From Flectobacillus major DSM 103 (GTDB taxonomy: Bacteria > Bacteroidota > Bacteroidia > Cytophagales > Spirosomataceae), in contig NZ_KE386491.1 in NCBI RefSeq assembly GCF_000427405.1, forward strand, positions 4,726,296 through 4,790,295: 64,000 bases of DNA, in the 5' to 3' direction. The position numbers were made by a program, and so were the translations under genes. Below, piece after piece: positions 1 through 64,000 of this stretch (its first letter is position 1; every line of letters begins with the position of its first letter). The notes beneath the pieces were generated by a model. It had not been told where the DNA came from. It was given only the letters and a program-made list of their open reading frames with translations, and did not search any database.

Positions 1-276
1 GTGATTCTTCAGCAGTAAAACTTGCCTTTTCATCCTCTAACTGCATCAAAAGTCGTCTTGCATCTGTTTTTGTTCTTTCAATTTTAATAATCATTTCAGT
101 GGCAAGAGGATGTTTTTTAGCTGGTAAATTTTTCTTATCATCCCACATTGCTTTGGAGCAACTCATACCCACAGAGATATATTTAGGTTTTCGGTCTTTA
201 ATCAATCGAACCATAATAGGATGTTCCCCGTTTTTAATACTTTGGAGGTGTACAAAAGCACATCAATAGAAGCCAT
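1..276 (-). pseudogene. 5' fragment of tyrosine integrase, frameshifted
   Basis: This is a near-identical inverted copy of the first ~92 codons of the integrase gene at 4133. Its ATG is the complement of 274-276 and the gene would run off the left edge. Compared with the intact copy it lacks one base in the A-run at codon 15-16 (about 229-234) and another at about 4-5, so the frame is lost after codon 16. It is therefore a remnant, although poor sequence at the window edge could mimic the second deletion. It belongs to the left arm of a ~517-bp inverted repeat and suggests a second, decayed element of the same integrase family to the left. Confidence 0.75.
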
Positions 277-298
277 TTACAAATTTTGATTTATATGG

Positions 299-316
299 TT
301 TAAACATAGTTTAAAC
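299..316 (-). other. Integrase arm-site repeat (decayed left element)
   Basis: The complement reads as two GTTTAAA(C) units separated by TAT. It is the counterpart of the 19-bp repeat at 4093-4111 and 46405-46423. Its role as an integrase arm-binding site is inferred from position. Confidence 0.5.
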
Positions 317-424
317 AAATGTAGCAAAAAAATACAATTAAATACAAATAACCAAAAGAATAAACGCATATAAACGTTTAAAAATCAGATATTTAAAAAT
401 ATATCAATATAAATAAAAACAAAC

Positions 425-476
425 AATACATGCCTGTCACGCATGAGGTCGCTAGTTCGAGTCCCGTCCAGACCGC
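425..476 (+). other. att-like partial tRNA-Asp, inverted copy
   Basis: These 52 bases match the att repeats at 3933-3984 and 46494-46545 on the opposite strand, with three mismatches (in the T-arm and variable region). The anticodon loop CTGTCAC (GTC, Asp) and the T-loop TTCGAGT are present but the 5' half of the tRNA is missing. It is followed by the tRNA terminator. It is probably the end of a second integrated element. Confidence 0.8.
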
Positions 477-511
477 AAAAGCTCAGAAATTTCTTTCTGA
501 GCTTTTTTTGT
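477..511 (+). terminator. Terminator after partial tRNA-Asp
   Basis: A 9-bp stem GCTCAGAAA/TTTCTGAGC with a TTTC loop is followed by a T-run. The partner at 3903-3931 has the same plus-strand hairpin although its flanks are inverted, so one loop has been flipped relative to the arms. Confidence 0.8.
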
Positions 512-638
512 GTTTATAGCCCTCCACCTTACACTTTTTAAGTTTATATTTGGTATCTAATTATACCTTCTTCGATATAAAATTACCTGTTTCATCTATA
601 CTCTTAAACCAACCTAACCACCCAAGGCCCATTTTAAA

Positions 639-2450
639 ATGACCAAATTACAACAACTACACGAAGACATTTACACTTTTCTATTAGACTATCATCAGAA
701 AAATCCTTCTTTTTATTTTGCACCAAGAACAAGGTCTATACCAAATGGGAAAACGCTTACTGATGGCTACTGGTTTAATGGTAATGACGACTACTTATTC
801 ATTGGATTTTATGTTCCTAACGACGGCGATAACAAAACCAGAACCATAGGCATTTTTGTCAAATTTAAAAATGAAGAAATTGCAAATGCGTATCTTTTAA
901 TCACATTTAGAGATGAAAAGTCTGAGGCTTATATTCCATTTTATCAAGGAATCCTAGAATCTTTGGCAACACAAGGGGCGTTTCAGATGGAAACAGAAAG
1001 GAAATATAGAAGATTTTACTCGAATCCTCAAGATTGGAGAGGCTTTTTGAGCTGTTTTCTGGAAAAAGAAAAGCCATTAATTGACCATTATATTAATGAA
1101 AAAGGGCTGAGTAATGAGTTTTTCATAACGCCTTCGGGCTTTGACAGCTATTTAAAAACAATTGAAGGTTTCAGAAATAGAGAATACAAACCAAATTCAC
1201 AGTCGGAAAAGTATCATACCAAAAATACCATTAGCAACATGGCAACACCTAACCCCTACCCGCTCAATCAAATTCTCTACGGCCCTCCCGGCACTGGCAA
1301 AACTTATAGTACTGTTGAATTAGCTTATAAAATTATTCATAACGATTCGCCAAGCAGTTATGAAGAAGCTCGCAATTGGTACAAAATGGCTTTAGCTCAT
1401 ACAGAAGACCGTCAGGTTGAGTTTATTACTTTTCACCAAAATTATAGTTATGAAGATTTTGTGATGGGTATTAAGCCACAATTGAGTGAAGATACTTTGG
1501 GCTTTCGTGAACATAAAGGGATTTTCTTTGAGATTTGCCAAAGAGCTTTGAAGAATTTACGGCAATCATCATTAGAAGAAAGTGTAGAAGAACCTACTTT
1601 TTTTGAGGTTTTAGATGAATTTATTCGTCCACTTATCGAAGAAAATAAGCCGATTGTAATTCCGATGAAGTCTAATAACTATTCATTTAAACTCATCAAT
1701 TTAACAGAAAAAAATATTGGTTTTGAAAAGCAAAGTGGAGCTACAAATCATAGTTTAAGCATTAAAACAATTCAAGATTTATACGAAGGGAATCGAGAGT
1801 ATAACCTTCAAGGTTTAGGAGTATATTATTATCCACTCATTGAAGTTTTAAAAGCATTTGCCAAAACTAAAACAAAAAGAGTACAACCAGTAGCCCTCAA
1901 AAACTACGTAATCATCATAGACGAAATCAACCGTGCTAATATCTCAAGGGTTTTTGGCGAACTTATTACACTGTTGGAAGAAGACAAACGTTGGGGAAAT
2001 GAATTTGAAACAGAAGTACGTTTGCCCGATGGTGTTACCAAATTTACTGTGCCTAAAAACCTCTACATTATTGGTACAATGAACACCGCTGATAAATCAA
2101 TTGCTTTGTTGGATATTGCCTTACGACGACGCTTTGAATTTACGGCTTTATATCCTGATTCATCAAAAGTTAGCCCCAATTATCAAACGTTTTTTGAATC
2201 GCTAAATGAGCAAATTGTCGCTAAAAAGGGGATAGATTTTACCATTGGACATTCTTATTTTATGACTAAAAATGGTGAGGAATTAGACTTCGTTAAAACG
2301 ATGAATAAGAAGGTAATTCCATTGTTGAACGAATACTTTTACAACGCTAAGGATAACAAGCTTGTCGCTGAGTTGATAGAAAAAGCGATTGCCAAAGCTG
2401 GTTTTACCCATACTATTGTTCCAAGTGCTTATCAACTGCTCATTCAATGA
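639..2450 (+). CDS. mcrB: McrB-type GTP-dependent restriction subunit
   Basis: This is the AAA+ motor of an McrBC-type modification-dependent restriction system, which translocates DNA using GTP when the target is methylated. The N-terminal ~200 residues are a probable DNA-recognition domain unlike E. coli McrB. The motor has Walker A GPPGTGKT (215-222), the McrB signature and Walker B region IIIDEINRANISR (D428) and GTMNTADKSI (from 479), all diagnostic of the family. The length (603 aa) is normal. The stop overlaps the mcrC start by four bases, so the two are co-translated. The operon lies between inverted att arms. The specificity cannot be told from sequence. Confidence 0.93.
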   Translation: MTKLQQLHEDIYTFLLDYHQKNPSFYFAPRTRSIPNGKTLTDGYWFNGNDDYLFIGFYVPNDGDNKTRTIGIFVKFKNEEIANAYLLITFRDEKSEAYIPFYQGILESLATQGAFQMETERKYRRFYSNPQDWRGFLSCFLEKEKPLIDHYINEKGLSNEFFITPSGFDSYLKTIEGFRNREYKPNSQSEKYHTKNTISNMATPNPYPLNQILYGPPGTGKTYSTVELAYKIIHNDSPSSYEEARNWYKMALAHTEDRQVEFITFHQNYSYEDFVMGIKPQLSEDTLGFREHKGIFFEICQRALKNLRQSSLEESVEEPTFFEVLDEFIRPLIEENKPIVIPMKSNNYSFKLINLTEKNIGFEKQSGATNHSLSIKTIQDLYEGNREYNLQGLGVYYYPLIEVLKAFAKTKTKRVQPVALKNYVIIIDEINRANISRVFGELITLLEEDKRWGNEFETEVRLPDGVTKFTVPKNLYIIGTMNTADKSIALLDIALRRRFEFTALYPDSSKVSPNYQTFFESLNEQIVAKKGIDFTIGHSYFMTKNGEELDFVKTMNKKVIPLLNEYFYNAKDNKLVAELIEKAIAKAGFTHTIVPSAYQLLIQ

Positions 2451-3730
2451 TACAATCAATTTATGAATTTGGTAAAGAAATAAGTACTGGCCTTTCTGAC
2501 GATAAAATCAAGCGTTTTAAAACCTATCTTGATGAAGTTTGGCAAAGCAGAAAACAGTATGGTTTGGAGGAAGATGAACGTGATTCTTTCTATGGTTCAG
2601 ACAAGAAAAAGCAGCGTTTCCTGACTTTTGATGGAGATAAAATCAGAGCGAATAACTACGTCGGTTTCATTCAGTTTGAAGGGCTTACGCTTAATATTTA
2701 TCCTAAAATTTGCCAAGAAATGCCCCAAGAGCAAATTAGCTCAAAGGTACTTTACTGGTTAAGTTATGGGAAGAAAATTAATTTGCCATTTGCAGAATTA
2801 CCGCTCGACCGCCAAGCATTTGATACTTGGTTAGAAGCCTTTATTTTTCTGTTTGCCCACCATACAGAAGAAATTTTGACCAATCAGCCTTATCAATCTT
2901 ACCAAGAAATTACCGAAGAAACGAGCTATTTGCGAGGTTCGTTAGCCATTCAGCCGTATGTACAACATAATTTATTGACAGGCAGACACCAGTTTTTTCA
3001 TTGTACTTACGAGCCATTTTTATACGACAATCAGTTTAATCGAATTGTAAAATTCGTTTCCAGAATGCTTTTATCATTCACAAACAATGAAAAAAGTAAG
3101 CAAAAACTGAATAGTCTATTGTTTTTATTAGACGATGTGGCGGACGAATATTGCCAAGAAAGCCATTGTGATTTAGTAAAACTCAATCCACTTTATCAAG
3201 ATTTGGCGATTATATTAGAAATGGCTCGAATGTTTTTGTCGTCGTCAAGCATTAGTCAGTCGGATACCAATAAAAATAATTTCTGTCTTTTATTACCGAT
3301 GGAAGTAGTTTTTGAGGAATTTATTTTTGGAATCATTGAGACTCATTTTAGCGATAGAAAACCCAACGCTCAGGGAAAAGGATTTTTAACAGAGCAAAGC
3401 GTATTTCAGATAAAGAATGACATTATTCTGCAAAATCCCAATTTGGTGATTGACACCAAGTACAAAATCCGAGATAAAAAAGATAGTAAAAAAGGGATTT
3501 CACAAACCGATATGTATCAAATGCTTGCATACTCCATCAGGCGAGAAATTGACCAAGTATTATTGATTTATCCAAAAAACGGAGCGAAGCCTTCGGAAGT
3601 AGATACTTTTACCATTGCCGATAAATTTGCCAATGATAAATTAATAACAATTAAGGCGGCTGACATTGATATTTGTGGTGAAGAAGATGAGATAATTAGG
3701 CAAATTAACGAGGTTTTAGCTACTGACTAA
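2447..3730 (+). CDS. mcrC: McrC-type restriction endonuclease subunit
   Basis: This is the nuclease partner of McrB. The N-terminal half is the McrBC component domain. The C-terminal half carries a PD-(D/E)XK-type core with the D-x-K element NLVIDTKYKI (D336, K338) and an upstream E-rich helix near 285-290. The length (427 aa) suits McrC. It overlaps mcrB by ATGA, and no other gene follows before the att arm. Methylated phage or plasmid DNA would be the expected substrate from family knowledge. No frameshift is seen, so the pair should be functional. Confidence 0.92.
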   Translation: MIQSIYEFGKEISTGLSDDKIKRFKTYLDEVWQSRKQYGLEEDERDSFYGSDKKKQRFLTFDGDKIRANNYVGFIQFEGLTLNIYPKICQEMPQEQISSKVLYWLSYGKKINLPFAELPLDRQAFDTWLEAFIFLFAHHTEEILTNQPYQSYQEITEETSYLRGSLAIQPYVQHNLLTGRHQFFHCTYEPFLYDNQFNRIVKFVSRMLLSFTNNEKSKQKLNSLLFLLDDVADEYCQESHCDLVKLNPLYQDLAIILEMARMFLSSSSISQSDTNKNNFCLLLPMEVVFEEFIFGIIETHFSDRKPNAQGKGFLTEQSVFQIKNDIILQNPNLVIDTKYKIRDKKDSKKGISQTDMYQMLAYSIRREIDQVLLIYPKNGAKPSEVDTFTIADKFANDKLITIKAADIDICGEEDEIIRQINEVLATD

Positions 3731-3900
3731 TGCCTTACAATTTATAGTTGTATAGAAGAATGAAAACCGATGACATTATTCAAGAACTCTGATAATATCT
3801 ATATGTTGTGTTAGATTCGGCAATAAAGAATAATATGACGGCTAGGCACATGTACTACATTAGTGCTATTTTCATAAGTAGAATGAAACTAATAAACACA

Positions 3901-3932
3901 AAAAAAGCTCAGAAATTTCTTTCTGAGCTTTT
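3901..3932 (-). terminator. Original tRNA-Asp terminator, left of attL
   Basis: A 9-bp stem with a 4-base loop is followed (on the minus strand) by seven Ts. It sits just outside attL, where it would follow the tRNA if the island excised. attR has its own different terminator at 46455-46488. Confidence 0.75.
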
Positions 3933-3984
3933 GCGGTCTGGACGGGACTCGAACCCGCGACCCCATGCGTGACAGGCATGTATT
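3933..3984 (-). other. attL: 52-bp tRNA-Asp 3' fragment
   Basis: This is a perfect 52-bp direct repeat of 46494-46545. It contains the anticodon arm, variable loop, T-arm and 3' acceptor strand of tRNA-Asp, but no 5' half. It marks the left end of the island, 149 bp ahead of the integrase gene. Confidence 0.93.
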
Positions 3985-4092
3985 GTTTGTTTTTATTTAT
4001 ATTGATATATTTTTAAATATCTGATTTTTAAACGTTTATATGCGTTTATTCTTTTGGTTATTTGTATTTAATTGTATTTTTTTGCTACATTT

Positions 4093-4111
4093 GTTTAAAC
4101 TATGTTTAAAC
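4093..4111 (+). repeat. 19-bp arm-type repeat near attL
   Basis: GTTTAAACTATGTTTAAAC occurs here and again at 46405-46423, that is, just inside both island ends (109 and 71 bp from the cores). Two GTTTAAAC palindromes are separated by TAT. This fits integrase or excisionase arm sites. It also lies about 20 bp before the integrase start, so autoregulation is possible. Confidence 0.6.
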
Positions 4112-4132
4112 CATATAAATCAAAATTTGTAA

Positions 4133-5341
4133 ATGGCTTCTATTGATGTGCTTTTGTACACCTCCAAAGTATTAAAAAATGGGGAACATCCTATTATGGT
4201 TCGATTGATTAAAGACCGAAAACCTAAATATATCTCTGTGGGTATGAGTTGCTCCAAAGCAATGTGGGATGATAAGAAAAATTTACCTGCTAAAAAACAT
4301 CCTCTTGCCACTGAAATGATTATTAAAATTGAAAAAACAAAAACAGATGCAAGACGACTTTTGATGCAGTTAGAGGATGAAAAGGCAAGTTTTACTGCTG
4401 AAGAATTCACCAAGAAACTTAAAAACCAAAGTAAACGTATAACAGTACTTCAGTTTCTCGATGAGGTAATAACTGACCTGATGAAAGCGGATAAGGTAGG
4501 CAATGCAAACGTTCATAAAAATTTAAAGAAAGTACTTGAGCGTTTTAGAAATCAAAAAGACTTCACTTTTTCCGAATTGGACGGTTCTTTTTTGCGAAGG
4601 TTTGAGCAAGATTTCAGAGAAAGAGGTGTTTCTGAGGTTTCTATGAGTGTACACTTTCGTACTTTGAGAGCCTTGTACAATAGAGCAGTGGTAGAAGATT
4701 TTGCCAAGAAGGAAGCAGACCCTTTTGTTGATTACAAAATCTCTAAATTCAACACTAAAACGCAGAAAAGAGCTATTAAAAAAGAGGATATTGTTAAAAT
4801 AGCTTCTCTCAAAATTGAAAAAGGAACTAGACTTTATGATTCTCAAAACACTTTTCTTTTTAGCTATTATTGTTCTGGAATCAACATTAGTGACATTATC
4901 GAACTTGAGTGGACGAATATATCCCCAGATGGTTTGATGGAGTACGAGCGAAACAAAACACACCAACGTCAAGTGGTGCAACTCTTACCACCCGCTAAAG
5001 AAATACTCGCATACTATCAAAAATATAGCTTAGGAGACTATATATTCCCGTATCTTGATAAGTCGAAACATAAAACAATTCCTCAAATTACTAATCGTAT
5101 TAAGAAAGTCACAAAGCAGATAAACCAAGATTTGAAAGTGCTAGCAGAAATGGCAGGAATTGAAGCTAACTTAACAACCTACGTAGCGAGACACACGTTC
5201 GCAACGGTTTTGAAGAGAAGCGGGGTCGAAATTAGTAAAATTAGTGAACTGATGGGGCATGAATCAGAGAAAGTGACAAAGGTTTACCTCGATTCATTCG
5301 AAAATGACGAGCTGTATGAGGCTACTTTAAATTTATTGTAG
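4133..5341 (+). CDS. int: Tyrosine recombinase / island integrase
   Basis: This site-specific recombinase would integrate and excise the island at tRNA-Asp. The N-terminal ~100 residues form an arm-binding domain, residues ~105-205 a SAM-like core-binding domain, and the rest the catalytic domain. Visible catalytic elements are ARHTF, the GHxxxxxT box (LMGHESEKVTKVY) and the nucleophile Tyr at about 385. The first catalytic Arg is not obvious: the usual TGLR-type motif reads SGINISD, as in some Bacteroidota recombinases of the IntDOT type, where that Arg is replaced. The gene points into the island from attL. Its 5' 276 bp is duplicated, inverted, at 1-276. Confidence 0.93.
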   Translation: MASIDVLLYTSKVLKNGEHPIMVRLIKDRKPKYISVGMSCSKAMWDDKKNLPAKKHPLATEMIIKIEKTKTDARRLLMQLEDEKASFTAEEFTKKLKNQSKRITVLQFLDEVITDLMKADKVGNANVHKNLKKVLERFRNQKDFTFSELDGSFLRRFEQDFRERGVSEVSMSVHFRTLRALYNRAVVEDFAKKEADPFVDYKISKFNTKTQKRAIKKEDIVKIASLKIEKGTRLYDSQNTFLFSYYCSGINISDIIELEWTNISPDGLMEYERNKTHQRQVVQLLPPAKEILAYYQKYSLGDYIFPYLDKSKHKTIPQITNRIKKVTKQINQDLKVLAEMAGIEANLTTYVARHTFATVLKRSGVEISKISELMGHESEKVTKVYLDSFENDELYEATLNLL

Positions 5342-5942
5342 AGTTAGTTCATTACAAACTATGCTTACTTATTGGCTGTAAGAAAAGAAGTCCTTTGATG
5401 ATGATTCTTGTGATTAAAAATCTAGTCGAAGCAAGTTTCGCTAAGACATATTAGAAGGATACAAGTAACTATTTATGGAATATATGAGTTATGTTACTTA
5501 TTTCTCCATTTGAATAAGATTTTATATAACAGATTATTAATTTTATAGGAATACTTTTTTGAAATTGGTAACTATGCTTTTAAAGTATGAGAGATATAAG
5601 AAAAAGCTTTCTTACTGAGCAATAATTTCTTAATTGAGAGTTTCAAAATATTAGAACAATAGCATTAATGTGATTATCTTTAGTCTAAGATAGTATATGC
5701 AAAAAACAAATATGATTTGATTGAAAATAAATGAGTTAATGAGTGCATTTACTGAAGTCCTATCAATTAGAACAAGTACCTATCACATCTATTATGTGAA
5801 AAAGGCTTCAAAGCAATGTTTAGTAGAAACTATATTTGGCTGAAACTTTAGTAAATGATAAATAAACTAGAGGATTTTCTATCATTGAATCTTAAATTAA
5901 ACTGTTTTAATTTGTAATTTAATACTATAATTATATGGGTAT
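5342..5942. other. 600-bp AT-rich gap
   Basis: This lies between the integrase and the first NLR-unit gene. I see no convincing ORF, RNA gene or strong hairpin. It probably holds the promoter of the 5943 gene, close to the start. Confidence 0.5.
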
Positions 5943-6923
5943 ATGACCGAAAAACAGTTATTAAGACTTTACACCAAGTATCATAGAGCTAAAACTAATG
6001 AGCTTAAGTCTATTACTAAAAGTATACACTTTAAGTCCAGAGATTTAACAGTAGCCTCAGATGTCGAATTTTGTATTATTATGATTGCTTCTTGTAATTA
6101 TTTTCGGTCTCAATTTATTGCGAATATATTAAAAGCGGGAGAGATTAATTATAAACTTGGAGTAGGATATAAATCTTTAATATTATCAATTATCCATGTA
6201 CAGGAACGCCATAAAGCAACTAAAGAAAAATTCTTTAAAGATAAACCAGAGAAGGAAACAGGTCTTGTTTTTCGTAGGAAAAAATTATGGAGATGGTTTC
6301 CTATCCCTTTCACAAAAACAATAGAATTTGAAGGAAAGTACAATCCATATACGTTTATTTTTGATTTAGAGGTTGTTAAAACTGAGGAAGAAATCATCAA
6401 ACATTATGCTGAACAGAAAGCATCTTTATACCATTACAAGCGAGTTTTGATTAAAAATAAATGGTTCAAAGGGCAATTTTATAACGCTCTTGTCGAAGGT
6501 AAAATTGATAAAAATAAAATAAAGGATATTATGATTGACGTAATTACAGAATTTCAAAATCAAGCACCTGAGATTGTAGGATTTTTAGGAAAAGGATTAG
6601 CAAGTGGCTTGTTTTCTGGTGTCGGGAAAGATTTTTGGGAGAAAATAAAAGACCGCTTCAAATCTGAAAAAGACAAAGTCGTGATTGAAAAATTTGAAGA
6701 AAACCCAGAAGATATTAGACTCCAAGGTAAACTTGAAGGCTTGTTAGAAAACAAAATGGCTGAAATGTCCCAACAAGACCTTTTAGAGTTATTTCAACTC
6801 TTCCAGAAAGTAAAGACAGAGAATCCAACTATAAACATAATCAATAACAGTAAAAACGTCCTTAACAACTCTACGATTCATGTTGGAGGAGATTTTCATT
6901 TGGGCGATAAAACAAATCAATAG
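5943..6923 (+). CDS. Putative NLR-associated effector with C-terminal signalling motif
   Basis: I do not recognise a named family. The first ~200 residues are a helical, basic domain of unknown fold. Residues ~205-235 are Gly-rich and hydrophobic (GFLGKGLASGLFSGVGKD), which might contact a membrane. A helical linker follows (about 245-292). The last 25 residues contain NSKNVLNNSTIHVGGDFHLG then DK. The next gene starts 9 bp downstream and begins with a matching motif (NSKNV...VHIGDK). In bacteria, matching short motifs at an effector C-terminus and an NLR N-terminus act as amyloid-type signalling adaptors, so this is probably the effector of the unit. That role is inference. Confidence 0.6.
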   Translation: MTEKQLLRLYTKYHRAKTNELKSITKSIHFKSRDLTVASDVEFCIIMIASCNYFRSQFIANILKAGEINYKLGVGYKSLILSIIHVQERHKATKEKFFKDKPEKETGLVFRRKKLWRWFPIPFTKTIEFEGKYNPYTFIFDLEVVKTEEEIIKHYAEQKASLYHYKRVLIKNKWFKGQFYNALVEGKIDKNKIKDIMIDVITEFQNQAPEIVGFLGKGLASGLFSGVGKDFWEKIKDRFKSEKDKVVIEKFEENPEDIRLQGKLEGLLENKMAEMSQQDLLELFQLFQKVKTENPTINIINNSKNVLNNSTIHVGGDFHLGDKTNQ

Positions 6924-6932
6924 TTTCTACCA

Positions 6933-9900
6933 ATGGAGGAAAAGGTAAAAGTTGAAAATTCTAAAAATGTTATTGTTAATAGTGAAATCAACGCTGTTGA
7001 CGTACATATCGGAGATAAAATATACAATACACCCAAACTTGAACTAAATAAGCAATGGTTTGAAAATTTATTGACTAAAAGTATCAATAATCTTGGAGAA
7101 CGATATTCTGAAGAGTTGAATTTTGATTTACCTATTGCTTCGGTATTTAATGGGATAGCTAGAAATCAAAAATTTAAAAATGAACTTAAAGAAAAGGTCA
7201 AGATAGTTTTAAACAAAATTGGTGATTTAATAAAAATTCTTAAACGTTCGAAAGTTCTTAATGAAAACCTATCAAAAAATATTCAAGAGCTTGAAAGTAA
7301 GAGTATTGAAATAAATAATTGGTATAAAAGTATAAAATGGGATGATGGGGGAAGCCTCCAATATAAAGTCATCAATTCATTAATCAATAGTTTGCTCAAA
7401 CTGGTGTCAGAAATTCAAGCCATTTTTGATGATTTAGAAGCATTAGAACCAATCCCAACAAACAACTATCAATCTCTAAAATATAACGATGAGCAATACT
7501 ATCTTCGGCAAATATCAACTACAGGTTATCAATTTGGAAGATTTTTAGACTTCAATATATTTCAATTAGCTGAAAGACCTTATTTATTACTATCAGGAGA
7601 TGGAGGACATGGAAAATCACACCTTTTGGCAGATGTAGCCAGAAATCACCAATCCAATGGAGGATTTAGTATTTTATTGTTAGGTCAATATTTTTATAAG
7701 GGTGAAGTATGGTCTGAAATCTTCAAACAGTTAAGTATTTCTACATTTCATACTAAAGATGAATTACTAACACTTCTGAATGAAATAGGAAAGGTATCTG
7801 GAAAAAGATTATTATTTTTCATTGATGCTTTGAATGAAGGAGAGGGTAAAACAATATGGAAAAGTCAATTATCTGGATTTTTGGAAGACTTTAAAAAGTA
7901 TTCATGGTTAGGAGTTATCGTAAGTGTTCGGAGTACATTTTTATCCTTAGTCGTACCAGAAAATTTACGTAAAGATAGTAATACATTAGTACATATTACC
8001 CATCAAGGTTTCAGAGGATATGAGTATCAAGCATCCAAAAGATTTTTTCAATATTTCGGATTGCAAGCTCCTAAAATCCCATTATTAACCCCAGAATTTA
8101 CGAATCCATTATTTCTACTTCTTTTTTGTAAAGGTTTGAAAAAAAATGGATATACCCATATTCCAGAAGGAATGAATGGAATATCAAAAATTATCCAGTT
8201 TTTCTTTCAAGGTATCAACAAATCACTTTTCGATAAATTCGAGTTTGAACCTAAAATTAATCTTGCTAATAAATGTGCAGAAAGTTTCGCACAATCACTT
8301 TCGGAGCAAAAACAAACCTTTATGAATTATGATACTGCATTTCTATTATTGAATAATGTAGTTAAAACCTACTTCCCTTTTGTTCAAAATTGTAATATTC
8401 TAACTGAGTTAATTTCAGAGGGATTGTTTAAAGAAAATGTAAGGTACAATCGTGATAATAGAGAGACAGAGTGTGTTATTGAATTTAACTATGAAAGATT
8501 TGGAGACTACATAATCACTAATCTTTTGGTAGATAAATACATCGACCCAAAGAACCCTTCCTTAGCATTTAAGAGAAATGGAAACTTATCATTCGTATTA
8601 GAAAGCCCTAATTCCTACAATGAGGGTATTATAGAGGCACTATCAGTTATTTTACCTGAAAAAATCAGTAAGGAACTTTTTGAAGTAGTCCCCAAAAAGT
8701 ATTATTCTGTGGAGTCTATTTCTCATGGATTTATCAAGAGCTTAATTTGGAGGAGAGAAGATACAATCACAGGAAAATCACTTGAATTTACAGACGTAGT
8801 TCAAAAAAATGGATTTGTCAGGGAATATGTTGAAGTAATGATTTCTGTATGTTCAAATGATAAACATTTATTTAATGCTAATCATCTACATAAAATACTT
8901 GTCAATAAAACACTTCCTCAGAGAGATGATGTATGGACTACGTTTATTAATTCCCAATATAGCCCACAAGTAGATGAAGAATATGAAATAGGAGTAATAC
9001 AACGCCTTGTAGATTGGGCATGGTCAGAAGATAATAAATCATACTTATCAGAGGAATCTATTTATCTTTCTGCCAAAACAGTTACATGGTTTTTGACCTC
9101 TCCAAATCGCTTTCTTAGAGATTCTTCAACCAAAGGATTAGTGTGCTTACTGACCAACAATTTACCAATCGCTTGCCGACTAATTGATGATTTTAAAGAC
9201 ATAAATGACCCGTATATTCTTGAAAGGTTATTAGCTGGATGCTATGGAGCAATAGTTAGGTCTGAAGTAAATGAGATGTCAAAAGATTTAGCTCAGAAAG
9301 TCTTTGATACCTTTTTTATATATGGAGAACCACCTGTACATCTACTCACGAGAGAATATACAAGAGGTATATGTGAGTTTGCAATACATCACAAATTGGA
9401 AATAATTGGAAACGTTAACTTTATCTACCCACCCTATAAAAGTGTTTGGGAAGACCCAAAAATGACAGCTGAAAATTGTGTAAAAAAATATAAAATAAAA
9501 AACTTTGTGTATGATACTGCAACTAGAGAAGATAGAGGTCAAAATAAGTTAGTTCTTTCGACTAGTGATGATTTTTATGATTTTAATAAATATGAAATTG
9601 GCAGAGGATCTGAGTTCTCAGCAATAGAGATTAATTCCGAAAAAAATTATAATGATTTTTACAATTCACTTACAAAAAATCAGAGGCAGTTATTAAACAT
9701 ATGCAAGGATTGCTTTAAACTCTTTCTAAATCATCCCAAAACTACAGAATGGGAAGATAGAACATTAAAGATTTTAAGAGTAGCAGAGGAATATCTTTTG
9801 AAAATTTTATCAGAAAGCGAAGTTGTAAAATACAAACAAGTTGCTCGCCCTTTTTTTGAAGCAAAGTTCTTATCAAATGTTAATAGGTGGAACAATATGT

Positions 9901-10472
9901 CTGAATTCAGTAATGATAAAATGGTTTCTTTTATTTTGGGTAGGATTTTTGAGTTAGGCTGGACAAAAGAGCTTTTTGGTAGTTTTGATTCTAGTTACGA
10001 TGAATATGAAAGAAAAAATATCCATATTCAAAGTATCGGCGAAAAGTATAGATGGATAGCATATTATGAATGTTTGGCAAGGATAGCCGACAATTTTCTT
10101 TATAGGAATAGGTGGAATGATGAAGAAAAGGAATCTCCTTTATTGGGAGCATGGCAAATTGATAAAAGAGATATTGACCCAACTATTACTTCTAGACCTA
10201 TAAAAATAGACACATGGAAAGAATATAAAAAAACATGGTGGTTCAATCTTCAATATAATAATTGGAATCACTCCAACTGGTATAAAAAAGAGGATGATTT
10301 GCCAAATATTAATACTTTGATACAAGTAAAAGATAGCATTGGAAGGTCATGGGTAATGGTTCAAGGATTTCCTCATTGGAAAAATAAGGAAGATGAAAAT
10401 GAGTATGATGACACCGATGTGAAATCTGTTAGAAAGGAGTTATGGTTTCATTTACGGTCTTATTTGATATAA
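6933..10472 (+). CDS. STAND/NLR-like NTPase, N-terminal and motor part
   Basis: This is a large signal-transducing P-loop ATPase of the NLR/Avs type, thought to sense an intruder and activate an effector. Residues 8-30 carry NSKNV...VHIGDK, matching the C-terminus of the preceding gene. A helical region (~40-170) follows. The motor has Walker A GDGGHGKS (222-229), Walker B LLFFIDALNE (D298) and an SVRS element (R333). Residues ~500-1179 are helical repeats, presumably the sensor. It lies 9 bp after the small putative effector gene. The reading frame ends early at ELWFHLRSYLI and appears to continue in another frame (10522-11061). Confidence 0.75.
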   Translation: MEEKVKVENSKNVIVNSEINAVDVHIGDKIYNTPKLELNKQWFENLLTKSINNLGERYSEELNFDLPIASVFNGIARNQKFKNELKEKVKIVLNKIGDLIKILKRSKVLNENLSKNIQELESKSIEINNWYKSIKWDDGGSLQYKVINSLINSLLKLVSEIQAIFDDLEALEPIPTNNYQSLKYNDEQYYLRQISTTGYQFGRFLDFNIFQLAERPYLLLSGDGGHGKSHLLADVARNHQSNGGFSILLLGQYFYKGEVWSEIFKQLSISTFHTKDELLTLLNEIGKVSGKRLLFFIDALNEGEGKTIWKSQLSGFLEDFKKYSWLGVIVSVRSTFLSLVVPENLRKDSNTLVHITHQGFRGYEYQASKRFFQYFGLQAPKIPLLTPEFTNPLFLLLFCKGLKKNGYTHIPEGMNGISKIIQFFFQGINKSLFDKFEFEPKINLANKCAESFAQSLSEQKQTFMNYDTAFLLLNNVVKTYFPFVQNCNILTELISEGLFKENVRYNRDNRETECVIEFNYERFGDYIITNLLVDKYIDPKNPSLAFKRNGNLSFVLESPNSYNEGIIEALSVILPEKISKELFEVVPKKYYSVESISHGFIKSLIWRREDTITGKSLEFTDVVQKNGFVREYVEVMISVCSNDKHLFNANHLHKILVNKTLPQRDDVWTTFINSQYSPQVDEEYEIGVIQRLVDWAWSEDNKSYLSEESIYLSAKTVTWFLTSPNRFLRDSSTKGLVCLLTNNLPIACRLIDDFKDINDPYILERLLAGCYGAIVRSEVNEMSKDLAQKVFDTFFIYGEPPVHLLTREYTRGICEFAIHHKLEIIGNVNFIYPPYKSVWEDPKMTAENCVKKYKIKNFVYDTATREDRGQNKLVLSTSDDFYDFNKYEIGRGSEFSAIEINSEKNYNDFYNSLTKNQRQLLNICKDCFKLFLNHPKTTEWEDRTLKILRVAEEYLLKILSESEVVKYKQVARPFFEAKFLSNVNRWNNMSEFSNDKMVSFILGRIFELGWTKELFGSFDSSYDEYERKNIHIQSIGEKYRWIAYYECLARIADNFLYRNRWNDEEKESPLLGAWQIDKRDIDPTITSRPIKIDTWKEYKKTWWFNLQYNNWNHSNWYKKEDDLPNINTLIQVKDSIGRSWVMVQGFPHWKNKEDENEYDDTDVKSVRKELWFHLRSYLI

Positions 10473-10521
10473 AGCTAAATTTATAAAATGGGCTTCCAAA
10501 CAGCGATTTTACAATAATTGG

Positions 10522-11061
10522 ATGAAACAGTCCAAAGAAACACGTCAGGTATTTAGTAGAGAATATTACTGGTCAAATTCTTATAAAACTAAAATGGATA
10601 TCAAAGACGTTTATTTAGATTGGCAGAGATTGAGCGATAGGCAGGCGGATAATTCATATCCATTTAAAGGGGTTGTGACAACCGATGAATATAAATGGGG
10701 TGAAAGTAAAGATGCGACATTGGGAGAAGATGGGAAATATTGCTATTTCAAACCTTCTCAAAGTCTATTCAATATTTTAGACTTATCATTCCATGGTGAT
10801 TTTGAATTTAAAAATTCAAAAGGGGAAATTGTATGTATAGACCCATCGGGTCGAGAAGAGGGTCTTTCTTGTCTTTTAGTTAGAAAAGATATACTTTTTG
10901 AAGCTATGGAAAAAGAAAACTTAGAGCTTGTATGGACAATTATTGGTGAAAAAATGATAACTCATCCAATAAATAGAGGACCCAGACTTTCTTTTTCAGG
11001 ATGCTGTTTTTTTAATGAAAAAGATAACATTGAAAATAGATTAAGTTTTGAATATTGGTGA
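10522..11061 (+). CDS. Displaced C-terminal part of the NTPase
   Basis: These 179 residues from the first ATG (about 196 counting the open frame upstream) lack an own domain start. They begin in mid-domain with MKQSKETRQVFSREYYWS and contain CLLVRKDILFEAMEKENLE and WTIIGEKMI, which I recall as typical of the extreme C-terminus of large STAND ATPases. I therefore regard them as the frameshifted end of the gene at 6933 rather than an independent gene. Translation as a separate small protein cannot be excluded. Confidence 0.5.
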   Translation: MKQSKETRQVFSREYYWSNSYKTKMDIKDVYLDWQRLSDRQADNSYPFKGVVTTDEYKWGESKDATLGEDGKYCYFKPSQSLFNILDLSFHGDFEFKNSKGEIVCIDPSGREEGLSCLLVRKDILFEAMEKENLELVWTIIGEKMITHPINRGPRLSFSGCCFFNEKDNIENRLSFEYW

Positions 11062-11108
11062 TAAGATACGAATATAGTTCTAATATTATAAAAGAGAAAG
11101 ATAGAAAA

Positions 11109-11750
11109 ATGGGAGCGATGAATTGGTATCAAATGTACGAGATAGATACAAGTACAATTTGGCATGAAGCAATAGGTGCTGAAAATATATCAGAAAGCTG
11201 TTATGGTGAATTACTAAGTCAATTTGAATCTCTGATGTTAGAGAATAAGGAGAAATATACAAGTAACATTGATAAAGAAGAATATGATGTTCAACGACAT
11301 TTTCACTTTGTTAGATTATGCGAAAGATATTGGAATCATGATACAAATAAAAAACTTACAAATTTCCAAAAAGTACATTTAGGATATGTAGTTAGAGCCA
11401 ATAACTCACTTGGAGGTCTTAAATACAAGTCTTGGAAAAATCAAATTGAAGAAGTTTTAAAGAAGCAACTTCCAGATATTATAAAAGGAAATGATATCGA
11501 AACCACAAGGCTTTTAGCTGATGAAAACCTATTGGCTGATTCTTCTCAAGAAGAAAGGGAGGAGTGGATACAGTATCAAATGACTAGACATGCTCCTCAT
11601 AATATTAGGCTCTGTAAGGATGATGTAGAGGAAGCGTACAGATGGACTTATGATATTTATTGGTTTAGACACAGTCGTATTATCCTAACTTATAAAAATG
11701 ATGATATTGATGAGAAAAGATATTTTACCTTTTTTTTGCATGGGCAGTAG
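11109..11750 (+). CDS. Hypothetical protein, downstream of NTPase
   Basis: The family is not recognised. The frame is open from a TTG at 11055, but ATG 11109 (MGAMNWYQMYEID) is the more usual start, giving 213 aa. It is a soluble, acidic, Trp/Tyr-rich protein with no signal peptide or membrane segment. It may be co-transcribed with the NTPase because its frame overlaps the end of the displaced C-terminus. The next gene follows within 3 bp. Its role in the NTPase unit is unknown. Confidence 0.5.
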   Translation: MGAMNWYQMYEIDTSTIWHEAIGAENISESCYGELLSQFESLMLENKEKYTSNIDKEEYDVQRHFHFVRLCERYWNHDTNKKLTNFQKVHLGYVVRANNSLGGLKYKSWKNQIEEVLKKQLPDIIKGNDIETTRLLADENLLADSSQEEREEWIQYQMTRHAPHNIRLCKDDVEEAYRWTYDIYWFRHSRIILTYKNDDIDEKRYFTFFLHGQ

Positions 11751-11752
11751 CT

Positions 11753-12298
11753 GTGCTTGATTTAGAACAGTTAGACGATTTTTTAAAATATCATTTTAAA
11801 AATAACTTTAACAATGATTGGAATGAGTTTGGCAAATTTCTTGAGATTTTATTGATGAAACATAGTAAAATACTTATAAATTCAAATCAAGTTCAATTAA
11901 TAAGAAAGTACTTAGACAGTAATCCTTATAAGGTTTTTATCGTTGAAAGTAATATTAAGGTAGAATTAGAAGAGGAGAAGCAAAAATTAGGAAGAAAACC
12001 CAAGCTCAAAATAGAAATTCCTAAACCTGTTGCAAGAACGAAAGGAGATAGAAAAACTATTTTTACTAGTGAGGATACTGCAAAATTATTCTCATATTTA
12101 GCACAATTAAATTGTATTTTCAACAACCCAACAGATATGAGCAAAGCTTCTTTTGCAAAAGCTATAGAAGTACTTACAGGTTTTTCATCCAAGCAAATAG
12201 AAGAATTCCTAATTTACGAGAATAATACTCCTAGAAATAAAAGTGAAAAAAAGAAGTTACTAGATAATATCAATGGGTTGATTTTAAATAATTTATAG
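11753..12298 (+). CDS. Hypothetical protein, possible island maintenance gene
   Basis: The start is uncertain; a GTG at 11753 directly follows the previous stop. The 181 residues have a helical N-terminal half, a Lys-rich linker (KLGRKPKLKIEIPKP) and a helical C-terminal half (FSYLAQLNCIFNNPTDMSKASFAKAIEVLTGFSSKQIEEF). That second half resembles small proteins I associate with Bacteroidota mobile elements, but no family can be named. It is the last gene before the xis-like module. Confidence 0.45.
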   Translation: MLDLEQLDDFLKYHFKNNFNNDWNEFGKFLEILLMKHSKILINSNQVQLIRKYLDSNPYKVFIVESNIKVELEEEKQKLGRKPKLKIEIPKPVARTKGDRKTIFTSEDTAKLFSYLAQLNCIFNNPTDMSKASFAKAIEVLTGFSSKQIEEFLIYENNTPRNKSEKKKLLDNINGLILNNL

Positions 12299-12370
12299 TT
12301 GTATTTGGGGTGCTGTTAATATTAGTGGTACCCCACTACTAAATCAACAACCACAAAAAAACAATAAAAC

Positions 12371-12422
12371 TTTGTGTCATCGAAAGGGACAACACACCAT
12401 CCCCCTGAGTAGACGACACAAA
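12371..12422. promoter_or_regulatory. Inverted repeat overlapping xis-like start codon
   Basis: The arms TTTGTGTC (12371-12378) and GACACAAA (12415-12422) are perfect complements. The right arm ends on the A of the ATG. It could be an operator for the gene's own product or an RNA hairpin that masks the start. Confidence 0.4.
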
Positions 12423-12754
12423 TGGAAATATCCTCCAAATTAATCTTAGTAACTCCAGAAGAATTAGTATCACTAATTCAGCATTCCGTTCGCCAAGTCA
12501 TTGCTGAGCAAACACCAAAATCTTTAGGAACAGCCGACAAGCCTTTGTCGATAGATGAAGCTTCTTCATTTTTAAATATTCCGAAATCAACACTGTATCA
12601 ATTTACTTCCTCTAGGAAAATCCCTTTTCAAAAAATTGGCAAGAAGATTCTTTTCTTCAAAGCAGACCTTATCCAGTGGGTCGAATCTGGTAAAAAGAAA
12701 ACTCGAAAGGAAATCGAAGAAGAGGTTTTTGGTAAGAAAGGAGGCTTACGATGA
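12422..12754 (+). CDS. Excisionase-family HTH protein
   Basis: This is a 110-residue DNA-binding protein. Residues ~42-92 are a winged HTH of the MerR/excisionase type: PLSIDEASSFLNIPKSTLYQFTSSRKIPFQKIGKKILFFKADLIQWV, the form found in Bacteroidota element excisionases. The C-terminus is a charged helix. It probably directs excision or regulates the module. The stop overlaps the next gene's start (ATGA), so it begins an operon with 12751 and 13148. Confidence 0.8.
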   Translation: MEISSKLILVTPEELVSLIQHSVRQVIAEQTPKSLGTADKPLSIDEASSFLNIPKSTLYQFTSSRKIPFQKIGKKILFFKADLIQWVESGKKKTRKEIEEEVFGKKGGLR

Positions 12755-13170
12755 ATAATCCTTATAAACAAGCAGATACTAAAGCTTTTGTTTTGTATTG
12801 GGAGGAAGCATTTGCTCAAAGCTTTTTTCATGTAGAAAACCTACTTGATGCTAAATGTAAATATCTGGAAAAGCTAAGAAAAATGCTTTTTGATGAAATG
12901 AAGGAAGATGTTTCTGTGAGAATTAAAAATTTAGAGACAGAAATCAATCAAATCATTGGTCTATTGGATATGGTACAACTTCTAAAGACGGCATATCTTG
13001 AAGAAACGGCACAAATCGCAACACTTTTGTCGAACCTAACGTGTGAAAAACAAGTGCTACTGCTTCAAAATCAGGAATTAAGGGAGCGTAATGATTTACA
13101 AGATAATCTCATTAATCTACTTCTAAGTCGATGTTTTACAACCCTAAATGAAGAAAATGATGAATACTGA
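12751..13170 (+). CDS. Coiled-coil hypothetical protein of the mobility module
   Basis: This is 139 residues, almost wholly helical with heptad-like spacing (residues ~30-130), and has no recognised domain. It overlaps the excisionase-like gene by 4 bp and the ATPase gene by 23 bp, showing tight translational coupling. Small coiled-coil genes at this position are common in Bacteroidota mobilisable elements, but the function is unknown. Confidence 0.65.
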   Translation: MNNPYKQADTKAFVLYWEEAFAQSFFHVENLLDAKCKYLEKLRKMLFDEMKEDVSVRIKNLETEINQIIGLLDMVQLLKTAYLEETAQIATLLSNLTCEKQVLLLQNQELRERNDLQDNLINLLLSRCFTTLNEENDEY

Positions 13171-14290
13171 TAAATATAAGCAATACCTCAATCCTGAACA
13201 GATTAGCACAGTAGTTCACGAAAAGACTAACATTGCAAAGATTCTGGCAACACAGGAAAAGATACAATCTAATAGCTGTAAAACGATTGCGTTTAGCTCT
13301 CCCATCATTACGTATAATGAAACAGGTGTTGTTTTTCCTAACACCATAAATATTATTCAAGGTAAAAAGGGTGTACATAAACCAAGGTTAACGGAGATTT
13401 TTTGTGGATTGATGTTGCAAAGAAATATTACCCAATCAAGCCATCGGTTTTTAGGGATGAAACGAAATGCTATGCAGAAATCGGTTGTGCTTTATGTTGA
13501 TACAGAACGTAATATCAATGACCAATTTCCTTATGCTATTCAAAAAATCAAGCTACTTTCAGGCTATTCGATAGAAGATAAACCCGAAAATTTAGATTAC
13601 ATATCGTTAATTGATATTCCTCGAAGTGAAAGGTTTGATACGTTAAATGAGTATATCAAAAGGTTTAGAACACGATATGATATATATAATCTCTTCATTG
13701 TGTTCGATGTCGTGACTGACTGCGTTGAGAACTTTAATGATGTAAGAGAAAGCCTTAGACTTGTTGATATGCTCAATGAAACCATTAACACCTATAATGT
13801 TACTTTTCTTTGTGTAATTCATGAAAATCCTTCAGCAGGTAACGACAAAGGTCGTGGACACCTTGGTACGGAATTAAATAATAAGGCTTCACAAGTTATA
13901 CAGATAGGCTTTGAAAAGGATAATCAAGGAAACGATACAGACTTGATACGTTTAAAGTTCTTACACTCAAGAAATACTAAGAGATTAGACCCAATTTACG
14001 TACAGTATTCAGAAGAAACAAAAGGGTTAGTCCTTGCTAGCAGTGACTTTATTAATGAAAAGCTAGCCATGAAGAAAAGTAAGGCACAGATAGCAGACAT
14101 TCAAAATTGGCTTACAGATAATATGAAGGAACCCAAAAGTAAAAAAGAGTTGATTGAGTTGATTACGGAGGCTTTTGATTGTGGTTCGAGGATAGTTGAG
14201 GATAGGCTCAAGGAGCTAGATGACAAGGGATTTATTGAACGATTTACGGTGGGGAAGAGTGCACATTACAAATTAATTATTCCATTTTAA
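13148..14290 (+). CDS. RepA/DnaB-like RecA-fold ATPase of mobile element
   Basis: This looks like the RecA-type ATPase often encoded beside xis in Bacteroidota elements and related to plasmid RepA helicases. The P-loop is degenerate: INIIQGKKGVHKPRL in place of GxxxxGKS/T, although a Lys is kept. Strands VVLYVDTE and LFIVFDVVTD follow, then VTFLCVIHENPSAGNDKGRG, a RecA-like loop. The C-terminal ~80 residues are a winged-helix domain (EPKSKKELIELITEAFDCGSRIVEDRLKELDDKGFIERF). The length is 380 aa. It could drive element replication during transfer or excision. ATPase activity is uncertain because of the P-loop. Confidence 0.7.
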   Translation: MKKMMNTDKYKQYLNPEQISTVVHEKTNIAKILATQEKIQSNSCKTIAFSSPIITYNETGVVFPNTINIIQGKKGVHKPRLTEIFCGLMLQRNITQSSHRFLGMKRNAMQKSVVLYVDTERNINDQFPYAIQKIKLLSGYSIEDKPENLDYISLIDIPRSERFDTLNEYIKRFRTRYDIYNLFIVFDVVTDCVENFNDVRESLRLVDMLNETINTYNVTFLCVIHENPSAGNDKGRGHLGTELNNKASQVIQIGFEKDNQGNDTDLIRLKFLHSRNTKRLDPIYVQYSEETKGLVLASSDFINEKLAMKKSKAQIADIQNWLTDNMKEPKSKKELIELITEAFDCGSRIVEDRLKELDDKGFIERFTVGKSAHYKLIIPF

Positions 14291-14293
14291 CAT

Positions 14294-14337
14294 GTTCGCA
14301 CTCGCAAAGTCATATATATGGGTCTGCGAATGCGAGC
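14294..14337. promoter_or_regulatory. Inverted repeat before small HTH gene
   Basis: Two 13-base arms (14294-14306 and 14325-14337) match at 11 positions. They lie between the ATPase stop and the likely start at 14358. It could be an operator or a weak hairpin, and it argues against starting the HTH gene at 14292. Confidence 0.4.
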
Positions 14338-14357
14338 GTATAAAAGCTCTCAATATT

Positions 14358-14546
14358 ATGTCTGATACAAATAAGTTTCCTCCGATGAATAGAACGGAGT
14401 TAGCTCGAAAATATAAGGTAAGCCTACCTACTTTTAATAAATGGCTTGGATTAATCTCGAATCTTGTTCTGATTGAAAATCAAAGGATATTCACTCCTAA
14501 GCAAGTGGAGTTAATCATAAACCATCTAGGAGAGCCCCCTGACTGA
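14358..14546 (+). CDS. Small HTH protein
   Basis: I prefer ATG 14358 (MSDTNKFPPMNRTELARKYK) over the upstream ATG 14292, because the intervening stretch is an inverted repeat and encodes an unlikely N-terminus. The 62 residues contain a helix-turn-helix (RTELARKYKVSLPTFNKWL) and a second helical segment. It is the kind of small DNA-binding protein found in Bacteroidota elements, probably a regulator of the mobility region. The target could be the repeats directly downstream. Confidence 0.55.
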   Translation: MSDTNKFPPMNRTELARKYKVSLPTFNKWLGLISNLVLIENQRIFTPKQVELIINHLGEPPD

Positions 14547-14560
14547 CTCATGTAAACAGC

Positions 14561-14610
14561 ATGAATTAACTTCAATTAATTCGAATTAACGCATATTAAC
14601 CCTCGTTAAC
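14561..14610 (+). repeat. Five tandem 10-bp repeats NNNAATTAAC
   Basis: Five decamers in exact register end in ATTAAC, ATTAAT, ATTAAC, ATTAAC and GTTAAC. The variable triplet comes first. The 10-bp period puts all copies on one face of the helix. They lie between the small HTH gene and the RHH-protein gene and could be iterons, an oriT element or an operator array. Confidence 0.75.
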
Positions 14611-14635
14611 CCAAAGGTGGTTTTCGAGGGTTAAT
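14595..14635. other. Hairpin overlapping decamer repeats; candidate oriT or terminator
   Basis: The arms ATTAACCCTCG (14595-14605) and CGAGGGTTAAT (14625-14635) are perfectly complementary over 11 bp with a 19-base loop. The right side runs into TTATTTTT. It can serve as a terminator for the upstream operon; its overlap with the decamers also suggests a transfer origin. Confidence 0.55.
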
Positions 14636-14681
14636 TATTTTTAAACCAGTAAGTTAATAACGATTAATCTAATATTAAGCA

Positions 14682-15101
14682 ATGAACGAAATTAGAACAG
14701 GGAGAGCATTACAGTTGGAAGGACTCCAATATGCTACCAACAAAGTAACCTTAGGCTTCAAGTGTGAAGCTCGAACTAAAATAGAATTGGCACAAGAGGC
14801 TCAGCAAATGGGAATGACTTTGAGTGAGTATGTAGACACTATCATATCAACCCGAAAGCAGCAAACAAAATCAGACAACAACTCTGAGTTGGAGACATTG
14901 TTATCTCAACAAAAAGCCGACCTTCATCATTTTAAAAGGAAAGTCGATTTTTATGAAAATGAGTTATTGCAAAACGCATTTCAACTGCGTAAAGGTCAGA
15001 CTCTCGAATACAGAAATATCTATGGAGAGACCGTAAGTAAAACGATTACCCAGATTGAGGATATTTACACCATCTTATTAGACACCGTTAAACTCTCGTA
15101 A
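14682..15101 (+). CDS. Ribbon-helix-helix-like protein, possible mobilisation accessory
   Basis: This is a 139-residue protein. Residues ~20-55 (KVTLGFKCEARTKIELAQEAQQMGMTLSEYVDTII) have the strand-helix-helix pattern of RHH DNA-binding proteins such as MobC or TraY. A coiled coil follows (~65-95), and then a small C-terminal domain. It lies directly after the decamer array and hairpin, as expected for an oriT-binding accessory protein. No relaxase follows, so the transfer module may be incomplete. It is probably co-transcribed with the 76-aa membrane protein 2 bp downstream. Confidence 0.55.
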   Translation: MNEIRTGRALQLEGLQYATNKVTLGFKCEARTKIELAQEAQQMGMTLSEYVDTIISTRKQQTKSDNNSELETLLSQQKADLHHFKRKVDFYENELLQNAFQLRKGQTLEYRNIYGETVSKTITQIEDIYTILLDTVKLS

Positions 15102-15103
15102 TC

Positions 15104-15334
15104 ATGTTCGAAATAATTTCTAATCCGTTTGAAAATGTGGGCGAAAGTCTATCAGGTTTAGCTATTGAGAAAGCTATTGAAGTAGTCACACCATCTACCA
15201 GTAAAGGCTTTGGAGTGCTACGTATGTTATTGATTTTGTTACTCTTGGTGTTCGGAGTATTTTTTTATATCATCTTCTACTACTTGCCTAAGCAAAAGAG
15301 GGAGGAAGAGGACGTTGAGGGAGGTATAGAGTAA
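15104..15334 (+). CDS. Small single-pass membrane protein
   Basis: The 76 residues have one strong membrane helix (~43-65, LLILLLLVFGVFFYIIFYYL) followed by a charged tail (KQKREEEDVEGG). The N-terminal part is polar. It starts 2 bp after the RHH gene and is probably in the same operon. No family is recognised. It could anchor a mobility complex or be an unrelated small inner-membrane protein. Confidence 0.55.
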   Translation: MFEIISNPFENVGESLSGLAIEKAIEVVTPSTSKGFGVLRMLLILLLLVFGVFFYIIFYYLPKQKREEEDVEGGIE

Positions 15335-15366
15335 CAACATTACCACCATTTTCTTTTCCATATATA

Positions 15367-15411
15367 GCTAATTTTAAGGCCTGATGGTTATTTTCAAACC
15401 TTAAAATTAGC
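15367..15411. terminator. Hairpin terminator between convergent genes
   Basis: Perfect 13-bp arms GCTAATTTTAAGG (15367-15379) and CCTTAAAATTAGC (15399-15411) lie between the plus-strand small membrane gene and the minus-strand VWA gene. It probably works in both directions. Confidence 0.7.
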
Positions 15412-15449
15412 ACTTTCTCTGGTAGTAAATGCTAGGATGAAATTTGACT

Positions 15450-16300
15450 TTAGAATGAGGCAAGTTGCACCTTATTCTCTAAAATATTCCCCCGAACGAT
15501 AAATGTACTTTGTCGTATTTTCATCTCATTCAACCATTTTTTCCATAAGGCAATAATGATACTTTGTTCTTGTAATGCCATATTTTTGGGATGAATCTCA
15601 GCTACACATACTTGAAGATTTCCAAAGCTACTTTTTACGGGTATGATTCCTTCTTCGGGTGAGTTCAATACTTGTTGCCAATTGGTTAAATTCCTCAATC
15701 TGTTAATCATTCTTGAATCAGTTGTTCTGTTACCGTTTTTTCCAACAAATCTATTACTCTCAAAATCAAGATAACCATCGGTTAAAATAAACAATTTATT
15801 CAGCCCATTTTTTAGTAAACTTTGCGGTAAAAAATCGTTGAAGCTACGCCAAGTGTCAGCTCCCATAAAATCAGTCGTTTTAGTTCTTTTCTCTATGGCT
15901 GCTTTGTATAAAGTTGTAAGTAATGCTGGAAGACTCTTTTTAAAAGCTTCCATTTTATTCTTTTTTGTGAAGTTGGAATACTCTTTAAATCAATGAAAAG
16001 GTTTTGTGTATAAATATCGTTATCGATACCCCCTTCTTGCGGAATGATGTTGATTTGAAAAACATCTTCTGAGAAAATATAAAAATTCCCCTTGACTATT
16101 TTTTCAAATTCTGCAAAGACCGATTGAATCAATACCTTGTCTCTATCTGCTTGTTGTGGTAGCAAAAGCCTGTCCGATAAATCAAGTAAAATGATGTATT
16201 TTTGAGGAGGTGGATTTTTGGCTGCCTGTCCAAAAGTGTGTGAAAATGACCTAAGTAGCAGTATCAGCATTATGACTGAAAGTCGGATAATCGTTTTCAT
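15450..16300 (-). pseudogene. Exported VWA-domain protein split by a frameshift
   Basis: Two overlapping minus-strand frames (16300-15893 and 15953-15450) together make one von Willebrand A domain. The first has a signal peptide ending in FGQA and the first metal-site strand YIILLDLSDR. The second has the matching KLFILTDGYLDF strand, and its start ATG lies inside the first frame. The frames meet at a run of six As (within CAAAAAAG on the minus strand, near 15962-15969). A -1 slip on AAA, or one extra A, gives a continuous ~280-aa protein. Real mutation, slippage and sequencing error are all possible. A hairpin at 16341-16388 separates it from the upstream gene. Confidence 0.6.
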
Positions 16301-16340
16301 ATTCTTGATGGTTATAATGAGTTTTAGTTTACTTTAGAGT

Positions 16341-16388
16341 AAAATGCCATAGCTTTTTAGAAAAAGGCTCAAATCACTATGGCATTTT
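16341..16388 (-). terminator. Hairpin between membrane gene and VWA gene
   Basis: 12-bp arms AAAATGCCATAG (16341-16352) and CTATGGCATTTT (16377-16388) are followed on the minus strand by Ts. It probably terminates or attenuates transcription after the 16399-17622 gene. Confidence 0.65.
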
Positions 16389-16398
16389 AGCGAGGCTA

Positions 16399-17622
16399 CT
16401 AATTATTATGAAGAAATTCGTTGCCTAAATACGTTTGCCTAAAATGCTTATATACTTCATCACATTTGGCTCTTTTGCTCTCGGCATCTGGCATAGATGG
16501 GAATATCTTAATCCAACCATCGTAAAACTCATTTAGTGCTTTATCCAAGGCAGGTTTATTGATGGATACCCGTGACAAAAGTTTTTCATTCGTTTTTTGT
16601 AGATGTACAACACTTAGTTCTAATTGTGCGATATGGGTTTGTTGTGCTTGTACCTTGATTTTTAGCTCGTCTATTTCTTGATACAACTGCTCTATCAGCA
16701 TTGTAATGCGTTCAATCTCAAGTCGAATGATTCTTTTGCCATCTATCTTTTCCAACTCTTTGGTGTAAAAATAGGTCGAAGCCGATAGCAGTAAACTCGG
16801 TACAAATCCCAGCATCAAGACCCCATAAAATGTTACATCTTTCCACCATAAATAATTGGGGTCGCCAAAGCCCATTTGTTGCTTGAGACTTTCGTTAGTA
16901 GTTTCTATTTTGTAGGCAATAATAGCATCGAAGATGAATACAGCTATAATTACCACCGTCGTAAACACTATCCTCTTTTTGCCTGTATATCGTTTCATCA
17001 GGTTTTCTACGATTGTGGCAAATAGGAGAAAAACGATTGGAATAAGCCAGTGAAAATTCAATGTTGCAAAAGCATCAGCAGAGAAAACCGACTGAAAAAG
17101 TGTGTTGATAACCTTCTCACGAGTTTGCTGCGTAAAGGCTTCTGAAACACTTCTAAAAAATGCCATATAGCTGGAGCTTACATAAAACCCGAAAAGATAG
17201 ATAGATGCCAAAATCATGACTACACGCAGGCGATAAAGCTCAAAACGATTTACCTCATCTGGCTTTTGTCCTTCGTGCAATGCTTTTTCGTACTGATGTC
17301 TTTTTTCTTTGTTTTGTTCAATACGCTCTTTGCGGCTTGGTATCTTTACCTCTTCAATGCTTTGAATTTCCTTTTGAGCCGTAATTTTGTCTTTGTCATG
17401 CTGCAAAATCGCGTTGTCGTTGTTGTTGATTTCCTGCTGAATACTGGCATTTGACGAATCATCTTTGAGTATATGTTCATTTCTCAATACAATTAAATTT
17501 GTTTCTAAGCCAGTTGCATGACCTCCATGTTCAACAGATTGGCTAAAGCCTAATTCGTTATAATTTCTTGAGTTTTCCATTGTGTTGTTGGGTTTACCCT
17601 TATCACGAATGTTCTCTTTCAA
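16399..17622 (-). CDS. Multi-pass membrane protein with coiled coil
   Basis: The family is not recognised. The 407 residues start with a polar, charged ~125-residue region and then have four membrane helices (about 131-150, 192-215, 221-243 and 263-285). A coiled coil follows (~292-350) and then a C-terminal helical domain with Trp and Cys. No signal peptide is present, so both ends are probably cytoplasmic. It sits between the exported PPC-like gene (30 bp upstream) and the VWA gene, probably in one transcription unit with the former. Similar multi-pass proteins occur in Bacteroidota elements. Its function is unknown. Confidence 0.6.
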   Translation of the reverse strand: MKENIRDKGKPNNTMENSRNYNELGFSQSVEHGGHATGLETNLIVLRNEHILKDDSSNASIQQEINNNDNAILQHDKDKITAQKEIQSIEEVKIPSRKERIEQNKEKRHQYEKALHEGQKPDEVNRFELYRLRVVMILASIYLFGFYVSSSYMAFFRSVSEAFTQQTREKVINTLFQSVFSADAFATLNFHWLIPIVFLLFATIVENLMKRYTGKKRIVFTTVVIIAVFIFDAIIAYKIETTNESLKQQMGFGDPNYLWWKDVTFYGVLMLGFVPSLLLSASTYFYTKELEKIDGKRIIRLEIERITMLIEQLYQEIDELKIKVQAQQTHIAQLELSVVHLQKTNEKLLSRVSINKPALDKALNEFYDGWIKIFPSMPDAESKRAKCDEVYKHFRQTYLGNEFLHNN

Positions 17623-17652
17623 GCAACATTCGTGATAAGGAAATGTTACATA

Positions 17653-18084
17653 TTAGTTCCTGTAAAAAATGATGAATTTCAAGCGGTAAGTATAACTGGA
17701 GGAGTAGCTATCATAATTCTTTACTTGTACCTTCAATTGTCGGGTCGAGTACGGCGTATATTTGAGCAGTTCGTAGTTGTTACTGGAAGTGCTTTTTGAT
17801 AGCAAGTAGTTGTCTCCATCATACAGATAGAGGTCTATGTCATTCACGCCATCTTCTTCGGCAAAAGCAACAATCATATAATTTACCTGCGAATAGAAGG
17901 TCTTCCAGCGAAAGGTAGAGGAGCCTTCCTTTACGTCTGCATACAGTGTTTCAGAAACGGCATACCCTCCTTGAGCCATAATAGCTACGAGTTCTCGTTC
18001 CATATTAGTGTTTTGGGCTAAAGATGCTTTAGCACTCAAGAGCATGGCAAAAAAAGCCAGCGTAAGCATGGTGATATTTTTCAT
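17653..18084 (-). CDS. Exported small beta protein, PPC-like
   Basis: The 143-residue protein has a clear signal peptide (MKNITMLTLAFFAMLLSAKA, cut after SLAQ). The mature part is beta-rich. The segment DIDLYLYDGDNYLLSKSTSS and the closing strands resemble bacterial pre-peptidase C-terminal (PPC) domains, which often accompany exported enzymes. It is divergent from the caspase-TPR gene at 18224 and first in a minus-strand unit. A motif reading AAACTCACGAAGCT lies ~80 bp upstream on the minus strand. Confidence 0.6.
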   Translation of the reverse strand: MKNITMLTLAFFAMLLSAKASLAQNTNMERELVAIMAQGGYAVSETLYADVKEGSSTFRWKTFYSQVNYMIVAFAEEDGVNDIDLYLYDGDNYLLSKSTSSNNYELLKYTPYSTRQLKVQVKNYDSYSSSYTYRLKFIIFYRN

Positions 18085-18150
18085 TTCCTGATAGGGGGTT
18101 TATAGTGTCAAAAGCCTGATAGTAAGCTTTCTATTTGTCTATATTAAATA

Positions 18151-18170
18151 CCCTTAGCTTCGTGAGTTTT
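18151..18170 (-). promoter_or_regulatory. AAACTCAC-type upstream motif (copy 1)
   Basis: The minus strand reads AAAACTCACGAAGCTAAGGG about 80 bp before the 18084 start. Similar elements occur at 20996, 21615, 28681 and 29436. Confidence 0.3.
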
Positions 18171-18223
18171 GGTGAAAAAATCTTTATCTTCAGTAATAAA
18201 ATTTATATTAATAGCAACACGCC

Positions 18224-20983
18224 ATGAAAAACACTTTTCTTAGCCTTATCCTCCTTTTACTCACATTTTGTACAACGATTGATACAGCCAGAGCTCAAAA
18301 AATAACGCCCGTAGCTAAAGCAACAGAACCCATAGTCACAAAAAACACCTCAAACGAAGAGCTTACACTTGCTTTAGTCGTTGGGGTTAGTAAGTACCGA
18401 ACCATACAGCCGAATCTCCAATTTGCCCATCAAGACGCTATTGACTTTGCCAATTTTCTGGTTTCTAAAGTAGGGGGGCGTGTTCCTGAAGAGAATATTG
18501 TCTTACTCAAAGACACTATGGCTACGTCTTCACAGATATATAGACATTTGGAGGATTTGAAAGAGAGAGCTTTAAAAACAAAAGCTGGTAAAAAGGTTAG
18601 AATTGTACTCTTCTTTTCTATGCACGGAGGAGCTTTTATAGACCCAGTAGGAAAGGCAGAAAAAGGCTATTTGTTGACTTATGATACCGATAGGGGTTTT
18701 CCTACACAATCGAGTATTCAGTTTGAAAGACTTCATCAATACACCCAAAGGTTATTGAAACGAGAAAATACGAAAGTGGAGGTATATATTGATGCTTGTA
18801 GAGCAGGCTTAGATATAACTCAGAAAAAAGAAGAGGCTTGGGCTTCCGAGTTGTCGTTGAAAAATTGGGATAATGTGCTAAAAATAGTGTCTTGTAGCCC
18901 TCGTGAATACTCTTATGAAAGTAAGCAATGGAACAATGGGGCTTTTACTTACTACTTACTAAGAGGCTTAAGAGGGCTGGCAGATGATGAAGGCAATAAA
19001 GATGAGAAGGTAAGTTTATATGAATTAACGTATTTCTTAGCCAAGCACTTAGAAGGTGATTTGGGGGCAGATAACCCCCAAATGCCAGAAAAACAAGGCT
19101 ATGGACGTTTGACCTTAGCAAAGGTTGATTCTGTTACCTTAGCAAGTATTAAATCCAATATTGAAATAGTAAATATTGGAGTTTTTACGAATAAGTCTTT
19201 TGTTGAAAAGAGTATCAATAACATGGACAAAGAAATCCAGCGTATCTACAAACGTTTTACTAAAAACCTATACATAGGTTCTATGGATTTAGCTGTTAAA
19301 AATTATGAATTATTAGCTAAAAAAATTACAGAGGAAAAATATTTGCCTATTAGAGGTTCTATTAAACGAGAGTTAATAGCTGAGTTGATGGATGATAGTT
19401 ATCGTATTCTATCATCTTATTTAGTTTGCGATGATAGAAGCACAGCATTAAAAAAAATAAATATTAAAGATTTGCTTAAAAATTTAAATTATACTTTAGA
19501 CTTAATTGGGAAACATGATTTTAGATATAAGAGTATAGTTTCTGAAATAAAATTCTTTGAAAGCTTACGAGAAATTTACAATAACAATTTAGGTAATGCA
19601 GAACAGATATTGACTACCATTTTGACACAAGATACTACTGCCATATACGTGTACAATGATTTAGCCGTGTTACTTGAAATTAAAGGCTATTATGACAAAG
19701 CTTTAAATATCCTTGACAAAGGATTAAAGATTTACCCAAATTGGGCTAATCTTTGGAGTAGTAAAGGGATAGTTTTACATGAATCAACCCGATTGGAAGA
19801 GTCAATAATAGCTTTTAATCGTGCAATAGCTCTAAATAGAAATATTGCAGAATCGTATTACAATAAAAGTGTTGTGTTAGTAAAGTTAGAACAATATAAA
19901 GAAGCAATAAGAGTGTTGGATACTGCAATTTATTTAAAAAAAGACTATGCACTTGCTTACTGCAACAAAGGATTTGCACTGTCTAAATTAGGAGAGTACT
20001 CAAAAGCTGTGTGCTATTTTGACACTGCATTAATATATAAACAAGATTTAATTGAAGCATATAATAATAAAGGGGATTGTTTAGTGAGGTTAGGGCGTAA
20101 TGACGAAGCAATAATAGCTTCCGACTCTGCTATTCTCATAAATAATAGATTTATATCAAATTATAACAAAGAGTCTTATGTTGGAGGAAACTTAAATCGG
20201 TATATTAATTCTAAATTCGACTCTGCTAATGTGAAGATTAATAATGGTGAACTTATAATGTCATATAATACTAAGGGGGTAGCACTCATTAACTTAGGTC
20301 GGTTTAGGGAGTCAATTACTGCGTTTGATTCAGTTATAGCATTAAAAAAAGACTTTGCGGGTGCATACTATGCAAAAGGATTTGCTTTATATAATTTAAG
20401 GTTTTATTCCGATGCAATTAAAGAATTTGATTTGGCAATAGCTCATAAAAGAAACGATGTATATGTGCATGGTTATAAAGCAAATGCACACTACCTTTTA
20501 GAACACTATGCTGAAGCAATTGCTACATGTGATGTAGCGATTGCATTAAAAAAAGATTATGCTGATGGATATATTGTGAAAGGTTATTGCTTTTCTAAAT
20601 TAAACCAAGATACAGAGGCAATTATCGCTTATGATTCAGCGATTGCAATTTATGAGAAGCGGTTATTCTCATTTGCATTTAATGAATTTATATCAGATAT
20701 TCATAATAGCCGAGGATTCTCTCTATGTAGATTAGGACGATACGCAGAAGCAATAAATGCTTTTGAAAAATCAATCACATTAAATCCTCAGCAACAAAAT
20801 CCCTACTATAACCTATCATGCCTGTATTCCCTACAAAACCAAAGTAAAGAAGCCTTGTCTTATCTTGAGCAAGCCTTGCAAAAAGGCTATAACGATTTTG
20901 CCCATATCAAAGAAGATACAGATTTAGATAATATTCGGGCTTTGCCAGAGTTTAGTGCGTTGCTCAAAAAATATCAAAAATAG
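18224..20983 (+). CDS. Exported caspase-like peptidase with TPR array
   Basis: The 919-residue protein begins with a signal peptide (cut after ARAQ). Residues ~45-300 are a C14 caspase/metacaspase domain with the catalytic His in FFSMHGG (H134) and Cys in YIDACRAG (C192). Family members cleave after Arg/Lys or Asp. A helical linker (~310-455) leads to about a dozen tetratricopeptide repeats (YNKGFAL...EAI...D.AI...), presumably for protein binding. It should be periplasmic or envelope-bound. It is one of three caspases within 10.5 kb. The last ~55 residues are almost identical to those of the paralogue at 25779, including at the DNA level. Confidence 0.85.
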   Translation: MKNTFLSLILLLLTFCTTIDTARAQKITPVAKATEPIVTKNTSNEELTLALVVGVSKYRTIQPNLQFAHQDAIDFANFLVSKVGGRVPEENIVLLKDTMATSSQIYRHLEDLKERALKTKAGKKVRIVLFFSMHGGAFIDPVGKAEKGYLLTYDTDRGFPTQSSIQFERLHQYTQRLLKRENTKVEVYIDACRAGLDITQKKEEAWASELSLKNWDNVLKIVSCSPREYSYESKQWNNGAFTYYLLRGLRGLADDEGNKDEKVSLYELTYFLAKHLEGDLGADNPQMPEKQGYGRLTLAKVDSVTLASIKSNIEIVNIGVFTNKSFVEKSINNMDKEIQRIYKRFTKNLYIGSMDLAVKNYELLAKKITEEKYLPIRGSIKRELIAELMDDSYRILSSYLVCDDRSTALKKINIKDLLKNLNYTLDLIGKHDFRYKSIVSEIKFFESLREIYNNNLGNAEQILTTILTQDTTAIYVYNDLAVLLEIKGYYDKALNILDKGLKIYPNWANLWSSKGIVLHESTRLEESIIAFNRAIALNRNIAESYYNKSVVLVKLEQYKEAIRVLDTAIYLKKDYALAYCNKGFALSKLGEYSKAVCYFDTALIYKQDLIEAYNNKGDCLVRLGRNDEAIIASDSAILINNRFISNYNKESYVGGNLNRYINSKFDSANVKINNGELIMSYNTKGVALINLGRFRESITAFDSVIALKKDFAGAYYAKGFALYNLRFYSDAIKEFDLAIAHKRNDVYVHGYKANAHYLLEHYAEAIATCDVAIALKKDYADGYIVKGYCFSKLNQDTEAIIAYDSAIAIYEKRLFSFAFNEFISDIHNSRGFSLCRLGRYAEAINAFEKSITLNPQQQNPYYNLSCLYSLQNQSKEALSYLEQALQKGYNDFAHIKEDTDLDNIRALPEFSALLKKYQK
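20815..20983. repeat. Near-identical inverted segment shared with 25779-25947
   Basis: About 170 bp encoding the last TPR and tail of the two caspase-TPR proteins is highly conserved at the DNA level in opposite orientation, while the rest of the two genes has diverged. This suggests gene conversion or a recent recombination. Confidence 0.75.
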
Positions 20984-20987
20984 GTCA

Positions 20988-21010
20988 AGAAAACTCACAC
21001 AGCCTCTGCA
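20988..21010 (+). promoter_or_regulatory. AAACTCACA-type upstream motif (copy 2)
   Basis: AAAACTCACACAGCCTCTGC lies ~85 bp before the 21079 gene. It matches the 28681 and 29436 copies at most positions. Confidence 0.3.
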
Positions 21011-21078
21011 TTTTTAGATAGTCTATTAGAAACTCTTTGAGAGTAAATCAATCGTAGATTATTAAAAATGTCAATCAA

Positions 21079-21513
21079 ATGAAAAAGTGGGCTTTAGGTT
21101 TATCGTTGTTAGTATTGGCTTGGGCATTCAGTCAGTGGAGTAGTAAAAAGCTACATCCCAAGCCAGATATTTTTGGGCTATTAACACATCAAAAATGGCT
21201 TTTAGCAGATACAAATGCCATAAATGAGAAAGCCGAAACCATAGGTTCCAGCTATGTATATGTTTTTTTGCCAGAAGGAAAATTCAAGGTAAATGGCTAT
21301 CGAAAAAAGAAAGAAACCGCCACGATATGTTCTGGTTATTGGTCTTTAGAGGAAAACAATCTTTTTCTGTTTTTTATGGAAGGCGATGTTCTTCAATATA
21401 CCGTCAGCTCTATTACGCATCAGGAGCTAATAACCGAAATAAAAGGCTGTGTCAATAAAAGTAGTACCAATACCTGCCGTCAGCTTTTCCTTGCTTTGGC
21501 ATCCTTAAAATAG
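21079..21513 (+). CDS. Lipocalin-like membrane-anchored protein
   Basis: The 144 residues begin with an uncleaved-looking membrane helix (MKKWALGLSLLVLAWAFSQW). The rest is an extracytoplasmic beta-rich domain, LLTHQKWLLADTN...YVFLPEGKFKVNGY...GYWSLEENNLFLFF, with the strand and turn pattern of Bacteroidota lipocalin-like domains. It follows the caspase-TPR gene by ~95 bp and precedes the sigma-like gene. No function can be assigned. It may sense or bind a small ligand, as lipocalin folds do. Confidence 0.55.
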   Translation: MKKWALGLSLLVLAWAFSQWSSKKLHPKPDIFGLLTHQKWLLADTNAINEKAETIGSSYVYVFLPEGKFKVNGYRKKKETATICSGYWSLEENNLFLFFMEGDVLQYTVSSITHQELITEIKGCVNKSSTNTCRQLFLALASLK

Positions 21514-21614
21514 CTAATGCTTTTTGTTGATTAAGTTGCTGTATGTCAGTTATCTGTTAATTGATTTTGAGGAAAATGTATTTTAGGCAAGGACAATTAC
21601 TAACTCAAAACTCA

Positions 21615-21635
21615 CAGCTCATAGCTCAAAACTAT
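21615..21635 (+). promoter_or_regulatory. AAACTCACA-type upstream motif (copy 3)
   Basis: AAAACTCACAGCTCATAGCT lies ~55 bp before the sigma-like gene at 21675, which would fit autoregulation if it is the factor's own promoter. Confidence 0.3.
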
Positions 21636-21674
21636 ATCGCTTTTCCCCGAAACTAACCCCCAAATTGTAATACA

Positions 21675-23114
21675 ATGGTCAATATAGAAAATATTAAAAT
21701 CTCAGAAATGTTACTCTATGCCAATAATGGGCATTACTATGGAGACATGATTAGCCCTAATCTATTGCCCCAAGAAAAAGCAACACTCATCATAACAGCT
21801 CTAAAAAGGATAAAATATATCCAAAATGCCTTAGAGTCGATTGATTATTATTTGAATCGTTGGGACGAAGTTGATTTGAGCGATACCCAAACGCAAAAAG
21901 CCTTTTTTTTTCTTTTGCAAGATGTTAAGGCATCGCCATTAGAAAAAGAGAAAATTAAAAATTATTTACAAGATTATTTCAATAATAATCTGGGGAAAAA
22001 AGATGCCGACTTATCAACAGAAGAAAGTGAAAAAAAGGAGGAGGATAAAAGTAGAGTTACAACTTTTGTCCGTAATATTTTTGCAAATTTTTATAAGGAG
22101 CAAGTAGTATTTGACTTAAAGAACTCTATAAATGATTTTATTACTGGTATAAAGAATGATTTTGGTGTAAATTCAAAGCTCAAGCAAGCTATTGAAAAAC
22201 ATTTTTATAAAGAAATAGCAGAAAATAGAATTAAAAAGCAAGACCTATACAAGAGCTTTTTGACTAAAAAAAATAATTTTCAGACTTTCCTTAATGATTC
22301 TATTGTTCAACAGCTACTACAATTATCTAAAACGGAACCATTAGTGAAATTATATAACCAAGCTGCTATTGGCAAAATCAATCTTTTGGAGATGAATTAC
22401 TATTCATTACCTGAATTTTCACAGTTCATACAACTTCTTTTAACAGTAAAGAATCAATACGAAAAGGTACAAATTCCTGATTTACAGCGAAGAATTCAAG
22501 CTACTGTAAAAAGAGCAGGACAAAAAAAACATGAGGATGAACAAGAAGAAATCGTTTCTGAAATCCGTGATGATATCCGAGAAATGTTCTGGAATGGTTC
22601 TTTTGATAATCAAAATTTTGGAGGCTATATCAATACCATTGCAACAAGGAAAATGAATGAATTGCATAAAAATAGCTACCGTTTTGATAGTTTTAAAGAA
22701 GTAGAGACTATCGAAGAAAGCGAAAGTGGCGATATTTCTGCTAAATATCAAGATAAGAGTATTGAGGCTTTTACCTTAATTGATTTGAATGAGTTTAAAA
22801 ATTATGATGAAGAAGAAACAAAAAAACTTATTCTCAAGCAAATAGCTCCATTGATAAAGCCTTATGAAGAAAAACGAAAGGAAATTAAAGGGATTAATAC
22901 AGCTTTATGTTTTTTAGAGGAGTTAGGAGATTACAATATTATTGCAAAGAAATTGCATGGTAAAAATGATGATAAAACCAAAGAAAAAACCAGACAATCC
23001 AAAAAAGATGGAAAAACTATTTTAATAATAGATAATCCCAAATTTGAAAGGTTTTTTGAAGTAATAGAAAAGTATTCAATCAATAAAAAAAATGACAATG
23101 GAACTAAATTCTGA
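21675..23114 (+). CDS. Sigma-70-like factor (putative)
   Basis: The 479-residue protein has an unusual helical N-terminal ~250 residues. After this, residues ~285-340 (EIVSEIRDDIREMFWNGSF...GGYINTIATRKMNELHKN) resemble sigma region 2, which normally melts the -10 region. A C-terminal helical part (GDYNIIAKKLHGKN...) could be a region-4 HTH. The 3' end overlaps the next gene, a membrane protein of anti-sigma layout, and an exported caspase follows. I infer a membrane-controlled transcription factor of the island. The match is by eye only, and another DNA-binding role is possible. Confidence 0.45.
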   Translation: MVNIENIKISEMLLYANNGHYYGDMISPNLLPQEKATLIITALKRIKYIQNALESIDYYLNRWDEVDLSDTQTQKAFFFLLQDVKASPLEKEKIKNYLQDYFNNNLGKKDADLSTEESEKKEEDKSRVTTFVRNIFANFYKEQVVFDLKNSINDFITGIKNDFGVNSKLKQAIEKHFYKEIAENRIKKQDLYKSFLTKKNNFQTFLNDSIVQQLLQLSKTEPLVKLYNQAAIGKINLLEMNYYSLPEFSQFIQLLLTVKNQYEKVQIPDLQRRIQATVKRAGQKKHEDEQEEIVSEIRDDIREMFWNGSFDNQNFGGYINTIATRKMNELHKNSYRFDSFKEVETIEESESGDISAKYQDKSIEAFTLIDLNEFKNYDEEETKKLILKQIAPLIKPYEEKRKEIKGINTALCFLEELGDYNIIAKKLHGKNDDKTKEKTRQSKKDGKTILIIDNPKFERFFEVIEKYSINKKNDNGTKF

Positions 23115-23883
23115 AAATTTATATAGATATCAAAACGGGTTTATGACAATTCAAGAAACCCTTGATTTTGAAGAATTACTTGAAAATAATCCCGATTTTC
23201 AAGCAAGGATAGAGCAAGTTGAAGACCCTGTTTTCAAGCACTTAGCCGACAATCGAGCGTTTATTGATGAATTGCTTGAAGCAAAAGCAAAGCCTATTCC
23301 TTGGTATCGTCGTAAGGCATTTGCTTTCGCTGCATCTGTTATTGTACTTGTTGGTGTTACATTATTGGTCTATAATATTTACGATTTAAGTAATCCAAAT
23401 AGTGTAAGTATCAAAACGCCTGATAATACAACGTGGGAAAAATTATATCAACTTGCTGGAGAAAATAATGAAACCAAAGGTTTTGCTGGCCCAAGTACAG
23501 AAGAGAAAATAGATACCTTATGCGATTGTGGGAATGATTTGAGATTGAAATTTGCAAAGGATAAACAAGCATTCCTTCATTATTTAGATGAATGGAAACC
23601 TACTGGACTTTACCAAAAGCAATGTAAAACTTACTGGTTAGGGTGGATATATCTTTACGATAACCAATACTCAAAGGCTCAAGGTTATTTTGAAGAAATA
23701 TATAATGATAAAAATATTGCAGGATTAACCAGACAAAGAGCTACGATTGGATACATGAAAACGCTCATTTATCAGAAGAAGACCACTACTTTAGCCCAAG
23801 TGGCTGCTTCAGTACTAAAAGAACGTATAGACTGGAAAGATACTCATGACTTTGCTGCTAAAGTAATGGAAGCAATGCGTTAA
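23092..23883 (+). CDS. Anti-sigma-like single-pass membrane protein
   Basis: The 263-residue protein overlaps the sigma-like gene by 23 bp, which suggests translational coupling. The cytoplasmic N-terminus (LYRYQNGFMTIQETLDFEELLENNPDF) has the layout of zinc-less anti-sigma domains. A membrane helix (~78-98, FAFAASVIVLVGVTLLVYNIY) leads to a periplasmic part with a TPR-like fold (YWLGWIYLYDNQYSKAQGYFEEIY). There are Cys pairs (CDCG) near 143-146. The topology fits a sensor that holds the sigma-like factor at the membrane. It may be released by proteolysis; the exported caspase is next. Function is inferred from context. Confidence 0.55.
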   Translation: MTMELNSENLYRYQNGFMTIQETLDFEELLENNPDFQARIEQVEDPVFKHLADNRAFIDELLEAKAKPIPWYRRKAFAFAASVIVLVGVTLLVYNIYDLSNPNSVSIKTPDNTTWEKLYQLAGENNETKGFAGPSTEEKIDTLCDCGNDLRLKFAKDKQAFLHYLDEWKPTGLYQKQCKTYWLGWIYLYDNQYSKAQGYFEEIYNDKNIAGLTRQRATIGYMKTLIYQKKTTTLAQVAASVLKERIDWKDTHDFAAKVMEAMR

Positions 23884-23890
23884 AATCCTG

Positions 23891-23921
23891 AACAACAGCA
23901 CTTTTTTTGTGCTGTTGTTTC
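23891..23921 (+). terminator. Terminator after anti-sigma-like gene
   Basis: An 11-bp perfect stem AACAACAGCAC/GTGCTGTTGTT with a seven-T loop ends the sigma/anti-sigma unit and suggests the caspase gene has its own promoter or depends on read-through. Confidence 0.7.
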
Positions 23922-23972
23922 ATAAATTCTTTTCTTTTGAGTAGCTTAGGGCTAAACTCTAATCTACTCATT

Positions 23973-25772
23973 ATGCTACTTAAATCAGCCATTGTATGTT
24001 GTTTTATTAGTCTGTTGTTGGTATCGCAGACTTTTGCCCAAAAATCTCCTAAATATGCTTTTATTGTTCAGAATACTAAGTTTGATAATGACTCATGGTA
24101 TAAGACTGGTGACTTGGGTTCTATTAGTGAGAGTGGACAAACTATCAGCAATCTTTTGACAACACAAGGCTTTACGAATATTGTTGTTAGGAAAAATTTA
24201 ACATCAGATGAATTTAGAAACGCTTTTAATAAGTTTATCAGTAGTTTACCCCCAGGAGCAACCTGTGTAGTCTATCTTTGTTCACATGGTAATAAAGTTC
24301 ATGATAATTCAGGGGATGAGAAAATAGCTGACCCGAATCAAAATGATACTGATGACGAAGTGTTTGTTTGTAAAGATACTCCATACGATTCAAAATCAAT
24401 TAATACAAGACAGCAAACAGACGACAAAGGACTGTTTGACTATAGCCCCAATGCCATTATTGATGATGAAATAGGGCGTTTTAACGAAAAGATTTTAGAA
24501 AAAATAGGGAAAGATGGGCATTACCTATTGTTAGCTGATTTTTGTTATTCTGATAGGTCAGAAAAAGGGGAGAACAAGTCTGCGAATATTGTCCTAAAGG
24601 ATGCTTCTTACTTCGTTGAAGCCAATAGCCTTCTTTTCATTAAAAAATCTCTGAACACTGCACCATTTATTGTGATGGCAGCATCAAATCAATTAATGCA
24701 GGTAAATACTTCCCCTAATCGCATAAGCTATTTTGTTGCAGCAATACAATATGCCTTTGAAGCAATCTATCCATCAGATACGCCAAGCTATCTATCATTC
24801 TATCTCAAATTTCGGGACTATTTAAAATCAATCAAGAAAGGAAGTCCAAGTATTCAGCTAAAACCTGATACAAAAGTAGCTCAATTGCCCATGTTTAAAG
24901 GAGAAAGTACCTTTAAAGGATTTATGGTACTGCTCAAGAGTAATGGCTCACAGCCTACTGGAATTAAACCTCCAAAGACAATTAAAAAAGCGGTGGGAGA
25001 TGAATTTCAAGAGGTAAGCTTTACATTAGCAAACCCATTTTTATTTGAAAAAGGCTATACTGTTAACTTGTTTGAAAATAGCATAAAAAAAGCAGAAGGA
25101 TTAGTTACAGACATTGAAGAAGATGCCATCGTAATCAAATTCCCACAAGGTATCCAAGCCGAAAAAATCACGTCTATTCACATCAGCGAACGTACTAAAG
25201 AAGCTATAAAAAAATTCCAAGCTATTCAATCAAGAGAAGAGCTTGGAGCAGTACTAAAACTGTTCCATAATTCGTCTTTAGCTGTTGAAGTGAAAGATTG
25301 TATCAATCAGTATGAACTTTTAGCAGACCATACAATACGTTTAAATAATAATAATAATTGTCTGCCCAGTGCTGCCTTTAAAACCCTTAGTTTAAAAGAT
25401 AATATCAGTATTTCTGTAAAAATTCCCGATGGCTATTTTTATGATATTTTTGATGTAACAGCTACCAATGGTGTAAGAAGTTGTTACCTTATGCAAGACC
25501 CCAATACAGATGATACAGTTCCTTTATTTCGCACTCAACAACCTGACAATAATATATTTCGTTCCAAGATAACTCCACCGCTGGGTGCTTCTGCTTTATG
25601 GGTAGTCATGAGTGATGTTGCCTTTGATGGTCACTACCTTAAAGAGTATCTCTTTGATAGTGACCCCAAGCAAAACACCCCATTACAAGAATATCAAAAA
25701 TATCAACTTTGGGAAATAATTAAACATATTCGCTATTTCCATGAGATAAAATATACCGTAGTGGAAAAATAA
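23973..25772 (+). CDS. Exported caspase-like peptidase
   Basis: I use ATG 23973 because it gives a typical signal peptide (MLLKSAIVCCFISLLLVSQT, cut after TFAQ). Residues ~28-290 are a C14 caspase-like domain with VVYLCSHGNKV (H105) and LLLADFCYSDRS (C191). The insert between them is rich in Asp/Asn and may bind calcium, as in metacaspases (inference). The C-terminal ~310 residues are beta-rich and unassigned, and contain a possible SH3-like fold (~375-425). There is no TPR array, unlike the two other caspases. Its position after the sigma/anti-sigma pair suggests it acts on the envelope side of that circuit. Confidence 0.8.
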   Translation: MLLKSAIVCCFISLLLVSQTFAQKSPKYAFIVQNTKFDNDSWYKTGDLGSISESGQTISNLLTTQGFTNIVVRKNLTSDEFRNAFNKFISSLPPGATCVVYLCSHGNKVHDNSGDEKIADPNQNDTDDEVFVCKDTPYDSKSINTRQQTDDKGLFDYSPNAIIDDEIGRFNEKILEKIGKDGHYLLLADFCYSDRSEKGENKSANIVLKDASYFVEANSLLFIKKSLNTAPFIVMAASNQLMQVNTSPNRISYFVAAIQYAFEAIYPSDTPSYLSFYLKFRDYLKSIKKGSPSIQLKPDTKVAQLPMFKGESTFKGFMVLLKSNGSQPTGIKPPKTIKKAVGDEFQEVSFTLANPFLFEKGYTVNLFENSIKKAEGLVTDIEEDAIVIKFPQGIQAEKITSIHISERTKEAIKKFQAIQSREELGAVLKLFHNSSLAVEVKDCINQYELLADHTIRLNNNNNCLPSAAFKTLSLKDNISISVKIPDGYFYDIFDVTATNGVRSCYLMQDPNTDDTVPLFRTQQPDNNIFRSKITPPLGASALWVVMSDVAFDGHYLKEYLFDSDPKQNTPLQEYQKYQLWEIIKHIRYFHEIKYTVVEK

Positions 25773-25778
25773 GGCATT

Positions 25779-28628
25779 TTATTTTTGATATTTTTTGAGC
25801 AAAGTACTAAACTCTGGTAAAGCCCGAATATTATCTAAATCTGTATCTTCTTTGATATAGGCAAAATCGTTATAGCCTTTTTGTAAAGCTTGCTCAAGAT
25901 AAGATAAAGCTTCTTTGGGCTGGTTTTGTAGGGAGTGTAGGCGAGATAGGTTGTAGTAGGCGTTAGTAATATTAGGATTTAGGGCTATTACTTTTTTATA
26001 ACAAGCGATAGCATTTGTATTTTGGTGAATTATTGAACAACGAGATCCTTTATTATAGAAAGCCTCTATGTAATCGTTTTTATAATAAATTGCTTTGTCG
26101 TAAGCATCAATAGCGTCTTGGTGTTTCCCCATTTGACCTAATGTACAGCCTTTATTATAATAGATAAGAGCATTTTCTGGATTTAATGAAATAGCTACAT
26201 TGTAAAACTCAATGGCTTTATCGTAGTTCTTCAAATCCGCTAATACATTAGCTTTATTAATATAAGCATCTATATTATACCTATCAAATTCTATTCCTTT
26301 ACTGTAATACTCTGATGCCTTATTATAATTACCTAACTCATACATAAGTAATCCCTTATTTACATTAAAAACTGAGTTCATGGGTTCTATCTCAAGTGCC
26401 CTATCATAATAAATTAAAGCTTTTGAATACTTTTTTTGATTTTTCAGAATATTCCCCGCTGTAGAATAGGCATCAGCAAAATCATCTTTCAACATAATTA
26501 CCTTATTTAATGATTTTAATGCCTCTTCTTCTTCACCTAATTTTTTCAAAAGTAAACCTTTGTTATAATACGAATAAGGATATTCAGGTTTTATTGTAAT
26601 AACAGTATCATAGCATACTAATGCTTTGTCATTCTGAGAGAATAGTTCAAATAATATAGCCTTACCCATGTAAGCTTCCACAAAATCCTTTTTTATAAAA
26701 ATAGCCTTATTATACAACTCCATTGCGTGATTGTATTTCTGTAATGTGGTAAAGACCTCAGCTTTGTTATAGTATGCAAGATATTCGTCGGGCATCTGCT
26801 CGATAGCAATATTATAACATTTAATAGCATCCTCATAAGAGCCTAATTTCTCTAAACAGACACCTTTATTTGTATATAATTGCGGAATTGTGTTATCTAT
26901 AGAAATAGCTAAGTCATAATAATCTAAGGCTTCCCTAAATCTACCTAGTTCTTTTAAAATTCGAGCTTTATTATAAAAAAGAGTAAAGGTTCTCTCTTTT
27001 AAAGAGATTGCTTTATCAACATACTCAATAGCTTCCATATTCTTTCCTAAATTTGAAAGAGCTACAGCCTTATTATTCAATAAAAAAATCCATTCTGGAG
27101 ACAATTTTAATGCTCTGTCAAAAATGTTAAGTGCTTCTTTATATTTTTGCTGCTTATTATATATAAACCCTAATTCATTATAACTATATATAGCTCGGTT
27201 GTTGTGAAGAATAGATTCTTGCATTTTAGCTGTTGCAAATAGTAAATCGTTTCGGTAAATTCTACTTAAAAGTCCTTCAAAATAGTTGATTTCTGCTAAT
27301 AAATTATTATACCGATAATCACGGACTCCAAATAAAACTAAACTGTAATTTAGACTTTGAATAATTTGCTCAATTTTTTCCTTACTTATGGGTTTATTAT
27401 CATTCGCTAAATATTTTGATAAATGTTCATAACTATCATCAACCAACCCTGCAATTAGTTCCAGTTTGATAAGATTTTTTGCTGTTTGGTCAGTGGTTGT
27501 CTTAGCTAATAACTCATAGTCTTGGATGGCTTTATCCATAAAACCTAAGTCCAAATTATTCACAAAACGAGTATAAGCAGTTTGGCATTCTTGGCTCAGT
27601 TGCTTTATAAAATGTTCACCAAAGCTTTTTGGATAAACCTTTCCTTCCCTTACCACAATGGGTTCATTCTTGATAAGTTCATTCAAGGTTACACTATCTA
27701 CCACTGCCAGTACAGTGTTGTCTTGTCCCTCTTTTTCAGGTGTCTGTACATTCATTAACAGGTCTTTAGCAATCCAATCTGTTATATAATGTTTTATTTC
27801 ACGAACCATCACAATACCATCAGGTTTATCATTTCTGTATTCTTGACCATCCGCTAATCCCATTAAGCCTCTTAAAAGATAATAGGTAAATATTCCATTT
27901 TCCCATTTCTTCCCTTCATAAGCACTCTGATTGTCGAGACAAGCAACTATTTTTGTGATATTATTATACCTCCATTTCCTGTATAATTCTTCTTTCAAGA
28001 TTGAGCTTTGAGTACGACTTATCAATGCTCCACTTCTGCAAGCATCTATATATAAATTAACCGATACTTTTTTCTTTAAAAAAGCAACATCCTCTGCATA
28101 ATCCTTCAAAAAAGGCAATGCCAAAAATCTATCTTTATAGCCTGGGCTTGTATCGTGCAAACATAAAATACCATGCGTAGCAGTGTCTTGTTTATAGACG
28201 ATTTTATCCTCGTAGCCATGTGAGGAAAAAAAGAGTATAACCTTAATTTGATATTTGCTTGTGTCAATTTTATTAGATAAAGCACTTGCCTTCAACCATT
28301 CTAATTGGGTCGTAACCCTTCCAAAAGTTGCGTCTTCATTTGTCAGTATTACAATATTACTATCAGGCACACTGCCTCCAGCCTTTAATCGTAAATAGGC
28401 TTTAAAATCACGAGCATCTTTATCTGCATATTTCAATCCCTCAATCTCTCTGTATTTGCTCACACCAACAATAAAGGCTAAGGTATATACCTGTTTAGGC
28501 TTAGGGGCTGGGATAATAACAGGATCTACCAAAGGAGACTTTGCCTTAACCTGAGCCTCTGTTTTCCAACCCATCAAAAAATTAAAAAAGATAAGACCTA
28601 CTAACGAAAGAAGTGATTGAGTTTTCAT
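25779..28628 (-). CDS. Exported caspase-like peptidase with TPR array (paralogue)
   Basis: Starting at the ATG complementing 28626-28628 gives a signal peptide (cut after WKTEAQ); an ATG six codons upstream is also open. The C14 domain has FFSSHGYED (H137) and YIDACRSG (C197). After a helical linker there are about thirteen tetratricopeptide repeats (YNKAxxLxxLGxxxEALxxYDxAI). It is a paralogue of the 18224 gene with the same architecture and an almost identical tail. It is convergent with the 23973 caspase, the stops being six bases apart. Together the two long TPR-caspases bracket the sigma/anti-sigma genes. Confidence 0.85.
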   Translation of the reverse strand: MKTQSLLSLVGLIFFNFLMGWKTEAQVKAKSPLVDPVIIPAPKPKQVYTLAFIVGVSKYREIEGLKYADKDARDFKAYLRLKAGGSVPDSNIVILTNEDATFGRVTTQLEWLKASALSNKIDTSKYQIKVILFFSSHGYEDKIVYKQDTATHGILCLHDTSPGYKDRFLALPFLKDYAEDVAFLKKKVSVNLYIDACRSGALISRTQSSILKEELYRKWRYNNITKIVACLDNQSAYEGKKWENGIFTYYLLRGLMGLADGQEYRNDKPDGIVMVREIKHYITDWIAKDLLMNVQTPEKEGQDNTVLAVVDSVTLNELIKNEPIVVREGKVYPKSFGEHFIKQLSQECQTAYTRFVNNLDLGFMDKAIQDYELLAKTTTDQTAKNLIKLELIAGLVDDSYEHLSKYLANDNKPISKEKIEQIIQSLNYSLVLFGVRDYRYNNLLAEINYFEGLLSRIYRNDLLFATAKMQESILHNNRAIYSYNELGFIYNKQQKYKEALNIFDRALKLSPEWIFLLNNKAVALSNLGKNMEAIEYVDKAISLKERTFTLFYNKARILKELGRFREALDYYDLAISIDNTIPQLYTNKGVCLEKLGSYEDAIKCYNIAIEQMPDEYLAYYNKAEVFTTLQKYNHAMELYNKAIFIKKDFVEAYMGKAILFELFSQNDKALVCYDTVITIKPEYPYSYYNKGLLLKKLGEEEEALKSLNKVIMLKDDFADAYSTAGNILKNQKKYSKALIYYDRALEIEPMNSVFNVNKGLLMYELGNYNKASEYYSKGIEFDRYNIDAYINKANVLADLKNYDKAIEFYNVAISLNPENALIYYNKGCTLGQMGKHQDAIDAYDKAIYYKNDYIEAFYNKGSRCSIIHQNTNAIACYKKVIALNPNITNAYYNLSRLHSLQNQPKEALSYLEQALQKGYNDFAYIKEDTDLDNIRALPEFSTLLKKYQK

Positions 28629-28680
28629 GGTGTGATTTATGGCCAAAAGATTTGTAAATAAAAATAAGAATTTTTCAATA

Positions 28681-28703
28681 GAAACTCACAGAGCTTCTAT
28701 AAA
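28681..28703 (+). promoter_or_regulatory. AAACTCACA-type upstream motif (copy 4)
   Basis: GAAACTCACAGAGCTTCTAT lies ~85 bp before the barrel gene 28774. It is the closest match to copy 5 at 29436. Confidence 0.35.
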
Positions 28704-28773
28704 AAGCTATTTAAAGTTGAAGCCTCCAGAAGGGGTTTGTAATTCATAAACTTTAATAAAAACTTTTATTACC

Positions 28774-29292
28774 ATGAAAAAATTAGCAGTAACCTTAATC
28801 ATCTTTATCTCTGCTTTAATCGCAGGACAAGTCCATGCTCAAGCCTTTCAGCAGGGCGATAAATTATTAAATCTGGGTCTAGGACTCAATTCTTATTATA
28901 GCGGAGGTGTTCCCTTTGGTGCTTCCTTTGAAGTAGGTATTGATGATGACCTTAGTGTTGGTGCGAATGTAGATTATCTCTCAACATCAAATTATGGTTA
29001 TCGATTTACTGCCCTATATTTTGGAGGAAGAGGTTCATATCACTTCAACAGGATATTGAACATCAAAGATGAAAAGTTCGACCTATACGCAGGAGCAGGC
29101 TTAGGATACAGAAGTTTTAGTTGGGCAGACTCTTATGCAGGAATATCAATAGATGCCTATGGGAGTGGCATATACTTGGGAGCACATTTAGGGGCTAAAT
29201 ACTATTTTTCGGACACAACAGGGGCATTCGCTGAATTGGGGGCTGTTGGTTCAACCAATGCAAGAATTGGGGTAGGGTTTAAATTAAAGTAG
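28774..29292 (+). CDS. Outer-membrane beta-barrel protein
   Basis: The 172 residues begin with a signal peptide (cut after VHAQ). Alternating-residue strands rich in Gly, Tyr and Phe (LLNLGLGLNSYYSGG, FTALYFGGRGSYHF, LYAGAGLGYRSF, GIYLGAHLGAKYYF) follow and end in a strand finishing GVGFKLK, typical of a small outer-membrane barrel. A second copy at 44180-44697 carries a 4-base deletion. It is preceded by the AAACTCACA motif and followed by a terminator at 29302-29328. Its role in the island is unknown. Confidence 0.8.
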   Translation: MKKLAVTLIIFISALIAGQVHAQAFQQGDKLLNLGLGLNSYYSGGVPFGASFEVGIDDDLSVGANVDYLSTSNYGYRFTALYFGGRGSYHFNRILNIKDEKFDLYAGAGLGYRSFSWADSYAGISIDAYGSGIYLGAHLGAKYYFSDTTGAFAELGAVGSTNARIGVGFKLK

Positions 29293-29301
29293 TTTGGATT
29301 T

Positions 29302-29328
29302 ATTGCTCACTGCTATGCGGTGAGCAAT
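29302..29328 (+). terminator. Terminator after barrel gene
   Basis: A 9-bp stem ATTGCTCAC/GTGAGCAAT with a 9-base loop is followed by CTTGTTTATTTT. Confidence 0.65.
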
Positions 29329-29435
29329 CTTGTTTATTTTGTCAACTCATTCAAAATAATTACCATCAATACACCATGTTGATATACCCCTTATTATTGC
29401 AGAATGTAACAATTTGAGAATAATTTATTTTCATT

Positions 29436-29460
29436 AATACTCACAGAGAAGCTATAATTC
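29436..29460 (+). promoter_or_regulatory. AAACTCACA-type upstream motif (copy 5)
   Basis: ATACTCACAGAGAAGCTATA lies ~60 bp before the GNAT-like gene at 29500. It matches copy 4 at 16 of 19 positions over ACTCACAGAG....CTATAA. Confidence 0.35.
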
Positions 29461-29499
29461 CTGATATATAAATAGTACAAAATATAAACATCAGATGCT

Positions 29500-30183
29500 A
29501 TGACACATAATTTTTATTACCTCAAAAATCCAGGGATAGAGTTCCTTCAGATTTATAAAACCGAATACGAAGCTTTGTCGAAGACAGAAGTTTCAATTGA
29601 TTATTTACAAAAAGCAGATACATATTGCTTCTTTTCTGGCCCTAAAATGGTTGGGGGACTTGTACTCGCTTCTGCATCAAATGGTAACTCATTCCGATAC
29701 TTTAGTATTTTCGAAGGGAACGAAGATGGAGTTGGTACTCTAAGAGCCTTAAAAAGAAAGTTCGGTGTTAATGAAAAAGAGGCAGTCGAAATCTCTTGTA
29801 TTTGGATGAAGCGAAAAATAATCCCTAAATATAGAATATTCTTTTATCGCATTATGCTATCTGAAACACTTAAACTCGTAAAAGAAAAAGGGTACAGATA
29901 TATTTTTGGAGGCTCTGTAGAATTACACATTCAACAATTTCAGGAGCAATTCTTTTCGAAGGTATTTTATCTTGGTATGAAACCTCCACAGGTTAAAGGA
30001 ACCCTTAGTAAATCTGGAGGAATAGCTGTCATGATTTATTTTTTAGATGCTGGCTCATTACGTTTTCAAGCATTACGTTTGCTTTATAATCTAATATGGA
30101 GTAATATCTACAGTAAACTCAAATCAATATTAAAGATAAGGTGGAACTCAGTTTTCAAGAAAACAAAAGTAACATTAGGGTAA
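29500..30183 (+). CDS. GNAT-fold acyltransferase-like protein
   Basis: The 227 residues have no signal peptide. The order of elements (an N-terminal helix, a strand with a VGGLVLASA turn, then EAVEISCIWMKRKI, then a helix MLSETLKLVKEKGYRYIFGG) suggests a GNAT or acyl-homoserine-lactone-synthase-like fold, but the match is weak. A C-terminal basic amphipathic stretch (LLYNLIWSNIYSKLKSILKI) may touch the membrane. It is convergent with a LuxR-type regulator, so a signal-synthase role is conceivable though unproven. Confidence 0.35.
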   Translation: MTHNFYYLKNPGIEFLQIYKTEYEALSKTEVSIDYLQKADTYCFFSGPKMVGGLVLASASNGNSFRYFSIFEGNEDGVGTLRALKRKFGVNEKEAVEISCIWMKRKIIPKYRIFFYRIMLSETLKLVKEKGYRYIFGGSVELHIQQFQEQFFSKVFYLGMKPPQVKGTLSKSGGIAVMIYFLDAGSLRFQALRLLYNLIWSNIYSKLKSILKIRWNSVFKKTKVTLG

Positions 30184-30228
30184 AATTATTCATAACATGA
30201 GGTAAATCCAGATGCTATTTACTTCATG

Positions 30229-31044
30229 TTATTTTAAAAGACCTTGTTTGCTCATAAATTTAGCCACATCCAATGCTGTATATAAAGGTAAATCCTCTCC
30301 AAAAAGTTGTTTTGCTTTTTCAAGAATATTTTTATTATAACTATTAATAGTGTTGATTTTAAGTCCTTGACTTTCTGCCAAATCTTTGGAAGACCTCGCT
30401 CCATTAACGTACTCTTTTAAAATTAATAATTCACGAGGCGAAAACGGATTATCTGCTGGTTTTAGTTGATTGAAATTCCTATTAAATTCTCGTAAAATTA
30501 AATTAGAGTATTCTTCAGGTAGGTCTTTTATCCTTGGATTTAAGGGTTCAAAATCATAAGTTTTAATTACAGTAAATTCTGCTACATAAGCGGTAATTTT
30601 CCCACATTTAGTTATTTGCCATGGAGATATAGTTCGCTTCACAAGAAAATGCACATCCTCTTCATGTTTAAATTTCATAGGTATTTGAACAATAAAGGAT
30701 GGCTTCAAAAAAGCCATAAGATGAGATTTGGCTTTAAGAAAGGTCTGTTCTCCTAAAAGCTGTAATAAAGAGGTGATTCCTTTAGATGGAATCATTTGGA
30801 AATATGTTTTGAGTGAGAAGGTTTTAGAATCGAAACCAAACTCTTCCAAACCTCCGTGGTCAATAATCTTGAAATTAAGTAAGTCAATGATAATAAAAAA
30901 TTGTTCTTGCCTTATTCCCTTTTTTAAACGGTGTATCTCTGTCTGTTGAGTTTCTTGTGAAACGATAAACTCATAGTCTGATTTTTTATTGTAGTGTTCA
31001 TCAGCAAAGGCCTTTACGCTCAAATATACAGCATTTGTATCCAT
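30229..31044 (-). CDS. LuxR-type HTH transcription regulator with PAS-like domain
   Basis: The 271-residue protein has a PAS-like sensory N-terminal half (FIIIDLLNFKIIDHGG...). The C-terminal LuxR/GerE helix-turn-helix is at ~202-260: FSPRELLILKEYVNGARSSKDLAESQGLKINTINSYNKNIL. This layout is common among Bacteroidota regulators and differs from true AHL receptors. An inverted repeat CCCTA-GGA-TAGGG lies ~65 bp upstream (31108-31120) and reappears in similar form at 43936, so autoregulation and a second target are plausible. Confidence 0.8.
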   Translation of the reverse strand: MDTNAVYLSVKAFADEHYNKKSDYEFIVSQETQQTEIHRLKKGIRQEQFFIIIDLLNFKIIDHGGLEEFGFDSKTFSLKTYFQMIPSKGITSLLQLLGEQTFLKAKSHLMAFLKPSFIVQIPMKFKHEEDVHFLVKRTISPWQITKCGKITAYVAEFTVIKTYDFEPLNPRIKDLPEEYSNLILREFNRNFNQLKPADNPFSPRELLILKEYVNGARSSKDLAESQGLKINTINSYNKNILEKAKQLFGEDLPLYTALDVAKFMSKQGLLK

Positions 31045-31381
31045 TTTAATTAAGGTAATACTAAAGATTAATTTTTAATATAATAATACTATTTTTTTTA
31101 AAAAATAGCCCTAGGATAGGGTAAAATTTTATATTAAATCATCTATTATTTTGTAACCGTAGATAATACTTGATTTGTAAGGGATGGAGGTATACGGAAA
31201 GATAATATAAGTCTTTATTGTCAAGTTAAAGATTTGATTAGAGACAGCTTACATATTATATTTTCTATCGTAGCGGTAGAATAATTTCTACACAATAACA
31301 TAGCTATCAAGAAGGTGGATTCCCATGCTTGAATCAAATCATTAACACAGAAGTTGTGTAGTTAGTATAAATTTAACAGAT
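31045..31381. other. Divergent intergenic region with regulator motif
   Basis: This region lies between the LuxR-type gene and the broken TPR gene. TAGCCCTAGGATAGGGTAAA at 31106-31125 contains the CCCTA-N3-TAGGG inverted repeat and is repeated with changes at 43934-43953. Nothing else is evident. Confidence 0.45.
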
Positions 31382-32201
31382 ATGAAAACTGAAATAAAAA
31401 CTAAAAAATGGCATAATAGTATTTTTTTTATTTATGCCATTTGTGTCATTTTATTCCCAGTAGGGATATACAAAATATGGAGAATCTCCCATTTGAACGC
31501 AATAATTAAAATAGTTATTACTTTTCTTTCACCTTTTGCCAACTTATTATTCGTTATTTTTTTTTGCATCGGTTATTTTAAAAAATCGCAATACACAAAA
31601 AGATGATGTAACCTTTACCACAATGATGGATGCTTCTGCCAGACACGCTAAAAGACTTCTTTCCATCGCTGTTGCAGATTCTAAAATGGAAGAGGGAAAA
31701 TTTATCTAAGCTGCAAAAAACTATAGTGAATTATTAAAAGATATTAATACAACTGATCTCTTAGTAAAGCGAGCAGAATGTTACGTTAAACTCAAAAAGT
31801 TTACAGAAGCCAGAAAAGATTATGACTTAGCAATTACTACAGACTCAACCGATTCAAATATATATTTTAGTAGAGCATCAAATCTATATCTTGATAAAAA
31901 TGATAATACTATTTTGGCAGAACCAGATTCATGCTTAAATGATTTTTCAAAGGCAATTCATTTTGATTCTAATAATTATAAGTATTATATATATCGTGGT
32001 GAATTATATAAGAATATGAATAAAAATGAATTGGCAATAAAAGATTATACTAATGCAATAAAAGCTAATCCGATAAGTCTTACCTATTTAAAAAGAGATG
32101 AATTATATTACAAACTTGAAAAATTCAAGCAAGCAAAAAAAGATTTTGATCAAGCTAAAAAGCTAGATCCAGAATATTTTAAGAAATTTTATCATCACTA
32201 A
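31382..32201 (+). pseudogene. Membrane-anchored TPR protein, broken
   Basis: The first frame (31382-31606) encodes a membrane segment (HNSIFFIYAICVILFPVGIYKIW...). Near 31565-31600 the coding sense moves to another frame (QKDDVTFTTMMDASARHAKRLL...), which meets an in-frame TAA at 31707-31709. It continues open to 32201 as tetratricopeptide repeats (AECYVKLKKFTEARKDYDLAI, RGELYKNMNKNELAIKDYTNAI). One frameshift and one stop therefore interrupt what was a ~270-residue TPR protein. The last open piece, 31914-32201 from a TTG, could still yield a 95-residue TPR fragment. Confidence 0.65.
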
Positions 32202-32308
32202 TCTTAATAAGATGGATAAAATGACACTAATTATGGCAAATACTTTATGTAAATCATTTACTTCTAAGGTAGAGTAGTATCAGACTTAAAAAATTACGAA
32301 AATTTCCT

Positions 32309-33241
32309 ATGAAAGTTATGCGCTTTTTACTTTTAATCTTTTGTCTGTTTTTCTTTAATCTGCCTTACAAGTCAAACGCACAGGATAATTCCCCCCTTTG
32401 TACTAAAGGAGTTACATACGGAGAATTAATTAGTTTTTTTCAGATTCCTACGTCTGATAAATTGGTCAACACTATCCAACAGAAATGCTTTGAAGAGTTT
32501 GATGAAGGGCATTTGTCAGGATTCAAGATATATGAAAGGAAATATTCTAAAGTAGATTATAATACTACAACAGATTATAATGAACACTTAATTACAAAGT
32601 ATGGCAAAGCCTTTGAGTATAGGTGTTCAGAGTTTGAGCTATGTACAAAGCTTCTAAAACAAATAAATGACAATGCTATTTATTTTTGTCAATCTTTGAT
32701 CGATACAAATGTATATATTTATCTACTCAAAGATAGAATACATGCAATTGAAATGAGAGATATTCCTGATGCAAATATAGGATATGCTTATGGATTCAAG
32801 TATAGAAATATCACTACTTTGGACTGGAAGAGATATAAAGACTCAAAGTTGATAGACGACTTTCCAAAATCAGCGATGGAAAGATTGAGGTTAGAATACA
32901 GGTATGAAAGAATTGACTCATTCAATAATCCAACCACAATTTACCTTAATATCGGAGATAAAGTTTATATGGAAGCTGGTGGTGAAATAACCCTTGGTAC
33001 CTTTGCTGGTAATGGAGAACCTCCAGGTATTGATGGTTATACTAGTTATAACAGGATAGAGGGCTTCAAGCATGGTAGTTTATTGTTTAGGGTTGGTAAT
33101 AAAAATTGGGATTCAGTAAATTATGAAAAAATATTTACTGTAAGAGAGAATGGTAATTTACAGTTTATTGTAAACGATAGTGACCCATCAAATAATAGTG
33201 GATATTACTGGATAAATATTAAAATCATTCGTTCAAAATAG
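32309..33241 (+). CDS. Exported protein with LecA-like (PA-IL) lectin domain
   Basis: The 310-residue protein has a signal peptide (cut after KSNAQ). The N-terminal ~185 mature residues are unassigned and contain five Cys. Residues ~210-307 resemble the galactophilic lectin LecA/PA-IL: IYLNIGDKVYMEAGGEITLG, then GFKHGSLLFRVGN, then NLQFIVNDSDPSNNSGYYW. The last segment matches the calcium and sugar-binding loop (NDxDxxNN) of that family. It would bind galactose-like sugars outside the cell or in the periplasm. The assignment is by eye from conserved motifs. Confidence 0.6.
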   Translation: MKVMRFLLLIFCLFFFNLPYKSNAQDNSPLCTKGVTYGELISFFQIPTSDKLVNTIQQKCFEEFDEGHLSGFKIYERKYSKVDYNTTTDYNEHLITKYGKAFEYRCSEFELCTKLLKQINDNAIYFCQSLIDTNVYIYLLKDRIHAIEMRDIPDANIGYAYGFKYRNITTLDWKRYKDSKLIDDFPKSAMERLRLEYRYERIDSFNNPTTIYLNIGDKVYMEAGGEITLGTFAGNGEPPGIDGYTSYNRIEGFKHGSLLFRVGNKNWDSVNYEKIFTVRENGNLQFIVNDSDPSNNSGYYWINIKIIRSK

Positions 33242-33658
33242 TGCCTATAAATGAATTCTAAAGCTTTATACAATTCTGTTTTTATGCAGGTTTATCCAAA
33301 AATGAAAGCATCTTTATAACCGGTTAAATTCATCAGACAAAATATTCTATTATTTGATATAATAATTTAGTGGATAACATTAAATCAATTTTACATGCTT
33401 CAAGTTTGGCTTTATGTCCTATTCTAATAGTTGGAAATTACTTTTTATGAAATATTAGAAGCTATTCTGAATCATGCCTACAGCCTAATGTGTAATACTT
33501 CATTCTTAGATTAATTGATTGCTATTGCTAAAGTCTGAATACTGATTCGTAAGTGGTTAAACGAATGATTAAAGATCTAAATTATAGTATTTTACCTTTT
33601 GAATTGAATACGTATAACATTATAATAATATTGATCACAATAATTAATTTTACTAAAA
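33242..33658. other. 417-bp gap without genes
   Basis: AT-rich sequence with no convincing ORF or hairpin was seen. It probably contains the promoter of the 33659 gene. Confidence 0.4.
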
Positions 33659-34984
33659 ATGGAATACAGGAAATATAGCCTTAGCTTTTCTAAATGCTTT
33701 GTATGTTTATTTCTATTACTAAATTGTGTTGACACAAGAGCACAACTCCCCAAATTATTAAAAGATGCTTCAGAAACCTTTAAAAATGGGGCAGAGGCTA
33801 TAAAAAGTTTGGGAGGGCTCATTGATGCAACAAAACGTACTAGCGCTGAATTTAACAAATCCGTTAAAGTTGTAAAAGATAACTCGTTTCAATCTTCAGT
33901 TTCTGAAAGTCAACAGACAAAACCTAAATTTAAAAAAGGAGTCTTCACAAATTTTAAATGGGAGCCGGTTGCATATTTTGAAAATCAACTTTTTCCATCC
34001 GTTATTATTAGTATGGCAACATATAAAGGAGAGGTAGACGATCCAATGATGAATTCTATTAAAAGTAGTTCATTAGGTTTTAGATTCAATAGTGATAAAT
34101 CCTTTATTCCGGTTAGATGGGAAATAGAAAGTGTTGATAAACAGTACTTCGATAAGGTGAGTGGTGATTTTATGTTTCAACAAGCACGGCAAGAAATATA
34201 TTTTATGCCTTCTGTTCCATGGAATGTCTCCACCCTCGCTAAACAATTGAGCAGCACACCAATCAATGTAGTTTTTAGGATATTTGATAGTGATGGCAAT
34301 AAAGAAGAAAAATCTGTCCCTCTTTTTATGAGAAGTATAAATGACTGTTTATTTAGCTATAAAGATAAAAAACTTGACTTCCTTTTTACCTCGTATATAC
34401 AAGAGCAACATCCAGAGGTAGACAAAATCCTAAAAGAAGCATTGAATACTAAAATGATTACTTCAGTGTCTGGCTATCAAGGAGATGAGTTAAATACGCT
34501 TCACCAAGTTGCCGCAGTATGGAAAGTCCTTCATGATAGAGGGTTTCAATATAGCAGTACTACAGAAACATCAACAAATAGCACAATTGATTTTCAAAGT
34601 CAACAGGTTAGAACCTTCGATAATGCTTTAAAAACACAACAGGCAAACTGTGTGGATGGTACTGTTGTTTTCGCTTCAATTTTGAGAGCAATGGGGATTT
34701 CTACTTTAATGGTATTGACTCATGATCATTGCTTTTTAGGTTTTTATACTAGCAACAGGAAAGATAGAAAACGCCTATATTTAGAAACAACCATGCTTTC
34801 GTCATCAGATATAATAGACAAAGCTAAAACCCCTTCTGAGAAAAAGAATGCTTATTTTAACCAGTTTTTGTACGCACTTAATTACGCAACAAAGAAAGAG
34901 TATCCAGAATATAAAGCCGCAAATGATTTGATTGAAGTAGACGTAAACTACTACAGAAATTTTGTAAGGCCTTTACCTTTTTAG
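33659..34984 (+). CDS. Exported transglutaminase-like protein
   Basis: The 441-residue protein has a signal peptide (MEYRKYSLSFSKCFVCLFLL..., cut after DTRAQ). The C-terminal part (~275-420) has the layout of the transglutaminase-like superfamily: the nucleophile Cys in AANCVDGT-like QANCVDGT (C331), a His in LTHDHCFLGF (H355 or H357) and an acidic strand RLYLETT. This family includes peptidases and protein cross-linkers. The N-terminal ~250 residues are unassigned. It may act on envelope proteins or peptidoglycan. It stands alone between two long gaps. Confidence 0.65.
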   Translation: MEYRKYSLSFSKCFVCLFLLLNCVDTRAQLPKLLKDASETFKNGAEAIKSLGGLIDATKRTSAEFNKSVKVVKDNSFQSSVSESQQTKPKFKKGVFTNFKWEPVAYFENQLFPSVIISMATYKGEVDDPMMNSIKSSSLGFRFNSDKSFIPVRWEIESVDKQYFDKVSGDFMFQQARQEIYFMPSVPWNVSTLAKQLSSTPINVVFRIFDSDGNKEEKSVPLFMRSINDCLFSYKDKKLDFLFTSYIQEQHPEVDKILKEALNTKMITSVSGYQGDELNTLHQVAAVWKVLHDRGFQYSSTTETSTNSTIDFQSQQVRTFDNALKTQQANCVDGTVVFASILRAMGISTLMVLTHDHCFLGFYTSNRKDRKRLYLETTMLSSSDIIDKAKTPSEKKNAYFNQFLYALNYATKKEYPEYKAANDLIEVDVNYYRNFVRPLPF

Positions 34985-35412
34985 CAGGTTGGATGCTGTA
35001 ACAATTAAGTGGTGAAGTTATTTGATTTTCTGATTATTTATTTTGAAATCTATATACTATTTAATCGTATTAAATGAAGAAGGGTGACATTGTTATTGAT
35101 CTTCTAGCGAAAACGAGATGAAGCTATTTTCTCTCATTTCTAATTAAAGAGAGTATTATGTCTATATAATAATGCACGTATATGGATATGGGTTAACTAT
35201 TTTAAGTTTTTAGATAATCTCTTTCCTAATTTAATGCTATCGAGTCAAAACTAGTGATCATTCTAAATGAAAGATTAATTACAACGCTTGTCAGGGTGAC
35301 ATTGAAAATGCTTTAAAAGAATGTGACAAAGAAGCATCGCCAAGTTACATAACAGAATAATTGTGTTTTATTTTATAAGAATTGTATACCTTCAAAGCAA
35401 AATATATTTCAT
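34985..35412. other. 428-bp gap with possible gene remnant
   Basis: A short open stretch ending at 35361 reads INYNACQGDIENALKECDKE... and then a stop; it has no start and may be the tail of a lost gene. Nothing else is evident. Confidence 0.3.
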
Positions 35413-35625
35413 ATGAGAAATAAACTTTTTTTAGGTTTTTCATCCTTTGGTATTCTAATATTATCTTTAATTGTACTGTGTTGGCCTACAAGTAAAGAGT
35501 CCCAATTTGAATTGTACGCTTTGGAGGGTTTAGTTGGTCTCGCTTTATTGATTCTTTCCATTGTTTTATTTCTATCATTTTTAATATCTATTCTTCTAGA
35601 TAGGAAGAATAAAAATAAAGACTAA
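35413..35625 (+). CDS. Small two-helix membrane protein
   Basis: The 70 residues have two membrane helices (about 4-25 and 37-62) joined by a polar loop (PTSKESQFELY) and end in a basic tail RKNKNKD. It precedes the FHA/kinase operon by 150 bp. No family is recognised. Confidence 0.5.
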   Translation: MRNKLFLGFSSFGILILSLIVLCWPTSKESQFELYALEGLVGLALLILSIVLFLSFLISILLDRKNKNKD

Positions 35626-35775
35626 ACTCATAATTATGATATAGCGTCAATTGTATTTTCGAAACAATCGACTATAGCTGTTTAATAAAGTCCTTGAGAT
35701 TTGTGACTGGATAACAGGTGACTAAACACCAACTTCTTATATAGGAAAATTTGTACCATCAATTAATTAAGAATC

Positions 35776-36354
35776 ATGGCAAATACCAAATTGAATAACT
35801 ATTCCGCTCAAAATGGAGGAACAATTCCCATTCAAAATAGTGAAGGAGGAAATATGAAAAGTGGTGGCACAATTATCGCTGGTCACGAGGATGATCATAA
35901 ATCGGAAAATCCAGAAGGTGTCAATACATTAGTAGGTTTCCTTGTATCTTACTCTAAGACAGAACTTGGGGAGTACTGGGTACTAAGAGAAGGTAATAAC
36001 TTTCTTGGAAAAGAAAACGATTGTAACATAAAACTTAACGAAGGTACTGTCTCAAGTAAACATGCTACACTCAATATTACTCGAAATGAGGACGAAAATA
36101 AATTTGATGTGGTGCTTATTGACACAGCTTCAGCCAATGGTACATTTTTGAATGGCAAGAAAATATTAGCCTATAATGGTATTATCGCTAAAAATAATGA
36201 TAAGTTAAGAATAGGCAATTATGAATTGAAGCTTATGATAGTTGATAAATACGCCGAAAATCTAAAGAAGAGCGATATTTTTAGAGGAATTGTTGATTAT
36301 GATTATTCTTCAAGAGAGTTCAATTCAGACGGGACAAAACCTATGAATTACTAA
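35776..36354 (+). CDS. FHA-domain protein
   Basis: This is a soluble 192-residue protein with one forkhead-associated domain (~55-150), a phosphothreonine reader: YWVLREGNNFLGKENDCNIKL, VSSKHATLNI and SANGTFLNGKKI give the conserved Gly-x-Ser-x-x-His and NG elements. The N-terminal ~45 residues are Gly/Asn-rich and low complexity. It is the first gene of an operon with two Ser/Thr kinases and a PP2C phosphatase, 26 bp before the first kinase. It probably reads phosphorylation made by those kinases. Confidence 0.85.
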   Translation: MANTKLNNYSAQNGGTIPIQNSEGGNMKSGGTIIAGHEDDHKSENPEGVNTLVGFLVSYSKTELGEYWVLREGNNFLGKENDCNIKLNEGTVSSKHATLNITRNEDENKFDVVLIDTASANGTFLNGKKILAYNGIIAKNNDKLRIGNYELKLMIVDKYAENLKKSDIFRGIVDYDYSSREFNSDGTKPMNY

Positions 36355-36380
36355 GCCCTTTCACTAAAAATCTCTTGTAT

Positions 36381-38633
36381 ATGTCGTATATCAAACTCAA
36401 AGGCGATAATAATACCTATATATTCAACCCCAAAGATGTCAATAGCTTTTTAGGCGCTGGGGGTATGGGACGTGTTTTCAGTGGAAAAAAAGTAAACACG
36501 AATAACGAGAATGAAGAGGTAAATGTAGCTATTAAGGTGTTGTTCAGAGACCTTACCGAAAATGTTAATAATGTAGAGAGGGTAAAGCGAGCTTCAGAAA
36601 TTAAAATAAAACATGATAATTTAATTGAAATGCTTGATTTTGTTGAACAAGACGGCATTTATCACGATGTGAGCGTTTTTGTTCCAGGTGAAAATTTAAG
36701 CGATAAAATAGCTTCTAATAAAATCCAAAACAAAGTATTTTCCTACGATGAAGCCAAACCAATTATAAATGGGGTATTGAATGGTTTAGAGGTTTTACAT
36801 CAAAATGGAATAATCCACCGAGATATTGATCCTTCTAATATTCGTATATGTAGTGATGGTAGTGTAAAACTGATGGATTATGGAGTCGTTAGAATAACAG
36901 GGGGAAAAACAAAATCTTTAACAGGAGTAGGTACGTTGATTGGTAAACCGAATTATTCACCTCCCGAACAAATCAAAGGTGAGAATGATAAAATAAAAGA
37001 AACTACCGATTTATATGCTTTAGGTATCACTATTTACGAAATGCTTACAGGGAATCCACCCTTTGAAAAGGGAAATGAATTTGATACAATGCAAGCCCAA
37101 GTAAGTAGCCCATTACCTAAAAATAGTATTTTGAGTGACGCAATCTATGATTTTTTAGATAAAGCGACTGCAAAAGAACCAATAAATCGTTTCCAAAGTG
37201 TAGCAGAGTTTCGTAACGCTTTAAACAATCCCCAAGCAATAGATTGGTGGAGGAAAAAGCAGGTTCAAATTATGGGACTTTGTGGTATTGTTGTAACCTT
37301 GGGAGTGATTGGTTTCTATCTAAATCATAATCACAAAATCACTCATCATCAGGAAAACTACCAAAAAGCAAGTGATTTTTTAGAAATTGCCCATTACGAT
37401 AGTGCAACAGTTTATTTTGATAAAGCTCTCGAATACATTGATGCTGACTCTACTAAACAAAAATCTGCAATGCTACATGAATTAGTTCCTGCTATGTCTG
37501 CGTTTTACAATGCAAAATATAAAGAAGCATTCTCAAAACTACAAAAAGCAAGTGATTTAGGCTCTGGGGATGCTGATTACTATTTAGGAGAATTAACGTA
37601 TAATGGCTTAGGGACTGTAAAAGACTATAACAAAGGCTGGGAATATACCAATAAAGCTATTAAAAAAGGTTTTAAAATGGCGTATTGGAGAATTGCAAAT
37701 GCCTATCAAACAGGTAAAGGTGTATTAAAGGACCCAGAAAAAGCTGACAGATATTATTTGGAGGCAATTGAAGCCATGAAAAAATTAGCAGAATCAGGAG
37801 ATCCAGAAGCCTTAGGAAACCTAGGCGCAATGTATTCTAGTGGGGATGGTGTTTCTAAAAATAATAAAATAGCATTTGAGTATTACCTGAAATCCGCGAA
37901 CAAAGAATATGCCTTCATCCAATCAAATCTAGCACAAATGTATTTTTATGGTAATGGGACAGACATTAATTTTGAAGAAGCTGCAAAATGGTATAAAAAG
38001 TCGGCAGAAAAGGGGCATCCAACGGCACAATTAGCATTAGGAAACATGTATTTAGAAGGTATTGGAATGCCCCAAGATATAATCAAAGGGTTAGAATTAA
38101 TAAACAGTGCCGCCAAACAAAATTATTCTAGTGCTTTATCAAGATTAGGCTATTTATACTACATGGGGAAATATGTGGCCACCGACTATGAACGCTCGTT
38201 TCAATATACAAAGAAAGCAGTTGACTATGACAATGATAACATAACAGCCATCGAAAACTTAGCTTTCGATTATAAAGAAGGGACTGGCGTTGAGAAAGAT
38301 TATGCTGAGGCAAAAAAATACTATTTAAAAGCCATTAAGCAAGATAGTTCTACAGCTGGAAAAAATTACCTTAGAATAGCACTTTTATATCTTAAAGGTG
38401 GATATAAATTGAAAAGCAGCGAATCTGAGTTTATAATATTTTGTGAGTTATCCGAACAACATGGGAATGTCGATGCCACTAAACTTTTAGGGATATACTA
38501 TAACGAAAATGGTGTAAAATACTATAATAGTAGCAGTTACATTATGGCGAGAGATTATTTCGAAAAAGCAATTGCAAAAGGGAATGTCCAAGCAAAGAAT
38601 AACCTTAGAATTATGAACTTAAACGAACGCTAA
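36381..38633 (+). CDS. Membrane Ser/Thr kinase with Sel1 repeats
   Basis: I use ATG 36381; an upstream TTG at 36375 is open. Residues 1-280 are a Hanks-type kinase: GAGGMGRVF loop, Lys in VAIK (K52), catalytic loop HRDIDPSN (146-153) and DYG (D166). The catalytic-loop Lys is replaced by Asp150, while the base D148 and the metal ligands N153 and D166 remain. A membrane helix (~296-315) leads to an extracytoplasmic region of ~430 residues with Sel1-like repeats (e.g. ALGNLGAMYSSGDGVSKNNK). The outside domain probably senses partners and sets kinase activity. The next kinase starts 1 bp after the stop. Confidence 0.85.
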   Translation: MSYIKLKGDNNTYIFNPKDVNSFLGAGGMGRVFSGKKVNTNNENEEVNVAIKVLFRDLTENVNNVERVKRASEIKIKHDNLIEMLDFVEQDGIYHDVSVFVPGENLSDKIASNKIQNKVFSYDEAKPIINGVLNGLEVLHQNGIIHRDIDPSNIRICSDGSVKLMDYGVVRITGGKTKSLTGVGTLIGKPNYSPPEQIKGENDKIKETTDLYALGITIYEMLTGNPPFEKGNEFDTMQAQVSSPLPKNSILSDAIYDFLDKATAKEPINRFQSVAEFRNALNNPQAIDWWRKKQVQIMGLCGIVVTLGVIGFYLNHNHKITHHQENYQKASDFLEIAHYDSATVYFDKALEYIDADSTKQKSAMLHELVPAMSAFYNAKYKEAFSKLQKASDLGSGDADYYLGELTYNGLGTVKDYNKGWEYTNKAIKKGFKMAYWRIANAYQTGKGVLKDPEKADRYYLEAIEAMKKLAESGDPEALGNLGAMYSSGDGVSKNNKIAFEYYLKSANKEYAFIQSNLAQMYFYGNGTDINFEEAAKWYKKSAEKGHPTAQLALGNMYLEGIGMPQDIIKGLELINSAAKQNYSSALSRLGYLYYMGKYVATDYERSFQYTKKAVDYDNDNITAIENLAFDYKEGTGVEKDYAEAKKYYLKAIKQDSSTAGKNYLRIALLYLKGGYKLKSSESEFIIFCELSEQHGNVDATKLLGIYYNENGVKYYNSSSYIMARDYFEKAIAKGNVQAKNNLRIMNLNER

Positions 38634-38634
38634 T

Positions 38635-39519
38635 ATGCCTGAAATATATTTAAAAGGCCGAAACGCTTCTTACAATTTCAACCCATTTCCTCCCAATAGT
38701 CCTATTGGACAAGGTGGGATGGGTAAGGTTTATGCAGGTAAACATTCAGATGGCACACCCGTAGCTATCAAAGTTCTTTTTGCTGAGTTGGCTACCGAAA
38801 GTCAGTTTGTTGAACGATTTGTAAAAGAAGCTCTAATTCAAACAAATCTCAACCATCCTAATATTATTAAAAGTTATGATTTTGTTGTTGCTAATGGTAA
38901 ATACCACATCATCAGTCGGTTAATTAATGGGAGTTCGATAGAACAATACCTGAAAAGTAATCAAGAAATAGAAACCAAAATTAAACTATTTGGCGAGGTG
39001 CTTGATGCACTAGATTTTTTACATTCACAAAATCCTAAAATTATACATCGTGATATAAAACCAGCAAACATCATGGTAGAGAACGGTAAAGCCATCGTAA
39101 TGGATTTAGGGGTAGCCAAAGTTACAGGAGGCAAGCGTCAAACCAAAGTGGGTCTACTTATGGGTACTCCTCAATACTCTCCTCCAGAACAAATAAGGGG
39201 GGAAAGCCACAACATCAATCCTACTACTGATATTTACGCTACGGGTATTACTTTCTACGAGCTTTTGGCGGGTCATCCACCTTTTGACGGAACAAACGAG
39301 TATTCGATTATGGAAATGCAGGTAAAGAACACTATTCCTCTACATCGTTCGATACCCCTCAACATATACAATGTTCTTAGAAAAGCAACCGCAAAACAGC
39401 AAAACCAACGTTACCAAAGTGCTTTGGAGTTTAAGAATGCCCTATTAAAGGCTATTGATCAAGAAGAAGATTGGTGGGGTAAATTAAAATCTATTTTGGT
39501 TAAAAATATTACTCAATGA
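38635..39519 (+). CDS. Soluble Ser/Thr protein kinase
   Basis: The 294-residue protein is essentially only a kinase domain: GQGGMGKVYAGK, VAIKVLF, HRDIKPAN (138-145), then MDLGVAKVTGG in place of DFG, and a PPEQ activation-loop end (YSPPEQIRG). All catalytic residues are kept, unlike the first kinase, so it may be the active partner. There is no membrane segment. It starts 1 bp after the preceding gene and its stop overlaps the PP2C start (ATGA). It shares its N-terminal leader pattern (YLKGRNASYNFNP) with the first kinase. Confidence 0.87.
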   Translation: MPEIYLKGRNASYNFNPFPPNSPIGQGGMGKVYAGKHSDGTPVAIKVLFAELATESQFVERFVKEALIQTNLNHPNIIKSYDFVVANGKYHIISRLINGSSIEQYLKSNQEIETKIKLFGEVLDALDFLHSQNPKIIHRDIKPANIMVENGKAIVMDLGVAKVTGGKRQTKVGLLMGTPQYSPPEQIRGESHNINPTTDIYATGITFYELLAGHPPFDGTNEYSIMEMQVKNTIPLHRSIPLNIYNVLRKATAKQQNQRYQSALEFKNALLKAIDQEEDWWGKLKSILVKNITQ

Positions 39520-40745
39520 TACAAAATAATCAATTCAAAACGGTTTCTAAATCGGCCATAGGTGGCAGAAGGGAAAACCAAGATAGTGAGGGAAGCCTAA
39601 TGACAAAATTAGGATTCTTATGTGTCGTATGCGATGGTATGGGAGGAGCAGCAGGAGGAAAAACAGCTTCGGCAATGGCTGTAAATATTATATTACAGGA
39701 AGTTGCCAATACCACAATATTACATCCAGGACAAGCTTTGTTGACAGCAATCAACAAAGCTAATCATGAAATATTTAGTCGTGGTCGCCAACAGACCGAA
39801 CTACGTGGTATGGGAACAACTGTGACCGCACTAATTCTAAATAATGATAAAGCAACTATCGCCCACGCAGGCGATAGTCGTATATATTTATTGCGTGATG
39901 GAGAGAAAGTGTTTAGGACAAATGACCACTCGAAAGTATTTGAACTGGTAAAACGAGGAATTTTGACAGAAGAACAAGCGAGGCTATCAGAAGAATCAAA
40001 TGTAATACAAAGGGCGTTAGGAATAGCTCCTGATATTGAAGTTGAGATAAACGATAATATCCCTTTCTTAAAAAACGACCTATTCATGCTTTGTACGGAT
40101 GGTGTTTGTGGAGCAGTATCCGAAGAAAACCTCTTACAAATGCTTACAAAAGACAAAGATATTAGAGCCTTAGCAGAAAAAATAATTACACAAATTGATA
40201 CACTTGGCAATAGACAAGGCGGTGGACATGACAACCTAACTGTTTCTTTTGTTCAACCATTAGTCAACTCAAAATTAGAAGTTAAAATTGATATGAAAAC
40301 CAAACTTATTATATACGCACTCAGTACAGTCCTCGCCTTGTTTGCAGGTTTAGCAGGTTATCTGTTTTTCTCCAGAAACCCCCAAACAGATACTTCAAAG
40401 TTTGAAACTGAGATAGCCACATTAAAAACAGATACAACTCAATTAAGAGCAGTCTTACGAAAATTTATACAAGAACTGGATTCATTGAAATCGAAAAAAA
40501 ATAACAGCTCTCACGCGTCCATCACATCCACAGAGTCGATTTCTAGGGCAGGGAATTCATTGCCTCCTTCCAATCCCACGATTCAGAAAGATCTTCCTTC
40601 TACGGATAAAAAGAAGAAAGATGTTAGACAAACTGTGCCAAATAATGAAAATGCTGACGGTCGAGATACAAAATTAGATAACAATATTGCTCCTAAAGAC
40701 TCCAGTGAGCGGCAAAAAAAAAAGGATTTGTCTTCTACACAGTAA
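39516..40745 (+). CDS. PP2C phosphatase with membrane helix; LysM tail in alternate frame
   Basis: The 409-residue protein opposes the kinases upstream. Residues 1-245 are a PPM/PP2C phosphatase with metal ligands in RRENQD (D23) and CVVCDGMGG (D40), then GMGTTVTAL, HAGDSRIYLLRDGE and GGHDN(L). A membrane helix (~264-285) and a coiled coil follow, then a polar linker. The frame ends just after a run of ten As (40714-40723). With one extra A the frame would continue to 40900, reading FYTVRSLDTGRSILRHFNI...LKIGKKYKIQLP, a LysM-like domain. So the product may have a peptidoglycan-binding tail depending on slippage at the A-tract. Confidence 0.85.
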   Translation: MIQNNQFKTVSKSAIGGRRENQDSEGSLMTKLGFLCVVCDGMGGAAGGKTASAMAVNIILQEVANTTILHPGQALLTAINKANHEIFSRGRQQTELRGMGTTVTALILNNDKATIAHAGDSRIYLLRDGEKVFRTNDHSKVFELVKRGILTEEQARLSEESNVIQRALGIAPDIEVEINDNIPFLKNDLFMLCTDGVCGAVSEENLLQMLTKDKDIRALAEKIITQIDTLGNRQGGGHDNLTVSFVQPLVNSKLEVKIDMKTKLIIYALSTVLALFAGLAGYLFFSRNPQTDTSKFETEIATLKTDTTQLRAVLRKFIQELDSLKSKKNNSSHASITSTESISRAGNSLPPSNPTIQKDLPSTDKKKKDVRQTVPNNENADGRDTKLDNNIAPKDSSERQKKKDLSSTQ

Positions 40746-40900
40746 GATCTCTTGATACAGGAAGATCTATTTTGAGGCATTTTAATATTAGGGACTCAGA
40801 TGAGAATTTACGAGAATTGGTAGTCTTAAACAAAAAAATTGATTGGGAAAACCTTAAAATAGGTAAGAAGTACAAAATACAACTTCCCAAAAAAAAATAA
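40714..40900 (+). other. A10 tract and frameshifted LysM-like tail
   Basis: Ten As precede GGATTTGT. Read with eleven (or eight) As, the PP2C frame stays open for ~59 codons to TAA 40898-40900 and encodes a LysM-like sequence (SLDTGRSILRHFN...LNKKIDWENLKIGKKY). It may be a phase-variation or transcript-slippage switch, a mutation, or a miscounted homopolymer. Confidence 0.6.
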
Positions 40901-41346
40901 AGGCTATTAAACAGCTAGTTGAATACGCCGATAGAGTATTTGTATACACCGTGCAAAGATAAAGTTTGGGATTAAACAGCGATAAAGTGAGACTATAAGA
41001 TATACTATTTAAAACAGATAGTTCTATTTAATGAACTTTGAAAAATCATCCTACTCGATACATCACACTTAAGCTAGTTTCATTCAAATGTAACTATTGA
41101 AATCTTTGGAAACTTAACTTTGACCAATAGGAGCGCTAGTCAAACGCAAGTTATCTCTACTCATCTGAGGTAATAATCCTTGTGTTTTGTTACATTGGAT
41201 TTGAATGACCAAATAAGTTCATAAAAGTTTTACTCTTTTCTTTATGCTTTTATTGATTAATACTCATTTAACAAACCTATCATAGTTAGAAACCAAATTA
41301 CTTAGGTCCGCGAGGAAGATTATTAACACTCAAAACGCATAATACA
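40901..41346. other. 446-bp gap without genes
   Basis: No convincing ORF was seen between the LysM-like tail and the FHA-protease gene. The promoter of the latter is presumably here, so it may be transcribed separately from the kinase operon. Confidence 0.4.
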
Positions 41347-42762
41347 ATGATATTAATCACTATTGGACGTGGCTCAAATAATCAAATTATCATCAATAAT
41401 GCTCATGTAAGTGGTAACCATGCTGAATTAAGCATAGATGATTTTGGCAATATAACGTTAACCGACCGGAGTCAAAACGGTACTACTGTAAATGGACGTA
41501 ATATACATAATACTTCAACTTCTGTTAAAAGAGGTGATAGAATTCTTTTTGCTAATATTATTCATCTAGATTGGAATCAGGTACCTATATCATTAGTCAA
41601 TAATGGTAACTTTAAACATATAATTACCGTAGGAAAAAATACAGATAATATAATTCAAGTTTACAACGACAACATAAGCCGCTATCATGCCACCATCAAA
41701 ATTGACAAAAAAGGGAACGTTTTTATAAATGACCAAAGTAGCAATGGCACATTTGTAAACGGAAGCCGTGTCTCAAAATATACAGATTTTCCAGTTAAAA
41801 GAGGTGATAAAGTAAGTTTCGCCAATGTTCAAGATTTAGACTGGAAGCAGATACCCAAATCCAGTATAAGCCCTATTTATTATATTTTACCAATTTGTCT
41901 TGCCATACTTTCAGGAGTAACCTACTATGAGTACTTTGTTAAAACCGATGTATCAAAAAAATATGAAAATAGTATCGGTCTAATTTATAATTCATACTAT
42001 TTGGCTTATATTGATGACAAAGATACTTTGTATTATATTGGAGCTGATGATGTAGTGGATATGAAAAACAATCCTAAATCAAAAGAAAGCTTAAGGCCAA
42101 TAGAAATCACTGGGTCAGGCTTTTATGTTAGCGAAGATGGTAATATTATTACCAATAAGCATGTGGTATCGCCTTGGGATAGTGAGCTGGCAATTGATAA
42201 AGAAGAAATTGAAAAAAGAATAAATATTATCCGAGCGATGAAAGGTGAGGCTTCAAAAAACTCACATGTAGAGGGTGTAATTGTAAAACTAGGTATTTTC
42301 CCAAATGGGTCCTCTCTTAATAAATCGGACCCTCTTAAAAATATGCTTCCCTGTAAACTGGTCAAATTAGCAAGTGAAAAAGAATTGGATTTGGCATTAA
42401 TTCAGTTAGATACTAAAAAAACACCAAGTAATTGTACACCAGTAACAGACATTATTAAGGGAAAAGAGCAAATTTCATTGGATGATGAAGTTAGTATTTT
42501 TGGATACCCTTTTGGTCTTGATCTTGCTCTCAAAAATAGCGAAAGTCGAATCAAAGCGTCTTTTGATCATGGAAAAATTAGTAAAATATCAGATAAATAC
42601 GAAATACAGTACAACGCTCCTTCATTCCATGGAGCGAGTGGCTCACCAGTATTTAATCAAAAAGGGCAGTTAATTGCAGTGAATTACGCAGGAATGGAGA
42701 AAGCTCAGGGTTATAACTTTGGGATTATTGCAACCCATATAAACAAGTTACTTGACTTCTAG
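41347..42762 (+). CDS. FHA-FHA-TM-trypsin-like protease
   Basis: The 471-residue protein has two N-terminal FHA domains (~1-75 and ~88-165: GRGSNNQIIINNAHVSGNHA and NISRYHATIKI with SSNGTFVNG) in the cytoplasm. One membrane helix (~177-196) leads to a trypsin-fold serine protease domain outside (~255-471) with a full triad: H272 in NKHVV, D348 in LDLALI and S433 in GASGSPVF. It has no PDZ domain, unlike HtrA. The FHA domains probably read phosphothreonine made by the kinases upstream, so cytoplasmic phosphorylation could control a periplasmic protease. That coupling is inference. Confidence 0.87.
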   Translation: MILITIGRGSNNQIIINNAHVSGNHAELSIDDFGNITLTDRSQNGTTVNGRNIHNTSTSVKRGDRILFANIIHLDWNQVPISLVNNGNFKHIITVGKNTDNIIQVYNDNISRYHATIKIDKKGNVFINDQSSNGTFVNGSRVSKYTDFPVKRGDKVSFANVQDLDWKQIPKSSISPIYYILPICLAILSGVTYYEYFVKTDVSKKYENSIGLIYNSYYLAYIDDKDTLYYIGADDVVDMKNNPKSKESLRPIEITGSGFYVSEDGNIITNKHVVSPWDSELAIDKEEIEKRINIIRAMKGEASKNSHVEGVIVKLGIFPNGSSLNKSDPLKNMLPCKLVKLASEKELDLALIQLDTKKTPSNCTPVTDIIKGKEQISLDDEVSIFGYPFGLDLALKNSESRIKASFDHGKISKISDKYEIQYNAPSFHGASGSPVFNQKGQLIAVNYAGMEKAQGYNFGIIATHINKLLDF

Positions 42763-43007
42763 TTCTTAAAATAAGAATACTATTAATAAAATCGATATGT
42801 ATTCTCGGTGCTGTAATGTATGCCTAGAGCTTCTCTAGAATATTGATATTGGCTAACATTTGTTTGCCGCTTAAAAATTAATATTGAAAGCAAGATCATT
42901 AAAAATTTTCTTTCAAAACTTCTAAGCAGACATTTAAATTTTGGAGGGGGTATGTCGGCCTCCCATTTTTAGTACAGTTTAAAAGATACATAATCTATCT
43001 GTTTTGA
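42763..43007. other. Gap before IS remnant
   Basis: No gene was seen. The GGAGGGGGTATGTCGGCCTC stretch at 42944-42963 is unlike the AT-rich surroundings and may be part of an IS end. Confidence 0.3.
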
Positions 43008-43019
43008 TTATGTTTTTAA

Positions 43020-43066
43020 CCCATCTTGGGCTGAGTGTAGCACAGCGGAACGAAGCCCAAGATGGG
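43020..43066. terminator. Strong 13-bp hairpin at IS-remnant end
   Basis: The arms CCCATCTTGGGCT (43020-43032) and AGCCCAAGATGGG (43054-43066) are perfectly complementary, and each is flanked by T-rich or A-rich sequence. It overlaps the 3' end of the transposase remnant and may be its terminator or an inserted repeat. Confidence 0.55.
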
Positions 43067-43067
43067 T

Positions 43068-43560
43068 GTTTTGTTTTTTCATTCTATAATCCACCGGACT
43101 CATACTATCCAAAAGGACATACGGACGCACGCAATAATAATCACTCATCCTTAGATAGATCTGTTTCATAGAGTATCTCCACCAAAGAATCAAAAGCATC
43201 TAATACATGTCTGCGGTAAGTTTGGTTGAATAGCTCAATGTAGGCATTCTGCATTGGTTTCCCTGGTTGATTACAGTGAAATACTATGTCAATACTCTGA
43301 CTCCATTCTTGCGCTAGTTTTACTTCAAATTCTGGGACATTATCCATTCGAATCTTAGTAGGCTTGCCAAATCACCCTACTACTCTTGAGCGAGTAGTAT
43401 GTCTCTATGAAAAGTATTTCTCGATTGTAATCATCTATCACATTAAAGCTTCGGAATGAACGCCCGTTAGTCAAAACATCACTCATGAAGTCTATGCTCC
43501 AAGTATGAGTAAATCTCTGTGGAGTCTCTATAGGCTCTCTTATCCAAACCTCAAGACGGA
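43068..43560 (-). pseudogene. IS3-family transposase remnant (OrfB integrase core)
   Basis: Three minus-strand pieces in different frames reconstruct an IS3-type DDE integrase core. 43545-43355 reads FTHTWSIDFMSDVLTNGRSF and FNVIDDYNREILFIE (first Asp). 43370-43141 reads RMDNVPEF (second Asp region) and QPGKPMQNAYIELFNQTYRR, with the catalytic Glu. A tail near 43080 ends in SPVDYR. Frameshifts near 43365 and 43140 and the lost 5' end show it is dead. It marks a past insertion between the protease gene and the duplicated barrel gene. Confidence 0.8.
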
Positions 43561-43760
43561 ATTAGCCTTTCTAAGAATAAGAAGGTGCAGGCTGCTCATA
43601 TCCCCGATGCACTCGCTAATAATTGAAGCTATTACCTGCACGGCTCATTCGGTAGTAAAACTTCCAAAAGTCTTCAAGAGATGGTCTTTGCTCAATTGAG
43701 ATAATACATCCATTAACAGTTGATCATACTTGACGGATTGATAGTATAAACTGTTTCGGC

Positions 43761-44179
43761 TCGTATTGATGAAACGGCATGGCATGTAAATATCTTTTGA
43801 CTTAATCACACTCTTTAAATAGAAGCATATCGTTTTAGCTATTTTGCAATCTTCCTATTAACCCTTTTGGGGAAATTATACAAAAGTTACAATTCGGTAG
43901 ATTTTATGTGAAATTATCCTGTTTTTATTTCTAATAGCCTTAGGATAGGGGTAAATTCTAAGGTTTATTCCATTGAAATTTGTAATGAACAAATTAGAAC
44001 TTAGAGTCATAAATTGATATTATTCTATAATTCTCCTTTGATTGTTACTATGGCTGGTTCTGACGGTGACAAATAAAATTTATTCAGTGTTGTCGCACCT
44101 AGAAGTTCTCATTTTTTCAACCCATTTAAGCAACACACTAATCATTTCAAAAAAAAATTAAACACTAACTTTTTTTACT
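43761..44179. other. Gap with second copy of LuxR-region motif
   Basis: ATAGCCTTAGGATAGGGGTAAA at 43933-43954 closely resembles 31104-31125. The rest is AT-rich without a gene and probably contains the promoter of the duplicated barrel gene. Confidence 0.45.
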
Positions 44180-44697
44180 ATGAAAAGAATAACAGTACTA
44201 ACGCTAGTCATTTTTTTTTCTGCTCTAATTACTGAGCAATCTTTCGGACAATCGTTTAAAAATGGCGAGAAATTATTGAACCTTGGATTAGGTCTCAATT
44301 CTTATTATACTGGAGGTGTACCCATTGGTGCTTCTTTTGAAGTAGGTATCGACAAGGACCTGAGTGTGGGGGCAAATGTAGATTATCTCTCAACATCGAA
44401 TTATGGATATCGATTTACAGCCTTATATTTTGGAGGAAGAGGGTCAACTTCAACAGGGTTTTGAATATCAAAGATGAAAAGTTCGACCTTTATGGAGGTG
44501 CTGGTTTAGGATATAGAAGCTTTAGTTGGGCAGATTCCTATAATGGAATATCCATTGATTCTTATGGAAGTGGTATATACTTAGGAATACATTTGGGCGC
44601 TAAATACTATTTTTCGGACACTGTAGGGGCATTTGCTGAAATTGGAGCTGTTGGTTCTACCAATGCAAGAATTGGGGTAGGGTTTAAATTAAAGTAA
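44180..44697 (+). pseudogene. Duplicate beta-barrel gene with 4-base deletion
   Basis: This is a paralogue of the 28774 barrel gene with very similar DNA and the same signal peptide type (cut after SFGQ). At about 44450 four bases (TATC in the other copy) are missing, so the first frame ends at 44464 after RGSTSTGF, and the rest (NIKDEKFDLYGGAGLGYRSF...) is open in another frame from 44461 to 44697. The two pieces overlap by ATG-TGA, so limited reinitiation is possible, but a barrel cannot form. It is very likely inactive. Confidence 0.8.
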
Positions 44698-44761
44698 ATC
44701 CTAAAAAGGAATAGACTGATTAATGAATAATCTATCAATTTAATTTAATTTAATAAGTAAA

Positions 44762-46072
44762 ATGAAAAAGATATTCTTCTCCAAACTTATTATTGCTTTT
44801 CTTTTATGCTCCGCACTTTTTATGATCTCATGTAAGAATGAGAGTCCTGAAATTCAAGAATCAGTGGGCGATGCAACACCTGAGGAAATAATAAAACAAT
44901 TTGATAAGTTTGATGTCATCCAGATTGATGCTTCAAACATAATAGGGATAAATGGTTTGACTACCTCGGAGTTTGATACCTATTTAAAGGAGAAATATGG
45001 TGATAAATTTGGTAATAATGTTCCTAGTCACCAAAGAGTAAATGCAGTATCCTTAACACCAAATGAACAGCTCACTAATCTCACTAACAAGATTGCTTCC
45101 AACCAGGTAGTATTCACCTTAAGAGATGTTTATGCAAAGCTATACCCTAGCCAACCAAATGGATTAGCGTATGTCTTTGATGGAAAATCTGATCAGATTC
45201 ATGCTCCTCATACAAAATCAAAGTGTAAAGAGAATCTTGCTGGTCTAGACTGTTCAGGAATGCTATATCAAGGAGCATTGAAAACTGGCATATATATATC
45301 AAAAGGAAATGCTATACAACAAGCGAATGTTGAAAATTGGAAGAAATGGTTAAGTGTATCAAACTACACATATATTAGTGCAGAAAAAACAGATATTAAT
45401 TCATGGAATGATGACGATTGGAAAACGGGTGATATTATCATCTTTAACAATGGAAGCCATATAGGAACAATTAGTATTGCAGATAATAACAAAATTGTGA
45501 TAATACACTCACAAGGAAGTGAAGAACATTCATGTGATCAGAATAAAGGTCCCAGAAGTGGACCTAAAGCAATGACATCAACAGATAAATATAATTGGGA
45601 TGCTTTTACTAAGATGAAGTTAGCAAGATTAAGATTTGTGTTAAAAGACAGTTATAATATCTCCATAAGATGTTCTGGAATGAGTAATTATTTATATACT
45701 ACCAATCTCTCTATAGACATTACTAAGAATACTACTTTTGAAGATGAAGTTATCTTCAAAGACTATGATGGTTCTAAGAATCGTCAAAAGTTTAAAATTA
45801 CATATGATACTGATAAAAAGGAATTTTATATAGTCTCAGAAATGACAGATGATCAAGTACCAGGAGGGTTAAGAAAAGATGAACTTTCTATTCCATTGGC
45901 TTCAATAGGGCAGCCTATAAGCTCAACTACAAGTTTTTTGGGGAATATGGAGGGATGTAATGCTGAAATTTTATTAGACAAAGGGTTTAGATATAATGCT
46001 GATATTAATTCAAAGCCCAGTAGAATAGTTGTAACTAAAAATGCCTGTTCATTCACGTACTCAAAAAAATAG
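44762..46072 (+). CDS. NlpC/P60-like lipoprotein
   Basis: The 436-residue protein begins with a lipoprotein signal (LLCSALFMISC, acylated Cys ~27). Residues ~115-265 resemble the NlpC/P60-CHAP peptidase fold: LDCSGMLYQGAL with the likely nucleophile C164, GDIIIFNNGSHIGTIS with H233, and IVIIHSQGS as the third-residue strand. Family members cut peptidoglycan stem peptides or act as amidases. The C-terminal ~150 residues are beta-rich and unassigned. It is the last gene of the island before attR. Confidence 0.65.
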   Translation: MKKIFFSKLIIAFLLCSALFMISCKNESPEIQESVGDATPEEIIKQFDKFDVIQIDASNIIGINGLTTSEFDTYLKEKYGDKFGNNVPSHQRVNAVSLTPNEQLTNLTNKIASNQVVFTLRDVYAKLYPSQPNGLAYVFDGKSDQIHAPHTKSKCKENLAGLDCSGMLYQGALKTGIYISKGNAIQQANVENWKKWLSVSNYTYISAEKTDINSWNDDDWKTGDIIIFNNGSHIGTISIADNNKIVIIHSQGSEEHSCDQNKGPRSGPKAMTSTDKYNWDAFTKMKLARLRFVLKDSYNISIRCSGMSNYLYTTNLSIDITKNTTFEDEVIFKDYDGSKNRQKFKITYDTDKKEFYIVSEMTDDQVPGGLRKDELSIPLASIGQPISSTTSFLGNMEGCNAEILLDKGFRYNADINSKPSRIVVTKNACSFTYSKK

Positions 46073-46454
46073 CTAAGACACAATCATCTGAAAGATTTGC
46101 CATGATTCCAAACAAATCAAAATTAGTTCCATTTTACCTAAGGGTATATACAGAATTATTGTACACTTTAATAGTCGAGGATATGGAACCTATGCAGATA
46201 GGGCTATTGGGCAATCTACTAATTTAAAGAAAGTCTAGGAATTTAAGTAGGACTTTTGGAGAAGGGTAAAATAAAGTTGAGAAATATTCATGTTTTAAGG
46301 AATATTAATCCTTCATGAGTATGTTGAATGAAATGCTATTTCTTTAATATTTTGTAATTCTATAGTCGATTATGTAGTCGAAACAGCGATCAAAGTCATT
46401 AAAAGTTTAAACTATGTTTAAACTGAAAATCATAGGATAAACCAATATAAACAA
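46073..46454. other. Right-end noncoding region of the island
   Basis: No gene was seen. It contains the 19-bp arm repeat at 46405-46423 about 70 bp from attR. Confidence 0.5.
46405..46423 (+). repeat. 19-bp arm-type repeat near attR
   Basis: This is identical to 4093-4111 (GTTTAAACTATGTTTAAAC). Its placement just inside both island ends supports a role in integrase or Xis binding. Confidence 0.6.
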
Positions 46455-46488
46455 AAAAGTCTCATAATCTATTGACTATGAGACTTTT
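46455..46488 (-). terminator. tRNA-Asp terminator carried by the island
   Basis: 12-bp arms AAAAGTCTCATA and TATGAGACTTTT lie just after the tRNA on the minus strand. It replaces the chromosomal terminator displaced to 3901-3932. Confidence 0.8.
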
Positions 46489-46493
46489 AATCG

Positions 46494-46545
46494 GCGGTCT
46501 GGACGGGACTCGAACCCGCGACCCCATGCGTGACAGGCATGTATT
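46494..46545 (-). other. attR: 52-bp repeat within tRNA-Asp
   Basis: This is a perfect copy of 3933-3984. Here it forms the 3' part of the intact tRNA. Confidence 0.93.
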
Positions 46546-46568
46546 CTAACCAGCTGAACTACCAAACC
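46495..46568 (-). tRNA. tRNA-Asp (GTC)
   Basis: A 74-nt tRNA on the minus strand. The acceptor stem GGTTTGG/CCAGACC has one G-T pair, the D-arm is AGTTCAGCTGGTTAGAAT, the anticodon loop CTGTCAC gives GTC (Asp), and the T-loop is TTCGAGT with discriminator G. CCA is not encoded. It is the integration site of the island, which enters at its 3' half and restores the gene. Confidence 0.95.
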
Positions 46569-46645
46569 TTTTACTTTTTAACAACTTGTTATTACTTCGT
46601 TGCTGAATTGTGATGCAAAATTAGTGGTTTTTTTCTGTAATGCAA

Positions 46646-46653
46646 TACCTTTG
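46646..46653 (+). promoter_or_regulatory. Bacteroidota -7 box (TACCTTTG)
   Basis: TAnnTTTG lies 22 bp before ATG 46676. It sits inside the possible N-terminal extension from 46640, so it decides in favour of the later start. Confidence 0.6.
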
Positions 46654-46675
46654 TGAAAAAAAAAATAAAAAAACG

Positions 46676-47194
46676 ATGAGACAGGCCGAAAAAAATGAGT
46701 ATCCACAACATAAATATTTCTCAAGGTATATAGAGTATTCTGATAGTCAGGATGTTATTGAGATGCTTGTGAAGCAAAAAGAGGAGGTGTTTTTTTTATT
46801 AAAAAATTTGACAGAAATCCAACAAAGCTATCGTTATGCCGAAGGAAAGTGGTCGATTAAGGAGTTGGTAGGACATATTACCGATACAGAACGCATTTTT
46901 TCGTACCGTTCGTTGTGTATTGCTCGTGGTGAAAAAGCTCCTTTGCCAGGTTTTGATGAAAATGAATACATGGCTATGTCTAATTTTTCTGAACAAAGCT
47001 TTGAATCTTTGCTCGAACAATACCGTTTAGTAAGAGAATCGTCTATTGCTTTGTACGCTTCTATGACAGAAGAAATTGCCTCTCGTATGGGCAATGCTAA
47101 TGGCTTTGAGGTATCGGCAAGAGCCTATGCTTGGGCGATTGCTGGCCACGAGGCTCATCATATTAGTATTTTGAAAGAAAGATATTTGTCATAG
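46676..47194 (+). CDS. DinB-family protein
   Basis: The start at 46676 (MRQAEKNEYPQHKYF) is preferred because the promoter box lies upstream of it. The 172-residue protein belongs to the DinB/YfiT-like four-helix bundles, which bind a metal with three His. Visible candidates are H in KELVGHITDTER and the pair in AGHEAHHISIL. Typical members are thiol-dependent transferases or of unknown role. It is the first chromosomal gene next to tRNA-Asp and is followed by dapF. Confidence 0.82.
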   Translation: MRQAEKNEYPQHKYFSRYIEYSDSQDVIEMLVKQKEEVFFLLKNLTEIQQSYRYAEGKWSIKELVGHITDTERIFSYRSLCIARGEKAPLPGFDENEYMAMSNFSEQSFESLLEQYRLVRESSIALYASMTEEIASRMGNANGFEVSARAYAWAIAGHEAHHISILKERYLS

Positions 47195-47329
47195 CTAATT
47201 GATGTTATAAGCTAGAAAACGAAGTGTTTTGTGAAAGTCTTGATTAAATTGTCTAACTAATCTGGATTTATAACTAATCAAAATTGTGCCATCGTATTGT
47301 AGTACTTTGTGCCTTAATAATAGATAAAT

Positions 47330-48103
47330 ATGAAATTTTATAAATACCAAGGAGCTGGTAATGATTTTGTGGTGATTGACGACCGAGATAAATCGTTTCC
47401 TGTTTCTCAAGAATTAATTGCACTGATGTGCCATCGTCGTTTTGGCATTGGTGCCGATGGCCTAATGTTGTTGCAAAATGACGAGCAGTATGATTTTAGA
47501 ATGGTTTATTTCAATTCTGATGGTACAGAAGGCTCGATGTGTGGCAATGGAGGACGTTGTTTGGTGCGTTTTGCTCATGATATTGGTGTAATTGGCAACA
47601 CCACCACTTTTATTGCTATCGATGGCGAACATGAGGCTTCGGTGAACCCCGATACCATTTCTTTAAAGATGATTGATGTTGCAGGGGTTGAGCAGACAGT
47701 GAAGTATGATTTTATGAATACAGGCTCTCCACATTATGTAGAGTTTGTGGAAAATTTGGCTCATTTCGATGTTTATACTACAGGCAAAAATATTAGATAT
47801 GGAGAGCCTTTTGTGAGTAAAGGAGGAACAAACGTAAATTTTGTGGAAGTTATAGGACAAAATGCTTTGTCGGTACGTACTTATGAGCGTGGTGTGGAGG
47901 ATGAAACTTATGCTTGTGGAACGGGGGTTACAGCTTGTGCTCTATCTGCCAATTTACGACTTGGCTTTGAAAAATTTGTTGATGTAAAAGTACTTGGAGG
48001 AGATTTAAGAATTGAGTTTTCTAAAAAAGCTGATAATACTTTTGAGAATATCTATTTAATTGGCCCTGCTGTTCAGGTATTTATAGGAGAGTGGAGAAAT
48101 TAG
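47330..48103 (+). CDS. dapF: Diaminopimelate epimerase
   Basis: This enzyme converts LL- to meso-diaminopimelate in lysine and peptidoglycan synthesis. The two catalytic Cys are in SMCGNGGR (C71) and ACGTGVTACA (C196), and the substrate loop FYKYQGAGNDFVVID is at the N-terminus. The length (257 aa) is normal. It is a cytosolic homodimer fold of two similar halves. The upstream neighbour is the dinB-like gene 135 bp away; tamB is convergent downstream. Confidence 0.95.
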   Translation: MKFYKYQGAGNDFVVIDDRDKSFPVSQELIALMCHRRFGIGADGLMLLQNDEQYDFRMVYFNSDGTEGSMCGNGGRCLVRFAHDIGVIGNTTTFIAIDGEHEASVNPDTISLKMIDVAGVEQTVKYDFMNTGSPHYVEFVENLAHFDVYTTGKNIRYGEPFVSKGGTNVNFVEVIGQNALSVRTYERGVEDETYACGTGVTACALSANLRLGFEKFVDVKVLGGDLRIEFSKKADNTFENIYLIGPAVQVFIGEWRN

Positions 48104-48266
48104 TTTAATAGAGAGGGGGGAGCTGTTAATGAGTAAGTTAGTGATTTTTAATTGAGTCAATTGTGAGTGGATTGTTAGTTAAGGCCAAATGCCATCTCAA
48201 TATTTTGAGTTCTTCAAATACCAACTTTTTTCAAAAAAATCACTAAATCACTCATCAGAATTAACA

Positions 48267-51200
48267 CTAAGGATTACTCAGAAAGTCGATTTGGTTGGTT
48301 TTTTCTTGACCATCGCTTAATGAAGCTGCATTTTTGAGTTTTTGCTTGTTGGGAAAAAGGTAGTTAAAGCTTTTTGAATAAAGTACCGACATCCCGCCAG
48401 AAGTGAACGTTTGGTATTGAGTATTGAATGAACCTAAAATAGAGGTTTGTACATTTCGGTTATAGGTTTTGAGCCTCAAACTTCCATCTCTTTTGATAAA
48501 CCACTCTAGCGACCAGTCTCCGATAAGCGATAGGGCATTGGTTTGGTTAAGAGCCGTAGTAAAGCCACCACTTCTTGTGATACGGAAACGGTCGTTGAAA
48601 TTGTACGAAAACCTTAATTGTAGGTTATTAATCAAATCTTGATTAAGGCCATTACCATTGAGCGATAAGTCTACATTAAGGTTCTGGTCAATTTTTGAGA
48701 ATACATTACTCAATTGGTTCGAGGCCAACTCCATGAGGTTATTAACCAAATTGACGGAAGCAAATGCTGCAGCACTATTAGAAACCATTTGTCCTAATAA
48801 CAACACATTGCTAACCTGTCGGTTGAGTTCTTGCTCGTCGGTTCTGATACGGTTCTGAAATGCTGTTACCCCCGAATTAAATTCTGGGTTTTGAGGGTAA
48901 TCGTGTAGTTTTAAATCAAATGAAATATTGGGTTGTAACAGACGGTCTTTAAGATTAATAATGACATCTACTGGATAACGACGGGTAAACTCTGCCCGAT
49001 TTTTGTAGGTACTAGAACCCTGAGCCGAGGTATCGATAACCGAGCCAAGGTAATTGACGTTTTGCGTATAGGCAGCTTTAATATCCAAAATAGCATCGTA
49101 AGGGCTACCCGACCAGCTAATTCGGCTGCCACGTTGAATCGTAAATTTCTTATTAATAATATTTTGGAAAGTAAAGGTATAATCTCCTCGTTCTATGGCG
49201 TATTCGCCTGTCATACTAAAATCGCCTTTGGTATCTACTTTTAGGTTGATTTTTCCTGTTCCATTTACTCGCATGATATCGCCAGTTTGTTTGTCAAACT
49301 GTACTTCACCATAAGCATCAGGGTTAAAATCGAATTTGAAATCCATTTTGATACGGCTATCGCTAGTCTCGATTTTTTGTGTGGTCGTAGCCGACGAATC
49401 TTTGGTTTGTGCTGCCAAAAACTCTATTTCTTCTTGGTTGCCTGCATCTTGTGCTTTGTCGAGCGGAATAAATAAACGTGTGCCTCTATCGCTGCGAATA
49501 TCAGCATCTATATTGAGGTTGCTGGGTGTACCAGTAATGCCGATGCGTCCACTGGCATAGCCTACACCGTAGTAAGTATCATTGTCTTTACGGGTTGTAT
49601 TCAAAATCTTGAAACGATTCATATTGGCGTTGAGCTGTAGCGTAAAGGTTTTGTCACCATCATAATACACCCCACCCGACAAGGTAGCTTTATTGCCTTC
49701 TTCGTCGGTTAGGCGGAGGCTTTTGGCACGAATTTCATCGGGTTCAAATACCAGTTTGTCCTCAAAATTCAAAGTAGTTTTGAGGTAATCAAAGAACAAT
49801 GAGCCTTTTTTTAGATCAATAGTGCCATTGACAATAGGGTGGCGTAAATTTCCTGAAATATTTAAGTCGCCACTAGCAGAGCCTTTGAGTTTTGAAAAAA
49901 GACCTTTGGTAAAAGGTTCGAGGATTTGAAGGCTGGTTTGGTTGAGGTTGGCTGTCAAATTCAGCGAGTTTTCTTGTTGTTTAGGGTCATAGGTTCCTCG
50001 CATTTTTAGTACATGATTGCTCAAACGTTCGAGGTTATAATCAATTCGGACAATCTGGGCTTCTTGGTCGTACATGCCTGTTCCTTCCAAATTACCAATC
50101 AAAAAGTTATCTAAGGTTAAGCCATCGATACGTAATTGAGAATCGGCGTTGACATGGTTGTATACTTCTTTTAGTGACACGTCGGCATTGACAATGCCTC
50201 CAAAGTTGAAGGCAATAATAGGAGCGAGGGTTTCGAGGCTAAAGTTTTTTGCCTTAAAATTCATTACTTCTGTGGAGTCGGTCGATATTTTGCCATTGAG
50301 CGATACAAATTGGTCGTCGTTGCCTACTACTAAATTTTGTGCACTCAACTCTTTCCCCATCACACTAATAAGGTTTTCGGGATTGATTGTCCACACTTGG
50401 TCGAGCATCCTGAATTTTGACCGAATAAATTGTAACGAAATACCTTCTTGGATAAACCTTAGAGTACCATTGAGATTGGCCTGATTAGTAGCATTTTCTT
50501 GTTTGATATTACTAGTAAATCTGATTTTGTCTTGGTCCCACGAGGCTTCTAAATCTAAATTTTCGGTAGGTTGCAAAATGCTTATTTTTTGATTTTTTGA
50601 AGAAATAATAAGCGATGCTAGTACTTCGGGTGTATTATAGAATTTTGAGCTATTGAGGTCGATATGCGAACGATAAAACTGATATTTATTACCCAATAAA
50701 AGGGTGTCTATGGTCGACTCCAACGAAAATGTCGAGGTATTACTAATACCGAATGTACCATTGATTTGGGTATTTTTAGCTACTTTCCCTTCAGGATATA
50801 CCAAGGCCATTACAGGGTAAAAATCTTTCAGTAAAAACTTATAGTCGATTCTGTAAGGCATTGGGGTAAAGCTGAGTTTATGGGCATAGTAGCTTTGTCG
50901 TGCTTTTTCGTCGCCCGTAAAGTACAACTTATATTCCTGTACCAACTGCTGTAAATCTCTGACAGCCTTACTTGGTTTGAAGTCGCCAGAAAAGGCAAAA
51001 TTAGCCACCTCCGACTCCAAAGCCCAACGCCGATGATTGGGGTTAATTTCAGATACAATACGGATAGAGTCGAGAAACAAATCTCGTCGTTCAAAACCAA
51101 TAGTTGTATTATAAAACTTAGCTTTTCCGATGGCCTTGTCTATTTCATAACCCTTGAGTTGTACATCCAAAATGGTAGTAAAACGCCAATCGTCTTTGGT

Positions 51201-52820
51201 AAAGTTGAGTTCACGAAGGTTGGATTTTGATAGCTTCCCGATAAGGTCAATTTGGTCTTTATTATTTCTAAAATCAACTTTGCCAAATAGGTCAAAAATC
51301 AGGTTGGTATCTTTTACGGCCACACGCCCTTCAAAAAGCTTTTTGGCGAGCTGGCCATTTACATAAATATTTTTGTACTGATACTGGTTAAAATCAATCT
51401 GATTGACATCTCCATCAAATTTTAATACTGCATCGTTCCACGAAAAACCTTTACCTTCTATTTTGCCTGCCAAGGTCAAATTACCTAGTATATTCTGCTG
51501 GTCGATGAGTTTGCCTAAGTTAAAATCTTTGGCTTTTACCGAGCCACTGTACGATGATCTTGCCGAGTTGTCTTGCAAAAGCATACTTACATCCATGTCT
51601 AATTTCCCCAATTCAGATTCCAATAAACCTTTTGTTTTGAAATTAGAGGTAGTGCCTACAAAGTTGCCATCAAATATGATATGGCCAAATTGCTGAATAC
51701 TCGAAACCGTTTCTTTTCCGATATAATTTGCCAAATCTTGAACCTGCACATGTGATTTATTCATACGAAGATTCATTTGAGTTTTTGGAATAGAAGGTAA
51801 GCCATCGAAGGCAAAATCGCCATGAAGTTTTGATTTTTTACCGAAATATAAATCAAATTGTGAAAGCCTAAATTTATTGACAGTGCCATCAAAATTACCA
51901 TTAAGGTAATAGGTATCTTTAAATTGATACATATCGTTGACAAATCTGCCAAGGTCGTCCGAGCTTACCACTGTCGAATCAAAATTAGCTCGCATGCGTA
52001 CCTTTGCATTCCATTTCTTAAAATCTTTTTGACTATTGAACGACATCACGATCTGGTTTCTTACCACCGAATTATTCAGTTTTAATAGCAATTTATCAAA
52101 CCGCATTTGGGTATCCGAAATCAAGAAATTGGTTTGAAGAGTTTTGATACGAGTATCAGAAAAACGGTCATAACCCTTGAGGGTTGTTTTGAAAGAAATC
52201 GTATCTCGAATAAGCGTAAAGTCATTGAGGTGAGCCTCTAGCTCGTGTAAAGTAAAATGATAGTGGTCAAATGACTTTCGATTGTTGAGATATGGCTCAG
52301 ACTCATCGTTCAGCGTAAATACACCATCGACAATATCGGCTTCTTTGATAATAAAAGGCGAAGGATGCGGGTTTTTTGGGCGAGGCTTGGGGGGGGCTAA
52401 CAGTTTATTGATTCGACGAATAAATTCATCTATATTCAAATCACCGTTTTTGTCAATCACCAAAACTACTTTTGGACGATACAAGCGCACATAATCTAAT
52501 TGATTTTGGGTGGTATCTAAGGCTAGATTTTGTATTTGAAAGTCTAGATCAAGCTTGTCAATATCAATCATCTGATAACCCTGATAGTCTTTTACCCGAA
52601 CACCTTCTAAGGTAGCTTCGTCAAAAAAATGTATAGTAACTTTGTCTATTTCAATAGGATAGCCCAAAGCCTTAGAGATTTTGGGGGCATAATATTGGGC
52701 TAGTTTGGTCTGAATATAGGAAGTTCTCAGAATAGCAGCCAGCAAAACAGCTATCAACAAAAAGCCTACAATGGTGTATAGGACAGTTTTAGTAGATATT
52801 TTGAGGGCATTGAAAATCAT
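48267..52820 (-). CDS. tamB: TamB-like translocation/assembly protein
   Basis: The 1517-residue protein has one N-terminal membrane anchor (~13-33, TVLYTIVGFLLIAVLLAAIL), an AsmA-like region, a very long beta-helical middle part of repeated strands, and the C-terminal TamB/DUF490 domain (~1090-1480). The family forms a periplasmic bridge for lipid transport or outer-membrane protein assembly. In Bacteroidota it is usually without TamA. It is divergent from tsaD, an arrangement I recall as common in Cytophagales. No frameshift is seen. Confidence 0.9.
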   Translation of the reverse strand: MIFNALKISTKTVLYTIVGFLLIAVLLAAILRTSYIQTKLAQYYAPKISKALGYPIEIDKVTIHFFDEATLEGVRVKDYQGYQMIDIDKLDLDFQIQNLALDTTQNQLDYVRLYRPKVVLVIDKNGDLNIDEFIRRINKLLAPPKPRPKNPHPSPFIIKEADIVDGVFTLNDESEPYLNNRKSFDHYHFTLHELEAHLNDFTLIRDTISFKTTLKGYDRFSDTRIKTLQTNFLISDTQMRFDKLLLKLNNSVVRNQIVMSFNSQKDFKKWNAKVRMRANFDSTVVSSDDLGRFVNDMYQFKDTYYLNGNFDGTVNKFRLSQFDLYFGKKSKLHGDFAFDGLPSIPKTQMNLRMNKSHVQVQDLANYIGKETVSSIQQFGHIIFDGNFVGTTSNFKTKGLLESELGKLDMDVSMLLQDNSARSSYSGSVKAKDFNLGKLIDQQNILGNLTLAGKIEGKGFSWNDAVLKFDGDVNQIDFNQYQYKNIYVNGQLAKKLFEGRVAVKDTNLIFDLFGKVDFRNNKDQIDLIGKLSKSNLRELNFTKDDWRFTTILDVQLKGYEIDKAIGKAKFYNTTIGFERRDLFLDSIRIVSEINPNHRRWALESEVANFAFSGDFKPSKAVRDLQQLVQEYKLYFTGDEKARQSYYAHKLSFTPMPYRIDYKFLLKDFYPVMALVYPEGKVAKNTQINGTFGISNTSTFSLESTIDTLLLGNKYQFYRSHIDLNSSKFYNTPEVLASLIISSKNQKISILQPTENLDLEASWDQDKIRFTSNIKQENATNQANLNGTLRFIQEGISLQFIRSKFRMLDQVWTINPENLISVMGKELSAQNLVVGNDDQFVSLNGKISTDSTEVMNFKAKNFSLETLAPIIAFNFGGIVNADVSLKEVYNHVNADSQLRIDGLTLDNFLIGNLEGTGMYDQEAQIVRIDYNLERLSNHVLKMRGTYDPKQQENSLNLTANLNQTSLQILEPFTKGLFSKLKGSASGDLNISGNLRHPIVNGTIDLKKGSLFFDYLKTTLNFEDKLVFEPDEIRAKSLRLTDEEGNKATLSGGVYYDGDKTFTLQLNANMNRFKILNTTRKDNDTYYGVGYASGRIGITGTPSNLNIDADIRSDRGTRLFIPLDKAQDAGNQEEIEFLAAQTKDSSATTTQKIETSDSRIKMDFKFDFNPDAYGEVQFDKQTGDIMRVNGTGKINLKVDTKGDFSMTGEYAIERGDYTFTFQNIINKKFTIQRGSRISWSGSPYDAILDIKAAYTQNVNYLGSVIDTSAQGSSTYKNRAEFTRRYPVDVIINLKDRLLQPNISFDLKLHDYPQNPEFNSGVTAFQNRIRTDEQELNRQVSNVLLLGQMVSNSAAAFASVNLVNNLMELASNQLSNVFSKIDQNLNVDLSLNGNGLNQDLINNLQLRFSYNFNDRFRITRSGGFTTALNQTNALSLIGDWSLEWFIKRDGSLRLKTYNRNVQTSILGSFNTQYQTFTSGGMSVLYSKSFNYLFPNKQKLKNAASLSDGQEKTNQIDFLSNP

Positions 52821-53261
52821 GAATACTTTATTACGAAAGAGAAAGAGATTGTATCAATAGTAAGTACTTATACGTTTGGTGCCATCTTTATTGGGCAGCG
52901 GCAACAACTCATTTTTATAGGTTAATGTAATATCGCTAAATCATAGAGGCATAATCGTACAATTAAATACTTAAATAACAAAAATTTAGAAAAATGATTA
53001 GTACTATTCCTATAATCAACGATTGAACGAAAAAATAAGTATTATCAAAAAGGCTGTTTGCAAAATATTGAAGCATTTCATTCAAAATAACTTTATCTTG
53101 AAACTTAGGATTATTCTCTTTTACTATTTCTCAAAGCTATAATTAATTTGTATGCTAGCAAAAAACATTTATTGATAACAAATAGCCTAAATATACTCTT
53201 CTGATTGTGTAAGATACTCAGCTTAATAAATGATTGGTTATCTTTGTGAAAAAATTAGATT
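52821..53261. other. Divergent tamB-tsaD intergenic region
   Basis: About 440 bp without a gene. The tsaD -7 box is at 53239-53246; no other clear element is seen. Confidence 0.5.
53239..53246 (+). promoter_or_regulatory. Bacteroidota -7 box (TATCTTTG) before tsaD
   Basis: It fits TAnnTTTG and lies 15 bp before the ATG. A clear -33 TTG element is not obvious. Confidence 0.5.
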
Positions 53262-54260
53262 ATGACCATTTTAGCCATAGAATCATCTTGTGACGATAGC
53301 TCAGCGGCTGTTATAATAGATGGCAAACTTCATTCCAATATTGTGGCAAGCCAAGCCATTCATCAAAAATGGGGTGGAGTTGTTCCCGAACTAGCAAGTC
53401 GTGCTCATCAGCAACATATCGTACCCGTAGTAGCCGAGGCTCTACAAACAGCGAAGATAACAAAATCTGACCTAAATGCCATAGCATTTACTCGTGGACC
53501 AGGACTTTTAGGTTCATTATTGGTAGGTACTTCTTTTGCCAAAGCATTGGCTATGGGTTTGGGTATTCCATTGATAGACGTTCACCACATGCAAGCTCAT
53601 GTTTTGGCACATTTTATTGATGACCCCAAGCCTCAATTTCCCTTCCTTTGCCTAACCGTTAGCGGTGGACATACACAGATTGTGTTGGTTCGTTCGCCAT
53701 TAGATATGGAAATTATTGGCGAAACCCAAGACGATGCCGTAGGAGAGGCATTCGATAAAACGGCCAAGCTTTTGAATTTGCCTTATCCTGGTGGGCCATT
53801 GATTGACAAATACGCCAAAGAAGGTAATCCTTCAAGGTTTGAGTTTCCGATGGTTGAAATGCAAGGACTTAATTACTCATTTTCGGGTATTAAAACAGCT
53901 TTCCTCTATTTCTTACAAAAAGAAACAGCCAAAAGCCCTCAGTTTGTCGAAGAGAATTTAGCGGATATTTGTGCTTCAATGCAAAACACCCTGATAAAGA
54001 TTTTGTTGCAAAAGCTCAAAAAAGCAGCAAAGCAATACAAAATTAAGGAAATTGCTATTGCTGGAGGTGTTTCGGCCAATTCAGGTTTGCGTGCTGAATT
54101 ACAAAATTTAGGACAAGAGTTGGGCTGGAATGTGTATATTCCTCAGTTTCAGTATTGTACCGACAACGCAGGCATGATTGCAATGGCTGCCCATTTCAAG
54201 GCCGAAATAGGGGAGTTCTGTGGGCAAGATGTTAGCCCTATGCCTCGAATGGCTTGGTAA
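53262..54260 (+). CDS. tsaD: tRNA threonylcarbamoyladenosine transferase TsaD
   Basis: This enzyme transfers the threonylcarbamoyl group to A37 of ANN-decoding tRNAs, with TsaB and TsaE. The start MTILAIESSCDDSSAAVI is the family's first signature, and the metal-binding HMQAH (H109, H113) follows. SGGHTQ and a late GGVSANSGLR phosphate loop are present, then TDNAGMIA with the third ligand Asp. The length (332 aa) is normal. It is an essential gene in most bacteria. Confidence 0.96.
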   Translation: MTILAIESSCDDSSAAVIIDGKLHSNIVASQAIHQKWGGVVPELASRAHQQHIVPVVAEALQTAKITKSDLNAIAFTRGPGLLGSLLVGTSFAKALAMGLGIPLIDVHHMQAHVLAHFIDDPKPQFPFLCLTVSGGHTQIVLVRSPLDMEIIGETQDDAVGEAFDKTAKLLNLPYPGGPLIDKYAKEGNPSRFEFPMVEMQGLNYSFSGIKTAFLYFLQKETAKSPQFVEENLADICASMQNTLIKILLQKLKKAAKQYKIKEIAIAGGVSANSGLRAELQNLGQELGWNVYIPQFQYCTDNAGMIAMAAHFKAEIGEFCGQDVSPMPRMAW

Positions 54261-54266
54261 TAGAGG

Positions 54267-54304
54267 TTTTGCCTTTGGGATGATTTTTTATCTCAAAGGC
54301 AAAA
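54267..54304. terminator. Bidirectional terminator tsaD / 54370 gene
   Basis: 11-bp arms TTTTGCCTTTG (54267-54277) and CAAAGGCAAAA (54294-54304) lie between convergent genes. Confidence 0.7.
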
Positions 54305-54369
54305 TTCTATGAGAATCGGGCATATAACTTAAAGGCAGCCTGCTTAATCCAGTTTATGCCGATACTTTT

Positions 54370-54963
54370 TTAAGCAAATAAAATCTTCATGGCAGCCCAA
54401 AGGGCTTTTTTGCAATTAAGGTCGTCTTTAATCTCACCAAGTGCATCCGAATAAAGTAATTTGACTCCCTGAATTTCTCGGGTTTGGTAAGGTGTTAGTG
54501 GTATTTCGAGGTTGATTTTAAATAATGAAACCCCAAAGGTCAAAAGCTGATTTACTGATTTTTCGGTTAGTAAGGCTTTTAAGCTAGCATTGCCAATTTT
54601 AGATAAATCCAATAAGTCAACCTGATTGATTTGGAGATTGACAGCATTCAAAATTTTTGTTAAAAATGCCAATTCTTCTTCGTTGATATGTTGTACAATA
54701 ACCAATACTTGGTGTTTGGGATTGTAAGGGATAGAATCTGGCTCGGCTACTGGTGCAACAGGGGCTGTAGTTACATTTTCTATATTTTGTACTTTTACAG
54801 GATTTTCGGAGTTGTGCCTAGTGGCTATTTCGTTCTTTACATCGGGTTTTGCCAAAACCTCTTTGTTTGGAATGAAGTAAACGGTTTCTTCCGAAAATAA
54901 ATACTGTAAATATGTTTTATCTACTTCTGTCATGAACTGATGCTTGGGACATTTGAACAACAA
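54370..54963 (-). CDS. Hypothetical protein, conserved-looking
   Basis: The 197 residues (or 187 from the second ATG, MTEVDKTYLQYLF) have an N-terminal short domain, a low-complexity linker rich in Pro/Val (TTAPVAPVAEP) and a C-terminal domain ~85-197. That domain (VLVIVQHINEEELAFLTKILN...LLTFGVSLFKINLEI...KLLYSDALGEI...KKALWAAMKILFA) looks like a compact alpha/beta fold, perhaps like HolD (DNA polymerase III psi) type proteins, but I cannot confirm this. It is convergent with tsaD and upstream of the deoR-type gene. Confidence 0.6.
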   Translation of the reverse strand: MLFKCPKHQFMTEVDKTYLQYLFSEETVYFIPNKEVLAKPDVKNEIATRHNSENPVKVQNIENVTTAPVAPVAEPDSIPYNPKHQVLVIVQHINEEELAFLTKILNAVNLQINQVDLLDLSKIGNASLKALLTEKSVNQLLTFGVSLFKINLEIPLTPYQTREIQGVKLLYSDALGEIKDDLNCKKALWAAMKILFA

Positions 54964-55007
54964 ATATCGGAACTGTTGCCCAAAAACATTTTGCTTTTAT
55001 TTTTTTT

Positions 55008-55760
55008 CTACTGAATCACGCGTAGATTTTTTGCTCGGTATTGTTCCAACAGCTGCTTATCGGCATTGTAGTCGGTAATAAGTGTATGGATTAAGGTGAG
55101 AGGAGCAAACTGGAAATAAGCATTTTTTTCAAGTTTGCTAGCATCGCATAGCAAAAAAACTTCTTTTGATTGGCTTGCCATAGCAGTGGCAATACTCGCT
55201 TCTTTTTCACTGGCAGCACTTAGGCCGTTGTGTAGCGATATGCCATCTACCCCAATAAAAGCCTTGTCGGCATGATAACGTGCCAGATGCTCTAGGGCAA
55301 TACTTCCATGTACCGCTTGGCGCTGGTGGTCAACTTCGCCCCCTACCAAATTAATAGAAATACTCGTATTGATTAATTCGTACAATACTGGTAATGAATT
55401 GGTTATTACTTTGATACGTTTGTGTTTAATAAAAGGGCAAAGCCTAAACAAAGTACTGCCACAATCAACAAATATGGTATCGCCTTCCTGAATAAATTCA
55501 TTGGCCTTTTGACAGATATAGTCTTTTTCGGTGGCATGTGTAGCTGTTTTGTTACTAAAACTAATAGGATTTTGGGTCAAGCTCAGCTTCATTGCTCCGC
55601 CATGTGTTCGATATAACAAACCTTGCTCGGCCAAAATAGCCAAATCACGCCGTACTGTGATTTCGGAAGTCTGTAATATTTCGGCTAAATCCTTGACTTC
55701 TACCGAGCCTTGAGATTCTACCGTTTGTAAAATAAGCTGTTTTCTTATTTGGAAATTCAT
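55008..55760 (-). CDS. DeoR-family transcriptional repressor
   Basis: The 250-residue protein has a DeoR-type winged HTH (~5-58: LILQTVESQGSVEVKDLAEILQTSEITVRRDLAILAEQG) and a C-terminal sugar-phosphate sensing domain (GDTIFVDCGSTLF, NSLPV, LVGGEVD, ADKAFIGVDGIS, LLCDASKLE). The ligand is probably a phosphorylated sugar. It is divergent from the nudix gene; two 16-bp direct repeats with a 20-bp period lie between them and are a likely operator. Confidence 0.9.
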   Translation of the reverse strand: MNFQIRKQLILQTVESQGSVEVKDLAEILQTSEITVRRDLAILAEQGLLYRTHGGAMKLSLTQNPISFSNKTATHATEKDYICQKANEFIQEGDTIFVDCGSTLFRLCPFIKHKRIKVITNSLPVLYELINTSISINLVGGEVDHQRQAVHGSIALEHLARYHADKAFIGVDGISLHNGLSAASEKEASIATAMASQSKEVFLLCDASKLEKNAYFQFAPLTLIHTLITDYNADKQLLEQYRAKNLRVIQ

Positions 55761-55788
55761 AGTAATCTATTTTCTTTGTTAAAAATAA

Positions 55789-55824
55789 TCATAAATAATC
55801 AAAATCGTTCATAAATAATCAAAA
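55789..55824. promoter_or_regulatory. Twin direct repeats, likely DeoR-type operator
   Basis: TCATAAATAATCAAAA occurs at 55789-55804 and 55809-55824, a 20-bp period (two helical turns), ending right before the nudix ATG at 55827. Confidence 0.55.
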
Positions 55825-55826
55825 AA

Positions 55827-56408
55827 ATGATTCCTAAAATAGAAATTAAAGAAGAACAATTATTATCGGATAACTGGTATATTCTTAAAAAAATTACTTA
55901 CGATTACTTTCGCAAAAATGGGAAAGTAGAAACTCAGTCAAGAGAAGTGTATGACCGAGGTAATGGGGCAACGATATTGTTGTACAATACCGAGCAGAAA
56001 ACGGTTATTTTGACCAATCAGTTTCGTTTACCAACTTATGTGAATGGCAATACAACAGGAATGTTGATAGAGACTTGTGCAGGTTTGCTAGACTATGATA
56101 ATCCTGAGGTAGCCATAAAAAGAGAAACAGAAGAAGAAACGGGCTATAAAATAGAACATGTACACAAGGTATATGAAGCTTATATGAGTCCTGGATCTGT
56201 TACAGAGATTTTGTATTTTTTTGTGGCCGAATACAGCAAAGATACTGCCCGTGTTGCTGGTGGTGGAATAGAGGAAGAAGAAATTGAGGTACTCGAAATA
56301 CCCTTTGAAAAGGCTTATAAGATGATAAAAACAGGTGAGATTAAAGACGGTAAAACGATTATGCTGTTGCAGTATTTGAAGCTTGAGGAGCTATTAGTTA
56401 CTACTTAA
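55827..56408 (+). CDS. Nudix hydrolase, NudK-like
   Basis: The 193-residue protein has a Nudix box [20 protein letters not shown] with G...REUxEE-type spacing, and the family's leader [28 protein letters not shown] plus TREVYDR-like SREVYDRGN, typical of GDP-mannose or ADP-sugar pyrophosphatases (NudK). It would hydrolyse nucleoside diphosphate sugars to monophosphates. It is divergent from the deoR-type gene, which may control it. Confidence 0.85.
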
Positions 56409-56428
56409 ATTATATTTATGATACTCAT

Positions 56429-56466
56429 AAAAAAGGTTCGACAAATACAATTGCCGAACCTTTTTT
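56429..56466. terminator. Bidirectional terminator nudix / purA
   Basis: 12-bp arms AAAAAAGGTTCG (56429-56440) and CGAACCTTTTTT (56455-56466) lie between convergent genes. Confidence 0.8.
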
Positions 56467-56488
56467 TGGAAATCAATATGATAATCAA

Positions 56489-57769
56489 TTATGCCAATGC
56501 ACCTCTCAATACACACTCGTCACGGTCTGGGCCAGTCGAGATAAAGTTGATAGGCAAGCCCAATTTTGCTTCTAAGAAAGCAATGTATTCTGTCAATTCT
56601 TGAGGAAGGCTTTCAAAAGTTCTTAAACCAGCCAAAGAAGTATTCCAGCCTTTCAATGTTTCGTAGACAGGTTCTACCTTTGTATCAGTCATATCGTAAG
56701 GTAGTTGGTCGGTTAAAGTACCATCTTCTAATTTATAGCCAGTACATATTTGAATTTCTTCAAAGATATTCAATACGTCGACTTTCATCATAACCAACTG
56801 CGTAACGCCATTAATCATCATGGCATATTTAAGGGCAGGTAAGTCAATCCAGCCACAACGACGAGGACGACCTGTGGTTGAGCCAAATTCACGACCTTCT
56901 TGACGCATACGCTCGCCAACTTCATCCAAAAGCTCGGTAGGGAATGGGCCAGAACCTACACGAGTAGCGTAAGCTTTGAAAATACCATATACCTCACCAA
57001 TATTTTTTGGAGCAACACCTAAACCTGTACAAGCTCCAGCCGTAATAGTATTAGAAGAAGTCACAAAAGGATATGAACCAAAGTCAACATCGAGCAAAGA
57101 GCCCTGAGCCCCTTCTGCTAAGATTGTTTTGCCTGCTTCAAGAGCCTGATTTACAGAGTATTCAGAATCAACCAAGTTGAATTGTTTCATAAACTCAACA
57201 GCTTCAAAGAATTCTTTTTCGGCTGCTTCGAGGTCATATTCAAACTGATATACATCCAAAATACCCTTATGACGAGCTACTAAGTTATCATATTTGGCTT
57301 TGAAATTTGGAGAAATCATATCACCTACACGCAAACCTTGACGAGAGATTTTGTCGGTATAAGTTGGGCCAATACCTTTCAAAGTTGAGCCAATTTTAGC
57401 ATCACCTTTGGCTTTTTCATAAGCGGCATCCAACAAGCGGTGTGTAGGAAGAATGATAGAAGCTTTTTTAGAAACTTCGAGGTTTTTTTGAATGGGCAAA
57501 TTGTATTTGGCCAAACCTTCAATTTCTTTTTTGAAGATGATTGGGTCAAGAACCACCCCGTTTCCGATGATGTTTTGAACCTCTTGACGGAAAATTCCTG
57601 AAGGAATTTGATGCAAAACGTGTTTGAACCCGTCAAATTCTAGTGTGTGTCCAGCGTTTGGCCCACCTTGAAAGCGTGCAACTACTTGATATTTAGGAGC
57701 TAAAACATCTACGATTTTGCCCTTGCCTTCATCGCCCCACTGCAAACCCAACAATACATCTACTGCCAT
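56489..57769 (-). CDS. purA: Adenylosuccinate synthetase
   Basis: This enzyme makes adenylosuccinate from IMP, aspartate and GTP, the first committed step to AMP. The P-loop-like GDEGKGK is at 12-18, with GPNAGHTLEF, GNGVVLDP, GPTYTDK, and QGSLLDVDFGSYPFVTSSNT (IMP/Mg site), then STTGRPRRCGW and ISTGPDRDE at the end. The length (426 aa) is normal. It is a cytosolic homodimer. Confidence 0.97.
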   Translation of the reverse strand: MAVDVLLGLQWGDEGKGKIVDVLAPKYQVVARFQGGPNAGHTLEFDGFKHVLHQIPSGIFRQEVQNIIGNGVVLDPIIFKKEIEGLAKYNLPIQKNLEVSKKASIILPTHRLLDAAYEKAKGDAKIGSTLKGIGPTYTDKISRQGLRVGDMISPNFKAKYDNLVARHKGILDVYQFEYDLEAAEKEFFEAVEFMKQFNLVDSEYSVNQALEAGKTILAEGAQGSLLDVDFGSYPFVTSSNTITAGACTGLGVAPKNIGEVYGIFKAYATRVGSGPFPTELLDEVGERMRQEGREFGSTTGRPRRCGWIDLPALKYAMMINGVTQLVMMKVDVLNIFEEIQICTGYKLEDGTLTDQLPYDMTDTKVEPVYETLKGWNTSLAGLRTFESLPQELTEYIAFLEAKLGLPINFISTGPDRDECVLRGALA

Positions 57770-57962
57770 TTTTATTACTTTGTATCACAGGCTAAGGCCC
57801 GTATTTTAGAGTTACGAAAAATTACAGGCCATAGCCTGCGGTACGAAATGAGTGGCAAAGATAAGTAAACTTAAAAGAAAAACCCTGCAAGATTAGGGAA
57901 ATTTGATAAAAGCTATATGCCTTATCGTTTCTTGACTAGGGGTGTTTGCTTGTTTGCCAAGG

Positions 57963-58454
57963 TTATTCGTTATTGACAGACAACTGCTGTTGCAAGGCTT
58001 TTTTGTGTTCGCAATCAGTTTTGGTACACGACCCATAAAAAATTAATGAGTGGTGCATCACATTAAATTGAAGCATTTCGCCTACCATAGATTGTATCGT
58101 TTGGACACGTGGGTCGCAAAACTCAGTAACATGGTGGCAGTCGGTACAAATAAGGTGGTCGTGTTGACGACGGCCATAAGATTTTTCGTACTGGGCTATA
58201 TTTCTTCCAAACTGATGTTTTGTAACAAGGTCACACTCAACCAATACGTCGAGGGTATTATAGACCGTTGCACGCGAAACCTGATATTTCTTGTTTTTCA
58301 TAGAAATATAAAGCTCTTCCACATCGAAGTGGTCGTCGCGTGAATAGATTTCTTCCAAAATCGCAAAGCGTTCTGGTGTCTTTCTCAATCCTTTATTTTC
58401 AAGATATGCCGTAAAAATTTTCTTTACAGACTCTAAATTGGCGTTTGATGGCAT
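57963..58454 (-). CDS. Fur-family metalloregulator
   Basis: The 163-residue protein has the Fur winged-helix domain (~10-85: [42 protein letters not shown]) and a C-terminal metal domain with [15 protein letters not shown] (CxxC) and [10 protein letters not shown] (a second Cys pair), the structural zinc site. The sequence does not tell iron (Fur), peroxide (PerR) or zinc (Zur) specificity. It is upstream of purA by ~190 bp, same strand, probably separately transcribed. Confidence 0.9.
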
Positions 58455-58705
58455 TGTTCAAGTGCTTCTGTGCTTAGTAATTTTTTTAACAAATAAATGT
58501 TAATATTTTAATAAACACTCAATAATTCGTGAAGATTCATTTTTAGACTAAATCCATTTAATCTTACAAATTAACTGAATTTCAGATAAAAATGGAAATT
58601 TAGTTTTATGTGATTTGTGGGAAGATAATCTATCTGCTTGCTCTAAGCCTTAGGTAGTTTCTGACATTTGTTACCGAACCTAGTGCTAGGAGGCTTTGCT
58701 GGAAA

Positions 58706-58742
58706 GGAGGCTTATTAGAGAGTTTGGTTAAAATAAGCCTCC
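58706..58742 (-). terminator. Hairpin after relA/spoT gene
   Basis: 11-bp arms GGAGGCTTATT (58706-58716) and AATAAGCCTCC (58732-58742) directly follow the stop codon on the minus strand. A long T-run is missing. Confidence 0.55.
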
Positions 58743-58749
58743 TTGGGTA

Positions 58750-61005
58750 TTATTCGCCACGTACAATTTCGACTACACCACTTACCTGTTCAAGCGATAC
58801 AACGAGTTTTTCAAGATGAACGGTATCGTTGACCATTAGAGCGATTTTCCCTTCAAAAATACCATCTTTTACTCCAATCGAAAGGTTTTGGATATTCACT
58901 TGGAGTTCTTGCGAAATCACCCGTGTAACATCGTTCATAAGCCCCATACGATCGGTACCTTTGATAATAAGGTGAGCCACAAACGACATATTGACTTTTG
59001 ATGCCCAAACTGCCTTTAGTACACGGTCGCCGTGTCGTGACAACAGCTCTGAGGCATTCGGGCAAGAGGTTCTATGGATTTTGATACCTTCGTTGATAGT
59101 GACAAAGCCAAATACATCGTCGCCTGCAATAGGATTACAGCATTTGGCCAATGTATAGTCGATTTTGTCCATATCCTCGCCAATCAAAATAGCATCGGCA
59201 TCCTTGCGGTCGCCATGAAGTTTTTTGAGTTCCTTTACAACATTTTTGGTGTTGGTTAATGGCTCTTGAATAGCTTTGGCTGCTTGTTTGCGTTCATGAG
59301 CCTCACGGTCGGACTTCCATTTTTTGAGTTCGTCGAGTTGGATATAGCCTTTTCCAAAACGATAAAATAAGTCGTTGGCATCTTTGGCATTGAAATAGGC
59401 TCGGAGCTGGTTGGTCACTTCCAATGTAAGAGTATTGACACCAATAATCTTGAGGCGGTGCTCAATCATATCACGCCCCATTACCACGTGTTGTTTGTTG
59501 GCCTCCTTGATATAATCCTTAATTCTGGATTTGGCTTTTGTTGTAACAACATAATTGAGCCAATCTTCAGAAGGCTTTTGTTTCGACGAAGTGATACACT
59601 CAATAATATCTCCCGTTTTTAGCTTATAACTGAGTGGTACTAGTTTGGTATTTACTTTAGCTCCTATACATCGAGCCCCCACTTCTGTGTGGATTTCAAA
59701 GGCAAAGTCTAAGGCTGTAGCACCATCTTTGAGTACAATAAGCTTTCCTTTTGGTGTATAAACAAATACCTCTTCGTTGTACAAGCTACTACGAATGTCG
59801 TCGACAAGTTCGACAGCCGATTGTTGTGATTTATCTGAATTGTCTAAGGCTTCACGAATTTGCGAAAGCCACGATTCAAAAGCTTTATTGGTACGAGTAT
59901 CGTTACCCTTGTATTTCCAGTGGGCGGCAAAGCCTTTTTCAGCAATTTCGTCCATCCGTGTGGTACGGATTTGTACCTCTACCCATCGTCCTCGTTTGCC
60001 AGAACTCATTACAGTAGTGTGCAACGATTCGTAGCCATTTGATTTAGGGTTTGAAATCCAGTCTTTAAGGCGGTCGGGATTGGGTTTATAATGGTCGGTA
60101 ACCATAGAATAAACAGCCCAGCAAGCCGATTTTTCTTGTTCTTTGGGTACTTCCAAAATTACCCGAACGGCAAAAAGGTCATAGATTTCGTCAAAAGGAA
60201 CATGGTTCTTTTTGAGTTTATTATAAATAGAAAAAATGGATTTAGGTCGCCCTTTGATCACATGCTTGAGTCCAAGGTCTTGTAAGCTTTTTTCGATTGG
60301 TCTGATAAAGTTCTGGATGAATTTTTCACGAGACGCTTTCGTTTCTTTGAGCTTTTTGGCAATGTCTTTATATACCTCTGGCTCGGTATATTTGAGGCAC
60401 AAATCTTCTAGTTCCGACTTAATGGCATGAAGCCCCAAACGGTGAGCGAGTGGTGCATAAAGGTAAAAAGTTTCTGAACTAATTTTGAGTTGCTTGTCAC
60501 GAGCCATGCTTACCAAAGTACGCATATTGTGCAGGCGGTCGGCTAGTTTGATGAGAATAACCCTAATATCGTCTGATAGGGTCAAAAGCATCTTTCTAAA
60601 GTTTTCGGCTTGTTGCGATGAGCCATATTCAAAAACACCTGATATTTTGGTGAGGCCATCTATAATTTTAGCTACTTTTTTGCCAAATTTTTCTTCAATT
60701 TCATCAAGAGTTATTTCGGTATCTTCTACAACATCATGCAAGAGGGCACAGATAATCGAGGTGGCCCCTAGTCCAATTTCGTCTATACAAATTTGAGCAA
60801 CAGCAATAGGGTGGTAAATATAAGGTTCACCCGACTTACGACGCATATCTTTGTGTGCGTCCATTGATATCAAAAATGCTTGTTTGATTAATTTGGCATC
60901 GTTATCTTGTAGATAAGGTTTTGCGGATAAAAGCAATTTCCTGTACCGTTTCAGAATTTCTTTTCTTTCTAGTTCTAAGTCTATCGCTACTGCTTCTACG
61001 GACAT
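58750..61005 (-). CDS. Bifunctional (p)ppGpp synthetase/hydrolase (RelA/SpoT homologue)
   Basis: The 751-residue protein makes and degrades (p)ppGpp in the stringent response. The HD hydrolase domain (~50-200) keeps the key motif LLHDVVEDT, so hydrolysis is expected. The synthetase domain (~230-350) has RPKSIFSIYNKL and SNGYESLHTTV with VEVQIRT. A TGS domain (~410-470, EVFVYTPKGKLIVLKDGATALDFAF) and a C-terminal ACT domain (~675-751) follow. The usual length supports a long Rel enzyme. A hairpin at 58706-58742 lies just after its stop. Confidence 0.95.
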   Translation of the reverse strand: MSVEAVAIDLELERKEILKRYRKLLLSAKPYLQDNDAKLIKQAFLISMDAHKDMRRKSGEPYIYHPIAVAQICIDEIGLGATSIICALLHDVVEDTEITLDEIEEKFGKKVAKIIDGLTKISGVFEYGSSQQAENFRKMLLTLSDDIRVILIKLADRLHNMRTLVSMARDKQLKISSETFYLYAPLAHRLGLHAIKSELEDLCLKYTEPEVYKDIAKKLKETKASREKFIQNFIRPIEKSLQDLGLKHVIKGRPKSIFSIYNKLKKNHVPFDEIYDLFAVRVILEVPKEQEKSACWAVYSMVTDHYKPNPDRLKDWISNPKSNGYESLHTTVMSSGKRGRWVEVQIRTTRMDEIAEKGFAAHWKYKGNDTRTNKAFESWLSQIREALDNSDKSQQSAVELVDDIRSSLYNEEVFVYTPKGKLIVLKDGATALDFAFEIHTEVGARCIGAKVNTKLVPLSYKLKTGDIIECITSSKQKPSEDWLNYVVTTKAKSRIKDYIKEANKQHVVMGRDMIEHRLKIIGVNTLTLEVTNQLRAYFNAKDANDLFYRFGKGYIQLDELKKWKSDREAHERKQAAKAIQEPLTNTKNVVKELKKLHGDRKDADAILIGEDMDKIDYTLAKCCNPIAGDDVFGFVTINEGIKIHRTSCPNASELLSRHGDRVLKAVWASKVNMSFVAHLIIKGTDRMGLMNDVTRVISQELQVNIQNLSIGVKDGIFEGKIALMVNDTVHLEKLVVSLEQVSGVVEIVRGE

Positions 61006-61145
61006 ATCGGCTTAATGGGGACTAAGTGATCAGTATATATTTAGATTGTTTTTTGTGAGTAAAACGGCCAATTTTAGCGTGGTCTAGGCTCAAAATAAGG
61101 GCTAATTACATATACTAAGTTAAGAATTTTAAGAGCAAAAACAAA

Positions 61146-61173
61146 TAAAAAAGCTCGTATTTGCGGTACGAGC
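61146..61173 (-). terminator. Terminator of the 61198 outer-membrane gene
   Basis: A 7-bp stem GCTCGTA/TACGAGC is followed on the minus strand by TTTTTTATTTG. Confidence 0.65.
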
Positions 61174-61197
61174 GTTATGAAAGTAAGTTTTCAGGAC

Positions 61198-62238
61198 TTA
61201 TTTAAGTTTGGGGCACTTGATAGATGGCGTGATATGATATACCAGTTTGATAGTTGTTAATAAATAGCTATCATTGATTTTAGCCGTAGAATTACGGGTA
61301 AAGTTTCGGTCAAATCCATCTGGATTAACAATGCTGTTTAATGGAAAATTTGGGTCGGCATAAAGGGGATTACCTACTGCGGCAAACCATGCTCGAATAC
61401 CGGGCTCTCGGTCATTCCCTGTTCTGATAGCATACTTTTCTAGTTCTCGGTGGCCAAAAGCAAAAGCGGTCAGATTACTGTTCTGTAGGTCATCAGGATT
61501 GGCATACGCTCCCCCAATGTCGTCGAGGTAGTCGGTAAAACTGTATCGTAAACTTACTTCAAAGCCAATGTCCCATGTTTTATTTAGTTTGTACGAAACC
61601 CCCGCACCTAATGGAATACTTGCCGAAATAAGGCTATAGGGTTGTGCATATCCTGGCAAGCCCTGTCCTTCTGTACCAAGTGGCTGTAGGCTTACCCATT
61701 CTTTGGGTTGTATGTCGTTGAGGCCACTTGGAGCCATGGCTACGGGGTTATGGTGAAAAATAGCCAAGCCACCAAACAAATAGGGTATCCATTGAGGGCG
61801 GTTGTACGAATTTCGGTTTTCTTTAATGATATTATAAACTCCCATTACCGATAATTCTTGGAGGTCGTTTCTAAAATGAGCATTTCGCATAAATAGCTGT
61901 TCAAAACCTGCCTTTCCTTGAAAATGGTTGTCATCGCCAGCAATTCTTACCCAAGTAAATCCAAGGCGTAATGCCCAATGGGGTGACAAATGGCGTTGAA
62001 AAGCAACACCTGCATTCCAGCGAATATCTTGAATAAGCGAAGGTACAACATTGGTGTATGGAGCAATGTCGCCAAAATAATGAGAAGTACCCAGCCCAAA
62101 AGCTAAGGACGAATGCTTTTCGTATAGTTTTTTTCTTTGCGGCTCTCTGTTCTTTTTGAACGAAAAGAAAGACTGCGAATGAACGTCTAATATAGCGATT
62201 ACACTTAGAATGACGCTAAAAAGGTAAAGTTTTCTCAT
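61198..62238 (-). CDS. Outer-membrane beta-barrel protein (DUF6089-like)
   Basis: The 346-residue protein has a signal peptide (cut after DVHSQ). The mature region starts with LAFGLGTSHYFGDIAPY and contains many alternating strands (ALRLGFTWVRIAGDDNHF, WIPYLFGGLAIFHHNPVAM, IGFEVSLRYSFTDYLDDIGG) as in the outer-membrane DUF6089 barrels common in Cytophagales, possibly related to PorT-like proteins. Its function is unknown. It is on the same strand as relA/spoT but separated from it by a terminator. Confidence 0.75.
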   Translation of the reverse strand: MRKLYLFSVILSVIAILDVHSQSFFSFKKNREPQRKKLYEKHSSLAFGLGTSHYFGDIAPYTNVVPSLIQDIRWNAGVAFQRHLSPHWALRLGFTWVRIAGDDNHFQGKAGFEQLFMRNAHFRNDLQELSVMGVYNIIKENRNSYNRPQWIPYLFGGLAIFHHNPVAMAPSGLNDIQPKEWVSLQPLGTEGQGLPGYAQPYSLISASIPLGAGVSYKLNKTWDIGFEVSLRYSFTDYLDDIGGAYANPDDLQNSNLTAFAFGHRELEKYAIRTGNDREPGIRAWFAAVGNPLYADPNFPLNSIVNPDGFDRNFTRNSTAKINDSYLLTTIKLVYHITPSIKCPKLK

Positions 62239-62790
62239 TATTATAGGATTTGCTATAACATATTAAACGAGGTTGTTTCTTTTTTATGTTAAGCTTAATA
62301 CTAATTTTCTGAAAACAAGTTCAGAAAAGAGTATGTGGTTTATTTATAGTTCAAGTAAGTATGCAAAATAAAATATGATGCTTTCTGAGGCAACGCTAGA
62401 AGGCATAAGGTGTTTTTTATCACTTAATAAATGGAGGTGCTTGGAATATTGGGGTAAAGGTGCTGGTAAGCATCGCGAATTTTTGTCAAAAATAACAAAA
62501 AAGTTGTTTAGACAAATTGGGGTTTATGATAAGGCTATAATACAAAAACAAAAAATGTATGTTTGTATAGACGCTCGTTTTTCCAATGAAATTGTTCAAA
62601 CTTGTTTCAGGATAAGTTTGAAATCTCTGAAACACTACTCGTAATCAGGATATTACGATTAATTAATTTTCAGAATCCCTACCCTCTCAAACGTATTTAC
62701 CTATTATCTGGCAATTATTCTTACCAGATAATAGGTAAATTGTATTTCATGGAGTTTTTGATTCAGTTTTATAAAACGTAGCCATTCTCT
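62239..62790. other. Gap with one doubtful ORF
   Basis: An ORF at 62375-62644 on the plus strand (89 aa, Cys/Lys-rich, no domain, no clear promoter) is more likely chance than a gene. A short inverted repeat near 62705-62740 (TATTATCTGG/CCAGATAATA) may be the terminator of one of the flanking genes. Confidence 0.4.
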
Positions 62791-64000
62791 TTATCCACCG
62801 ATATTTTTGAGGTTTTGTTTAGCAGCTTCGTTGTTGGGCTGGAGGCTAAGTACTTGCTTGAAGTCGCGAATAGCCCCTTGGCGGTCGCCAAGTTGTTGGC
62901 GAGCTAGGGCACGGTTAAACCACAAAAGGGGGTCGTTGATACCTTCTTTATCGATAAGGTTGTTATAGGCATCAAGAGATTTTTGTACATTGCCTGTTGC
63001 CAAATAAGCCGCTGCCAAGAAAGTACGACTTTGAAGGATTTTTTTATTGGGCAAAGTCAAAGATTTTTCAAAATCAGGTAATGCTTTTTGAGGTTGCTGA
63101 AGGGTAAAGTAAGCAATCCCTCGGTTCATATAGGCTTCGCCAGTTTTAGCTCCTCGGCGAATTGCCTCATCAAAATATTTTAGGGCAGTTGGTGTATCGC
63201 CTTTCATACCATAAGCTGTACCGAGGTTTTCCCAAGGCCCCGAATCGTCTTTATAGCCTAATTCAATAGCTTTGAGGTTATTTTGAATCGACTCATCAAG
63301 TCGCCCTTCTTTTTCACCTAAGTATTTACCCAAAGTATGGTAGGCACGGTAGTCGTTGGGATATACCCGAATAATTTGTCCGAATAGAGTTCCTGTATTT
63401 TGCCAAATAGCTACTTGTGATTTGGTCTGGAAAAAGCAAAAACCTACAAAGGCAAAGCCCATAATCCAAACAGCTTGTTTGAGTGACGCATTTTTTTCGG
63501 CAATGGTTTGTAGTCCCATGCCTAGTAAAAAAAATAAGCCTATATAAGGAATATAAGTGTAGCGGTCGGCCATAATAGCAGCTCCCACCGAAATAAATTG
63601 TAACACCAATGCTACTGTAACAGCAAAAAAGCCGATGCTAAAAAATACCAATTTTGAGCGTTTGTATAACAAAACTGTGGCCACCAAGGTAATAAGCATA
63701 ATAACCAAGCCAATTGAATAGAATTTGACATTGGGGCCTGTGGATTCGTAAGGATAAAAGGCTGATAAATTTAGGGGCAAAAACAAATGATAAAAATACA
63801 TCAAGAAACCATAGCCAGCGTATTGTAAACGTTGAAACAAACTAAATACTTGTAAATTGAGGGCTGTGCGTTGTTCGCCAATAATATGAATAGTGCCATG
63901 AAAATCGCCTCCACTCTGAATGTTTGTAGCAATAAGCCCAAAAAGCAAGGAACAAATGAAAAATGGAGCTTTTTCGAGGACAGATTTCAGGTCAAATTTA
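62791..64000 (-). CDS. Membrane protein with C-terminal TPR repeats (5' end outside window)
   Basis: The frame is open to the right window edge (...KFDLKSVLEKAPFFICSLLFG) so the gene is partial. The visible part has five to six membrane helices (about the first 180 residues), including FFSIGFFAVTVALVLQFISV and TYIPYIGLFFLLGMGL. Then come TPR repeats (~200-400: YHTLGKYLGEKEGRLDESIQNNLKAIELGY, ENLGTAYGMKGDTPTALKYFDEAI). This is the layout of TMTC or O-mannosyltransferase-like integral proteins (family DUF1736-type) in Bacteroidota, probably a lipid-linked-sugar glycosyltransferase. The start is not visible. Confidence 0.75.
   Translation of the reverse strand, partial: KFDLKSVLEKAPFFICSLLFGLIATNIQSGGDFHGTIHIIGEQRTALNLQVFSLFQRLQYAGYGFLMYFYHLFLPLNLSAFYPYESTGPNVKFYSIGLVIMLITLVATVLLYKRSKLVFFSIGFFAVTVALVLQFISVGAAIMADRYTYIPYIGLFFLLGMGLQTIAEKNASLKQAVWIMGFAFVGFCFFQTKSQVAIWQNTGTLFGQIIRVYPNDYRAYHTLGKYLGEKEGRLDESIQNNLKAIELGYKDDSGPWENLGTAYGMKGDTPTALKYFDEAIRRGAKTGEAYMNRGIAYFTLQQPQKALPDFEKSLTLPNKKILQSRTFLAAAYLATGNVQKSLDAYNNLIDKEGINDPLLWFNRALARQQLGDRQGAIRDFKQVLSLQPNNEAAKQNLKNIGG

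Follow-up and report, generated by a model that had tools for sequence, protein, structure and literature searches.

In regulated proteolysis of the RseA and RsiW type, a single-transmembrane anti-sigma factor receives an extracytoplasmic first cut (from DegS in the RseA system), and the sigma factor is of the ECF type. The RseA/DegS/RseP/RpoE and RsiW/SigW systems are named in the portions of PMC10028731 on which we draw, which describe Csx29/Csx30/CASP-sigma, a circuit in which a caspase-like TPR protease cuts a sigma inhibitor; Csx29 is presented there as a CHAT protein that is RNA-activated together with Cas7-11. Operons that join a metacaspase to a sigma-70 gene have been listed for Myxococcus, Anaeromyxobacter, Haliangium, Sorangium, Ralstonia and Fibrobacter (Asplund-Samuelsson 2012, PMC3501461), and the sections of that paper used here describe no anti-sigma, no mechanism and no such operon in Bacteroidetes. 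Co-located genes for a caspase, an ECF sigma factor and a TPR protein, with a proposed transcriptional step, are found in passages of PMC8195603 for clusters built on EACC2 and TRADD-N parts.

The locus analysed here lies in a window, by which we mean the whole stretch of DNA studied, of 64,000 nt from Flectobacillus major DSM 103 (GCF_000427405.1, contig NZ_KE386491.1, positions 4,726,296-4,790,295 of the forward strand); gene positions are given in window coordinates, position 1 being the first letter of the window. Like Csx29/Csx30/CASP-sigma, in the part of PMC10028731 used for comparison, it encodes caspase-fold TPR proteases, a putative sigma inhibitor and a protein with a weak likeness to sigma factors together; it differs in that the proteases look exported, the core protease belongs to the C14 family and the inhibitor is membrane-bound. 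The original prediction was of a new type of circuit. Since a caspase-like cut of a sigma inhibitor is already known from Csx29/Csx30/CASP-sigma, the proposed circuit is better described as a new variant of known logic, with apparently exported proteases. Compared with RseA-type systems, a cysteine protease of the caspase fold would take over the first cut from DegS, and the anti-sigma has a TPR-like periplasmic part. A metacaspase and a sigma factor are also combined in the operons of PMC3501461, as far as described there, whereas here a membrane anti-sigma lies between them; the clusters of PMC8195603 differ in that, as described there, they are built on EACC2 and TRADD-N parts. Csx30 chains were absent from the PDB matches of our anti-sigma profile (E up to 10) and Csx29 chains from those of the CHAT protein of locus L097 (E up to 1). 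The whole window contains no direct repeats of at least 22 bases within 120 bases, as sought for CRISPR, and no Cas7-11 was found in the subset of window ORFs scanned.

The ORFs were confirmed at 18224-20983 (+), 21675-23114 (+), 23092-23883 (+), 23907-25772 (+) and 25779-28646 (-), with the ATG of the fourth at 23973 and that of the fifth at 28628. Conservation is confined to a core of four genes (21079-25772), a lipocalin-like, a sigma-like, an anti-sigma and a caspase gene, which is present in three of five genomes of the genus. Its first gene (21079-21513, +) encodes a small protein with a hydrophobic N-terminus by eye and a weak match to Pfam Lipocalin_4 (E 0.022, 16.1 bits against a cut-off of 22.4), and its position is kept in L013 (89% identity) and L014 (37%). 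A perfect 11-bp hairpin with a 7-nt loop (23891-23919, +) stands between the anti-sigma and caspase genes; L013 retains the stem with the loop changed from T7 to A7, and no counterpart was seen in L014. Alignment upstream of the core revealed no clear promoter, and the block that the window and L013 share there corresponds to the end of the TPR-caspase gene, which has decayed in L013.

The window holds three C14 genes. The first, upstream of the core (18224-20983, +), combines a caspase domain (C14 E 1.7e-14) with a long TPR array (E 4e-45); the core caspase (23973-25772, +; C14 E 3.5e-8) follows the anti-sigma gene; and a second caspase with a long TPR array (25779-28646, -; C14 E 3.7e-10, TPR E 4e-74) is convergent with the core caspase across a gap of 6 bp. 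All three exceed the curated Pfam cut-off for Peptidase_C14 of 21.4 bits (54.5, 33.9 and 40.3), and all three keep the His/Cys dyad (SMHG/DACRAG, CSHG/DFCYSD and SSHG/DACRSG), which is present in 30 of the 31 aligned C14 rows, the remaining row being a cut piece. The original prediction of three exported C14 peptidases with intact dyads, two of them carrying very long TPR arrays, thus stands for the domains, dyads and arrays, and its H105/C191 numbering is right for the ATG at 23973. Export by hydropathy holds for 18224 and 23907, whose N-terminal hydrophobic segments lie above a simple cut-off, and not for 25779, whose N-terminus falls below it with a signal-like stretch visible by eye. Conservation of the three caspases as a single set was rejected: the core caspase alone is conserved, with orthologues in L013 (79%) and L014 (41%) and a related gene in L053 (profile E 3e-83), and the TPR-caspases are dispensable, both being decayed in L013, where a decayed 18224-type gene and N-terminal residues 1-91 of a 25779-type gene remain, and absent from L014.

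Metacaspases cleave after Arg or Lys, according to the portion of PMC4357240 relied on here. A caspase profile (A10) built from three sigma-linked rows (L066, L065, L058) and one at a contig end (L055) matched 11 PDB sequences, 10 of them named metacaspase (E 2.4e-18 to 6.5e-9); searches of PDB sequences with the core caspase and with the domain of the left TPR-caspase returned nothing usable. An Asp at Cys-2 is found in 30 of 31 C14 rows. The acidic S1 residue in alpha-1 is Asp or Glu in 27 of the 31 rows and is replaced by Ser in the core caspases of the window, L013, L014 and L053, so that the TPR-caspases have both acidic residues and the core caspase only that at Cys-2. Without the acidic alpha-1 residue, a Lys/Arg preference of the window-type core caspase is doubtful. 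Among the CHAT proteins, 9 of 20 rows have a C-terminal hydrophobic segment above the hydropathy cut-off, which could tether those proteins.

The gene at 23092-23883 (+), whose first 23 nt are also the last of the sigma-like gene, encodes a membrane protein of the anti-sigma type with a short cytoplasmic part, one predicted transmembrane helix (residues 76-94, 23317-23373, +; hydropathy 2.45 over 19 residues) and a TPR-like periplasmic part. Its anti-sigma-like character, which the original prediction had suggested, is borne out by a pre-TM profile of 18 anti-sigmas from other loci, which matches it with E 1.1e-5, the first unrelated protein among 267 being at E 0.11. The whole profile of the same 18 gives E 6.6e-11, a score that is partly due to TPR and that the TPR-caspases also get, and the NCBIfam match (E 0.019, 14.6 bits) is far under the model cut-off of 225. 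The best PDB sequence match of the C-terminal part of the family is a TPR protein (E 8e-7). In the linker outside the membrane, the motif E127-T-K129-G-F-A-G-P-S135 (23470-23496, +) is a candidate cleavage site; eight of its nine residues are invariant down to L014, whose overall identity is 37%. A looser pattern, [TSAVIMD][KR][GSDE] within residues 16-40 after the TM, occurs in 11 of 14 caspase-linked anti-sigmas (those of L014, L149 and L178 lack the strict motif), and it was written after looking at those 14. The sole independent check is the nine held-out anti-sigmas, of which five have it, a number reached by 70 of 2000 shuffles. The motif is also found in anti-sigmas for which no caspase-fold gene was called in the fetched stretch, e.g. 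L099, L100 and L115.

The order of sigma, anti-sigma and exported caspase recurs in other genera. The core-caspase profile found 17 places in 101 genomes of the family, and in nine of them the caspase is immediately preceded, on its own strand, by a gene of the anti-sigma type, before which stands a further gene that is a recognisable sigma in five. Profiles from other loci confirmed the anti-sigma at eight of the nine, the exception being L053; those of L054 and L057 had first been assigned by place and look (genus profile E 0.5 and 4.5) and put into the alignment A6, and were later confirmed by such profiles. The pairing of anti-sigma and caspase genes occurs more than expected by chance. 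The expected co-occurrence is seen for the four-gene core and, in other genera, for the sigma, anti-sigma and caspase genes, and not for the flanking TPR-caspases. In a named collection of 77 anchored loci, sigma, anti-sigma and caspase are together in five, three of which are among the nine, and the order caspase/sigma/anti-sigma/CHAT is found in two. The anti-sigma is a member of a large family: a gene matching the local sigma profile directly adjoins it in 18 of 20 fetched class loci (L096-L115, picked from the top of the match list, two of them belonging to the window genome), and Pfam sigma regions were seen in both class loci scanned, L096 and L097. Twelve of the 20 have a called CHAT or C14 gene; at L104 and L108 no anti-sigma was called, probably because ORF pruning had removed it. 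All five caspase-fold genes (C14, CHAT) found in the window genome belong to its three loci with an anti-sigma of this family. Equal association across the order was rejected, since the enrichment is strong in the host family (a caspase-fold gene at 6 of 10 anti-sigma loci against 0.19 expected) and not seen in the rest of the order sample (2 of 86 loci against 2.6 expected). The 96 loci of that sample come from merging 102 listed matches by eye; neighbours within 10 kb were likewise counted by eye, and the count excludes the window's third C14 gene.

The pairing of caspase and anti-sigma genes suggests that cutting a membrane protein outside the inner membrane may turn genes on. Judging from the sequences, we consider it quite possible, if somewhat less than probable, that exported proteases of the caspase fold cut the periplasmic linker of the anti-sigma and so free the sigma-like protein. 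The core 21079-25772 would then be an envelope-signalling operon. The single-TM anti-sigma would keep the sigma-like protein at the inner membrane, as gene order, overlap, family and the TM helix suggest, and hydropathy would place the exported caspase, with TPR-caspase or TPR-CHAT proteases where present, in the periplasm with the TPR-like part of the anti-sigma. The topology fits the proposed cleavage, as both that part and the caspases would be periplasmic. On a signal, a caspase-fold protease would cut the linker next to the membrane on its outer side, the likeliest position being after Lys129 (ETK-GFAGPS), and intramembrane and cytoplasmic proteolysis would complete removal of the anti-sigma and release the sigma-like protein. 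The TPR arrays may serve to detect the signal or to bind the TPR-like part of the anti-sigma, and the core caspase and the TPR proteases, the latter exchangeable, may divide the roles of cutter and sensor. This reading is favoured by the recurring gene order, the confinement of the C14 and CHAT genes found in the window genome to its three anti-sigma loci, the dyads, the metacaspase matches, the Asp at Cys-2, the linker motif and the hydrophobic C-termini of some CHAT proteins. Counting against it are the failure of sequence libraries and the class profile to recognise 21675 as a sigma factor, the Ser in alpha-1 of the window-type core caspase, the occurrence of the linker motif where no caspase-fold gene was called and its lack in strict form at L014, L149 and L178, the missing enrichment beyond the host family, and the hairpin between the anti-sigma and caspase genes in the window and L013.

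The sigma-like gene (21675-23114, +; 479 aa) is very divergent, and its naming draws on synteny, hhalign and a partial fold match in one of two models. It has no sigma match in Pfam, NCBIfam or PDB sequences, and a profile of 18 sigma genes from other loci ranks it 45 of 267 (E 4.9). The same profile does not find the long proteins at this place in L013 (E 0.53), L014 (17) and L053 (16), and finds the shorter ones at five other loci (E 6e-10 to 3e-18); the four long proteins have 463-733 aa, against 176-338 aa for partner sigma genes. Of sigma regions 2 and 4, for which the original prediction proposed profile searches, region 2 was detected weakly and region 4 was not found. A hhalign comparison with seven sigma sequences gave E 0.086, and a second try with 30 sequences aligned residues 262-326 (22458-22652, +) to region 2, profile columns 27-94, with a weak E of 0.0049, a score reached by none of 200 column shuffles and 2 of 200 block shuffles. 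When the f1 sigma genes were included in the profile, L013 gave E 0.0047 over a region-2 stretch, and the window protein only E 0.14, its best-matching piece lying elsewhere. In Foldseek, the matches of the full AlphaFold model with a probability above 0.5 are all chains of sigma region 2 (5or5 0.75, 9isn 0.60); a shortened model, made to sharpen the sigma test, yielded no sigma fold. The sigma identity of 21675 is a weak one. The central segment, residues 81-375 (21915-22799, +), is replaced or diverged relative to L013: nucleotide identity is 0.82-0.90 before it, 0.40-0.60 within it and 0.71, 0.68 and 0.87 after it. Plain even drift was rejected, since identity drops at residue 80 and is high again at 457-479. 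No relatives of 21675 were found in the plasmids and genome contigs searched. Two class-level matches were rejected as chance, both lying in reading frames of other kinds, which we take to be subtilase-type and PHP/polymerase X-type, and the family-level search gave further weak matches (E 0.0044 and worse).

The missing library match, the failure of the class sigma profile on all four long proteins, their excess length and the shortened model would all be accounted for if 21675 were not a sigma factor at all, and instead a helical partner protein where a sigma gene used to be, in a proteolytic module that lacks a direct transcription output. We regard this as unlikely, though by no means remote, because the position of the gene, its overlap with the anti-sigma gene, the region-2 match beyond shuffles, the region-2 match of the L013 protein and the Foldseek matches of the full model point the other way. 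A different question is whether the caspase acts before or after the sigma factor. The sigma/anti-sigma pair could equally well sense envelope stress by other means and induce the caspases or CHAT proteins as its output, exported proteases whose target is the envelope, an invader or the cell itself. A sigma operon that regulates itself and contains its own target would have an identical gene order, the caspase sits after the hairpin and may have its own control, no caspase-fold gene lies near the sigma/anti-sigma pair in 8 of 20 class loci and 88 of 96 order loci, and the locus adjoins an integrative element with Avs2-like and McrBC-type genes. A pure output, however, requires neither that the proteases share a compartment with the anti-sigma, nor TPR-type parts on both sides, nor a conserved Lys/Arg linker motif; we rate it as possible and rather less than probable.

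The same neighbourhood invites the reading that the exported caspases execute cell death or attack phage or competitors, the sigma-like protein setting the timing of the defence, in line with the proposal made, in the part of PMC8195603 used here, for EACC2/caspase clusters with ECF sigma genes. Upstream lie an Avs2-like STAND protein (6933-10472, PADLOC E 0), McrBC (639-3730) and an integrase; L013 shares at least 1.2 kb of the upstream side at 97% nucleotide identity (the compared stretch began at 14001); and the mosaic sigma-like gene and the right-hand protease, exchanged between close relatives, look like arms-race change. Inspection by eye of the 13 kb of L014 reveals no integrative or defence element, however, the core caspase and the sigma-like protein have no PADLOC match, and the TPR-caspases match only the PADLOC caspase model and models overlapping their TPR stretches. 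To our knowledge, export to the periplasm is also unusual for caspase defence systems. We consider a defence or suicide module of this kind quite improbable.

Returning to cleavage of the anti-sigma, a wider form of the proposal, possible to our mind and still more doubtful than likely, is that in Bacteroidota exported C14 and CHAT proteases, often with TPR arrays, would serve as interchangeable first-cut proteases of membrane anti-sigmas. The K/R-G linker motif would be the cut site, the sensor arm and the sigma-like middle would be swapped between close relatives, and the whole would be a periplasmic, non-CRISPR counterpart and candidate evolutionary source of Csx29/Csx30/CASP-sigma. The substrates of prokaryotic caspase homologues are largely an open question. 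If exported caspases cut anti-sigmas, strains with named genomes that carry such loci, among them Spirosoma spitsbergense DSM 19989, Larkinella terrae KCTC 52001 and Siphonobacter aquaeclarae DSM 21668, would offer a specific substrate, its cut site and a transcriptional read-out, and Csx29 with its CRISPR link would appear as a single branch of a more general scheme.

The six genes at 18.2-28.6 kb are as the original prediction described them. They are a left TPR-caspase (18224-20983, plus strand), a lipocalin-like gene (21079-21513), a sigma-like gene (21675-23114, 479 aa), an anti-sigma-type gene encoding one transmembrane segment (23092-23883), a core caspase (23973-25772) and a right TPR-caspase (25779-28646, minus strand). 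All three C14 genes have solid Pfam matches and intact His/Cys dyads. The proposed sigma/anti-sigma pair stands in its anti-sigma half, which was found by an independent profile, whereas the sigma label is uncertain, since the 479-aa protein has no match in any sequence library searched, including Pfam and NCBIfam; apart from that label, the observation stands. Translational coupling is suggested by the start of the anti-sigma-type gene, which falls within the last codons of the sigma-like gene. A hairpin (23891-23919) lies between the anti-sigma-type and caspase genes; in L013, the corresponding locus of another genus member, the stem is identical and the loop is A7 rather than T7, as if inverted.

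We consider it likely that the sigma-like protein descended from a sigma factor. In its favor are the position of the gene and its overlap with the anti-sigma gene, together with an hhalign comparison against a 30-sequence sigma profile, in which residues 262-326 align with region 2 (score 26.5, E 0.0049). Scores as high were reached by 0 of 200 column shuffles and 2 of 200 block shuffles; the reversed control scored 16.9 and three other window families 11.8-17.0. The only Foldseek matches with probability >0.5 to the full AlphaFold model (pLDDT 63) were sigma region 2 chains (5or5, 9isn), although at E 4-6. Against it, besides the lack of a library match, a shortened model (pLDDT 57) matched no sigma, the class sigma profile gave E 4.9 (rank 45 of 267), and one including the family's sigma genes gave 0.14.

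In the 101 host-family genomes searched, which are a sample, clear relatives of the sigma-like protein were found only in L013 (44% identity) and L014 (29%), two of four further members of the genus, the remaining matches having E 0.0044 or worse. Both carry lipocalin-like, sigma-like, anti-sigma and caspase genes together, the same four as the window, and L053 is a more distant version in which a 733-aa protein holds the sigma place. The flanking TPR-caspases lie outside this conserved core. L013 keeps pieces of the left one (residues 609-682 and 759-914) and of the right one (residues 1-91), and on the right an ankyrin-CHAT gene, whose product begins with a hydrophobic segment, stands in its stead; L014 has no TPR-caspase within the stretch examined; therefore the TPR-caspases probably predate the split of L013 and the window, yet are exchangeable. 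Protein identity between the window and L013 is 79-89% for neighbouring genes and 44% for the sigma-like gene, whose nucleotide identity is 0.82-0.90 over residues 1-80, 0.40-0.60 over residues 81-375, and 0.71, 0.68 and 0.87 from there to the gene end; in this one genome pair the middle segment looks as though it had been replaced.

Other features adjoin these cores. A 227-aa protein without a Pfam match (29500-30183), possibly an extra component, has look-alikes beside the core in L013, L014 and also L057 (BLASTP E 6e-8), and a LuxR-type HTH gene (30229-31044; GerE E 2e-5) has them in L013 and L014. Downstream of the L053 core caspase are two more caspase-like genes (2486-5153), the longer (438 aa) matching C14 (E 7e-11) and the shorter (426 aa) only a local caspase profile. 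Beside the window locus, 639-15101 is an integrative element or defence island with a McrBC-type pair (639-3730), a tyrosine integrase (4133-5341), an Avs2-like STAND gene (6933-10472, PADLOC E 0), an HTH_17 gene and a weak NikA-like gene; on its right-hand side, a stretch of at least 1.2 kb is common to L013 at 97% nucleotide identity.

At E 1e-10, a core-caspase profile had 17 matches, spread over 16 of the 101 host-family genomes. At nine of these 17 loci (window, L013, L014, L053, L054, L057, L058, L065, L066) the gene immediately before the caspase, in the same orientation, is of the anti-sigma type, and one further gene stands ahead of it. Two profiles made from other loci, one of 18 anti-sigmas and one of 18 sigma genes, served as an independent check. 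The anti-sigma profile matched eight of the nine (E 4e-6 to 2e-52; L053 only 0.16), and its pre-transmembrane part alone recovered the same eight (E 6e-5 to 3e-15; first unrelated among 267 targets, 0.11). The further gene was a sigma by profile in L054, L057, L058, L065 and L066 (E 6e-10 to 3e-18) and was not recognised by it in the other four; Pfam agreed for L057 (E 1e-7), L058 (2.6e-5), L066 (9e-4) and L065 (1.2e-3) and gave L054 no sigma support. Among the eight other caspase loci, a clear sigma/anti-sigma pair lies 3.5-7 kb off in L059 and L062, L064 has a sigma match at the stretch edge, L055 and L063 are on short contigs, and no pair was seen in the stretches of L056, L060 and L061. 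In one Siphonobacter genome (L065 8333-9078, L121 7206-7951), the anti-sigma is split in two reading frames, with sigma and caspase open.

With four such caspases as queries, a scan of named genomes turned up 145 relatives; 80 of them were retained, 77 with a called caspase anchor. Sigma, anti-sigma and caspase are adjacent in 5/77: Siphonobacter aquaeclarae (L066), Siphonobacter sp. (L065) and Larkinella terrae (L058), all three already among the family loci, Spirosoma spitsbergense, with a CHAT gene next in line, and a Saprospiraceae MAG. Two more of the 77 (Prevotellamassilia timonensis, uncultured Bacteroidales) have the order caspase/sigma/anti-sigma/CHAT. Several lineages thus do have this arrangement, although most caspases of this kind lack it.

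In an order sample of 44 genomes, 8 of 96 anti-sigma loci have C14 or CHAT within 10 kb (2.8 expected, Poisson P 0.008). The host family accounts for 6 of 10 (0.19 expected, P 5e-8), and the order outside it shows no enrichment (2 of 86 vs 2.6 expected). Of 20 class loci selected by top score, two of them from the window genome, 12 include a CHAT or C14 gene in their stretch. Across the whole window genome, Pfam C14 at E 1e-3 found two genes, both TPR-caspases; the core caspase is too divergent for this search, so equally divergent C14 genes could escape it, and its own profile found no second copy at E 1e-10. A CHAT search found two genes, with CHAT His and Cys kept, each convergent with a sigma/anti-sigma pair related to that of the window and overlapping the pair's 3′ end (L096, 50 nt; L097, 41 nt); the right TPR-caspase is likewise convergent with its neighbour, at a gap of 6 bp. 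The anti-sigma profile at E 1e-4 gave four matches at three loci (window, L096, L097), a placement that covers these four and not the fifth match counted at E 1e-3. Since the C14, CHAT and anti-sigma matches coincide there, all five caspase-fold genes found in the genome sit at these three anti-sigma loci.

If an exported caspase cuts the anti-sigma, the periplasmic linker following the transmembrane segment is the candidate site: it contains ETKGFAGPS, of which 8/9 residues are invariant down to L014. The motif [TSAVIMD][KR][GSDE], chosen post hoc, occurs 16-40 residues past the segment in 11/14 caspase-linked anti-sigmas (3.9 expected by shuffling) and in 5/9 held-out family members (2.2 expected; 70/2000 shuffles as high); it is present also in anti-sigmas with no caspase-fold gene called nearby. 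Metacaspases and paracaspases cleave after Arg/Lys and caspases after Asp (PMC4357240). The profile of the L066, L065, L058 and L055 caspases matches metacaspase structures, and 30/31 caspase rows have Asp two residues before the Cys. The window-type core caspase has Ser on alpha-1 where other rows carry Asp or Glu, so that of the window's proteases the TPR-caspases would be the better match to a Lys motif.

Related arrangements have been described. Metacaspase operons with sigma-70 genes occur in Myxococcus and others (PMC3501461), section 13 of that account giving neither an anti-sigma nor a mechanism, and ECF sigma and TPR genes accompany EACC2/caspase clusters (PMC8195603). By title and abstract start, the open-access matches listed included no exported caspase with a membrane anti-sigma. 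Nearly as likely as a trigger role is that the caspases are instead the target of the sigma factor, and thus its output. Caspase cleavage of the anti-sigma as the trigger is a plausible and testable mechanism. It would be a variant of the known logic by which Csx29 cuts Csx30, the inhibitor of CASP-sigma, the protease there being CRISPR-activated (PMC10028731).
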